Notes under the pieces: generated by a model
What the model saw: the letters and a program-made list of their open reading frames with translations, nothing else
What the model was told of the DNA's origin: nothing
Databases searched by the model: none
Translations under genes and position numbers: made by a program
Shown: piece after piece, positions 1 to 39,220 of the stretch
How the letters are laid out: each line of letters starts with the position of its first letter
How positions within the stretch are numbered: position 1 is the stretch's first letter
Assembly: GCA_028687715.1 (NCBI GenBank)
Contig: JAQTZP010000006.1
Location: forward strand, 1 to 39,220
Direction of reading: 5' to 3'
DNA length: 39,220 bases
From: Minisyncoccota bacterium
GTDB taxonomy: Bacteria > Patescibacteriota > Minisyncoccia > Minisyncoccales > GWA2-38-27

Positions 1-84
1 TAAACCGGACACGGATTGTCCGTTAAGCCATGCCGCATACATAGCCCTTCTCATATACGGCAATAATTTGGTATTCTTATGCAT
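1..84 (-). pseudogene. Insertion-sequence transposase, N-terminal 28 residues only (cut by window edge)
   Basis: Reading leftwards from the ATG at 84, the frame stays open to base 1 and begins MHKNTKLLPYMRRAMYAAW. This looks like the N-terminal helix-turn-helix start of an IS481- or IS3-like DDE transposase, with a short basic N terminus before the first HTH helix. The rest lies outside the window, so the family is inferred from the N terminus and element layout. The first nine codons recur at 39194-39220 on the plus strand. The start codon directly abuts the long hairpin at 85-145. Confidence 0.6.
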
Positions 85-186
85 AGAGAGGATGGTTAAT
101 GTTAGTAATCTTTGAACCTTTACTAACCATTTTAACCGCCTCTCTTTTTTTACGAAAGTGGATACAACGCTAGTTTAACTTACAGG
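58..186 (-). mobile_element. 5' end of an insertion sequence, left copy
   Basis: This 129-bp segment is repeated in inverted orientation at 39092-39220 with a single difference (C128 here, A39150 there). Similarity stops abruptly at 186/187. On the minus strand the element starts CCTGTAAGTTAAACTAGCG and runs through a hairpin into the transposase ATG at 84, so the body points out of the window. Target duplications cannot be checked because the other end of the element is outside. Confidence 0.85.
85..145 (-). promoter_or_regulatory. Long hairpin ahead of the transposase start codon; terminator on the other strand
   Basis: Outer arms AGAGAGG (85-91) and CCTCTCT (139-145), middle arms GGTTAA/TTAACC and inner arms GTTAGTAA (101-108)/TTACTAAC (120-127) form a stem of about 21 pairs around an 11-nt loop. 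On the plus strand it is followed by seven T (145-151), an intrinsic terminator. On the minus strand the 3' arm ends at the transposase ATG and the GAGAGG arm could act as Shine-Dalgarno, so read-through transcripts would hide the start. Insertion sequences such as IS10 and IS50 are known to silence read-through expression this way. Confidence 0.75.
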
Positions 187-210
187 TTTTTGGGCGCATG
201 CGAGGATAAT

Positions 211-236
211 AAAAAAACAGCGGGTTTTGCGCTGTT
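211..236 (-). terminator. Intrinsic terminator of the NYN gene
   Basis: Arms AACAGCG (216-222) and CGCTGTT (230-236) form a 7-bp stem. Read on the minus strand, the stem is followed by a T tract (complement of 211-217), just downstream of the NYN gene stop. Confidence 0.85.
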
Positions 237-249
237 ATTTATTCAAGTT

Positions 250-774
250 CTAAATTGTTGGAGAGAAATAATGAATCATTTTTCGTCCTGTCTTAGGGCT
301 TATATCAGCCATTTTCGAAAGTTCTTTAGATAAAGAAGAGCCTTTTGTCAAAGCAGGATCAAGCGCAGAAATCATTACAAGCAGCCCTCTTTTTTTAGCT
401 TTTTTTAACAAAGGGATAAAGTCTGAATCTCCAGAGACCAGACAAATATGAGTTAGCTCGGGATGAGTAATCCATTTTTCTGCTTTTTTTATTAGAGCAG
501 GGTCTACGGTGTCTTTTTTATCAGGGGAGCCCAAGGGTACTTTGGGACAGGTAAATGGGAAAAGACCGTTATCGTGAAGAAGCTGATAATCAGTATATGT
601 CATAAAGATAGGAGCGAAGAGAAAGGTGTCGAAGATTCCACCTGCTTCATCTTTTATCCATTGAAACAATCTTTTAAGAGCCGCTGCTCGCGAGAATCTT
701 TCAGGTACATATCTTTGTTCTCTGATTTTTTTAGATATATTTTCCCAATCGATGAGGACCAAGGCCAGAGACAT
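250..774 (-). CDS. NYN-domain (PIN-like) protein, putative ribonuclease
   Basis: The 174-residue protein has the acidic signatures of the NYN/LabA (DUF88) fold: VLIDWENI at residues 6-13, a central KKDTVDPALIKKA stretch and SGDSDFIPLL around residue 115. These aspartates would bind the metal used for RNA cleavage. Family members act as RNases or RNA-binding regulators; the substrate here is unknown. The ATG at 774 has GGGAG about 8 nt upstream. The gene has its own terminator and diverges from the gene at 934 across a shared palindromic promoter region, so its expression may be tied to that neighbour. Confidence 0.8.
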   Translation of the reverse strand: MSLALVLIDWENISKKIREQRYVPERFSRAAALKRLFQWIKDEAGGIFDTFLFAPIFMTYTDYQLLHDNGLFPFTCPKVPLGSPDKKDTVDPALIKKAEKWITHPELTHICLVSGDSDFIPLLKKAKKRGLLVMISALDPALTKGSSLSKELSKMADISPKTGRKMIHYFSPTI

Positions 775-833
775 GCTTTTTCTCCCATAACGGTTGTCAA
801 TGTACTTTATATCCTTTTCTGGATAATTTTATT

Positions 834-862
834 ATTCTATATCTCAACATTAGATTTGTCAA
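834..862 (-). promoter_or_regulatory. Promoter of the NYN gene
   Basis: On the minus strand TTGACA (862-857), a 17-bp spacer and TAGAAT (839-834) make a near-consensus sigma-70 promoter. Its -35 box lies inside the palindrome at 848-881. Confidence 0.7.
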
Positions 863-881
863 CATTGACACTAATCTAATG
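848..881. promoter_or_regulatory. 34-bp palindromic operator overlapping both divergent -35 boxes
   Basis: CATTAGATT (848-856) pairs with AATCTAATG (873-881), and TGTCAA (857-862) with TTGACA (865-870), around a central CA. The only asymmetry is the CT at 871-872. The inner arms are exactly the two outward-facing -35 boxes. A dimeric repressor bound here would block both promoters; no regulator is identified. Confidence 0.65.
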
Positions 882-893
882 TTATGATATTTT
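865..893 (+). promoter_or_regulatory. Promoter of the gene at 934
   Basis: TTGACA (865-870), a 17-bp spacer and TATTTT (888-893). It leads to a short leader with a strong AAAGGAG Shine-Dalgarno site just before the ATG at 934. Confidence 0.6.
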
Positions 894-933
894 AAAAATA
901 ATCTAATTTGTTCTTTTTGAAAGGAGCTAAGAT

Positions 934-1554
934 ATGAGCGGTTTGTTGGAAGGCAGGGCAAAGCTGTTGATGCTTCAGTTTACTTTTAGCAGCAAGGCGA
1001 TGCTTCCGAGCGGTCTGGCTGAGAAAGCCAAAGAAACAATCAGCGAAATGATGGAGCGCAGATCAAAAACAACAGGAATAAAATTCATTGATCCTGTTGA
1101 AAAAGTTTCTATTTCTCTTTTTCCAAAAGATTTAATGATGGTCGGATATGTGCTTGTTGATGCGTTCTATACAGTGCGTACCAATGCGTACGCAAAGAAT
1201 TATTACATAGTCCGCTTCATTTTCGCCACAGAGGATAATGCATATCCTTCTTTTGCTCTCATCGAGCATCAGAATTCAACGTTAGACGCGCTTTTGGGTA
1301 TATCTCAAAACGCAATATGGAGGGTCCGCGCTTTTCTTAATCCTTTTGTCAGGAACGGAGAAATTATTGACGATTGTCATTCTATCAGCATTAATCTTGA
1401 TAGCAGAAGGTCTTTAATAAACAATGATGGAAGTCCTGTTATAGAATGGGAGAAAGATGAACAAGGAAAACGCATCGGAACCGAACCTGTTCCGGTTAAG
1501 CCGAAGCTTTTTCTAAGAATTAAGGACGATGATATTCGAATAATTCGCTGTTAA
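934..1554 (+). CDS. Unknown protein, 206 residues
   Basis: I do not recognise a family. The start is secure: an AAAGGAG ribosome-binding site about 8 nt before the ATG. The protein is soluble, with a mixed alpha/beta pattern, no signal peptide, no membrane segment and no cysteine motif. The first helix-rich 50 residues (GLAEKAKETISEMMERRSK) are followed by beta-strand-like stretches. It is a single gene with its own promoter and terminator, divergent from the NYN nuclease and sharing a palindromic operator with it, so the two may be co-regulated. No function is proposed. Confidence 0.75.
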   Translation: MSGLLEGRAKLLMLQFTFSSKAMLPSGLAEKAKETISEMMERRSKTTGIKFIDPVEKVSISLFPKDLMMVGYVLVDAFYTVRTNAYAKNYYIVRFIFATEDNAYPSFALIEHQNSTLDALLGISQNAIWRVRAFLNPFVRNGEIIDDCHSISINLDSRRSLINNDGSPVIEWEKDEQGKRIGTEPVPVKPKLFLRIKDDDIRIIRC

Positions 1555-1568
1555 ATCTTATACAAAAT

Positions 1569-1600
1569 GGCCGGGGTTATTGTCAGCCCGGTCTTTTTTT
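1569..1600 (+). terminator. Intrinsic terminator after the 934 gene
   Basis: GGCCGGG (1569-1575) pairs with CCCGGTC (1587-1593, one G-T pair) and is followed by a T tract to 1600. Confidence 0.85.
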
Positions 1601-1625
1601 ATTGAAAAAAATGAGTTATCTTTGC

Positions 1626-2711
1626 TTATTTTAACCTCAAGCTCATTCTATGCTCCTTAGGATCAATTGATAGTATTTGAAAGTCGTATTTCTTACCCAC
1701 CTCTAAATCTTCCTCCATTTTCTTCTGGGTTCCAAATTCAGAAATATGGCATAATCCTTGGATCTCTGGAGATAATTGGATAAATGCTCCAAAAGGGTTT
1801 ATCTTTGTGACTTCTCCTTTTATAATATCATCTTTTTTATACTCCTTTTCAATATCCTTCCAAGGGTCTTCTTTCAATGCCTTTAAAGAAAGAGATATCT
1901 TTTCATTTTGAATATCAATGATTTTAGCTTTGACTTTCTGGCCTACTTTTACTGTTTCGCTTGGCTTTTCTATAAGGCGCCAGTCAAGTTCTGAAATATG
2001 GATAAGCCCTTCAAGCTCTGGAGTTTTTCCTTCAGCAGTTTTTTCTTTGGCTGAGAACCTTATAAACGCCCCAAAATCAACAACGCCTGTTATCTCTCCT
2101 TCAACAATATCCCCTATACTGTAGTTTTTAAGAATTTCTTTTATTTCTCTGGTTTCTTTTGCCCTTTCTGATAAAATCAGCTTATTTTCTTCAGAGCTGA
2201 TGTCAAAAATCTTAACTTCCATTTCTTTGCCTACAAATTTCTGAAGAGCTTTAAGAATCTTTAAGTTGTCTCCTCCTTCTACTTTCGGATAGTTGTCAGA
2301 AGACAATTGGGAAACAGGCAAGAAGGCAGGTATTCCTTCAACCTCTGCCAAAAGTCCTCCTTTATTGGCGCCCAAGATTTTAACAATTAAAATCTCATCA
2401 TCATCTTTCCTTTTCTTTAAAGAATCCCAAGCCATTTCTTTTCCGGCCTTGCTTAAAGAAAGTTCAGTATAGCCGTCTTCGTTTTCAGTTTCCACTATTT
2501 TGGCAAAGATAACATCTCCGACTTTTGACCTTTTTAATTGATCCTTAGCCTCATAAAACTCTTTTCCGTATATTATGCCTGTTCCTATATTTCCCAAATC
2601 AATAAAGACAGAGGATCTTCCTTTGCCTATAATTTTCCCTTCAATGATTTCTCCATTTTTTGGGATTTTAATCAGGTTGATATAATTATCTGTGCTTTTT
2701 GCCGCTTCCAT
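1626..2711 (-). CDS. rpsA: 30S ribosomal protein S1 (four S1 repeats)
   Basis: Four OB-fold S1 repeats follow one another: about residues 20-90 (GEIIEGKIIGKGRSSVFIDL), 105-185, 200-280 (GDIVEGEITGVVDFGAFIRF) and 290-361 (DIIKGEVTKINPFGAFIQL). S1 binds mRNA and brings it to the 30S subunit. The length, 361 residues, is short next to six-repeat proteobacterial S1 but usual for streamlined lineages. The frame is open upstream to a TTG at 2756, but that stretch is the promoter itself (TTGTCT, 17 bp, TATATT at 2756-2728). I therefore start at the ATG at 2711, which has no clear Shine-Dalgarno site. Confidence 0.88.
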   Translation of the reverse strand: MEAAKSTDNYINLIKIPKNGEIIEGKIIGKGRSSVFIDLGNIGTGIIYGKEFYEAKDQLKRSKVGDVIFAKIVETENEDGYTELSLSKAGKEMAWDSLKKRKDDDEILIVKILGANKGGLLAEVEGIPAFLPVSQLSSDNYPKVEGGDNLKILKALQKFVGKEMEVKIFDISSEENKLILSERAKETREIKEILKNYSIGDIVEGEITGVVDFGAFIRFSAKEKTAEGKTPELEGLIHISELDWRLIEKPSETVKVGQKVKAKIIDIQNEKISLSLKALKEDPWKDIEKEYKKDDIIKGEVTKINPFGAFIQLSPEIQGLCHISEFGTQKKMEEDLEVGKKYDFQILSIDPKEHRMSLRLK

Positions 2712-2727
2712 AATTTTGTATAAACCA

Positions 2728-2756
2728 AATATATCATATATTATAAAATCAGACAA
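2728..2756 (-). promoter_or_regulatory. Promoter of rpsA
   Basis: TTGTCT (2756-2751), a 17-bp spacer and TATATT (2733-2728) on the minus strand, about 17 nt before the ATG at 2711. It implies a very short leader. Confidence 0.55.
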
Positions 2757-2771
2757 GAGTTTTACGGCTTA

Positions 2772-2800
2772 TTGAACTGAATTTCTATTTATGGTAAAAT
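2772..2800 (+). promoter_or_regulatory. Promoter of the MBL-gyrA gene group
   Basis: TTGAAC (2772-2777), a 17-bp spacer and TAAAAT (2795-2800), 35 nt before the ATG at 2836 and divergent from rpsA. Confidence 0.6.
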
Positions 2801-2835
2801 GACTAAAACGCAAATAAAATTGTATTTTTTATTTT

Positions 2836-3459
2836 ATGAATATCAATTGGTGCGGCCAGACCTGTTTTAGGATAATCAGCTCAAGGCTTAAAAACGGCTC
2901 GGTAAATATATTAATTGACCCTATTGACGATGGCAGCGGTCTTCGCTTACCTAAAATTGATGCTGATATTTTAATACTAACCCATGATGCTGGATCTATA
3001 AAAGGAGTTTCAAGCAGCGCTTTTGTAATTGATGGGCCTGGAGAATATGATATCAAAGAAGCATACATCAAGGGCATTGATTCGTCAGGCGAGAATAAGT
3101 CAGCTATCTTTACAATTGAGACAGAAGAGATGAAAATCTGCCATATGGGGCTTATCAGTCAAACAGAGCTTAGTTCAGACCAGCTTGAAAAAATAGGAGA
3201 AGTTGATGTTTTAATGGTGCCTGTAGGAGGAAAAAGATCTCTTGATGCCAAATCAGCTATTAAGATTATATCTCAGATTGAACCCAAGATTACCATACCG
3301 ATGTATTATCAGATTCCCAAGCTCAAAGAGAAGCTAGACAGCTTAGATGTTTTCTTAAAGTCTTTGGGAATTAAGTCTTTGGCTCCAGTGCCCAAATTAT
3401 CTATTAAAAAGAAAGACCTTTCGTCAGAAGAAGCTAAGATAGTGGTGCTTGAGCCTTAA
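2836..3459 (+). CDS. MBL-fold protein with degenerate metal site
   Basis: The 207-residue protein follows the UlaG/COG2220 branch of the metallo-beta-lactamase superfamily: MNINWCGQTCFRI at the start, ILIDPIDDG near 25-33, ILILTHD at 45-51, an FVIDGPGEYDI strand and a late ITIPMYYQIP segment. The classical HxHxDH motif is missing: ILTHD is followed by AGSIKG. It may bind metal differently or have lost hydrolase activity. It leads a tight cluster with a small membrane protein (6-bp gap) and gyrA, probably one operon. The substrate is unknown. Confidence 0.72.
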   Translation: MNINWCGQTCFRIISSRLKNGSVNILIDPIDDGSGLRLPKIDADILILTHDAGSIKGVSSSAFVIDGPGEYDIKEAYIKGIDSSGENKSAIFTIETEEMKICHMGLISQTELSSDQLEKIGEVDVLMVPVGGKRSLDAKSAIKIISQIEPKITIPMYYQIPKLKEKLDSLDVFLKSLGIKSLAPVPKLSIKKKDLSSEEAKIVVLEP

Positions 3460-3465
3460 TCTCTA

Positions 3466-3762
3466 ATGATGAATTTATTAAAAAAGATTCAAGCTCAGCC
3501 AGAGCATATTAGAAGAAGAATATTATGGACTGTTGTTGTTGTGTTAGGAATTATTTTAATGCTTTTCTATGTAAATGGAGTTGTAAGGAGCTTAAAAGAA
3601 TTAAAAGAAGAAGTTTCATTTGATATGCCTGAAGAATTAAGTCATAAGATAGAAGAAATAAAAAGTATAAATATTCCAGATTCAGCCAAGAGCCAGATAG
3701 AAGAGGAAATAAAAAGGTTGGAAGAAATGAATGATAAAGAGGCAACACCAGATGCTGAATAA
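3466..3762 (+). CDS. Small single-pass membrane protein with coiled coil
   Basis: 98 residues: a basic N terminus (HIRRRILW), one hydrophobic segment at about 20-41 and a charged, helical C-terminal half rich in E and K that probably forms a coiled coil. It sits 6 bp after the MBL gene and 2 bp before gyrA, so it is almost certainly co-transcribed and perhaps translationally coupled. I do not recognise the family. It could be a membrane anchor or scaffold, but there is no direct evidence. Confidence 0.7.
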
Positions 3763-3764
3763 TT

Positions 3765-6731
3765 ATGGCTAAGGATAATCCCCCAAAATTAAATACTATA
3801 GGACGTATTAAAGACAGAGAAATAGTTGAAGAGATGAAGGAGTCGTATCTTGACTATGCGATGTCTGTTATTGTGGCGCGCGCTCTCCCTGATGTAAGAG
3901 ATGGTTTAAAGCCTGTTCATCGTAGGATTTTGTATGCGATGCTGGAAGAAGGACTTCATCACAATGCTAAATTCAGAAAATCAGCTACAGTAGTGGGATC
4001 GGTTTTAGGCCGTTATCATCCGCATGGCGATGTAGCGGTTTATGATTCTTTAGTAAGAATGGCTCAGGATTTTTCATTAAGATACCCTTTGATTCAAGGT
4101 CAAGGGAATTTTGGTTGTTTTTCAAAAGATACAAAAATCAGATTAACCGATGGAAGAAGTTTATCATTTAGTGAATTAATTAAAGAACAAAAAAAAGGAA
4201 AAAGGCACTGGACATTTTCTTTCAATAGAAAAAGCGGTAAAGTTGAAATCGCAGAAATTAAGAAGCCGCGGCTAACAAAAAAGAATGAGAGAATAATAGA
4301 ACTTACATTAGATAGTGGAGAAAAAGTTAAATGCACCCCAAATCATAGATTTATGCTCAGAGACGGAAGTTATAGGGAGGCAACAGATTTGAAGTCAGAA
4401 GATTCTTTGATGCCTTTTTACAGCAAGTTCTATAACGGAGAACAGGATAAAAATCTAAAAGGTTATGAAATGGTTTATAATTCAGTAGGTTCAGAAAAAT
4501 ATAATCATAAAATAATCTCTATAAAAACCCTTTCTGCAAAAGAAGATGTTTATGATTTAACAATAGATAATTTACATAATTTTCTCTTAGATGCAGGGGT
4601 ATTTGTCCATAATTCCATAGATGGAGATCCTCCTGCTGCAATGCGTTACAGCGAGGCAAAACTTTCTAAAATAGGAGAGAAGATGCTGGAAGATATTTCA
4701 AAAGACACAGTTGACTTTATAGACAACTATGATGGAACCAGGAAAGAACCGGTAGTTCTGCCTTCTCCTTTGCCCCAGCTTCTTTTAAACGGCTCTGTCG
4801 GGATTGCTGTTGGCATGGCTACCAATATCCCTCCGCATAATATCTCTGAGGTCTCTGATGCTTTGATTCAGTTAATAGATTATCCAAAGACTGAAACTGA
4901 AGACCTCTTTAAACTTATAAAGGGTCCTGATTTCCCTACCGGAGGAATTATCTACGGGAAAAATGATATAATCTCTGCTTATTCCCAGGGAAAGGGCCCC
5001 ATTGTAGTTAGAGGCAGGGCGGAAATAACAGAAACTAAAACAGGCCTAAGCCAGATTATTATTTCAGAGATTCCCTTTCAGGTTTCTAAATCAACCTTAG
5101 TAGAGCAGTTCGCCAAGCTGGTTCAGGAAAAGAAAGTAGTGGGGATAAAAGATATCAGAGATGAATCAGACAGAGAAGGAATGAGAATTGTAATTGATCT
5201 TCAAAAAGGCTCTTTCCCTCAGAAGATTTTAAACAGGCTTTATAAGTTTACTGACCTGCAGAAGACCTTTCACCTGAATATGCTTGCCTTGGTTGAAGGA
5301 ATCCAGCCAAGGGTTTTATCTCTTTCAGACGCCTTAAACTTCTTTATAGACCATAGAAAAGAAGTGGTTTATAGGAGAACTAAATACGATTTAGAAAGAG
5401 CAAAGGAAAGAGTTCACATCTTGGAAGGGCTTCATAAGTGTTTAAATAATATTGATGCTGTTATAAAGACCATTAAGTCTTCAAAGAGCAGAGAAGACGC
5501 CAAGATTAACTTGATGAAGAAATTCAGGCTTACTGAAATTCAGGCAAACGCAATACTTGAAACAAAGCTGTCTGCTTTGGCAAAATTAGAGCGTCAGAAA
5601 ATAGAAGAAGAGCTTAAAGCGCTTCAGTTAAAAATTAAAGAATTAACTTCTGTTTTGAATAATCCTAAGAAAATAAAAGAAGTGGTTAAAAAAGAGCTTA
5701 TAGAATTAAAACAGGAGTTTGGAGATGAAAGGAAAACAAAGGTTTTATCTCAGCAGGTTGGAGAAATAGCAGAGGAGGATTTAATACCTCATGAGGAAAC
5801 AATTATAACTTTAACCCAGGGAGGATATATCAAAAGAATCAATCCCTCTACCTACAAAATACAGAAAAGAGGGGGAAAAGGCATTTTAGGCATGAAGACA
5901 CTGCAGGATGATATCGTAGAGCATTTTCTGCCTGCCGAAACTCACGATTCTTTGTATTTCTTTACTGATTCAGGCAAGGTTTTCAAAACAATGGTTTATG
6001 AAATTCCAGAGGGAACAAGAGTTGCCAGAGGTAGGGGTCTTTTGAATTTCTTAGAGGTTTCCTCTGAAGAAAAAGTCCTTTCTCTTTTAACCATTGAGAA
6101 AAAGGACATAGAAGAAAAGATAAAAGATTTAATAATGGTTACTAAAAATGGTATAATTAAAAGAACAGCGCTTGAGGAGTTTAAAAACATTCGCAAATCA
6201 GGTTTGGTGGCTATCGGACTCAAGAAAGACGACCTGTTGAAAAAAGTAGCTAAAAGCACAGGAGAAGAAGAGGTAATAATTGTCACTTCCGGGGGTCAGT
6301 CAATCAGGTTTAAGGAAAAAGAAATAAGGGAAATGGGCAGGCCTGCTTCAGGCATCAGAGGGATTTATTTAAAGAAATCAGACGAAGTTGTAGGAATGGA
6401 TGTTATAAAGAATAAAAAAGAATTAAAGCAGTATCTTTTGGTGGTCACAGAAAACGGATATGGAAAAAGAACAGATGTTAAAGAATACAGGCTTCAGAAA
6501 AGAGGCGGAACAGGCATTAAAACAGCCAATATTACTCCAAAGACAGGCAGGTTGGTGTTTTCCAAGGTTTTAATAGGAGATGAAGAAGAAGACTTAATCG
6601 TAATCTCCCAAAAAGGGCAGGTGATAAGGACCAAGATATCTTCGATTGCTAAGCTTAACCGTCCAACTCAGGGAGTAAGAATAATGAGGCTTGATGATAA
6701 AGATAAAGTTGCCTCAGCAATGTGTATATAA
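3765..6731 (+). CDS. gyrA: DNA gyrase subunit A with an in-frame mini-intein
   Basis: GyrA breaks and rejoins DNA within the A2B2 gyrase. The 988-residue precursor carries extein residues 1-117, an intein at 118-283 and extein 284-988, giving an 822-residue mature protein. The catalytic tyrosine lies in AAMRY at precursor residue 295 (129 after splicing). The C-terminal beta-pinwheel contains a GyrA box (QKRGGKG), needed for negative supercoiling, which marks it as GyrA rather than ParC. The gene starts 2 bp after the upstream small gene; a methyltransferase begins 5 bp after its stop. Confidence 0.95.
4116..4613 (+). other. GyrA mini-intein (166 residues), no homing endonuclease
   Basis: The intein begins with Cys118 after GNFG and ends with VHN (Asn283) before Ser284 of SIDGD, in a conserved part of gyrase just ahead of the active-site tyrosine. 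Block A is CFSKDTKI, block B is CTPNHRFM (TxxH), block F is [13 protein letters not shown] and block G is VFVHN. All residues for standard protein splicing are present: Cys1, block B His, penultimate His, terminal Asn and Ser+1. The 60 or so residues between B and F are too short for an endonuclease and read like a deletion scar. Confidence 0.93.
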
Positions 6732-6736
6732 ATAAT

Positions 6737-7258
6737 ATGGATTTCTTAAACCCAGATGAAGTTTTAAACCAGATTAACCTTCGTTCTGATATGACAGCAG
6801 CTGATTTCGGCTCCAGTTCAGGCGGTTTTACAATTCCTTTGGCTAAAAGACTTGAAGACGGACTGGTTTATGCTTTAGATATCCAAGAAGCGCCCTTATC
6901 ATCCTTAAAAGGACTTCTTTTTTTTAAAAGAATTAAAAACGTAAGGATTATAAGGTGTGATTTAGAAAAGCCTCACGGCTCAACTCTGCCTGATTCTTCT
7001 TTGGATTTGGTTTTAATTTCAAATGTTTTATTTCAGTCAGATAATAAAAATGCTATACTAAAAGAAGCTGAAAGGGTCTTAAGGCAGAAAGGGGAATTAG
7101 TAGTGATTGACTGGCTTAAGAAAGTATCCCAAGGACCGAACAAAGGAAGGGTTTCATCAGAGGAGGTTAAGAAATTATCAGAGAAGCTTAACTTTAAGCT
7201 AAAGAAGGAGTTTCAGCCCGGCAAATACCATTTCGGCTTGATTTTTATAAAAAAGTGA
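6737..7258 (+). CDS. Class I SAM-dependent methyltransferase
   Basis: The 173-residue protein has a Rossmann-type fold: motif I AADFGSSSGGFTIPLAKRL (SAM binding), an acidic residue ending strand 2 (YALDIQ), LDLVLISNVLF as motif IV and a GELVVIDWLK strand. The substrate cannot be told; the layout resembles small-molecule (UbiE/type 11-like) methyltransferases. The frame also opens at 6722 inside gyrA, but the ATG at 6737, 5 bp after the gyrA stop, fits the family start better. Its TGA overlaps the GTG alternative start of the next gene. Confidence 0.82.
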   Translation: MDFLNPDEVLNQINLRSDMTAADFGSSSGGFTIPLAKRLEDGLVYALDIQEAPLSSLKGLLFFKRIKNVRIIRCDLEKPHGSTLPDSSLDLVLISNVLFQSDNKNAILKEAERVLRQKGELVVIDWLKKVSQGPNKGRVSSEEVKKLSEKLNFKLKKEFQPGKYHFGLIFIKK

Positions 7259-7269
7259 GATTTAATTAT

Positions 7270-7590
7270 ATGAAGAGATTATTTAAAACCTTATCTTTGA
7301 TGACTCTATTGATTTTATTTCCTTTGACAATAAGCGCTCTTGCAATAGATAATCCTATAAGTTCAAATACATTTGGTCAGTTTATTGTAAGACTGATTAA
7401 TCTTGTAAGGACTATTTCTTTACTTGTTGCGCCTATTATGATAATAATTGCTGGATATTTCTTTGTTACATCAATGGGGAACCCTGAAAAGATTCAAACA
7501 GCTCAAAGACTTATATTATGGACTGTTATTGGAATGATTATTGTTTTATCTGCCAGCGCATTAGTTACCCTTATTACAACAATCTTTTAA
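7270..7590 (+). CDS. TrbC/VirB2-like pilin, small membrane protein
   Basis: 106 residues: an N-terminal signal-like hydrophobic segment (LSLMTLLILFPLTISALA), then two membrane segments joined by a short polar loop (TSMGNPEKIQTAQR). This is the VirB2/TrbC pilin layout common in Patescibacteria. VirB2 proteins form the shaft of type IV secretion pili; here a surface pilus or DNA-uptake role is possible but unproven. A GTG at 7255 would add five residues and overlap the upstream stop; I prefer the ATG at 7270. A related gene follows after 38 bp. Confidence 0.7.
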   Translation: MKRLFKTLSLMTLLILFPLTISALAIDNPISSNTFGQFIVRLINLVRTISLLVAPIMIIIAGYFFVTSMGNPEKIQTAQRLILWTVIGMIIVLSASALVTLITTIF

Positions 7591-7628
7591 ATAAAAGGTC
7601 GTATAAATAAGATTAAAAAAATATAAAG

Positions 7629-7928
7629 ATGAAAAAGAATATTTTAGTTTTAACTTTAGTATTAACATTAGTTCCTGTTTTTGTTTTTGGTCAAACAGGA
7701 GGAGTACAAGGGGTTCTTGATAGGATAATTTCTTGGTTAGGATATTTCGTGGCCTCTGTAGCCGCTATTTTTATTATGATAGCTGGTTATTATTTTATTA
7801 CAGCCCAGGGAGATTCTGATAAGTTAGGTAAAGCTCGTAACATGATATTATATGCTATTATTGGTATAGTTGTTGTAGTTGTCGCAGTAGTACTAGCAGA
7901 TTTTGTAAAAAGCGCCTTTTCGATTTAA
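7629..7928 (+). CDS. TrbC/VirB2-like pilin, second copy
   Basis: 99 residues with the same plan as the preceding gene: a cleavable-looking signal peptide (ILVLTLVLTLVPVFVFG, cleavage near GQTGG) and two membrane segments separated by TAQGDSDKLGKARNM. The aligned loops (SMGNPEKIQTAQR and TAQGDSDKLGKAR) suggest tandem duplication and divergence. No ATPase or other type IV secretion gene is nearby, so any machine must be encoded elsewhere. A strong terminator follows. Confidence 0.72.
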   Translation: MKKNILVLTLVLTLVPVFVFGQTGGVQGVLDRIISWLGYFVASVAAIFIMIAGYYFITAQGDSDKLGKARNMILYAIIGIVVVVVAVVLADFVKSAFSI

Positions 7929-7962
7929 CCAAGTCAAGATAAATATTATTTTAAAATATCTA

Positions 7963-7993
7963 AAACAAAGGAAATTCTATTCCTTTGTTTTTA
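7963..7993 (+). terminator. Intrinsic terminator after the pilin pair
   Basis: AACAAAGGAA and TTCCTTTGTT form a perfect stem followed by a T-rich tract. It ends the gene run that begins at 2836. Confidence 0.88.
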
Positions 7994-8008
7994 TTTAAGA
8001 ATAAGTAT

Positions 8009-8037
8009 TTGCTTTTTATCTTATTTTCAATTAAATT
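8009..8037 (+). promoter_or_regulatory. Promoter of tRNA-Leu
   Basis: TTGCTT (8009-8014), a 17-bp spacer and TAAATT (8032-8037), ending 9 bp before the tRNA. Confidence 0.55.
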
Positions 8038-8046
8038 AAGAACTAA

Positions 8047-8128
8047 GGGCAGGTGGCGAAACTGGCAAACGCGCATGGTTTAGGACCATGTCCTTTAAAG
8101 GTTGTGGGTTCGAGTCCCACCCTGCCCA
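8047..8128 (+). tRNA. tRNA-Leu(UAG)
   Basis: Acceptor arms GGGCAGG (8047-8053) and CCTGCCC (8121-8127), anticodon stem CATGG/CCATG with loop TTTAGGA giving anticodon UAG, a long class II variable arm and T arm GTGGG-TTCGAGT-CCCAC. Discriminator A at 8128. CCA is not encoded, so it must be added by a nucleotidyltransferase. Confidence 0.96.
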
Positions 8129-8133
8129 TAAAA

Positions 8134-8165
8134 AAAACAGGCAGAGATTTATGCCTGTTTTATTT
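8134..8165. terminator. Bidirectional terminator between tRNA-Leu and hsp20
   Basis: AAAACAGGCA and TGCCTGTTTT form a 10-bp stem with A and T tracts on both sides. It serves tRNA-Leu on the plus strand and the hsp20 operon on the minus strand. Confidence 0.85.
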
Positions 8166-8166
8166 A

Positions 8167-8808
8167 TTATCTTATCGTTATTTTCTTTACCCCTTCTCTT
8201 TCAATCTTAGGCATCCTTATTGTCAGAATACCTTCCTTTAAGTCTGCTTTTGCTCTGGCTCCGTCAACTTCAACAGGGAGGATGATTTCTCTTGAGAATT
8301 TCCCCCAGTGGCATTCTTGGAAGAAATAGTTCTTATCGCTTTTTTCCCTTATTTCTTTTCTCTCCCCTTTTATTACTATCATATCTTTCTCAATCGAGAT
8401 ATCCAAGTCTTCTGGTTTCAGTCCCGCGATAGCTGATTGAACTACAACCTCTCCATCTGCCTCATAAACATCAACTACTAATTGGCCTTCTGATTCAAAC
8501 CATTCCTTCTTGTTGGTTTTTACTTCTTTTATTGGTTCAGGTTCTTTAGGCACTACCTCTACTTTTATCTTTTCAGGCTTTTTCTTCTTCTTTTTCTTCT
8601 TCTCTCCTTCTATATTAAAAATCTTAGAAACAGCATTTGAGAGAGAAGCCTCTTTTACTTGAGGAGTTTCGCTTATGAGGCTTTGCTCAAACTCTTCAGG
8701 GTCCTCGAAAGAACTAATATCTTCTATAGGCTCTATCTTCTCTTTTTTAAGATTAGCCCGTGTTTCAATATCCATTCCCTTTTTTAATTTGTCAAAAAAA
8801 GAAGTCAT
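8167..8808 (-). CDS. Hsp20/alpha-crystallin small heat-shock protein with long charged N terminus
   Basis: The last 105 of 213 residues form an alpha-crystallin domain (LVVDVYEADGEVVVQSAIAG through the A-x-x-x-x-G-x-L motif ADLKEGILTIRMPK), the ATP-independent holdase fold. The first 105 residues are unusual: acidic and low in complexity, with a run of eight lysines around residue 70 and proline-rich linkers. A disordered tail of this length could bind nucleic acid or membranes. It overlaps prsW by 4 bp and is the last gene of the valS-prsW-hsp20 operon. Confidence 0.85.
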   Translation of the reverse strand: MTSFFDKLKKGMDIETRANLKKEKIEPIEDISSFEDPEEFEQSLISETPQVKEASLSNAVSKIFNIEGEKKKKKKKKPEKIKVEVVPKEPEPIKEVKTNKKEWFESEGQLVVDVYEADGEVVVQSAIAGLKPEDLDISIEKDMIVIKGERKEIREKSDKNYFFQECHWGKFSREIILPVEVDGARAKADLKEGILTIRMPKIEREGVKKITIR

Positions 8809-9530
8809 TTTGTTTTGCAGACACTTGCCATATTTTTAAGCTTTTTAAATCCAAAAGACACAAATACAGCAACGCTTATTAAAAGAAATATTGGGACAAA
8901 GATAAAATTAGTATTATCAATTATCTTCATTATAGAGAAATTATAGATGCCGTGCAAGAACGATGCAATAATAAGGCCCAGGGTTATAAGGAGGAATCTT
9001 TTCTTTGTTTCATATAAAGATAAAGCCAGAAAATAGCCTACTACTGCTGAACATAGCGCATGAAGGAATGTAGCGCCTATGAATCTGAAGCCGGCAATGG
9101 TAAGAGTATCAAGAAGCGCTTTATCAAAAGGCATGAATAACACTAAGATGTTTTCTAAAGCGGCAAAGCCTAGTCCTGCGATAATTACATAAAGCATTGC
9201 GTCTGTAGGTTCATCAAACTCAGAGCTTCTTAGGGCTTGTAATCTGACTGCCAGATACTTAACATATTCTTCTACAAAGGCTATGGCTAAAAAATGATAA
9301 AGAATTGTATATATAACAGGGAATGAATAAAGCCAGATGTCTGTTATGTTTTTTAACGATGAAACCAATATATGTTCTATGTAGGCGGCAAAATAAGCAG
9401 CAACCATTCCTAATAAAAAAACCTTAATAATCATTTTATTTGATTCCGGATGAGAGTCTTTCCTTAAAAAAAATAAAAGCCAGATAAAGCTTGGAATCAG
9501 TCCTAAGATGATATAGAAGGTATAATCCAT
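8805..9530 (-). CDS. PrsW-family intramembrane protease-like protein
   Basis: 241 residues with about seven to eight hydrophobic segments. PrsW-type motifs are present: EEYVKYLAVR (EExxK) near residue 90, FAALENI (ENxx) near 125, FLHALCSAVVGY near 155 and a late FLHGIYNF. These conserved Glu and His residues define the predicted membrane metalloprotease site; in Bacillus PrsW clips an anti-sigma factor. The substrate here is unknown. The gene lies 5 bp after valS and overlaps hsp20 by 4 bp, suggesting a shared stress or envelope role. Confidence 0.8.
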   Translation of the reverse strand: MDYTFYIILGLIPSFIWLLFFLRKDSHPESNKMIIKVFLLGMVAAYFAAYIEHILVSSLKNITDIWLYSFPVIYTILYHFLAIAFVEEYVKYLAVRLQALRSSEFDEPTDAMLYVIIAGLGFAALENILVLFMPFDKALLDTLTIAGFRFIGATFLHALCSAVVGYFLALSLYETKKRFLLITLGLIIASFLHGIYNFSIMKIIDNTNFIFVPIFLLISVAVFVSFGFKKLKNMASVCKTK

Positions 9531-9535
9531 GATTA

Positions 9536-11590
9536 TTATTTAGGCCATTCTTCTATCATTATACACTCTTTTTTGTCTTTTAGGGGAATCTTTTGATAAA
9601 TCTCTTCTGTTATAAAAGGCATGAAGGGATGCAAAAGAATTAAAGAGTTTAATAAAACATATAATAGGATGCTTTTAGTTTTTTCATTATTCTGATTCTT
9701 TGATTCTTCTATATATATATCGCAGAAATCGTGCCAGAAAAAATCATATAAGGTATGAGCAGCTCTTCCAAATTGAAAGCTGTCTAAGTCTTTATTCACC
9801 GACTTTATTGTTTTATTCAGCTTATTAAGTATTTCTTTGTCAGTTTGGGTTAGTTTCTGTTCTTTAAGATTTAGTTTTGGTAATTCTAAATTTGATGATT
9901 GAAAAAGGACAAACCTGGAGGCATTCCATATCTTGTTGGCAAATTTTTTACCCATTAGAATATTATCTGTTGAAAACCTTATATCCTGATTTCCCATAAT
10001 CTGATAGGCGATGCCGAATCTTACAGCATCAGCCCCGTATTCATCTATCAGCTTTAAAGGGTCTATTCCTGTGCCTAGGGATTTTGACATTCTTTTTCCA
10101 TCTTTTGTTAAAATAGTGGCATGGATATAGATATCTTTAAAAGGCTTATTATTCATAAATTCCATGCCCGAGAAAATCATTCTTACGACCCATAAATTTA
10201 TAATATCCCTGGCAGTTGATAAAACTGCGGTTGGATAAAACTCTTTTAAATCTTTTGTTTTCTTGGGCCAGCCAAAGGCCGCAAAAGGCCATAAGGCAGA
10301 AGAAAACCAGGTATCAAGGACGTCATTTTCTCCTTTAATCGGTATTTTATGACCCCACCAGATCTGACGGGAGATGCACCAATCTTTAATGTTTTTAAGC
10401 CAGTCAAGATAAGGCTTTTCAAAGCTTTTTGGGTAAAATATTGTCTTCTTCTCTTTTACCGGATTCCTTGCTTTCTGAGCCAGCTTTTCCATTTTTAAAA
10501 ACCATTGGTCAGAAGGTATAAATTCAATGCCTGCGCCGCAGCGGTAGCATTTTGGAATCTGATGAGTATAATCTTCAATCTTATCTATCAGATTCTGGTC
10601 CTTCAAATCTTCAACTATCATTTGCCTTGCCTCAAGCGCTTTGAGATTCTGGTATTTTAAGGGAGCTTTATCCGTGATCCTTCCTTTTTCGTCAATGATT
10701 TCAATTAAGCTTAATTTATGCTTTAAGCCTATCTGATAATCAGCCAAATCATGGGCTGGGGTTACCTTTACTGCTCCTGTTCCAAAGTTCTGGTCAATCA
10801 TTTCATCAGCGATAATCGGTATCTCCCTGTTTGCTATCGGAAGAATTGCTTTTTCTCCGACTAAATGTTCATATCTTTTATCTTTGGGATTAACAGCTAC
10901 AGCAGCGTCTCCAAGCATTGTTTCCGGCCTGGTGGTGGCAACAATGATAAATCTTTCAGAATCTTTTTTTAAAGGATATTTAATGTAGTATAGATTTCCT
11001 TTTTCTTCTTTGTATTCCAACTCAAGGTCAGACAAACTTGTTGAGCATCTCGGGCACCAGTTAATGACTCTTTTCCCTTTATAAATCCAGCCTTTTTTAT
11101 AATAATGCATAAATGCTTCTTTTACTGCCAGGCTGTAATCTTTATCCATTGTGAATCTTGTTCTTGACCAGTCGCAGGAAGAGCCTATTTTCTTAAATTG
11201 GCCTAAAATTATATTCCCATACTGCTGTTTCCATTTCCAAACCTCTTCTACGAATTTTTCACGGCCTAAATCAAACCTTGTTTTACCCTCTTTTTTAAGT
11301 TTTTTCTCAACTACGTTCTGAGTGGCGATTCCGGCATGGTCGGTTCCCGGAATCCAGACAGTTTTAAAACCCTTCATTCTTTTCTGTCTTATTAAAATAT
11401 CCTGAATTACGGCATTTAAAGCATGACCCATATGAAGTTCTCCTGTTACATTGGGAGGAGGTATCACAATTGAATAGGGTTTTTTGTGCCTTTTAGGGAG
11501 CTTGTCCGGGTTAAAAAAGCCCGATTTTTCCCATAATCGGTAGATTTTATCTTCAACTTGTTTGGGGTTGTAAGATTTAGCTAGTTCCAT
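9536..11590 (-). CDS. valS: Valyl-tRNA synthetase, compact form
   Basis: Charges tRNA-Val. The class I signatures are intact: PPPNVTGELHMGHALN with HMGH at residues 53-56 and KRMSKS ending at residue 504. The CP1 editing domain is present (ATTRPETMLGD), as is LDTWFSSALWPF. At 684 residues it is much shorter than the usual 850-950: the stretch before DVLDTWFS lacks the usual cysteine-bearing insertion, and the protein stops at IEEWPK straight after the anticodon-binding helices, without the C-terminal coiled coil that grips tRNA. It is first in a three-gene operon. Confidence 0.95.
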   Translation of the reverse strand: MELAKSYNPKQVEDKIYRLWEKSGFFNPDKLPKRHKKPYSIVIPPPNVTGELHMGHALNAVIQDILIRQKRMKGFKTVWIPGTDHAGIATQNVVEKKLKKEGKTRFDLGREKFVEEVWKWKQQYGNIILGQFKKIGSSCDWSRTRFTMDKDYSLAVKEAFMHYYKKGWIYKGKRVINWCPRCSTSLSDLELEYKEEKGNLYYIKYPLKKDSERFIIVATTRPETMLGDAAVAVNPKDKRYEHLVGEKAILPIANREIPIIADEMIDQNFGTGAVKVTPAHDLADYQIGLKHKLSLIEIIDEKGRITDKAPLKYQNLKALEARQMIVEDLKDQNLIDKIEDYTHQIPKCYRCGAGIEFIPSDQWFLKMEKLAQKARNPVKEKKTIFYPKSFEKPYLDWLKNIKDWCISRQIWWGHKIPIKGENDVLDTWFSSALWPFAAFGWPKKTKDLKEFYPTAVLSTARDIINLWVVRMIFSGMEFMNNKPFKDIYIHATILTKDGKRMSKSLGTGIDPLKLIDEYGADAVRFGIAYQIMGNQDIRFSTDNILMGKKFANKIWNASRFVLFQSSNLELPKLNLKEQKLTQTDKEILNKLNKTIKSVNKDLDSFQFGRAAHTLYDFFWHDFCDIYIEESKNQNNEKTKSILLYVLLNSLILLHPFMPFITEEIYQKIPLKDKKECIMIEEWPK

Positions 11591-11598
11591 ATTAGTAA

Positions 11599-11627
11599 AT
11601 ATTAACAGAATAGGGATTTTTCAGCAA
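11599..11627 (-). promoter_or_regulatory. Promoter of the valS-prsW-hsp20 operon
   Basis: On the minus strand TTGCTG (11627-11622), a 17-bp spacer and TAATAT (11604-11599), close to the valS ATG at 11590. Confidence 0.5.
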
Positions 11628-11631
11628 ACTA

Positions 11632-11659
11632 TTGACGCGCTATATTCATTTGTTATCAT
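11632..11659 (+). promoter_or_regulatory. Promoter of the gene at 11692
   Basis: TTGACG (11632-11637), a 16-bp spacer and TATCAT (11654-11659). Confidence 0.5.
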
Positions 11660-11691
11660 AATTTATAAGTTCTTTGACAGGAGAAGCAGCT

Positions 11692-12204
11692 ATGGCTGAG
11701 ACATGCATCTGCGGAGAAAGAATTTCTCCACTGGGGTTTATAAGCTTAAGACATAAGGGGTTTTATTTTTATATCCCTAACGATTCATCAAGATGTCCGT
11801 TATGCATAGAGAGGCAGACTATTTCTGATTTTGAAAAATATGCCGAAGAATTAATAAAACTTGAAGGCGAGAGCGTAAAAGTTGACTGGAGGTCTTTGTT
11901 GGCAAAACCTCCCTTTGAAAAAGACAAGATAGGAAATATTCTGACGTTTATCGGTATTTTATCCTTTGGTTCGGAGAATAACTGGGAGATTGGGATTGAT
12001 GGTCCTGGCGGAGCAAACATTAGGATTAAAGGCGCCTATACCTATTTTACTCGTTTGGTTGACGCAGTAGATGTTGCCCGATTAATTCTTTCAGCCGCAG
12101 GATATAATTGGTATGTCAGGCAAATAGGAATGGTATTTACCAAAGAGGATGTTTTAAGAAATACTGAAAAGCTTCAAAAAGCAATTAAAGAAACGGTTGA
12201 TTAA
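11692..12204 (+). CDS. Unknown protein with N-terminal zinc-knuckle-like cysteines
   Basis: 170 residues. Two cysteine pairs (CICG near residue 5 and CPLC near residue 36) separated by about 30 residues could bind one zinc ion. The remainder is mixed alpha/beta with a WEIGIDGPGGANIRI stretch and a final helical part. The start at 11692 is set by AGGAG 7 nt upstream; an in-frame TTG at 11674 is less likely. The function is unknown. It is single-gene, with its own promoter and terminator, in the same style as the 934 gene. Confidence 0.75.
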   Translation: MAETCICGERISPLGFISLRHKGFYFYIPNDSSRCPLCIERQTISDFEKYAEELIKLEGESVKVDWRSLLAKPPFEKDKIGNILTFIGILSFGSENNWEIGIDGPGGANIRIKGAYTYFTRLVDAVDVARLILSAAGYNWYVRQIGMVFTKEDVLRNTEKLQKAIKETVD

Positions 12205-12216
12205 CCGTTCTTTTTT
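12192..12216 (+). terminator. Terminator overlapping the stop codon of the 11692 gene
   Basis: AACGGTT (12192-12198), loop GATT and AACCGTT (12203-12209), then C and six T. The stop codon lies within the hairpin. Confidence 0.85.
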
Positions 12217-12249
12217 ATTTTAAGTCTAGGTTAAAAATCAACAGGGGGG

Positions 12250-12277
12250 TTGACAAACAATATTAATATCCTATTAT
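12250..12277 (+). promoter_or_regulatory. Strong promoter of the small gene at 12340
   Basis: TTGACA (12250-12255), a 16-bp spacer and TATTAT (12272-12277); a perfect TATAAT overlaps at 12277-12282. Confidence 0.65.
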
Positions 12278-12284
12278 ATAATTG

Positions 12285-12340
12285 TTATGGCGAGGTGCCA
12301 TAATGTTCAGTTCCTTCACTCTATAGGAGGTAATCCTATA
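12285..12340 (+). promoter_or_regulatory. Structured leader with sequestered ribosome-binding site
   Basis: The first hairpin is TTATGGC (12285-12291), loop GAGGT, GCCATAA (12297-12303). The second is TATAGGA (12322-12328), loop GGTAA, TCCTATA (12334-12340). The near-ideal Shine-Dalgarno AGGAGGT (12325-12331) is split between stem and loop of the second hairpin, whose 3' arm includes the A of the start codon. This could tune translation by temperature, a ligand or an RNA partner. Confidence 0.55.
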
Positions 12341-12615
12341 TGAAAAAACACACTGATTTAAACTACGATCCTTCGATGCTCGCTCTGATGCGGGACACTC
12401 AAAGGACGTTGGTTGAGCAACCCGATTTTCGGGGGATTGGCATGCATGGTCCTGAGACCGGTTCTCATGGTCTTCATAGCCAAGTCAGCATCGGAATCGG
12501 CGACACGACGGTTAACTTCCGTCAGCTCGGACCTCTGCCACCGCTTTCTTTTCGTGGGATTGAGCCCACGACTCTTCCCAAGGGACCTGATCCACTTGCT
12601 CCTTGGAGGTGGTAG
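12340..12615 (+). CDS. Small unknown protein, 91 residues, Gly/Pro/His-rich
   Basis: It begins MKKHTDLNYDPSM and ends PDPLAPWRW. It is rich in Gly, Pro and His, has no membrane segment or cysteine, and matches no family I know. Support for coding: a near-consensus promoter, an AGGAGGT ribosome-binding site 8 nt before the ATG, and a stop shortly before a terminator. Against: its base composition is clearly GC-richer than its neighbours, long frames are open on both strands here, and the transcript is full of hairpins, so a structured RNA is the main alternative. It may be a recent arrival. Confidence 0.55.
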   Translation: MKKHTDLNYDPSMLALMRDTQRTLVEQPDFRGIGMHGPETGSHGLHSQVSIGIGDTTVNFRQLGPLPPLSFRGIEPTTLPKGPDPLAPWRW

Positions 12616-12619
12616 TTGT

Positions 12620-12699
12620 CGTCGCATATGCGACGTAAATTCAAAGGCGAAACAATAGTTTCGCTTACCTCAATGGGTGAAAACCCAAAGAGGTTTTTT
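12620..12699 (+). terminator. Three-hairpin 3' end with GAAA-loop terminator
   Basis: A 16-bp perfect palindrome (12620-12635) is followed by GCGAAAC-AATA-GTTTCGC (12647-12664). A terminator comes last: ACCTC (12667-12671) pairs with GAGGT (12690-12694), inner TGGGT/ACCCA caps a GAAA tetraloop (12679-12682), then six T. The last hairpin is a clear intrinsic terminator; the first two are extra structure. Confidence 0.7.
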
Positions 12700-12752
12700 A
12701 TTTTAAATAAAAATAATTAGACTTTAAGAGTCAAATCCCTCAGATTTAATTA

Positions 12753-13877
12753 TTATATCCTTAAATTAGCTTTTGCCTTTAATTTTCTCCAAGGTGTTTT
12801 TTTACTCCTTTGATAGAATCCGGATATACCGGCCATTACAGCATTGTCTGTTGATAGATTCTTCTTTGGGATTAGAAGCTGGAATTCACCTCGCACTTTT
12901 TCTTTAAGCTGCTTTCTTAATCTTTCATTTGCTGAAACTCCCCCTCCCAATATTATTGTTTTAGCCTTATAGTCGTATGCCGCTTTGATAGTCTTTTTGA
13001 TTAAAACATCAACAATGGCTTCTTGAATTTCGTAGCACATTTGTTTTAAAATCTTTTTTCTTCTTGATGTTTTTATTTCCTGCCAGGAGTATAAAACGGC
13101 TGTCTTTAATCCTGAAAAGCTGAAATCATAATCTTTGCTGTAAATCATTGGTCTTGGCAGTTTAATTTCAGATGTCGTATTCCCTTCTGCATTTTTAGAA
13201 ATTACAGGACCTCCCGGATAACCAAGGCCTAAAATCTTAGCCGCCTTGTCAAAGCATTCTCCGGCTGCATCGTCTTTTGTCTCCCCGATTATTTTGTATT
13301 TTCCAATGCCTTTCATAAGTATTAGCTGAGTATGTCCTCCTGAGACAACCAAGCAGACTGCAGGGAATAGACATTTGTTATTTAAAAGATTAACCAAGAT
13401 ATGGGATTCAATATGATTTACTCCGACAACCGGGATATTGAAAAGATAAGAGAGGGCTTTGGCAAAGTTTATTCCAACCCATAAGCAAGGCTCAAGCCCG
13501 GGACCGATTGTAACAGAGATAAGGTCGATATCAGGTTTTTCGTATTTTTCAAAAAAGGGAATCAGCTTCTTTAATAATTCGGGCTCTCTTTTTAATATAG
13601 AGTTGATTGCTTTTAATTTAGAACCTTTAACCTTTGATGCTTTTTTAATTTTTAGGAGGCTGCTTTCTTTTAAGGCCTTTTTTAGGACATAAGTCAGGTT
13701 GCGCTGATGCTCTCTTTTAGCCAGGGTTGGATAAACTCCCCCCCATTCTTTATGGATTTCTATTTGAGAGGAGACTAGATCTGATAGGATATTAAAATCA
13801 GCTCCTTTTTTACTTCGGGCTTCAATTACAGCGATTGATGTATCATCGCACGATGTTTCAATGGCAAGGATTTTCAT
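12753..13877 (-). CDS. tsaD: tRNA N6-adenosine threonylcarbamoyltransferase
   Basis: TsaD transfers threonylcarbamoyl to A37 of tRNAs reading ANN codons, with TsaB, TsaC and TsaE. The ASKHA fold starts MKILAIETSCDDTSIAV; the metal-binding HIESH motif lies near residue 155, followed by VSGGHTQL, GETKDDAAGECFDKAAK and a late ILGGGVSANERLR. At 374 residues it is slightly long because of a lysine-rich insert at about 75-115 (KIKKASKVKGSKLKAINS). It is a single gene convergent with the hairpin-rich small gene. No partner gene is in the window. Confidence 0.95.
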   Translation of the reverse strand: MKILAIETSCDDTSIAVIEARSKKGADFNILSDLVSSQIEIHKEWGGVYPTLAKREHQRNLTYVLKKALKESSLLKIKKASKVKGSKLKAINSILKREPELLKKLIPFFEKYEKPDIDLISVTIGPGLEPCLWVGINFAKALSYLFNIPVVGVNHIESHILVNLLNNKCLFPAVCLVVSGGHTQLILMKGIGKYKIIGETKDDAAGECFDKAAKILGLGYPGGPVISKNAEGNTTSEIKLPRPMIYSKDYDFSFSGLKTAVLYSWQEIKTSRRKKILKQMCYEIQEAIVDVLIKKTIKAAYDYKAKTIILGGGVSANERLRKQLKEKVRGEFQLLIPKKNLSTDNAVMAGISGFYQRSKKTPWRKLKAKANLRI

Positions 13878-13909
13878 AGTTTAAATTTGATTAAAGTTTA
13901 ACAGAAAGG

Positions 13910-13938
13910 TTGATTTTTTTCAATTTTTAAGATATTTT
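13910..13938 (+). promoter_or_regulatory. Promoter of tRNA-Glu and perhaps the glycosyltransferase
   Basis: TTGATT (13910-13915), a 17-bp spacer and TATTTT (13933-13938), 9 bp before the tRNA. Confidence 0.5.
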
Positions 13939-13947
13939 ATAATAAAC

Positions 13948-14019
13948 GGTCCCATCGTCTAACGGTTAGGACAACGCGCTTTCAATGCGTAAATCGGAGT
14001 TCGATTCTCCGTGGGACCG
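13948..14019 (+). tRNA. tRNA-Glu(UUC)
   Basis: Acceptor arms GGTCCCA (13948-13954) and TGGGACC (14012-14018), discriminator G, anticodon stem ACGCG/TGCGT (one mismatch-tolerant pair) with loop CTTTCAA giving UUC, T arm CGGAG-TTCGATT-CTCCG. CCA is not encoded. The glycosyltransferase ATG follows after 11 bp, so the two are probably on one transcript. Confidence 0.96.
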
Positions 14020-14030
14020 CGTTCTAACTT

Positions 14031-15590
14031 ATGCAAGATTATCTTAAAATAGGAAAAGCTTCTGATTTAGAAAGGTTCAAAGAAAGAATAGTATATAGAA
14101 TATTTGAGATTCTTCCCGGTTTTTTCAGCCTTCTCATTATATTTCTAGCAGTAATATTATCCTGGCTTTTCCCTTTCTGGGTGGCTCTTTTTATTATTAC
14201 TTTTGTAATCTACTGGTTTTTTAGAACCATTTATTTTTCTTTTTATCTTTGGACCGGATACAAAAAAATGGAAAAAAATGAAAAGGTTGATTGGATAGAA
14301 AAACTTAATCAACTGCCATCGGCTTGTTATCAGATTTCAGACATAGATGATTGGAAGGAAATATACCACTTAATCGTTATCCCTATGTATGAGGAATCTT
14401 TATTGATAATAAAAGATACCTTGAATTCTATTAAGAACTCTGATTATCCAAAAGGTAAAATGATTATAGTTTTAGGATGCGAGGAAAAAGTAAGAAATTC
14501 TGCTGAGCCTGTTGCTCTGGAGATAGAAAAAGAATTTAAAGACTGCTTTTTTAAATTCTTAGTTACCTGGCATCCTGATAATATCTTTGGAGAAATAGCA
14601 GGCAAAGGATCCAATGAGACTTGGGCGGCAAAAAAGGCAAAAGAGTTTATTATTGATGAGTTGAAGATTCCTTATCAGAATATAATATTTTCTTCTTTTG
14701 ACGCAGACACCTGCATCTTTCCAAAATACTTTAGCTGTCTGACCTATTATTACCTTACATCCAAAGAGCCTACCAGAACCAGCTATCAGCCTATTCCTTT
14801 CTATATTAATAACATCTGGCAGGCTCCGGTTATCTCAAGAATCTTTGCCTTTTCTTCTACCTTTTGGCATACTATGAACCAAGAGCGTCCTGAGAAACTG
14901 ATTACTTTTTCATCTCATTCAATGAGTTTTTCAGCGCTAACAGACGTTGGCTTTAAACAGATAAACGTTGTCTCTGATGATTCAAGGATCTTTTGGCAGT
15001 GTTTTCTAAAATATGACGGCAATTACCGGGTTAAACCCATATATTATCCCATTTCCATGGATGCCAATGCGGCAAAGAATTTCATCAGGACAATGATAAA
15101 CATTTACAAACAGCAGAGAAGATGGGCCTATGGAGTGGCAGATATCCCTTATTTTCTCTTTGGGTTTATTAAAAACAAGAAAATACCTTTTTCCAAGAAG
15201 TTCAATCTAAGTTTTGAGCTGATAGGAGAGCATATATCCTGGACAACTGCCAGCATTTTGATATTTGCTTTGGGCTGGCTTCCTCTATTTTTAGGAAGAG
15301 CTGAATTTTCTCAAACCTTAATTTCGTATAATCTTCCCAGGATAATGAGCAGGATATTAACAATTTCTATGATAGGGCTTATAAGCTCCATTTACTTCAG
15401 CTTTTTAATTCTTCCTCCAAAGCCCCCGGATTACGGCCCTTTCAAATACCTAGTTTTTATAGCAGGCTGGTTTTTATTCCCTCTAACAATGGTGTTTTTT
15501 CTTTCTCTTCCTGCTTTTGACGCCCAGATTAGGCTTATGCTTGGAAAATATATGGGTTTTTGGGTTACTGAAAAAGAAAGAAAAGAATAA
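14031..15590 (+). CDS. Family 2 membrane glycosyltransferase
   Basis: 519 residues. Two membrane segments at about 30-75 precede a GT-A domain (HLIVIPMYEE at about 111) with a SSFDADTC DxD metal site near 225 and the QQRRW motif (Q/RxxRW) near 365 of processive GT2 enzymes such as cellulose or hyaluronan synthases. Three or four more membrane segments follow from about 400. It probably builds or exports a surface polysaccharide from a nucleotide sugar; the sugar is unknown. It begins 11 bp after tRNA-Glu with no promoter of its own visible. Confidence 0.85.
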   Translation: MQDYLKIGKASDLERFKERIVYRIFEILPGFFSLLIIFLAVILSWLFPFWVALFIITFVIYWFFRTIYFSFYLWTGYKKMEKNEKVDWIEKLNQLPSACYQISDIDDWKEIYHLIVIPMYEESLLIIKDTLNSIKNSDYPKGKMIIVLGCEEKVRNSAEPVALEIEKEFKDCFFKFLVTWHPDNIFGEIAGKGSNETWAAKKAKEFIIDELKIPYQNIIFSSFDADTCIFPKYFSCLTYYYLTSKEPTRTSYQPIPFYINNIWQAPVISRIFAFSSTFWHTMNQERPEKLITFSSHSMSFSALTDVGFKQINVVSDDSRIFWQCFLKYDGNYRVKPIYYPISMDANAAKNFIRTMINIYKQQRRWAYGVADIPYFLFGFIKNKKIPFSKKFNLSFELIGEHISWTTASILIFALGWLPLFLGRAEFSQTLISYNLPRIMSRILTISMIGLISSIYFSFLILPPKPPDYGPFKYLVFIAGWFLFPLTMVFFLSLPAFDAQIRLMLGKYMGFWVTEKERKE

Positions 15591-15598
15591 GAAACTTA

Positions 15599-17707
15599 TC
15601 ATTCAAGATGTACTTTCTTTTCAAGCTTATTAACCCTTATTTTTAAAACAGGGTATTTCTTTAATTGGGGATCTTCAATTAAAATCTGTTTTGCCAGTTC
15701 TCTGGTTTTTTCAACCAAAGAAATATCTTTTAAAGAGTTCATCATCAAGTCTGGGATTCCCCACTGTCTGGTTCCGCTGAAGTTCCCAGGACCTCTTATT
15801 TCCAAGTCTCTTTCTGCTAGGGCAAACCCGTTTTCACAGCTTATTAATGCCCTTAATCTTTGCTGGGTTTTAATTGCAGGAGACTCAGTGAATAAAAAGC
15901 AGTATGACTGGTAGCCAGCTCTGCCTACTCGTCCTCTGAACTGATGAAGCTGGGCAAGACCGAATCTTTCAGCCCCTTCAATCATCATTACTGTTGCATT
16001 AGGTATATCAACCCCAACTTCAACAACAGATGTTGACACTAAGATATCTGTTTTTTTGTTCTTGAAATCAATCATCACCTTTTCTTTTTCTTTCAATGCC
16101 ATTTTTCCATGAAGCATTGAAACCTTTAAATCTTTAAAGATATCCTTTGAGAGTTTTTCATATTCTTCTTTTACTGCTTTTACTTCAGCCCAGTTTAGAG
16201 ATTTTTCATTATTTTTAGCTTCAATTCTAGGACAGATAACAAAAACCTGGCGGCCCTTTTTAACCTCTTTTGTTATAAACTTATAGGTTTTAAATCTTTC
16301 ATTCGGGCTGACTATTTCTGTAATTACTTTCTTTCTTCCTTTCGGAAGCTCATCTATTATAGAAAGGTCTAAGTCTCCGTAGATAGTCAGAGCCAGGGTT
16401 CTTGGAATAGGAGTCGCAGTCATTGAAAGAAGGTGAGGGATTTTTTGGTTGTCTTTTAAAACAAGCTTTGCTCTTTGTTTTACTCCGAACCTATGCTGTT
16501 CATCCAAGATTACAAGAGCCAGCTTTCCGAACTTAACTTTTTCTTGAATCAAGGCGTGGGTTCCTATCAGAATATCAATTTCACCCTCTTTGGCTTTTTC
16601 AAGGATTTTCCTTCTGGAAATCTCAATTACTTGATTTTTTAACTTCTTAGAGAAAAACTGGTCTTGTTTGCCTGTTAAAAGCCCGATATTTAAATTAAAG
16701 TCTTTTAAGAACCTTGAAACATTGTGGAAATGCTGTTTTGCCAGAATTTCAGTAGGAGCCATAAAAGCAGTTTGGTATTTTGCTTTAGAAACTATAAGGG
16801 CCGCTAATACCGCTACTACGGTTTTGCCCGAGCCGACATCGCCTTCAAGTAATCTATTCATCGGTCTTTCTTTTTCTAAATCTTTTAGAATCTGAAAAGC
16901 TGATTTCTTTTGGGCATCGGTTAATTTAAAAGAAAGAGAAGTTATAAAAGATTTGATGAGTTTGAGATTAAAGGGAAAGGAAACAGCCTTTTCTTTTGCT
17001 ATCTTGGATCTTTCTTTTAATACGTACAATTCAATGAAGAAAAGCTCTTCAAAAGAAAATCTTTCTTTAGCTTTTTTCACCGATTCAAAAGAATCAGGGA
17101 AATGAATCTGCCAGAGAGCTTCTTTTACAGAAAGGAGATTATTTTCTTTGATTATCTTCTCTGGCAGGGTTTCAACTATTTTATCACCGAATTCATTAAT
17201 TAAAGGTTTTAAGATATAGCGGAACCAGCGCGAAGACAAGCCCGCTGTTTCCGGATAAACAGGCACTAATCTGGCAGTATGCTTGAGATTGGATATCTCA
17301 TTTGCTTTTTCATAGCTTGGATTGCTGAAATATATCCCTTGTTTTCCAATAGTTAATTTACCCGATAAAAAGATGCTGTCTCCCTTTTCCACCATCTTTA
17401 TAATATACGGATGATTAAACCAGACTGCTTTCACCGCCCCTGTTTTATCCTCTAAGATGATATGAGTCAGCATCATTCTTTTTTTCCAGGTTTTGGTATT
17501 TTTAATTTCAGTCACTTTGCCGAAAACAGTGCATATTTCATTTATCTTTAATTCAGAAATAGGTATTAAATTCGAAAAGTCCTCATAGCGATAAGGGAAA
17601 TGAAAAAGCATGTCATTGATTGTTCTAATACCTAATCTCTTCAGCTTTTTTAAAGAGACAGGTCCTATTCTTGGGATTTTTTCAATAGGTGTTGATAAAG
17701 AAATCAT
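15599..17707 (-). CDS. recG: ATP-dependent DNA helicase RecG
   Basis: RecG remodels stalled forks and Holliday junctions. The 702-residue protein has the N-terminal wedge/OB domain (IPRIGPVSLKKLKRLGI, then an OB fold to about 160), Walker A GDVGSGKT near 290, DEQH box near 395, SMTATPIPRTLAL, and the C-terminal helicase domain (VVEVGVDIPNATVMMIEGAERFGLAQLHQFRGRVGR is split over motifs V-VI) with the wedge-docking tail. Length is normal. It is convergent with the glycosyltransferase, 8 bp between stops, and no terminator separates them. Confidence 0.96.
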   Translation of the reverse strand: MISLSTPIEKIPRIGPVSLKKLKRLGIRTINDMLFHFPYRYEDFSNLIPISELKINEICTVFGKVTEIKNTKTWKKRMMLTHIILEDKTGAVKAVWFNHPYIIKMVEKGDSIFLSGKLTIGKQGIYFSNPSYEKANEISNLKHTARLVPVYPETAGLSSRWFRYILKPLINEFGDKIVETLPEKIIKENNLLSVKEALWQIHFPDSFESVKKAKERFSFEELFFIELYVLKERSKIAKEKAVSFPFNLKLIKSFITSLSFKLTDAQKKSAFQILKDLEKERPMNRLLEGDVGSGKTVVAVLAALIVSKAKYQTAFMAPTEILAKQHFHNVSRFLKDFNLNIGLLTGKQDQFFSKKLKNQVIEISRRKILEKAKEGEIDILIGTHALIQEKVKFGKLALVILDEQHRFGVKQRAKLVLKDNQKIPHLLSMTATPIPRTLALTIYGDLDLSIIDELPKGRKKVITEIVSPNERFKTYKFITKEVKKGRQVFVICPRIEAKNNEKSLNWAEVKAVKEEYEKLSKDIFKDLKVSMLHGKMALKEKEKVMIDFKNKKTDILVSTSVVEVGVDIPNATVMMIEGAERFGLAQLHQFRGRVGRAGYQSYCFLFTESPAIKTQQRLRALISCENGFALAERDLEIRGPGNFSGTRQWGIPDLMMNSLKDISLVEKTRELAKQILIEDPQLKKYPVLKIRVNKLEKKVHLE

Positions 17708-17756
17708 ACCTTTTGTTTATTCTACCAAATTTGTATTATTTTGATTAATAAATAAA

Positions 17757-17779
17757 GCCGTCAAACTTATGCTGACGGC
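17757..17779 (-). terminator. Terminator of the 17799 gene
   Basis: GCCGTCA (17757-17763) and TGACGGC (17773-17779) form a 7-bp stem. On the minus strand TTTATTTATT follows. Confidence 0.8.
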
Positions 17780-17798
17780 AGGTGGCTGGACGCTTTAC

Positions 17799-18149
17799 TT
17801 ACTTACGCTTTTCAGCTAGGCGCGCTTTTACTTCTTTTAGAAAAGCCATATCTTCAATTGTCAGCTTTTTTCTTTGGTTCTTTTCAATCCTCTCAACCGC
17901 TAACTCTACTATTTCAATAGAGCAGTGTTTTTCTAAGACAGGCAGTATTTGAATAAGTGATTTTCCCCTGAATTGTCTTAAGAAAGAATCAATAACTTTG
18001 TTTATTCTTTTTCTTTCTGCTGCTTCTGATAAAATCTTTTTCACTCTTTCTTCTTTTTCTTTTGGGGATAAATTATGGTTAGAAGGATTATTTCTAGACA
18101 AACAAGGATTATTAAGGACATCGTCCTTTCTCTGGTGCGGTTTTTTCAT
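17799..18149 (-). CDS. Unknown small basic protein, 116 residues
   Basis: I do not recognise a family. The N-terminal 30 residues are polar and probably disordered (NNPCLSRNNPSNHNLS); the rest is helical and very rich in K, R and E, ending KEVKARLAEKRK. It has no membrane segment. The start ATG has GAGGA about 8 nt upstream. It has its own terminator and lies between recG and tRNA-Arg. Nucleic-acid binding is possible given the charge, but that is only inference. Confidence 0.65.
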   Translation of the reverse strand: MKKPHQRKDDVLNNPCLSRNNPSNHNLSPKEKEERVKKILSEAAERKRINKVIDSFLRQFRGKSLIQILPVLEKHCSIEIVELAVERIEKNQRKKLTIEDMAFLKEVKARLAEKRK

Positions 18150-18214
18150 GGCAGCGTCCTCATGTTGTCAAAGAGCAAAGAGAAGTGTTTTGAGGCGGGA
18201 GTCTCAAGGAGAGA

Positions 18215-18289
18215 TGGTGTCCCTACGAGGAGTTGAACCTCGATATCAGCCTCCGCAGGGCTGCGCTCTGTCCATTGAGCTATAGGGAC
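18215..18289 (-). tRNA. tRNA-Arg(GCG)
   Basis: On the minus strand the acceptor arms are GTCCCTA and TAGGGAC, the D arm GCTC/GAGC, the anticodon stem CAGCC/GGCTG around loop CTGCGGA (anticodon GCG) and the T arm CGAGG-TTCAACT-CCTCG. Discriminator A and CCA are encoded (18218-18215). Most bacteria read CGN with an ACG tRNA modified to inosine by TadA; a GCG anticodon reads CGC and CGU without that step. Confidence 0.93.
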
Positions 18290-18297
18290 TTTACTTT

Positions 18298-18326
18298 ACA
18301 ATATCATAGAATTAGCTGTTTTTCAA
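18298..18326 (-). promoter_or_regulatory. Promoter of tRNA-Arg
   Basis: TTGAAA (18326-18321), a 17-bp spacer and TATTGT (18303-18298) on the minus strand. Confidence 0.55.
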
Positions 18327-18327
18327 A

Positions 18328-18356
18328 TTGACTAAGTAGAGCTAAATTGTTAGAAT
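18328..18356 (+). promoter_or_regulatory. Promoter of tRNA-Ser(GCU)
   Basis: TTGACT (18328-18333), a 17-bp spacer and TAGAAT (18351-18356), 11 bp before the tRNA. It is back to back with the tRNA-Arg promoter. Confidence 0.65.
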
Positions 18357-18367
18357 TAAGCGTAATT

Positions 18368-18458
18368 GGAGGAGTGCGGCGAATGGCAAGCCAGCAGTTT
18401 GCTAAACTGCACCTGTTTAAAAAGCGGGTTGTGGGTTCGAGTCCCACCTCCTCCGCCA
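18368..18458 (+). tRNA. tRNA-Ser(GCU), integration site of an element
   Basis: Acceptor arms GGAGGAG and CTCCTCC, anticodon stem CAG/CTG extended around loop TTGCTAA (anticodon GCU), a long class II variable arm, T arm GTGGG-TTCGAGT-CCCAC, then GCCA encoded. The 3' end CCGCCA (18453-18458) is the boundary of the element; the serine recombinase gene reads through it from the other strand and overlaps the tRNA by 42 bp. Confidence 0.95.
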
Positions 18459-20165
18459 TCGTGGATTTAGAGTGACAGAAACCGCTCTTTTCCGTTCATT
18501 TAGGGCTATTTTGGCAGGTTCGAGCGCAAGTTTTGCTTCGGGAACTGCCTTTAATCCCTTCCTGATGGTTTCAAATGGTTCTGCTGGTTCAATCCGCAGT
18601 TTTTTATTCATTAATCTTAGGTTCGAACCAAGCGTGCTGAAAATCTCTCTTTGCCTCTGTAGGTCTCCTTTTTCAACAGCTTCGTTGAACCAGAAGCGGG
18701 CATAGCGGCTGAAATTAAAGGTTCTCTCTGAAAGTTCCAGCCATTGGTCAACTCTGCGGTCAGTGTCTTTTAGTTGTTCTTGATAGCTCTCTTTTTCCTT
18801 TAAGAGAGCTTGTTTCTTTCTTTCAAGGAATTCTTCTTCGTCTGGCGTTAAGTTCTTGCTTAAGAGCTTTTTTTCCATTACTTCGTCTAACTGTCTGATT
18901 GTGTCGGTATAGGCTTTTTGCTGGGACTGAAGAATTTGATTTCTGGTAAGTACCTCCAATTTATTGGCTTTTCGCAGGTGATTAAGCGCCCAGTCCAAGT
19001 ATTTCTGGTTTATCTGAATTCCAGACAAATACTCGTCTATCTGTTTTTCTAATTGCTTTACTTCTATATATTCTCTTTGGCTGCAGTTTTGGTTTTTCCT
19101 TCTGGTGCAGTGGTAATAAACATACTTTAAGATTGTTGGTTTTTTCATTTTTTCTATAGCAGTATTGCATTTCGGGCAGATTCTTTTATTCTCGTAAGAG
19201 AATTTACGTTTGCATTCAGAACAGATAATCTGATTCTTTTCTTCAGCTGTAACTGCGCTTCCGCACTCGTCGCAGGCAATTAGTCCCGTGAAAGCAAAGG
19301 TTCTCTCGTGAGGTTTTTGTTTTCCTTTACGTCCCAATAATAGTTGAACTCGGTCAAATTCTTCCTGGTTTATCATTGGTTCGTGAGAACCTTTGTGCCA
19401 GACTCCGCTTTTTGCAGGATACTCAAACCAGCCATAATAAAAAGGATTGGTGAAAATCTTGTAAATCCCACTTCTTGATAAAGGATTCCCGCCACTCCTT
19501 TTTCTTTTGGCCGTTCTATAGCCCCACTCATTATTGGCGATGTCCAAGATTTGAGGCGGAGTATGATTTCCTGCCAGCATCAAATCCCACATCTTTCTGA
19601 TCAGGGGAAAACGTTCTGAATCGTTGGAAATATCATTTTCACCTCTGTTTTTAACCTTGCTGTTTAAATATCCCTGTGGAGCTACTCCTGGCAGCCAGCC
19701 CATTTTTACTTTTTTCTCTAAACCTCGCTTTACGTCCTTGCTTAGTTTGGCTGAGGAGTACTGGGACTGGGACATGGCTATCTGGAGCATCATTATTCCT
19801 TCAGGCGAATTATCAAAATGATAAGAACCGAACTTTAAGTCTTTAATCTCGCCAGTCCTGATCATATAGGTTATGGTGGCTGCGTCAATCTCATTTCTTG
19901 CCAGACGGTCAGGATGCCAGGCAATAATTCCTTGAGCCTCTCCTGCTTTAATTCGTTTTATCATACTGGCAAATACTGGGCGGTTATATGGCAGAAAAGC
20001 AGATTTTTCTTCAGTTAAGATTTTAACAACTTTTAAGTCAGCAAACATTTCATTTGCCTTGTCTATCTGGCTGGGAATAGAAAGCGCCTGCCTTTCTTCT
20101 GGCTCAGAGGATTTTCGGCAGTAAACAAAGTATTTGATTTTCTCCTGGTTTGGTTGTTGGAGCAT
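18417..20165 (-). CDS. Large serine recombinase (integrase) of the tRNA-Ser(GCU) element
   Basis: 582 residues. The N-terminal resolvase domain carries the catalytic serine in YCRKSS (Ser19) and WHPDRLARNEIDAATI; then a recombinase domain (about 165-270), a zinc ribbon and a long coiled coil (about 385-485). The zinc region is enlarged: CDECG is followed by CSEC, CPKC and YYHCTRRKNQNC, two more CxxC pairs than in the recombinase at 33519. The C terminus (NPRWRRRWDSNPQ) is encoded by tRNA sequence, so it depends on where the element sits. Upstream is an unusual hairpin rather than a Shine-Dalgarno site. Confidence 0.92.
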   Translation of the reverse strand: MLQQPNQEKIKYFVYCRKSSEPEERQALSIPSQIDKANEMFADLKVVKILTEEKSAFLPYNRPVFASMIKRIKAGEAQGIIAWHPDRLARNEIDAATITYMIRTGEIKDLKFGSYHFDNSPEGIMMLQIAMSQSQYSSAKLSKDVKRGLEKKVKMGWLPGVAPQGYLNSKVKNRGENDISNDSERFPLIRKMWDLMLAGNHTPPQILDIANNEWGYRTAKRKRSGGNPLSRSGIYKIFTNPFYYGWFEYPAKSGVWHKGSHEPMINQEEFDRVQLLLGRKGKQKPHERTFAFTGLIACDECGSAVTAEEKNQIICSECKRKFSYENKRICPKCNTAIEKMKKPTILKYVYYHCTRRKNQNCSQREYIEVKQLEKQIDEYLSGIQINQKYLDWALNHLRKANKLEVLTRNQILQSQQKAYTDTIRQLDEVMEKKLLSKNLTPDEEEFLERKKQALLKEKESYQEQLKDTDRRVDQWLELSERTFNFSRYARFWFNEAVEKGDLQRQREIFSTLGSNLRLMNKKLRIEPAEPFETIRKGLKAVPEAKLALEPAKIALNERKRAVSVTLNPRWRRRWDSNPQPAF

Positions 20166-20170
20166 GCTAT

Positions 20171-20227
20171 TGAAAATGGCTCAGACGACGCTCCGCCTGA
20201 GCCATTTTCAGGGCTGGAGCGTCAGCC
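20171..20227. promoter_or_regulatory. Nested hairpins directly upstream of the integrase start
   Basis: TGAAAATGGCTCAG (20171-20184) pairs perfectly with CTGAGCCATTTTCA (20197-20210) around a 12-nt loop. GACGCTCC from that loop (20187-20194) also pairs with GGAGCGTC at 20216-20223, and GGCT/AGCC (20212-20227) makes a third option. The arrangement gives a pseudoknot or two exclusive folds, 6 bp before the recombinase ATG. It may limit integrase expression or mark a recombination site: its GACGCTCCGCC recurs at 33585-33595. Confidence 0.6.
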
Positions 20228-20302
20228 AGTTTGTTTGCTTTTAAACTCTTCTCTCAACACGAACAATGTGCTTATCCAGAAAACAAGTCAAGTGGATAAC
20301 TA

Positions 20303-20692
20303 TTATTTTGTTTTTTTAAATTTCTTTCTCATTTTTTCTTCCATCATTTGGTGATGGCTCGAGCTCATATATCTTAAGTTATGGCATTTTCTACAGAGAA
20401 AGATATTCTGGGTCGGCGGTTTATATAATGTTCCCATTCTCCCTTTGCATTTAGGGCAGATAAACCAGAATCTTTCTTTGCCAAAATAACAGGGGGATGA
20501 GGTTATCTCAATGTTTTGCCCGATTTCCTGCAATTTTAATTTAAGACGCAGTTCCTTAACTTCGGTTCGTATATCCCTTACCAGATTATTGATATTGATT
20601 TTTTGGCATTGCTCAATAAAAATTCTCATAAAAGTTCCGAAATCATCTATTGTTAATAATTTTCTCTTTTCTACTGTTTGATTTTTTAACAT
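20303..20692 (-). CDS. Zinc-ribbon protein of the integrated element
   Basis: 129 residues. A helical N-terminal half (TIDDFGTFMRIFIEQC, then basic) is followed by a zinc ribbon with ICPKCKGRMGTLY at about 78-90 and FLCRKCHNLRYMSS at about 97-110, and a basic tail. Two CxxC knuckles 16-18 residues apart suit nucleic-acid or protein binding. Such proteins occur in phage and integrative elements, but the role is unknown. Its start overlaps the upstream gene by 50 bp in another frame, so a later start (ATG at 20629) is possible. Confidence 0.68.
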   Translation of the reverse strand: MLKNQTVEKRKLLTIDDFGTFMRIFIEQCQKININNLVRDIRTEVKELRLKLKLQEIGQNIEITSSPCYFGKERFWFICPKCKGRMGTLYKPPTQNIFLCRKCHNLRYMSSSHHQMMEEKMRKKFKKTK

Positions 20693-21344
20693 TGATTACC
20701 TGCTGGTTTTTGGCAAGGTAGGCATTTTCGGTTTTTACATGAATATTCAGCTTCGGCTGCCTTATTTCTTTCAAGAGAATGATTGAGTTGGTAAACTGCC
20801 TATAGGCTAAATCCACGGCTTTTGAGGCTTCTTTGGCTGCCTTCATTGTATTGGGATCGTAAGAGACAAACACTTTGTCTTCTTCGTCTTCATCTTTTTT
20901 CATTAAATGAAAGTTTAAAATTCTACTGTTTCTCATAAAGTTGTAGTAGGCAGTGGCAATAATATCGATTAGGCTTAATTCAGTTGGTGTTTTGGGGCAA
21001 TATTCATCTACCAGAGAGTTACGCATCTTTTTCAGAATATCTGTATTTTCTTTGTCAACAGGCCAGAAAGAAAGCTCTCCCCAGGGATAACACATTAAAG
21101 ATACTGCTTCCTGGCTGAGCTTGCTTAATTTCTTATTTGCCCCCTCCTCTTCCTTTTTGTTTTTCGCCTCTCTTAGCGATTTAACCGCTTCTTTGAATTC
21201 TCGATAAATTCCGTCTGCACCATAAGGCTCAAAAAAGACCTTCGTTACATTGCTTACTGTCTTTTTGAAAAAAGCCACGCTTTCATCCAAGTCTTGATTT
21301 TTGAGTATCTCTCTGTTTTTGGATGGTATGATTTCTTTGCTCAT
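20643..21344 (-). CDS. Unknown element protein, 233 residues
   Basis: A mostly helical, soluble protein. Notable parts are LSLIDIIATAYYNFMRNSRIL in the middle and the end, where KLNIHVKTENAYLAKNQQVINV precedes a basic tail. It resembles accessory proteins of phages and integrative elements of unknown role; a DNA-packaging small-subunit-like role is possible but not shown. The frame extends to a GTG at 21368, but I start at the ATG at 21344 because the extra stretch consists of the GTGAAGTGT repeats. Confidence 0.62.
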   Translation of the reverse strand: MSKEIIPSKNREILKNQDLDESVAFFKKTVSNVTKVFFEPYGADGIYREFKEAVKSLREAKNKKEEEGANKKLSKLSQEAVSLMCYPWGELSFWPVDKENTDILKKMRNSLVDEYCPKTPTELSLIDIIATAYYNFMRNSRILNFHLMKKDEDEEDKVFVSYDPNTMKAAKEASKAVDLAYRQFTNSIILLKEIRQPKLNIHVKTENAYLAKNQQVINVKKSNSRKEKIINNR

Positions 21345-21355
21345 ATTTTGTAAAA

Positions 21356-21566
21356 ACACTTCACACACTTCACTATCTTAATTCCTGTATATTTTTATCT
21401 TAAAATCAGGCTTCTAGGAGTGGAGAGTTTGGAGACCGAAGTCTCCACAGTGAAGTGTTAACTCCTCACTGTGGAGTGTTAGTAGCGTTGGAGTTTTCAC
21501 TGATTTTTTCAGGGTTTTTATCGGTATTTTCTGATGATTCTGCTGAAAGTGAAGACAGTGAAGTGT
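21356..21566. repeat. Five-copy GTGAAGTGT cluster (iteron-like)
   Basis: Copies on the minus strand at 21356-21364 and 21365-21373 (directly abutting) and on the plus strand at 21450-21458, 21471-21479 (one mismatch) and 21558-21566. They span the 121-bp gap after the ATPase gene and its 3' end. Within lie GGAGAC-CGAA-GTCTCC (21431-21446) and CTCCACAGTGA (21443-21453) against TCACTGTGGAG (21466-21476), which share four bases and so exclude each other. The pattern fits iterons at an origin or binding sites of a regulator. Confidence 0.55.
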
Positions 21567-22941
21567 TATTTTCGTCTTTACAGTAAAGGTTATTTATTTT
21601 CTCAACCTTTTCTTTTTCAAAAAGATAAGCCACGCCCTTATTGGTTGTTTTCTTTTCACTGGAAAGGTTAAACTTCTTGATAATGTATCCAATTCTGATG
21701 TCTTTCTGATGCAGAGTTAAACACTTATCTTCCCAGGCATCCTCATTTATTCTTTCTCTGATTTCTTGAGGTCTTAACAGGACAGCCTCTTTTTCATCGA
21801 AGGAATCGTAAACGCTTTTTATAGCTTCCTTTTCTAATTCACTGGGTTCATATTCGGTATAGCCGTAAAGTTGCCTGAATCTTTTTCTTAATTGGTTTAG
21901 CTCCTTTTCTTCGGTATTAAGTTTCAGAATTGTTTCCATAGGCAGCCATAACTCTAAATCTCTGCCGATAATCTCAGAGTTTTGTCTGTAGTGAATTTTG
22001 AAAACTTCGTAACTGCTTTTCAGTAAAGAAAACTGGGTCAAAAAGGTTTTATACAAATTACCTCTTATCTCTTTCCAGTCATCGCTTTCTTCAGAAGGTT
22101 CAGGGAAATTCTTTTTGCTCTTAATAAGGGGGATAGTCAGACATCGGTCAGCCAAATCTTCAGAGAGTTCTCCTACTGAGGCAAAGGCTTTTGGGCTGTA
22201 TGTTTCCTGCTCAATGGTTTTCCAGCCGCCTCTTTTTTCAGAAAACCTGATTCTTCTTTTGCCGCCCTCTTTTTTGTAAGAGTCAGTCAGGATTTCCATC
22301 AGCTCTTCGCTTCCTTTGCGCTTTAAGACATCAGCCTGGTCTATTAGATAAGTTCCTCTCAAAGAATCAACGGTGTCGCTTAAAGCTGGCAGGCTCGGTT
22401 TGGCTTTAACAGCATTAAAACATAATTGCTTTAAGAAATTGAGACACTGGCTTTTGCCAGATTGCTTTGGCGCTTTAATGTGCAAGAATGGATAGGCAGA
22501 GAAAATCGGGAAAAGATAAGTTCCGATTATCCAGGAGGTTATTAGAGAATAATCTTCTTCTTTTTCCAGCTCGATGTATTTCTTAGACAGCCCTTTAATC
22601 TCTTCAAATATCTTTTTAGGGTAGAGGGCATTTAGCTTGGCTGAATTGTAGCCTTCAATGAAAGTGAACAGATTCTCCAAATCCCATCTTTCTTCTATTC
22701 TCGCCAATAATCTGCCTTTTATTTCAATGAAGTATCGTTTGTTTTCGAATTCAAAATGATTATCTTGATGAATGGCAATGTTTTCCCCCATAGTGGCAAT
22801 GAAGATCTCTTTTTCTTTCAAATCTTTGGCAATAAACCTGAATCCTAAAATGGCAACATTGTTTTTTACATCCAAGGAGGGATGCAGGAACTCGCCCTTA
22901 AAACACTCTATTTTATTTTTATCTAATCTAATTTCATTCAT
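21466..22941 (-). CDS. Primase/helicase-type P-loop ATPase of the element
   Basis: 491 residues. A small N-terminal domain is followed by an ATPase core with Walker A KAPKQSGKSQ near 183-192 and Walker B-like TYLIDQADVLK near 218; later ASVGELSEDLADRCLTIPL looks like a sensor region. This is the layout of D5/DUF927-like helicases of phages and plasmids. A C-terminal DNA-binding part (EAVLLRPQEIRERINED) precedes an acidic, Ser/Asn-rich tail. It probably drives element replication, consistent with the GTGAAGTGT repeats at its 3' end. It follows the 60-residue gene by 4 bp. Confidence 0.72.
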   Translation of the reverse strand: MNEIRLDKNKIECFKGEFLHPSLDVKNNVAILGFRFIAKDLKEKEIFIATMGENIAIHQDNHFEFENKRYFIEIKGRLLARIEERWDLENLFTFIEGYNSAKLNALYPKKIFEEIKGLSKKYIELEKEEDYSLITSWIIGTYLFPIFSAYPFLHIKAPKQSGKSQCLNFLKQLCFNAVKAKPSLPALSDTVDSLRGTYLIDQADVLKRKGSEELMEILTDSYKKEGGKRRIRFSEKRGGWKTIEQETYSPKAFASVGELSEDLADRCLTIPLIKSKKNFPEPSEESDDWKEIRGNLYKTFLTQFSLLKSSYEVFKIHYRQNSEIIGRDLELWLPMETILKLNTEEKELNQLRKRFRQLYGYTEYEPSELEKEAIKSVYDSFDEKEAVLLRPQEIRERINEDAWEDKCLTLHQKDIRIGYIIKKFNLSSEKKTTNKGVAYLFEKEKVEKINNLYCKDENNTSLSSLSAESSENTDKNPEKISENSNATNTPQ

Positions 22942-22945
22942 AGAT

Positions 22946-23128
22946 TTAAGTTGTTTTAATTTTCCTGAATTTATCGGCTTTCTCTTTTGGAATAGGTCGG
23001 TAAATGATTTCTGTGGCAGTTAAGAGTCGCTGAGCCATTGCCAGCAATTGCTCATCGTTAATTTCCTTACCTGGATGCTCTTCCTGCCAAATCTTTCTTA
23101 ATTCTTCCAATTCTTCCTTAGTAATCAT
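22946..23128 (-). CDS. Small element protein, 60 residues
   Basis: A helical, charged protein starting MITKEELEELRKIWQEEH and ending in a basic tail. I do not recognise it. It overlaps the upstream gene by 11 bp and ends 4 bp before the ATPase start, so the three are translationally linked. It could be an accessory factor of the ATPase, by position only. Confidence 0.62.
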   Translation of the reverse strand: MITKEELEELRKIWQEEHPGKEINDEQLLAMAQRLLTATEIIYRPIPKEKADKFRKIKTT

Positions 23129-23402
23129 ATTCTGCTTCGGAGCGGATGCGGCTTTTTATTTCCCGCACCGTTGCCCAAAAAGAAATAGGCTCGACCTTAA
23201 TTTGCCGTTTCCAAAAATCTTCCAAAATTTTATCCATACTTTCAGTTTTCTTAAAGACGGCAATAACTTTATCTGGATTTCTGCAATCCCTTTCCAAAGC
23301 CTCGATAGGAATTCCCAGACAACTCAAAACACAGATCAGAATAAATTCTGATGTTTTGAATAGATTATTTGAATTGTTTAAATCTAATCTTTCTTTTTTC
23401 AT
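23118..23402 (-). CDS. DUF5659-like small element protein
   Basis: 94 residues. The pattern FKTSEFILICVLSCLG at 15-30, a middle NPDKVIAVFKKT strand, ILEDFWKRQIKVEP and a final VREIKSRI match what I remember of DUF5659, a small domain in phage and mobile-element replication modules; this is from memory, not a search. It is the first gene of the block with the 60-residue protein and the ATPase. Confidence 0.62.
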   Translation of the reverse strand: MKKERLDLNNSNNLFKTSEFILICVLSCLGIPIEALERDCRNPDKVIAVFKKTESMDKILEDFWKRQIKVEPISFWATVREIKSRIRSEAEYDY

Positions 23403-23512
23403 ATGAATTTGATTTTTCCTTCTTATTGCTATGACGAAAAGCTTTTCTGATTTTCTATGGAAAAAAGATAAGCTTATTCTGGCTATAAGTTGGCTAAATT
23501 TTGGTTATTAAA

Positions 23513-23541
23513 AAGAATAAAAAAATCGCTTTTTCAGCGAT
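23513..23541 (-). terminator. Terminator of the winged-helix gene
   Basis: ATCGCT (23525-23530) and AGCGAT (23536-23541) form a stem. On the minus strand a T tract (complement of 23518-23525) follows. Confidence 0.75.
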
Positions 23542-23571
23542 AATTAAATTATTAGAACTTGTTTCTAATTT

Positions 23572-24303
23572 TTATTCACAGATAATTCTATATCCCTTCC
23601 ATTTTTTGAGTGTTTGAAAGATGTCTTTGTTGCGTTGGTTTTTTCTGGGCAAAATCCCCAATATTGTCCTGATATTCCTCATCACCGAATCTAATGCCCA
23701 CCTATCTACCTGATGCTCTTTTAGAGGCTCTTTAAATTCCTTGCCTGGATACATTTTTTCCAAGAGAGTTGTGTATTTCGTCATATGCGAGGCGCTACTT
23801 AAAAGGCATAAAAATACTTTATATTCGTTTGTTTCGGGAGCGAAGTTTCCTTTAACTTCACCGAGTATGACATCGCCATTTTCTTTATTAAATTTTAATC
23901 TGCCGCAAACCAGCCACTCACTGATTTTTTCTTCCTTTACTTTCTGCATCGATAAGTATTCTTGAGATACTTCGTTATAGTAATTCTCGTATTTTCTATC
24001 ATCTGTGATTGTAATTTCGCACTTGAAAGAGTCATAAAGGGTGATGGGAAAACGTCTGCCCAGACGGTCTGGCTTGTAATATTTATCAATAGCATATTTT
24101 ATTCCTGCTCTTTTTTGCAAACCTTCAAGGGTGTCCACGAGTTCCAAATATTCATTCTCATTTTTAAGGTTTATGTCAAAACCTCCAAGTTCAAAGTTAA
24201 AGATTTGTTTTGTCGGGTTAAGAGAACGGCGTCTTTGGATAACATCCAGTACCTTTTTAATTTTAATTATTCCTTCTGGAGGAATTTTAATCTCTTTTTG
24301 CAT
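23572..24303 (-). CDS. Winged-helix DNA-binding protein of the element
   Basis: 243 residues. The last 100 or so residues look like an OmpR-type winged helix: a strand hairpin (LKFNKENGDVILGEVKG), ETNEYKVFLCLLSS as the first helix, VDRWALDSVMRNIRTILG as the recognition helix and KKWKGYRIICE as the wing. No receiver domain precedes it; the N-terminal 140 residues are of unknown type. It probably regulates the element or its replication. It has a terminator and stands 170 bp from the replication block, divergent from the radical SAM genes. Confidence 0.68.
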   Translation of the reverse strand: MQKEIKIPPEGIIKIKKVLDVIQRRRSLNPTKQIFNFELGGFDINLKNENEYLELVDTLEGLQKRAGIKYAIDKYYKPDRLGRRFPITLYDSFKCEITITDDRKYENYYNEVSQEYLSMQKVKEEKISEWLVCGRLKFNKENGDVILGEVKGNFAPETNEYKVFLCLLSSASHMTKYTTLLEKMYPGKEFKEPLKEHQVDRWALDSVMRNIRTILGILPRKNQRNKDIFQTLKKWKGYRIICE

Positions 24304-24386
24304 GTAATTTTTATCTATACTTCTATTTTGGCAGATTTTATCGATTCTGGAAATAATCGCAGAGTTTAATTGTGATTGTGTAACTA

Positions 24387-24415
24387 TTGAAATTTTAGGA
24401 TAGAAGATATATTCT
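24387..24415 (+). promoter_or_regulatory. Promoter of the radical SAM cassette
   Basis: TTGAAA (24387-24392), a 17-bp spacer and TATTCT (24410-24415), 41 bp before the ATG at 24457. Confidence 0.55.
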
Positions 24416-24456
24416 GAGGGATAGACGATATAAAGAATAAATGTAGCCTAATAACG

Positions 24457-25461
24457 ATGAAATTAAGCAAAAAAAAGTACATTGGACTTGGACATGTTCC
24501 TATAGGTATAGGAGCGGTTATTAAGGGATGGGATATGACAGAGGATGATTATCGTAATCCATCGAGACTTCCTGTTGTAAATTTTCGTGCGATGACAGAA
24601 GCGTGCCCGCATAATTGTTTTCATTGTTTTACAGACAAAAATAGAAAAACTTTAACGTTAAATGAAATCAGGAACATAATAGATCAATTAGCCGATCTGA
24701 ATACTTTTGCGATTGATTTTGTAGGAGAAGGAGAGCCAACAATCGATAAAGATTTTTTTGAGATAATTGAATATACTTCTTCAAAAGGGATTCATCCAAG
24801 TATATATACGGATGCCGCAGTGAAAATGCGAGATAAAGATTTTGTAAAAAGGGTTTATGAATCTGGCGCCAGCGTATGCCCAAAATGCGACAGTTTGTTT
24901 GATGAGGAATATCAAAATTGGGTTGTTGGAGATAAAACTGGTAAATATTTTAAACAAAGAAACGAAGCAATAAAATTACTTATGGGATGCGGATTTAACA
25001 AGATTCAAGAAGATGGAACTACAAGATTAGGTTTTGATACGGTTGTTACAAAAAAGAATATCGACGAAATTGAAAAAACATTACGCTATTGTAGAGATAA
25101 TAATTTATGGATAATTTTTACAACCTATCTGCCATCTGGAAGAAGCGGGAAAGAAGATTTTGACAGATCGTTAGTGCTTGATGAGAAAGATAGAAACAAA
25201 CTAAAAAAAATAGTGAAAAAGGTTGATGAAGAATATGAATTTCCCCACCAAATATGGAATGGTTCGACGACAATGCCGTGTATAGAGTTTCTACAAATAT
25301 ACGGAGATGGAAGAGTAAGTCCTTGCGTGGGCAATGAGGACATAATTGGCAATATAAGAGAGACTTCTATTAAGGAATTAGAGAATAAGATATTGGCGAA
25401 ATATCCATTTCTTGATAGAACGAAATTTAATGGTTGCTGCCCTTATAGGTCTAAAATTTAA
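24457..25461 (+). CDS. Radical SAM protein
   Basis: 334 residues. The iron-sulfur motif is CPHNCFHC at about 50-57 (CxxxCxxC), followed by FVGEGEPTIDKDFF, equivalent to the SAM-binding GGEP motif. The C-terminal part has more cysteines (MPCIEFLQIYGDGRVSPCVG and NGCCPYRSK), a shortened SPASM/twitch-like region for an auxiliary cluster. The enzyme cleaves SAM to a 5'-deoxyadenosyl radical; the substrate is unknown. It heads a cassette with a second radical SAM gene 39 bp downstream and a methyltransferase. Confidence 0.82.
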   Translation: MKLSKKKYIGLGHVPIGIGAVIKGWDMTEDDYRNPSRLPVVNFRAMTEACPHNCFHCFTDKNRKTLTLNEIRNIIDQLADLNTFAIDFVGEGEPTIDKDFFEIIEYTSSKGIHPSIYTDAAVKMRDKDFVKRVYESGASVCPKCDSLFDEEYQNWVVGDKTGKYFKQRNEAIKLLMGCGFNKIQEDGTTRLGFDTVVTKKNIDEIEKTLRYCRDNNLWIIFTTYLPSGRSGKEDFDRSLVLDEKDRNKLKKIVKKVDEEYEFPHQIWNGSTTMPCIEFLQIYGDGRVSPCVGNEDIIGNIRETSIKELENKILAKYPFLDRTKFNGCCPYRSKI

Positions 25462-25500
25462 ATAAAATATCTCATATAAAAAAAGAAAATAAGTGGTCAA

Positions 25501-26604
25501 ATGAAACAATTACGAATCAACAAAAAGGATTATCCAGGAGGAGATACTTGTGTGCTTCTGAAGGGTTACAGTTATTCATTACAGGAAATTTATGCAGCCC
25601 GTGACGCGGGTCAAATCCTTTGTTTACGCATGGAAACTAACGATAGCTGTAATTTGAAATGCATATATTGTTATTCTTATTTGCGGCGGAAAAATCAAAA
25701 AGAAATGTCACTCGAAGACGCCCGTGATGTTATTAACCAAGGTGTCAATTTGGGATTACGTTCTATAGTTTACCTCGGGGGCGGAGAACCGCTTTTATAT
25801 AAGCATTTCTGGCCGTTTATTGAATATGTTAACCGCAAAAAGGTGATACCAGTTATTTTTACAAATGGCACGTTAATAAACTTAAACATCGCAAAACGTC
25901 TTTTTGATCTCGGAGTGTCTATAATGCTTAAATTAGATGGAAAAAGAGAAATCCAAGACAAACTTAGTGGGCAAGGTACTTATAAAAAGATTCGCTCTAG
26001 TTTAGATGCTCTTTTGGAAGCTGGTTTCGGAAAATTAAATGGACGTTATACAAGACTTGGTATTGGTCCTTGTGCTACAAAAATTAACATCCTTGAAATA
26101 CCTAAAATTTGGCGATTTGCTCGGAAAAACAACTTTTTTCCCAACGTTGAGTTGGCTACAGAAATTGGTAAAGCTACATCAAATATTGCGTTAGATTGTA
26201 ATCAAGCACGATGGCTTAGGCAGACCCTAAAAGAAATAGACGAAAAAGAGTTTAATATTGAATGGTCTATACCGTACAGTTCGACTCCCGCTCATTCGTG
26301 CGGAATTTTTCTGGCTGGAGCAGCCATAAAGGTAGATCGTGGTGTTGCCCTATGTCCAGAAATGCCATCTGTGGCGAATCTGTCTAATAAAACCCTTGCT
26401 GGAATTATTCAAGAACCACCATTCTCTATGGCGCGAGATCTTGAAAATAATATTGAAGAACCATGCGCCTCTTGTAAATTTTTTCGACTATGTCTTGGTG
26501 GTTGCCGTTCGAAGGCATTGGTTTGTAATAAATCTATTTTTGCATGCGATCCTCATTGTACATTGTTAGAAGAAAATCAACAAAAACCTTCTTTTAAGAA
26601 ATGA
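25501..26604 (+). CDS. Radical SAM/SPASM protein
   Basis: 367 residues. The cluster motif is CNLKCIYCY at about 50-58 and YLGGGEPLLYKHFW binds SAM. The C-terminal SPASM region is rich in cysteine: HSCGIFL, VALCPEMP, CASCKFFRLCLGGCRSKALVC and CDPHC, consistent with auxiliary clusters as in peptide-modifying maturases. Its stop overlaps the next ATG (ATGA at 26601-26604). Codon use differs from the chromosomal genes (more CGT, TCT and CTT), suggesting transfer. No obvious precursor peptide gene is next to it. Confidence 0.83.
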   Translation: MKQLRINKKDYPGGDTCVLLKGYSYSLQEIYAARDAGQILCLRMETNDSCNLKCIYCYSYLRRKNQKEMSLEDARDVINQGVNLGLRSIVYLGGGEPLLYKHFWPFIEYVNRKKVIPVIFTNGTLINLNIAKRLFDLGVSIMLKLDGKREIQDKLSGQGTYKKIRSSLDALLEAGFGKLNGRYTRLGIGPCATKINILEIPKIWRFARKNNFFPNVELATEIGKATSNIALDCNQARWLRQTLKEIDEKEFNIEWSIPYSSTPAHSCGIFLAGAAIKVDRGVALCPEMPSVANLSNKTLAGIIQEPPFSMARDLENNIEEPCASCKFFRLCLGGCRSKALVCNKSIFACDPHCTLLEENQQKPSFKK

Positions 26605-27680
26605 ATAACAATTCATCACAAGATTGGAAACCGACACTTAACCGCCTTCTTGATAGGCTTTCGATAGAGGATAGATATCGCTGTGCGGCAGGAATCCCAG
26701 GACCAATATTGGAAATGCGTTCAGGAACATTGCCAAGAGAATTAGCACACGGTAATAGAGTTCTGGATTTTATGCCACCCATAGCTGAAGTAACTGGTCT
26801 TGATCTCCAAAAGCTTCGTAAGCACGCTAAAGAGATAGCAGATGAATATAGTTTTAAAAAGATATTATATAAATATAATGCTATTACTGTTGATTTCCGC
26901 AGTCGCTTGTTACTACTAAATGATTATATAAAAGCCCTCATCCATCGTTTACGTGGGCTTTCAATTAATAGCAATCCTATTGATATTAACAAGACAAGAG
27001 AAATTCAGCTTTGTATTCGCAATCAAATTATAAATATTGTCTATCCAGCCGATCTTGTATCGCTTGGCTTATTGTGGGAAATATTTGCAGAAGAAATTTA
27101 TTATTTCAAGAATTCTATTAGATGCATTTATGATCTCGGTGCTAATATCGGCTTTTCAACAGTATACTTCCATCTGCTTAATCCGTCTGCGGAAATTGTA
27201 TGTGTAGAGCCAATGGAAGAAAATCTTCAGATACTTGAACGAAATTTAAATAGTAATAATATAAATGCGAAAATAATTCGTGCAGCAGTAGGCGACACCG
27301 AAGGGAAAACAACTTTATTCTTTAGCAATCAATCCCATGCGCTTCCATCAATACATACGAGACAACCACAATCAAAACAAGTTTCGATACTTCCTTTTGA
27401 TAGGATTATAAGCGGCAAGGGATATGGTCTAAAAATTGATATTGAAGGCGCTGAAAGATTTCTAAGCCAATATCCAGCTATTATTGAAAATGCGGCTTGG
27501 ATTGTTGGTGAATTACACTATTCTGGCAATATCGAACGAAATTCGTACATTGATGCCTTTTTTGATATTGTAAAACGTAATTTTATTGTAGAAAAAGGTA
27601 GACCCATTATCTATTTTATTGAAAATGAAGTTTTACTTTGCGAAACCTTTAAAACATTAAAGAAAATCCCCCGAGCGTAA
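26601..27680 (+). CDS. FkbM-family methyltransferase with an extra N-terminal domain
   Basis: 359 residues. The methyltransferase domain starts near 170: IYDLGANIGFSTVYF (motif I), IVCVEPMEENLQIL and LKIDIEGAE are typical of FkbM enzymes, which O-methylate sugars or natural products. The first 160 residues are a helical region I do not recognise, starting DWKPTLNRLLDRLSIEDRY. It is translationally coupled to the radical SAM/SPASM gene by a 4-bp overlap, so the three enzymes probably act on one product. Confidence 0.82.
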   Translation: MNNNSSQDWKPTLNRLLDRLSIEDRYRCAAGIPGPILEMRSGTLPRELAHGNRVLDFMPPIAEVTGLDLQKLRKHAKEIADEYSFKKILYKYNAITVDFRSRLLLLNDYIKALIHRLRGLSINSNPIDINKTREIQLCIRNQIINIVYPADLVSLGLLWEIFAEEIYYFKNSIRCIYDLGANIGFSTVYFHLLNPSAEIVCVEPMEENLQILERNLNSNNINAKIIRAAVGDTEGKTTLFFSNQSHALPSIHTRQPQSKQVSILPFDRIISGKGYGLKIDIEGAERFLSQYPAIIENAAWIVGELHYSGNIERNSYIDAFFDIVKRNFIVEKGRPIIYFIENEVLLCETFKTLKKIPRA

Positions 27681-27693
27681 TCGACGGGGGATT
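27665..27693. terminator. Bidirectional terminator between the cassette and the DUF2000-like gene
   Basis: AATCCCCCG (27665-27673) and CGGGGGATT (27685-27693) form a 9-bp stem; the FkbM stop codon lies in its loop. A second hairpin, GGTAAGT/ACTTACC (27708-27727), overlaps the stop of the opposing gene. Confidence 0.8.
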
Positions 27694-27722
27694 AATTTCG
27701 TGGAGGCGGTAAGTTGCCTTAC

Positions 27723-28145
27723 TTACCTCCAAAGGGAGAATCTTTTTGTTAATTCTGAGACAACGTCCCAATCGCCATACATGGCAATTCCATAGTATTC
27801 TATATTTTCTCCTTTAAATTGTCTGCTTTTCTCTGGACTCTCGAATGTCCCAATGGAGTTTATAAAGCCTGGGAAATCAACAAAACGAACATTTCTGTCG
27901 ATAAGCTCTTTCCTTAACTCTTTTAACTCCTCGGGATTTTTTGTTTTGAGGATTATGAACGGCAACTCAGAGATATTCGCATGGCTATTACCATCTCCAT
28001 CAGCATAATCAACGAATCTAAACCCAGCCTTATCTTCGACGCTTGCGCCCAAACCAAGAGCCATGTGAGCTAATGCATTCATAATAATGCCCGTTCCTAC
28101 GTTTCCATTCAATACGGCAACTAATTTGTGTGGATATTTTTGCAT
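27723..28145 (-). CDS. DUF2000-like protein
   Basis: 140 residues beginning HKLVAVLNGNVGTGIIMNALAHMALGLG, the start of DUF2000, whose fold is related to peptidyl-tRNA hydrolase 2. Middle strands ISELPFIILKTKNPEELKELR and a late YGIAMYGDWDVVSELTKRF complete the domain. The function of the family is not established. The start has a strong AAAGGAGG site; the promoter is TTGACA, 16 bp, TAAATT on the minus strand (28218-28191). It converges on the methyltransferase. Confidence 0.7.
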   Translation of the reverse strand: MQKYPHKLVAVLNGNVGTGIIMNALAHMALGLGASVEDKAGFRFVDYADGDGNSHANISELPFIILKTKNPEELKELRKELIDRNVRFVDFPGFINSIGTFESPEKSRQFKGENIEYYGIAMYGDWDVVSELTKRFSLWR

Positions 28146-28190
28146 AAGTTTTTCCTCCTTTCTGTTTTCAAAGAACCATGGACTAATGAC

Positions 28191-28218
28191 AATTTAGCAC
28201 ATTTTAATTTATTGTCAA
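28191..28218 (-). promoter_or_regulatory. Promoter of the DUF2000-like gene
   Basis: TTGACA (28218-28213), a 16-bp spacer and TAAATT (28196-28191) on the minus strand. The rest of the 240-bp gap to 28385 is AT-rich and shows nothing else I can name. Confidence 0.55.
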
Positions 28219-28385
28219 GGATTAATATGGCCCTTTTGCTTTTAGGAGGTTATTTATTTTCTAAATATGTTTCTTAAAAATGATTTATTACAATCTGTCT
28301 TTTCAAACTTGCTCAAGATCGACCTTTCAATAAATCTTTTTTTATTTTATATTAAATAGAAGAATTTGCAAATCAAGGGATAAAT

Positions 28386-29069
28386 ATGATAAAAGTAATA
28401 TTTTTTGACTGGGGACACACTTTTACGGGGAGTGGTTTTACTGATGCCAGAGAACCGATAAATAAACTATTAAAGCCCTATGGTTTAGATTGGGACGTCT
28501 TTTTTCCTTATTGGAGAAGTTTATATCAGTTAAGGTCATCTCGCTGGATAAAAACCGATGAGGAATTCCATGTCTGGTTGGGCAGAATACTTCAAAAACG
28601 AGATCTTCCTCTTGAGCAAATTCAAAAAGTCATAGTTGATTCTCACCGCATTCCTAAAGAAAATATAGAGTTAATTAAAAAAATCAAAGAAGATTATAAG
28701 GTTGGTTTACTAACAAACAATGTTCAAGAATGGGTGGAAAGGGTTTTAAGGAATTATAAGATTGAAGACCTGTTCGATGTAGTAATTGTTTCTTCAAGGG
28801 TAGGAGTAAGGAAACCAGAAGGCAGAATATTTTACGAGGCTTTAAAATCTTTGTCGGCAAAACCAGAAGAAGCGGTTTTTGTCAGCGACGAAGTATCAGA
28901 AGATTTAGTCGGTGCAAAAGCCTGCGGAATGAGGATTATTTGGTTAGACACTGGCATTGAGAACGAATGGAAACAACAAGAAAGAGAACTTGCTGAATTT
29001 CTTAAACCAGACGCTATTATCAAGAATCTTATAGAAGTGCCCCCTATCATCAAAAAATGGGAAAGATGA
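28386..29069 (+). CDS. HAD-superfamily protein with altered motif I
   Basis: 227 residues of HAD fold: motif I FFDWGHTF (residues 7-13), motif II LLTNN near 114, motif III Lys in GVRKPEGRIFYEA and motif IV VFVSDEVSEDLVGA. Motif I is normally DxDxT; here the second Asp, the acid/base of phosphatases, is Gly10. The nucleophile Asp8 remains. That argues against ordinary phosphatase activity and for a mutase-like, dehalogenase-like or non-catalytic role. It is coupled to the next gene by an ATGA overlap at 29066-29069. Confidence 0.78.
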   Translation: MIKVIFFDWGHTFTGSGFTDAREPINKLLKPYGLDWDVFFPYWRSLYQLRSSRWIKTDEEFHVWLGRILQKRDLPLEQIQKVIVDSHRIPKENIELIKKIKEDYKVGLLTNNVQEWVERVLRNYKIEDLFDVVIVSSRVGVRKPEGRIFYEALKSLSAKPEEAVFVSDEVSEDLVGAKACGMRIIWLDTGIENEWKQQERELAEFLKPDAIIKNLIEVPPIIKKWER

Positions 29070-29548
29070 GAAATTCAATTATTAACAAGAAACAATTAGC
29101 CTCATTTTTAGTGAAAGCCAAGATTGGCACTTACGCTTCCAGTGGAGAAGATGGAGAACAAATTCTTCCTGGCAGAGGAAAGGAATTTAATTTTGAAGAA
29201 AAGGAATTCAAATACAGAGACAGATATTATGGTTTTAATCCGTTTATTGGGCAGGAGATTGTTTGGCAGAACAAAAGAATAATATGGGGTATGAATTACT
29301 ACGGGAAGGTAACTTCAGAAAAGATAGTTTCCCCGAAAGAAATCTATCAATTTCTCCAAGAAGCATTAAAGAGGATTCCAGAAGATAAGCCATTTCGGGG
29401 AGCTGGAAGTTTCAAAAGAGGAGATTTTAAGTATTCTAATAAAACAGACGGGACGTTGGAAAAGTTTAACGGAGAAGAAGCAATCTTTTTTAAGAAACAA
29501 TTAGTATACAAATTGGAATATCACGGCGGCTTAATAGAAATGAAATAA
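29066..29548 (+). CDS. DUF5680-like protein
   Basis: 160 residues. From LASFLVKAKIGTYASS through FKYRDRYYGFNPFIGQEIVW and IIWGMNYYGKV it follows the pattern I recall for DUF5680, found alone or after an HTH domain; no HTH is present here. The function is unknown. A start at 29057 would add MGK; the ATG at 29066 overlapping the HAD stop (ATGA) is preferred. A terminator follows. Confidence 0.68.
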   Translation: MRNSIINKKQLASFLVKAKIGTYASSGEDGEQILPGRGKEFNFEEKEFKYRDRYYGFNPFIGQEIVWQNKRIIWGMNYYGKVTSEKIVSPKEIYQFLQEALKRIPEDKPFRGAGSFKRGDFKYSNKTDGTLEKFNGEEAIFFKKQLVYKLEYHGGLIEMK

Positions 29549-29555
29549 GAAATAG

Positions 29556-29576
29556 GCGGGGATTCCCTGCTTTTTA
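29556..29576 (+). terminator. Terminator after the DUF5680-like gene
   Basis: GCGGGG (29556-29561) pairs with CCCTGC (29565-29570) with one G-T pair, then five T. Confidence 0.65.
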
Positions 29577-29630
29577 ATTTAAAATTAAGATTTTGGCGAA
29601 TTTCTGGGACTACCTACTCAATAAAAATTA

Positions 29631-29639
29631 TGTTATAAT
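29631..29639 (+). promoter_or_regulatory. Extended -10 promoter of sufS
   Basis: TGTTATAAT is a perfect -10 with a TG extension. Transcription would start about 7 bp later, essentially at the sufS ATG (29646), implying a leaderless mRNA. Confidence 0.55.
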
Positions 29640-29645
29640 TGTAGA

Positions 29646-30887
29646 ATGGATGAAATGAAGATTAATAATCATTTAGATATAACAAAAATAAGGAACGATT
29701 TTCCAGCGCTTAACCAGAAAATTTATGGGAAGCATCTTGTTTATTTTGATAATGCGGCAACTACTCAGAAGCCTAAGATTGTTATAGACACTATAAATAA
29801 ATTACAGTCCGAACATAATAGTAATGTTCATAGAGGAGTTCACTATTTGAGCGATCAGATGACTCAAATGTATGAATCTGCCAGAAAAAAAGTTCAAGAT
29901 TTTTTAAATGCTCAATATGTTCATGAAATAATTTTTACTAAAGGAACCACTGATTCTATTAACGCAGTGGCTTTTTCTTTTGGAGAAGCATATATAAAAG
30001 AGGGCGATGAAATTATTGTTTCTGAAATGGAACATCACAGTAATATTGTTCCATGGCAGATAATGACAAAAAGAAAAGACGCTAAATTAAGAGTAATCCC
30101 CTTCGACGATAACGGTGAATTATTATTGGAGGAATATAAAAAATTAATTAATTCTAAAACTAAGTTGGTGGCTATTGTTCATGTTTCAAATTCCCTGGGT
30201 ACAATTAATCCCGTTAAAGAAATTATAGATATCGCCCATAAAAATAACATTCCTGTTTTAATAGATGGGACTCAGGCGGTTCAACATGAAAAAATTGATG
30301 TTCAGGATATAGATTGCGACTTTTATTGTTTTTCGGGGCATAAAATATACGGACCAACAGGAATAGGGATTTTATATGGTAAAGAACGTTGGCTAAAAGA
30401 AATGCCGCCCTATCAAAGTGGTGGAGATATGATTGATCGTGTAACATTTGAAAAAACCACTTTTGCTGAACTGCCAGCTAAATTTGAAGCAGGTACCCCT
30501 AATTACATTGGTGCTGTTGGATTGGGCATTGCTTTGGATTATTTGACGAACATAGGATTAAATAACATACAAAATTATGAAAAAGAATTATTAGAATATG
30601 GAGCAAATAAATTGAAAGAGATAGACGGTTTGAAAATATATGGTATGGCAAAAAATAAAACTTGTCTTTTTTCTTTTTTATTAAATAATATCCCTCCTTA
30701 TGATACTGGGATAATTTTAGATAAAATGAGTATTGCCGTACGCACGGGACACCATTGTACGCAGCCTCTTTGGGATCATTACAAAGTTGAAGGTTCTGTG
30801 AGAGCATCTTTGGCTTTCTATAACACCTTTGAGGAAATAGATTATTTTTGCGAAGCATTAAAGAAAGTTCAAAAAATGTTCAGTTAA
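29646..30887 (+). CDS. sufS: Cysteine desulfurase SufS
   Basis: Removes sulfur from cysteine with PLP and hands it to SufE for iron-sulfur cluster or thiocofactor assembly. 413 residues, normal length. The PLP lysine is Lys233 in CFSGHKIYGPTG; the persulfide cysteine is Cys371 in RTGHHCTQPL, the class II (SufS) signature; EMEHHSN carries the usual stacking histidine. sufE follows 23 bp later. SufB, SufC and SufD are not in the window. It opens a new operon with an extended -10 promoter. Confidence 0.95.
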   Translation: MDEMKINNHLDITKIRNDFPALNQKIYGKHLVYFDNAATTQKPKIVIDTINKLQSEHNSNVHRGVHYLSDQMTQMYESARKKVQDFLNAQYVHEIIFTKGTTDSINAVAFSFGEAYIKEGDEIIVSEMEHHSNIVPWQIMTKRKDAKLRVIPFDDNGELLLEEYKKLINSKTKLVAIVHVSNSLGTINPVKEIIDIAHKNNIPVLIDGTQAVQHEKIDVQDIDCDFYCFSGHKIYGPTGIGILYGKERWLKEMPPYQSGGDMIDRVTFEKTTFAELPAKFEAGTPNYIGAVGLGIALDYLTNIGLNNIQNYEKELLEYGANKLKEIDGLKIYGMAKNKTCLFSFLLNNIPPYDTGIILDKMSIAVRTGHHCTQPLWDHYKVEGSVRASLAFYNTFEEIDYFCEALKKVQKMFS

Positions 30888-30910
30888 ACGATTGGATTAT
30901 CATTCATATT

Positions 30911-31342
30911 ATGACAATAAAAGAAATACAAGAAGAAGTTATTAAGGAGTTCGAAAAATTAAATAATGAATTAGAGAAATATAATTATTTAATTATATTA
31001 GGAAAAAACCTGAAATCTATTGATCCAAAATATAAAACAGACGATTATCTTATTAAAGGTTGTCAGGTAAATACTTGGTATCACTCCGAATGTAAAGAAG
31101 GGAAGATTGTTTATGAGGTTGATAGTCTTTCGCTAATAACAAGGGGTTTTATTTCTTTACTCTTAAGAATTTGTTCTGCACAGAAGCCAGAAGATATACA
31201 AAATACTGAATTCTATTTTATTGATAAGATAGGTTTTAAAAACCAATTTTCGCCATTGAAAGATAATAGCCTTTTTAAATTAATAAATAAAATAAAAACA
31301 GATGCTGTTTCTGGGAGTCGAATGAAACAGAATAAAAATTAA
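30911..31342 (+). CDS. sufE: SufE-like sulfur acceptor
   Basis: 143 residues. SufE takes the persulfide from SufS; the acceptor is Cys51 in LIKGCQVNTWYHSE, the family signature. The N-terminal helices (IQEEVIKEFEKL) and SLITRGFISLLLRI match the fold. An earlier in-frame start at 30848 lies inside sufS and is less likely; the ATG at 30911 gives the usual SufE N terminus. Confidence 0.9.
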   Translation: MTIKEIQEEVIKEFEKLNNELEKYNYLIILGKNLKSIDPKYKTDDYLIKGCQVNTWYHSECKEGKIVYEVDSLSLITRGFISLLLRICSAQKPEDIQNTEFYFIDKIGFKNQFSPLKDNSLFKLINKIKTDAVSGSRMKQNKN

Positions 31343-31359
31343 AAATAAACAAAAAATAT

Positions 31360-31827
31360 ATGAACACTATAGATCAAATAAAATGCCCAATACCTAACAA
31401 TTCTAAACATTGTTTAATTTATGAGAGCTCTTTTAAATTTTGTAGAACAATCTATGCTATTTTAGTTTTAATTTCTTTTTTGCTCCATAATCAATGGCTA
31501 CTATTAGCGACTATTATTTTGATGTTTTTGCGGCTTTTTTCTATAAAGCTTGATTTTCCTTATCAATTTCATGCTTTGTTTTTAAGGAAGTTGCTAAAAG
31601 ATAAATCAGACCCAATTTCAAAAGAAAAAAGTGAACTGACTTTTGTTTTCGGAGTAATGTCATTATTCCTTCTGGTTGGTTTTTTATTTATTTATTTTGG
31701 CAAATTCGTTAATTTTGCCTGGCTTTTTATCTTAATAACAGATTTGTTAATGTTTTTAGCTGCTTTTGTTGGTTTTTGTATAGCTACTTTAATGTATATC
31801 TTTTTCAAAAAAATTTTTAGAAGATAA
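31360..31827 (+). CDS. Membrane protein, possibly DUF4395
   Basis: 155 residues with four hydrophobic segments (about 30-45, 47-62, 93-112 and 120-147). The order, a short polar N terminus with KCPIPNNSKHC and an arginine-bearing first loop, recalls DUF4395, often found near sulfur-transfer genes; this is a weak match from memory. It lies 17 bp after sufE, so a link to sulfur metabolism is plausible by position. The two N-terminal cysteines could carry sulfur or metal. Confidence 0.6.
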   Translation: MNTIDQIKCPIPNNSKHCLIYESSFKFCRTIYAILVLISFLLHNQWLLLATIILMFLRLFSIKLDFPYQFHALFLRKLLKDKSDPISKEKSELTFVFGVMSLFLLVGFLFIYFGKFVNFAWLFILITDLLMFLAAFVGFCIATLMYIFFKKIFRR

Positions 31828-31882
31828 AAATCTGCCCTTTGGACAAAACGTTGATTTATCAATGTAAATCTTGAACTAAAAA

Positions 31883-33058
31883 ATGGAAAAAAGTGAAAAA
31901 TTTCAAAAAAAATTAGGAGAACCTGGATATCTTAATAAAAATTGTTGGTTAATCAGATCTCTTAATTACGCCCCTTACAGGCGTTGCCAGTATTGCGAAT
32001 TAAAATTTCGTAATTGTTTATTTCTACATTATCAAGTAGTTAGTGCAGTTTTGCTAATACTTATTCTTGTTTCTTCTTTTTTGATTGAAAGAAAAAATTC
32101 AGAATTTTTAATTATTGTTGTTTTTACTTTAGTCATTGTTTATGGTTACTTTTTTAATAAAAGCACAGACAAACTTATTCAAGCTAATTTTAACGAAAGG
32201 GAAGCAAAAGAGCTTTTAGAGGATTTCAACAAAACCTTACAGCAGAAAGTAGACGAACAGACAAAGGAAATAAGGCAGCAAAAAGAAGAGGTAGAAAAAG
32301 CTTACGAGGTAGAAAAGAAAGGAAGAAGGTTGGAAGAAAAAGCCAGAAAAGACCTCCAGAGATTAGACGAAGCCAAAAGCCAGTTTATGCTGGCAACCCA
32401 GCATCATTTAAGAACTCCTCTGACTTCAATGTATGGATATTTGGATTTATTATTAACTGGCAGTTACGGAAAGATATCTCAGAAAGTGAAAGAGATTTTA
32501 GGAAAATTCCAGAAGTCTACCAAAAACGAGATTAAAATAGTCGAGGAATTACTAAATATTTCCAAAATTCAGCTGGGTGAGGACGTGGTTTTTCTTCAGC
32601 CAGATGTGGATATTGAGAGTATCTTAAACGAAATAATAGAAGATTTAAAGCCAGAAGCAGAACAAAAAGGAATCTATCTGAAAATGGAAAAACCAGGCAA
32701 ACTGCCCAAGATTAAAGCTGATCAGTCAAAGCTGAAAATGGCTTTGTCTAATATCATTGATAACGCTGTTAAATACACTGAAAAAGGCGGAGTTCTTATT
32801 AAATTAGAAACAACTGATTCTCAATTAAGAGTTATCACCAAAGATACGGGAATAGGAATAGACAAAGAAGAAGCTGAAAACCTATTTACCCGAATCTTTG
32901 AAAGAAGTAAAACCGCTCAAAAAATGTTTACCACTGGTCGAGGCATAGGTTTGTTTATTTCCGCCAAGATTATTGAGGGTCATAAGGGCAAGGCCTGGGC
33001 AGAATCAGAAGGACTGGGCAAGGGCAGCACCTTCTTTGTTGAGCTGCCAATTGGATAA
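31883..33058 (+). CDS. Membrane-bound sensor histidine kinase with N-terminal Cys cluster
   Basis: 391 residues: a cytoplasmic N terminus with Cys21, Cys35, Cys38 and Cys45 (RRCQYCELKFRNCLF), two membrane segments at about 51-68 and 74-91, a long coiled coil (105-165), HisKA with phosphoacceptor His174 (QHHLRTPL) and a HATPase domain with NIIDNAVKY, DTGIGI and GRGIGLFI. There is no extracellular sensor domain, so the cysteine cluster is the likely sensor, perhaps of metal or redox state. The response regulator follows 24 bp later. Confidence 0.9.
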   Translation: MEKSEKFQKKLGEPGYLNKNCWLIRSLNYAPYRRCQYCELKFRNCLFLHYQVVSAVLLILILVSSFLIERKNSEFLIIVVFTLVIVYGYFFNKSTDKLIQANFNEREAKELLEDFNKTLQQKVDEQTKEIRQQKEEVEKAYEVEKKGRRLEEKARKDLQRLDEAKSQFMLATQHHLRTPLTSMYGYLDLLLTGSYGKISQKVKEILGKFQKSTKNEIKIVEELLNISKIQLGEDVVFLQPDVDIESILNEIIEDLKPEAEQKGIYLKMEKPGKLPKIKADQSKLKMALSNIIDNAVKYTEKGGVLIKLETTDSQLRVITKDTGIGIDKEEAENLFTRIFERSKTAQKMFTTGRGIGLFISAKIIEGHKGKAWAESEGLGKGSTFFVELPIG

Positions 33059-33082
33059 AAACAATCAATTATTATTGGTATT

Positions 33083-33481
33083 ATGAAAAAGAAAAAACTA
33101 ATCCTGCTAATTGAAGACGACGACCAGATAATTGATGTTTATACCTTTGCCTTAAAAAAGCTCGGTCATTTTGACGCTGAAGCGATAACGTTAGGTCAGT
33201 ATGTCTTAAAATGGATGGAGGAAGTAAAACAAGGAAAAGCCAGAAAACCAGACCTAATCCTTCTTGACCTTATCCTGCCTGATTATAACGGGCTTGATTT
33301 ACTGAAAGAAATGAGAAAAGAAGAAGAATTAAAAGATACCCCTGTCTTTATTATTACCAATTACACCAGCAAAGAATTAGAACAGATAGGCATTGACTTA
33401 AAAAGCGAAAAGTATTTAACCAAAACTAAATTCACCCCCACAGAACTGGTTCAGATGGTAAAAGAGAGGTTAAAGGAGTAA
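33083..33481 (+). CDS. Single-domain response regulator
   Basis: 132 residues with only a receiver domain: acidic pocket EDDD at 11-14, phosphoacceptor Asp62 in LILLDLILPDYNG, Thr in IITNYTS near 95 and a late KYLTKTKF lysine. No output domain is attached, so it must act through protein contacts. Partner of the kinase just upstream. Downstream, the recombinase at 33519 converges on it after 37 bp. Confidence 0.9.
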   Translation: MKKKKLILLIEDDDQIIDVYTFALKKLGHFDAEAITLGQYVLKWMEEVKQGKARKPDLILLDLILPDYNGLDLLKEMRKEEELKDTPVFIITNYTSKELEQIGIDLKSEKYLTKTKFTPTELVQMVKERLKE

Positions 33482-33518
33482 ACTTAATGCAGCAGGCAGA
33501 CCTACACAATACTTATCA

Positions 33519-35039
33519 TTAGGTGTAATTTGGTATTCTAATAAGTTGCTTCGTGGTCATCCAGTAAGTTCTAATGTTATCCACGACGCTCCGCCAGTTA
33601 GGAAATGAAGTCATTGGCTCGCCCGCTACGCGGGCTCGCCAGCCGTTTTTCGGGGAAATTTCAAGCCGTTTTGAATTCAGCATAAAGTTCGAGCCGACAT
33701 TTTTAAGAAATGCGCGGATTTGCGTTTTGTCGCCTTGCGACAAAAGAATTTTGGCTTGGCTACTCAATAAAATCACTTCTCGCATCGGTTCGAGCCAATT
33801 ATTTCCCTTTTGTTCAAAATCTCTGATTTCTTGCTCAATATCGGCTTTCTCGCCCAATAGTTTTGCTTTCTTAACCTGATACTCGTCCGGCGATATGCCT
33901 TTGCCCTCAATATAAATATCGAGAAGCCGATCTATTTTCTGCTCAATCTCGGCTTTTCGGATTTTCAGATTTTGAACAAAAGCAACTCCCTCGTTTTGAA
34001 TACTTGCTTTTTCACGGTCTAACTTGGCAAGCATATTGTCTCTCCAATCGTCGGGAATAGAAACTTTTTGAATGACGAATTTCATTTGTTCAACAAGCAC
34101 CTCCTCGCGCAAATACTTTTCATTACAGGTTTGCTTTTTCTTGGTACAACGATAATAAACATGACCTTTCTGTGTTTCAGCGGTGATGAGGCAACCGCAC
34201 TTTCCACATTTCATAAAGCCGGAAAAAGCAAACTCGTGTTTTCGTTTTCTCTTTTTCTTTCCCCGATTGTTCATCACTTGTTGAACGTCATCAAAAAGTT
34301 TCTTGGAAATAATTGGCTCGTGGCTTCCTTCGTAGAGCTCGCCGTTGAAGCGGAAAGTTCCATAGTAAAAAGGATTTTTCAACATTCGCTGGACACAGGA
34401 AGTTGAGAGAACATTGCCTTTGTAGCTGTCGAATCCAGTACCCGCCAAAAACTGCTTGATATTTTTTAGAGTGTTGTCGCCGGTGGCGTAGAGTTCAAAA
34501 CATTTTCTCACTAACACCGATTTTTCTTTATCAAGGTCTATGCTCTTTGTTTTTGAGTTGTTGAGATAGCCAAGCGGCGCAAACCCCGGCCATATTCCTT
34601 TTCGCAGTTTTTGGCGGTGGCCACGCTTGATATTCTCGCTCAAATTGTCTACATAGTATTTGCTCTGCCCAAAGGCAATGTTCAGCATAAATTTCCCTTG
34701 AGGTGTGCTATCAAACCAAAACGTGGGAAATTTAAGGTCTAGGATTTTTCCTGTGTCCAGCAGATAAATAATCTTTCCGCCATCTATGGAGTTGCGAGCT
34801 AATCTGTCTGGGTGCCAAGCCAAAATTCCGCTGGCTTCGCCAGCGCAAATCCGGTCTAACATTTCTCCGAAAATTTTTCGGCCAGGTTCTTTGGCGGTTT
34901 GCGCCTCGCAAAGCGAGGCGACGATTTCAAGTTTTTCTTTAGCGGCAAATTCTTTCAATTCTGAAAGTTGAGATTCAAGGGACATTACCTGTCTTTCTTC
35001 ACTATCCGTTGATTTTCTCGTGTAGATAAAATATTTCAT
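33519..35039 (-). CDS. Large serine recombinase 2, inside inverted repeat A
   Basis: 506 residues. The resolvase domain has the catalytic Ser10 (YTRKSTDSEE) and WHPDRLARNSIDG; then a recombinase domain (about 155-245), a zinc ribbon with CGKCG and YYRCTKKKQTC, and a coiled coil (about 325-420). The conserved tail KNVGSNFMLNSKRLEIS leads into repeat A, so the last 50 or so residues, from SPKNGWRARV, are repeat and flanking sequence. WR in PNWRSVV is encoded by TGGCGG, the complement of the CCGCCA core. No Shine-Dalgarno site is visible. Confidence 0.92.
   Translation of the reverse strand: MKYFIYTRKSTDSEERQVMSLESQLSELKEFAAKEKLEIVASLCEAQTAKEPGRKIFGEMLDRICAGEASGILAWHPDRLARNSIDGGKIIYLLDTGKILDLKFPTFWFDSTPQGKFMLNIAFGQSKYYVDNLSENIKRGHRQKLRKGIWPGFAPLGYLNNSKTKSIDLDKEKSVLVRKCFELYATGDNTLKNIKQFLAGTGFDSYKGNVLSTSCVQRMLKNPFYYGTFRFNGELYEGSHEPIISKKLFDDVQQVMNNRGKKKRKRKHEFAFSGFMKCGKCGCLITAETQKGHVYYRCTKKKQTCNEKYLREEVLVEQMKFVIQKVSIPDDWRDNMLAKLDREKASIQNEGVAFVQNLKIRKAEIEQKIDRLLDIYIEGKGISPDEYQVKKAKLLGEKADIEQEIRDFEQKGNNWLEPMREVILLSSQAKILLSQGDKTQIRAFLKNVGSNFMLNSKRLEISPKNGWRARVAGEPMTSFPNWRSVVDNIRTYWMTTKQLIRIPNYT
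33591..33680 (+). repeat. Inverted repeat A, left copy (90 bp)
   Basis: A perfect inverted copy lies at 35071-35160. It starts exactly with CCGCCA, the tRNA-Ser 3' terminus seen at 18453-18458 and 38571-38576, and contains the 27-bp imperfect palindrome at 33615-33641. It lies in the 3' coding part of recombinase 2. Confidence 0.95.
33615..33641. repeat. Palindrome with triloop inside repeat A
   Basis: TGGC, mismatch TC/TC, then GCCCGC-TAC-GCGGGC and GCCA. The same plan (four outer pairs, TC opposite TC, inner stem) recurs at 35194-35244 and 38598-38628. Its mirror lies in 35110-35136. Confidence 0.8.
33725..33745. repeat. Perfect palindrome in recombinase 2 coding sequence
   Basis: TTTTGTCGC-CTT-GCGACAAAA, arms of 9 bp around 3 nt. 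Two similar ones in the same gene are CGCTGGC-TTC-GCCAGCG (34829-34845) and CGCCTCGC-AAA-GCGAGGCG (34902-34920). The encoded protein keeps normal family length at these places. Confidence 0.8.
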
Positions 35040-35047
35040 AAAGATTT

Positions 35048-35066
35048 AGAAAAGCCCGCTTCTGGC
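35048..35066 (-). repeat. Inverted repeat D, left copy (19 bp)
   Basis: On the minus strand GCCAGAAGCGGGCTTTTCT; an exact inverted copy lies at 35311-35329. The pair brackets a 244-bp block between recombinase 2 and the Xre operon. This copy is 8 bp upstream of the recombinase 2 ATG. Confidence 0.85.
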
Positions 35067-35070
35067 CTTA

Positions 35071-35160
35071 CTGAATTCAAAACGGCTTGAAATTTCCCCG
35101 AAAAACGGCTGGCGAGCCCGCGTAGCGGGCGAGCCAATGACTTCATTTCCTAACTGGCGG
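35071..35160 (-). repeat. Inverted repeat A, right copy (90 bp)
   Basis: Exact inverse of 33591-33680. It ends with TGGCGG at 35155-35160, and its last four bases are also the first four of repeat B. On the plus strand it encodes the same recombinase tail (EISPKNGWRARV) without a recombinase body. Confidence 0.95.
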
Positions 35161-35263
35161 TGTCTGTTTGAAAATATCCGAACGGAACTGGCTGGGCTCG
35201 GCGGGCGGAATTCCCCCCGAACCCCCTTTCCGCCCGCCTCGCCCGAAAGCGGAAGCGAAAAGG
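35157..35263 (+). repeat. Inverted repeat B, left copy (107 bp)
   Basis: Exact inverse of 38352-38458. It overlaps repeat A by GCGG (35157-35160). It holds a GC-rich hairpin: GGGC (35194-35197), TC/TC mismatch, GGCGGGCGGAA (35200-35210) against TTCCGCCCGCC (35228-35238) and GCCC (35241-35244). It is much GC-richer than the surroundings. Confidence 0.95.
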
Positions 35264-35286
35264 CAAACCGCCAAAGAACCTGAAAA

Positions 35287-35329
35287 AATGTCGGCTCGAA
35301 CTTTATTTTAGCCAGAAGCGGGCTTTTCT
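35287..35329 (+). pseudogene. Tail remnant of another serine recombinase
   Basis: On the plus strand this encodes KNVGSNFILARSGLF, matching KNVGSNFML near the end of recombinase 2 (inverted DNA copy of 22 bp at about 33682-33703) and LGSNFQIL in recombinase 3. Only the tail survives; the body is gone. Its end overlaps repeat D (35311-35329). Confidence 0.7.
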
Positions 35330-35337
35330 TATTTCTG

Positions 35338-35366
35338 TTGCTAAAAATCATATTTTTTGATAGTAT
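35338..35366 (+). promoter_or_regulatory. Promoter of the Xre operon
   Basis: TTGCTA (35338-35343), a 17-bp spacer and TAGTAT (35361-35366). It overlaps the first arm of the dyad at 35355-35405. Confidence 0.55.
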
Positions 35367-35405
35367 AAAAATGAAAGCAAACATTCTAATCTTATGCTAT
35401 CAAAA
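35355..35405. promoter_or_regulatory. Dyad operator, probably autoregulatory
   Basis: TTTTGATAGTATAA (35355-35368) and TTATGCTATCAAAA (35392-35405) are 14-bp inverted arms with one mismatch, 23 bp apart. One arm covers the -10 box and the other the leader of the Xre gene, a common design for self-repression. Confidence 0.65.
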
Positions 35406-35415
35406 CTTTGAATAT

Positions 35416-35625
35416 ATGGCAAGCGATAAAAATACAATTGGGGATAACATCAAAAAATTGCGAGCAAAGCTCGATTTAACGCAAGACGATTTAGCCAGAA
35501 AATCCGGCGTTAAATACACTACTCTTTCGAAAATTGAGAGCGGTGTTGTTACCAAACCGACCGTCCACATAATGGCAAAAATCGCTAAAGCGTTGGGCGT
35601 TTCAATTGAGGATTTATTGAAATAA
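35416..35625 (+). CDS. Xre-family HTH regulator
   Basis: 69 residues, almost only an HTH_3 domain: IGDNIKKLRAKLDLTQDDLARKSGVKYTTLSKIESG, then VHIMAKIAKALGVSIEDLLK. It would bind DNA as a dimer, probably the dyad at 35355-35405. The frame opens at 35338, but the domain fits the ATG at 35416. The next gene starts 4 bp after its stop. Small Xre proteins often act as antitoxin or regulator of the coupled gene. Confidence 0.85.
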   Translation: MASDKNTIGDNIKKLRAKLDLTQDDLARKSGVKYTTLSKIESGVVTKPTVHIMAKIAKALGVSIEDLLK

Positions 35626-35629
35626 TTTT

Positions 35630-36652
35630 ATGAAAACGGGCATAGAGTTAATAATCGAAAAATTGGAATCTCTGAAGGAGCAGGTTGAGAAAGAAAAGGA
35701 GAATTCTAATAAGATAGTTGAGGCATGTCGTCTTGTTGGGCGGGCGTGGAGCGGAAGCTCTCTTGCTGGGCATGCTAAATTTTTCTATGGAAACTTTGAA
35801 GAACCGGATGCTTATCACAGGTTTAGTATTGAATGGGGCTTAATCAATGGAATACCGGAAGGATGGGCTGAAAGAAACGATGAAGAAGTAATAGAGACAA
35901 TAGAGAAGATTTCCGGGCAGAAGATTTCGAGAATCCGGGAGTATGCAACAGAGATTGAACAAAAACTTACTGATCTTCAGCGTGAAGTAGTTCTCGCGCT
36001 ATCAGATGAGAAGAAGGAGGTGGAAAGAGTCGAAACTTTCTCTTTCAAATCCGCAACTAGTATTTTTAACGAGATATTTCCAACTCGTTATATGACTAGA
36101 GATTCAGAGGCAATGACTGGTCATTATATTGTTCCCCATATTTATTATCAAGCAATAGCAATGTATGTAAAAGATTTTCCAGAAGAACTAAAGCGTTTTA
36201 TTTTTGAGATAAAAAAAGCAGTCAAAACTTCTTCGTCGGTGTCAACATCGGATGGCAAAGCCGGCTTTTATGTGGAAAATTCAACAATTTTACAACTGGC
36301 TGAAATAAAATCTGAACAATTTGATTTGACTCGCTTAATCAAGCTCTGTAAAGAATTGAACGATAATTATAGTTTGGGCAATTATTTGTCATGCGGGATG
36401 ATATTACGATCCATACTTGATCACATCCCTCCTATTTTCAAAATGAAAAGTTTTGAGGAAGTCAGCTCAAATTATGGTTCAAGAAGTTTTAAAGACGTAG
36501 TGAAACCACTTCAAGAGTCAACAAAAAAAATTGCAGATTCGTACCTACATACTCAAATAAGAAAAAAGGAGATTTTACCTACGAAGACACAAATAAGTTT
36601 CCAGCCAAACCTTGACTTCCTTCTTCAGGAGATAATCCGTATCATTAAATAA
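35630..36652 (+). CDS. Unknown protein with a C-terminal domain seen in defence-type genes
   Basis: 340 residues. The N-terminal 140 form a coiled coil (ELIIEKLESLKEQVEKEKE) and helices. The last 110 (LIKLCKELNDNYSLGNYLS, ILDHIPPIFKMKSFEEV, SYLHTQIRKKE) resemble a C-terminal domain I recall from uncharacterised proteins in mobile and defence islands; this is from memory, and no catalytic motif is seen. It is coupled to the Xre gene by a 4-bp gap, the layout of toxin-antitoxin or abortive-infection pairs. Confidence 0.62.
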   Translation: MKTGIELIIEKLESLKEQVEKEKENSNKIVEACRLVGRAWSGSSLAGHAKFFYGNFEEPDAYHRFSIEWGLINGIPEGWAERNDEEVIETIEKISGQKISRIREYATEIEQKLTDLQREVVLALSDEKKEVERVETFSFKSATSIFNEIFPTRYMTRDSEAMTGHYIVPHIYYQAIAMYVKDFPEELKRFIFEIKKAVKTSSSVSTSDGKAGFYVENSTILQLAEIKSEQFDLTRLIKLCKELNDNYSLGNYLSCGMILRSILDHIPPIFKMKSFEEVSSNYGSRSFKDVVKPLQESTKKIADSYLHTQIRKKEILPTKTQISFQPNLDFLLQEIIRIIK

Positions 36653-36655
36653 GAA

Positions 36656-36699
36656 ATCGTTAAGGCGTTGGCGTTTCAATAGAAGATTTAATAAAATAG
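36656..36699 (+). pseudogene. Decayed 3' end of a second Xre gene
   Basis: With one base missing after 36670 this reads IVKAL(G)VSIEDLIK-stop, against IAKALGVSIEDLLK-stop at the end of the Xre gene at 35584-35625. The rest of the HTH gene is missing. The next gene starts 8 bp later, at the same relative place as the 35630 gene after the intact Xre. This suggests that cargo arrived as Xre-plus-gene units. Confidence 0.75.
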
Positions 36700-36707
36700 G
36701 AAAACAT

Positions 36708-37391
36708 ATGTCATTTTTTTCAAAAAAACAGGAAGTCGAAATTGGGCCGTATTGCCAGCTCTTTTATGAGAATGTCATTTTAAATTGTGTGGTTAATGGG
36801 GTTGATATAAATGCTAAAATTTTTGAAACATTAAAAAATGCTTTAGCGGCCACCGACCCCAATTTTACTAACGTTGATCCTCAAAAATTTAATAATGAAA
36901 TAGTGGCTCTACAATTTGAATTATATGCACTTGCTTGGTTGCACCAATTTGGCGATAGGTTAGCCATTGCTCAAAGTGTCTTCACAAAAAATTATCTGGG
37001 CGAGAAGAAACAAAATGATATTTGGGAAGCTATGGAGTCGTATAATCAGGCAATCGCTCGTTCCACTACCATTGGCAGAACACCGGAAAAAGCATTTGAT
37101 AGAGTTTATCTTGTTAAAGTGAATACAACGAGAATGAATTTATTCGAGCAATATCACAAAGAAGGTTTTGATGATAAAAGCGTAGCGCGAGTTCTAAACC
37201 GATTATTTTCTGAAGACGTTTGGAAGAAGGGTATTACCGCAGGTTTGCTTTTGTTTGCTCTTTGCGACCGCCTCGACTTTGGAAAAGATTTTGAGCCAAG
37301 CAAAGAAGTACATCATCGGTGGTTTATAGAAATCAAAGACTTTTACGAAAAAGATCGAGAAGCTTTAAATAAGGTAAATATTAAAGTTTAA
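36708..37391 (+). CDS. Unknown protein, 227 residues
   Basis: A soluble, helical protein with no motif I recognise; parts such as ALQFELYALAWLHQFGDRLAIAQ suggest a helical bundle. It lies just after the Xre remnant and 3 bp before a two-pass membrane protein, with which it is probably translationally coupled. The neighbourhood suggests a cargo or defence role, but this is inference. Confidence 0.65.
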   Translation: MSFFSKKQEVEIGPYCQLFYENVILNCVVNGVDINAKIFETLKNALAATDPNFTNVDPQKFNNEIVALQFELYALAWLHQFGDRLAIAQSVFTKNYLGEKKQNDIWEAMESYNQAIARSTTIGRTPEKAFDRVYLVKVNTTRMNLFEQYHKEGFDDKSVARVLNRLFSEDVWKKGITAGLLLFALCDRLDFGKDFEPSKEVHHRWFIEIKDFYEKDREALNKVNIKV

Positions 37392-37394
37392 ACT

Positions 37395-37673
37395 ATGGAA
37401 AATAATTTAGACAATAAATCCTTTAATGTTCATAGGAGAGATAGCGGGTGGTTGCGACTAATAATCTCGGCACTTTTTGGAGTTATAACCTTGTTTTTTC
37501 TATGGGTTGGATATTTATTAACAAAAGCTGGTACTGCTGGCGATTGGAAAATAGTTTCAAATTTTAAAGATTGGGAATTATATGTTAGCAGTATTTCGCC
37601 TGGATTGTTTGTTATATTGTTAGGAGTTGTTATTATGGCTTACGGCTTGCCGAAGGTACTGAAAAGTCTTTAG
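37395..37673 (+). CDS. Small two-pass membrane protein
   Basis: 92 residues. Membrane segments at about 22-44 (LIISALFGVITLFFLWVGYLL) and 69-90, with a polar loop rich in Trp, Asp and Lys between. There is no signal for cleavage. It starts 3 bp after the 227-residue gene. As a small membrane partner next to an Xre module it could be an effector, but nothing in the sequence proves that. Confidence 0.65.
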   Translation: MENNLDNKSFNVHRRDSGWLRLIISALFGVITLFFLWVGYLLTKAGTAGDWKIVSNFKDWELYVSSISPGLFVILLGVVIMAYGLPKVLKSL

Positions 37674-37705
37674 GAATATAACGCCACCAAAGAATAATAA
37701 AAATT

Positions 37706-38311
37706 ATGGCAATTTGTATTTTTGGCGACAGCATAACTTGGGGCGCAAGTGATTCTGAAAGGGGCGGGTGGGTAGAACGCCTCAAGGTTTATTTTGGCGA
37801 AAAATACGATATTGATATTTATAATCTTGGTGTTTCCGGAAATGCTACCGAGGATTTATTGGGTAGAGTTGAAGATGAATCAAAAGTTAGAGAGCCAAAC
37901 ATAATTGTTTTTGCAGTTGGGGTAAATGATGCTCAATTTATTCACTCAACTAACAGTAATCGGATTTCTGAAAATGATTTTAGAAATAATATTGAAAAAC
38001 TTTACGAAATAGCAAAAAAAATCGTTCCCAAAATAATTTTTGTCGGTTTAACTCCAGTTGATGAAACAAAAACAAAACCGATTCCTTGGAATACCGATAA
38101 AACATATACGAACGAAAGAATAAAGAAATTTGATCGAATCATTGAAGATTTTTGCTCAAAAAACAATTTGAAATTCATTCCAATCAATGATTTACTGAAA
38201 AATGAGGATTTTATTGACGGATTGCACCCGAATACGCAAGGACATATTAAAATGTTTGAAAGAATAAAACCGGAAATTGAATTTGCCGTCAAAGAGGAAA
38301 ATCAGTTATAA
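37706..38311 (+). CDS. SGNH/GDSL-type hydrolase
   Basis: 201 residues with the four SGNH blocks: I GDSITWG (Ser9 nucleophile), II NLGVSGNAT with Gly, III GVNDAQF with the oxyanion Asn, V DGLHPNTQGH with Asp and His. It is an esterase, lipase or carbohydrate deacetylase with unknown substrate; no signal peptide is seen, so it is probably cytoplasmic. It is the last cargo gene before repeat B at 38352. Confidence 0.88.
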   Translation: MAICIFGDSITWGASDSERGGWVERLKVYFGEKYDIDIYNLGVSGNATEDLLGRVEDESKVREPNIIVFAVGVNDAQFIHSTNSNRISENDFRNNIEKLYEIAKKIVPKIIFVGLTPVDETKTKPIPWNTDKTYTNERIKKFDRIIEDFCSKNNLKFIPINDLLKNEDFIDGLHPNTQGHIKMFERIKPEIEFAVKEENQL

Positions 38312-38351
38312 TTTTCCTTGCGGGTTTCGTCCGCTAAAAACTTGAAATCGT

Positions 38352-38458
38352 CCTTTTCGCTTCCGCTTTCGGGCGAGGCGGGCGGAAAGGGGGTTCGGGG
38401 GGAATTCCGCCCGCCGAGCCCAGCCAGTTCCGTTCGGATATTTTCAAACAGACACCGC
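38352..38458 (-). repeat. Inverted repeat B, right copy (107 bp)
   Basis: Exact inverse of 35157-35263. It ends with CCGC at 38455-38458, 30 bp upstream of tRNA-Ser(UGA), where the -35 box of the tRNA promoter would normally lie. The gap 38312-38351 holds nothing recognisable. Confidence 0.95.
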
Positions 38459-38488
38459 AAAGATTTTAATTCAATTAAAATTTATTCT

Positions 38489-38576
38489 GGCGGGGTCGGA
38501 TAACGGCTATTCCACCGGTCTTGAAAACCGGAGCCTCTTCGGGGGCTTGTGAGTTCGAATCTCACCCCCGCCGCCA
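38489..38576 (+). tRNA. tRNA-Ser(UGA), second integration site
   Basis: Acceptor arms GGCGGGG (38489-38495) and CCCCGCC (38566-38572), anticodon stem CCGGT/ACCGG with loop CTTGAAA (anticodon UGA), a long variable arm with a TTCG loop, T arm GTGAG-TTCGAAT-CTCAC and encoded GCCA. The 3' end CCGCCA (38571-38576) borders recombinase 3, whose gene overlaps the tRNA by 15 bp. Confidence 0.95.
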
Positions 38577-39091
38577 ATTTATACACGACGAGTTTTCCGC
38601 CTCGCCCCGCCTTCGGCGGGGCTCGGCGTCTGCCAGCATTTTGAACGGATTTTTGAAATCAAAAACAAGTTTTTGATTCAGAATTTGGAAGTTCGAACCT
38701 AATTTTTTGAGGAAATCCCGCTTTTCTTCTAAATTCTTGCTTTTTGCCAAAATCCCCGCATATTTCGCTTCATTTACGAACCGAATTGCCGGTTCGAACC
38801 AATTATCTCTCTTTTGCTCAAAATCGGCTAATCTGTCTTTTAGAATCTGTTTCTGCTGAACCAAGTTATTTTTGTTTTGCTGATATTCCGGCAGAGAAAC
38901 AGCGTTTTCGAGATAAGCATTCATTAACCTTTCTAGTTTTCTGTCAATTACCGATATTTTCTCTTTCAGATTTTTAGCAAAAGTTTCCGATGACTGGATT
39001 TTAAGCGATTTTTCCTTTTCCAGTTCAACGATTATATTTCTCGCCCAGTCATCGGGCAAAGAAACTTTTTGAATACACTCATTTATCTGTT
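38562..39091 (-). pseudogene. Serine recombinase 3, C-terminal part, cut by the right insertion sequence
   Basis: From the insertion boundary at 39091 the frame reads EQINECIQKVSLPDDW, matching VEQMKFVIQKVSIPDDW of recombinase 2, so it continues upstream of the ATG-like positions. It keeps the coiled coil and the KKLGSNFQILNQKL tail but lacks the resolvase and recombinase domains. It ends INWRRG at the tRNA-Ser core. The insertion sequence interrupts it just after the zinc-ribbon region, so it is inactive unless the rest continues elsewhere. Confidence 0.85.
38598..38628. repeat. Palindrome in the tail of recombinase 3
   Basis: CGCC, TC/TC mismatch, GCCCCGCC-TTC-GGCGGGGC, GGCG. Same plan and same relative place, close to the tRNA-side end of the gene, as the palindrome in repeat A. 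Confidence 0.8.
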
Positions 39092-39220
39092 CCTGTAAGT
39101 TAAACTAGCGTTGTATCCACTTTCGTAAAAAAAGAGAGGCGGTTAAAATAGTTAGTAAAGGTTCAAAGATTACTAACATTAACCATCCTCTCTATGCATA
39201 AGAATACCAAATTATTGCCG
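39092..39220 (+). mobile_element. 5' end of an insertion sequence, right copy
   Basis: Inverted copy of 58-186 with one difference. The hairpin lies at 39133-39193 and the transposase ATG at 39194, reading out of the window for nine codons (MHKNTKLLP). Insertion disrupted recombinase 3. Confidence 0.85.

Follow-up and report, generated by a model that had tools for sequence, protein, structure and literature searches.

The window, a 39,220-nucleotide stretch of a CPR bacterial genome assembled to 700 kb in 9 contigs, contains a locus that was suspected of encoding a regulatory RNA and is here resolved as an orphan protein gene, termed ORF91. The gene is very probably a monocistronic accessory gene with its own promoter, 5′ stem-loop and terminator, and its horizontal acquisition is probable. 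The original prediction had described a near-consensus promoter, two leader hairpins of which one covers an ideal Shine-Dalgarno sequence and start, a GC-rich 91-residue frame, and three 3′ hairpins including a GAAA-loop terminator; these elements were found at the locus (Table 1). ORF91 lies in a 1162-nt gap between the housekeeping genes valS and tsaD that holds two genes on the opposite strand, both of which have a promoter-like site and a terminator of their own.

Table 1 Features of the ORF91 locus and its flanks (window coordinates).
Feature	Position	Strand	Description
valS	9536-11590	-	Flanks accessory segment
Accessory segment, 1.16 kb	11591-12752		Between valS and tsaD, with two opposite-strand genes
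Companion accessory gene, 170 aa	11692-12204	+	ATG at 11692; no Pfam, NCBIfam or PHROGs match
Companion-gene terminator	12192-12215	+	7-pair stem then CTTTTTTATT
Sigma-70-type promoter	12250-12277	+	TTGACA-16-TATTAT; consensus match 11/12
5′-terminal stem-loop	12283-12305	+	9 pairs, 5-nt loop, about -9.6 kcal/mol
Shine-Dalgarno hairpin	12322-12340	+	TATAGGA-GGTAA-TCCTATA; 7 bp, -7.1 kcal/mol
ORF91, 91-aa orphan protein gene	12340-12615	+	Homologue L005:2992-3198
3′ hairpin 1	12620-12635	+	CGTCGC-ATAT-GCGACG; without counterpart in homologue
3′ hairpin 2	12645-12666	+	Without counterpart in homologue
Intrinsic terminator	12667-12699	+	Two-part stem, GAAA loop, T6; -14.4 kcal/mol
tsaD	12753-13877	-	Flanks accessory segment

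A search of 100 relatives at both the protein and the DNA level yielded a single ORF91 match, on G012:C20, a contig evidently identical with PWMZ01000060.1. Its carrier (L005) is a MAG annotated as Candidatus Nealsonbacteria and belongs to the same family as the source genome, which places the source among the candidate phyla radiation (CPR). ORF91 and this homologue were the sole instances in a profile search of the order (2/247 genomes), and the homologue occurs in one of the three members of its carrier's own genus. The same profile gave weak matches only (E 0.007-0.6) in samples of the class and the phylum, about 380 genomes each; these showed stops, short fragments or unrelated contexts and were taken as chance. 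Searches of viral contigs (three queries), plasmids and phages returned no match, and a literature search found no direct report.

The homologue is 68 residues long and aligns with the first 63 residues of ORF91, with 63% identity in the matched segment; the last ~27 residues of ORF91 have no counterpart in it. The 63 aligned codons comprise 15 that are identical, 26 with synonymous changes and 22 with residue changes, such that 26 of the 41 conserved residues are specified by different codons. The differences fall 16, 13 and 40 at the first, second and third codon positions, with a dN of 0.23 and a saturated dS. Judged from this comparison of sequences, the pattern is diagnostic: ORF91 is a translated protein under purifying selection, and the peptide half of the earlier reading, which left open a peptide or a structured RNA, is upheld. 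The other long frames reported on both strands do exist (75 codons in the +1 frame and 85 in the antisense frame) and are uninformative because synonymous shuffles reach them in 224/500 and 91/500 cases, respectively. They are thus expected by chance, and in the homologue they are not open over comparable lengths.

The ORF91 protein matched nothing in Pfam, NCBIfam, PHROGs or the PDB sequences. Its conserved part, the first ~63 residues, carries the motif QRTLxEQxDFRGIGxHG...HSQxxIGIGDTTVNFR, and the predicted protein includes the segments TLVEQPDFR and GIGMHGPETGSHGLHSQVSIGIGDTTVNFR. An AlphaFold model based on the two sequences reached a pLDDT of 58 and a pTM of 0.19, a quality that ruled out searching by fold. 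A signal peptide is absent by eye, and the product would probably be a small cytosolic protein. The His/Gly-rich middle (HG...HG.HSQ) might, as a guess from its residues, bind metal.

In all 12 family genomes that show both genes, valS comes after tsaD at a distance of about -14 to +125 nt; the negative values are largely due to alignments that gave no more than an estimate of the valS start. The genome carrying the homologue is one of these 12, and its ORF91 homologue sits elsewhere. The companion gene is present in 1/14 family genomes and 8/247 genomes of the order. Because tsaD and valS are nearly adjacent in the relatives and both accessory genes are patchily distributed, the best reading of this segment is a small accessory insertion that was acquired and splits a gene pair otherwise contiguous across the family. 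The insertion is absent at the orthologous site in the 12 relatives; no integrase, target-site duplication or convincing end repeats were found in 11591-12752.

The contrast in base composition claimed for the locus is real. ORF91 has a GC content of 0.53 and a GC3 of 0.51, compared with 0.362 ± 0.036 and 0.335 ± 0.055, respectively, for 348 long genes of the same genome. High-expression codon bias was ruled out as the cause of this GC richness, since the ribosomal genes S12 and S7 have GC3 values of only 0.34 and 0.33. Four other GC-rich orphan genes of the genome, all on the minus strand, resemble ORF91 in standing alone with a leader hairpin and a terminator: L052:7526-8245, L047:1102-1620, L055:13724-14401 and L055:1584-2357. 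Their GC content is 0.53-0.56 and their GC3 0.66-0.70. However, they share no protein or flank similarity with ORF91, and their longer leaders have much more structure, ranking 1, 6, 12 and 2 of 174, in the order listed. The L052 and L047 genes are about 98% identical in their 5′ leaders and 96% identical at their 3′ ends, whereas the encoded proteins share only about 45% identity. Pfam identified none of the four except for a sub-threshold DUF3759 match to L055:1584-2357. As a set, these four genes are more unusual than the ORF91 locus.

Other observations in the window concern genes away from the insertion. The gyrA-like frame at 3765-6731 contains an internal intein-like segment that ends in FVHN-SIDGD, as read from the translation only. 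The regions 18218-24303 and 33519-39059 contain large serine-recombinase-like genes by or overlapping tRNA genes (18417-20165 with the tRNA at 18368-18455, and 38562-39059 with the tRNA at 38489-38573) with orphan genes nearby, and are likely integrated elements. At 24457-27680, an FkbM-like methyltransferase gene comes after two radical-SAM-like genes, and the three possibly form a small modification cluster.

The homologue is preceded by a promoter of the same strength as that of ORF91, TTGACA-17-TATTAT, also matching the consensus at 11/12 positions. In both genes a hairpin of nine pairs and a five-base loop begins 6-8 nt past the -10 hexamer: TGTTATGGC-GAGGT-GCCATAATG in ORF91 and GGTTACAGT-GTGTT-GCTGTAATC in the homologue (L005:2938-2960). 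All 9/9 pairs are standard in both genes, and three of them have changes on both sides. A hairpin of this kind occurs in 0.038% of non-coding 24-mers; its conservation is between two sequences and is equalled by letter shuffles in 61/500 cases. In a genome sample, a hairpin stem of ≥6 bp followed promoter-like sites in 18/80 cases, which include a few duplicates and form an AT-rich set, compared with 5.6% of non-coding 45-mers. Both genes end in an intrinsic terminator, with a different 10-bp stem in the homologue (L005:3217-3240) whose sequence is unrelated to that of ORF91. The comparison suggests that the 5′-terminal hairpin is the sole conserved RNA element besides a terminator.

Stem-loops of the ompA type are known 5′-terminal structures that stabilize mRNA. 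ORF91 resembles them in the order of a stem-loop at or a few nucleotides from the predicted 5′ end, an unstructured stretch and a Shine-Dalgarno sequence. Because the ORF91 stem-loop is placed at the inferred 5′ end of the transcript, that is, the predicted start site near 12283, it would most likely stabilize the mRNA; this role is assigned by analogy, the ORF91 sequence being unrelated to the ompA-type elements and its host uncultured.

Alternatively, the same inverted repeat could be an operator for a dimeric repressor and not an RNA hairpin. The repeat lies at the expected start site and its outer GTTA...TAAT bases are the same in both loci, but its inner bases change in a compensatory manner, including G-U pairs tolerated only by RNA, and a regulator gene is not adjacent, which makes an operator unlikely. 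A similarly low probability attaches to the gating of ORF91 translation by the Shine-Dalgarno hairpin in a thermosensor-like or protein-controlled manner. The AGGAGG at 12325-12330, 9 nt ahead of the ATG at 12340, is contained in this hairpin together with the first base of the start codon, as gating would entail; however, the homologue lacks such a hairpin, and its GGAGG is almost entirely unpaired in the leader fold. Moreover, translation initiation normally opens AU-rich 7-bp hairpins as small as this one. The Shine-Dalgarno hairpin of ORF91 is probably incidental or a mild brake.

The original prediction also entertained a structured or dual-function RNA; on such a reading, the frame would be incidental or secondary. 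The whole transcript does fold better than its shuffles (z -6.1), an excess due mainly to the terminal hairpins. For the coding part by itself, z is -1.62 with dinucleotide shuffles and -1.56 with synonymous-codon shuffles, and a value as low as the latter is reached by 17% of 40 control genes from this genome. The 130-nt stretch ahead of the ORF91 start, of which about 70 nt precede the inferred transcription start, ranks 135 of 174 genes in structure and is not unusual in the genome. The coding region of the homologue exceeds its own synonymous shuffles in structure (z -3.57), which speaks for such an RNA, but this structure is not common to ORF91: no conserved coding-region fold was found, the consensus scoring -21.8 against a null mean of -23.4, with codon-column shuffles at least as good in 141/200 cases. 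The Infernal/Rfam comparison proposed with the prediction gave no match at the locus, whether the cutoff was the gathering score or E≤1. The conserved protein, the third-position bias of its substitutions and the lack of conservation of the alternative frames likewise argue against a dual-function RNA, which is largely refuted and highly improbable. Purifying selection without covarying stems, by which an ordinary gene was to be recognized, is seen for the coding region, for 3′ hairpins 1 and 2 and for the Shine-Dalgarno hairpin, all three hairpins being absent from the homologue; the 5′ hairpin, with its compensatory changes, departs from it. Together, the ORF91 hairpins look like ordinary transcript-end structures, not a new regulatory RNA.

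As an accessory protein gene of a Nealsonbacteria-like CPR genome, ORF91 would have entered the tsaD-valS interval along with the companion gene, probably by horizontal acquisition, and would be transcribed alone from its near-consensus promoter. The transcript would begin with a stem-loop that, by analogy, most likely shields the 5′ end from decay. Translation would start at the ideal Shine-Dalgarno sequence, where the small hairpin is probably incidental or mildly inhibitory, and the intrinsic terminator would close the transcript.

It is doubtful, somewhat more so than the operator or gating readings, that ORF91 belongs to a broader class of GC-rich, stand-alone cassettes, led by a hairpin and mobile among ultra-small bacterial genomes, that encode symbiosis or competition factors and share a 5′-hairpin expression module. 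ORF91 alone says little on function; in host-dependent bacteria, orphan cassettes of this sort are candidate determinants of lineage-specific traits.
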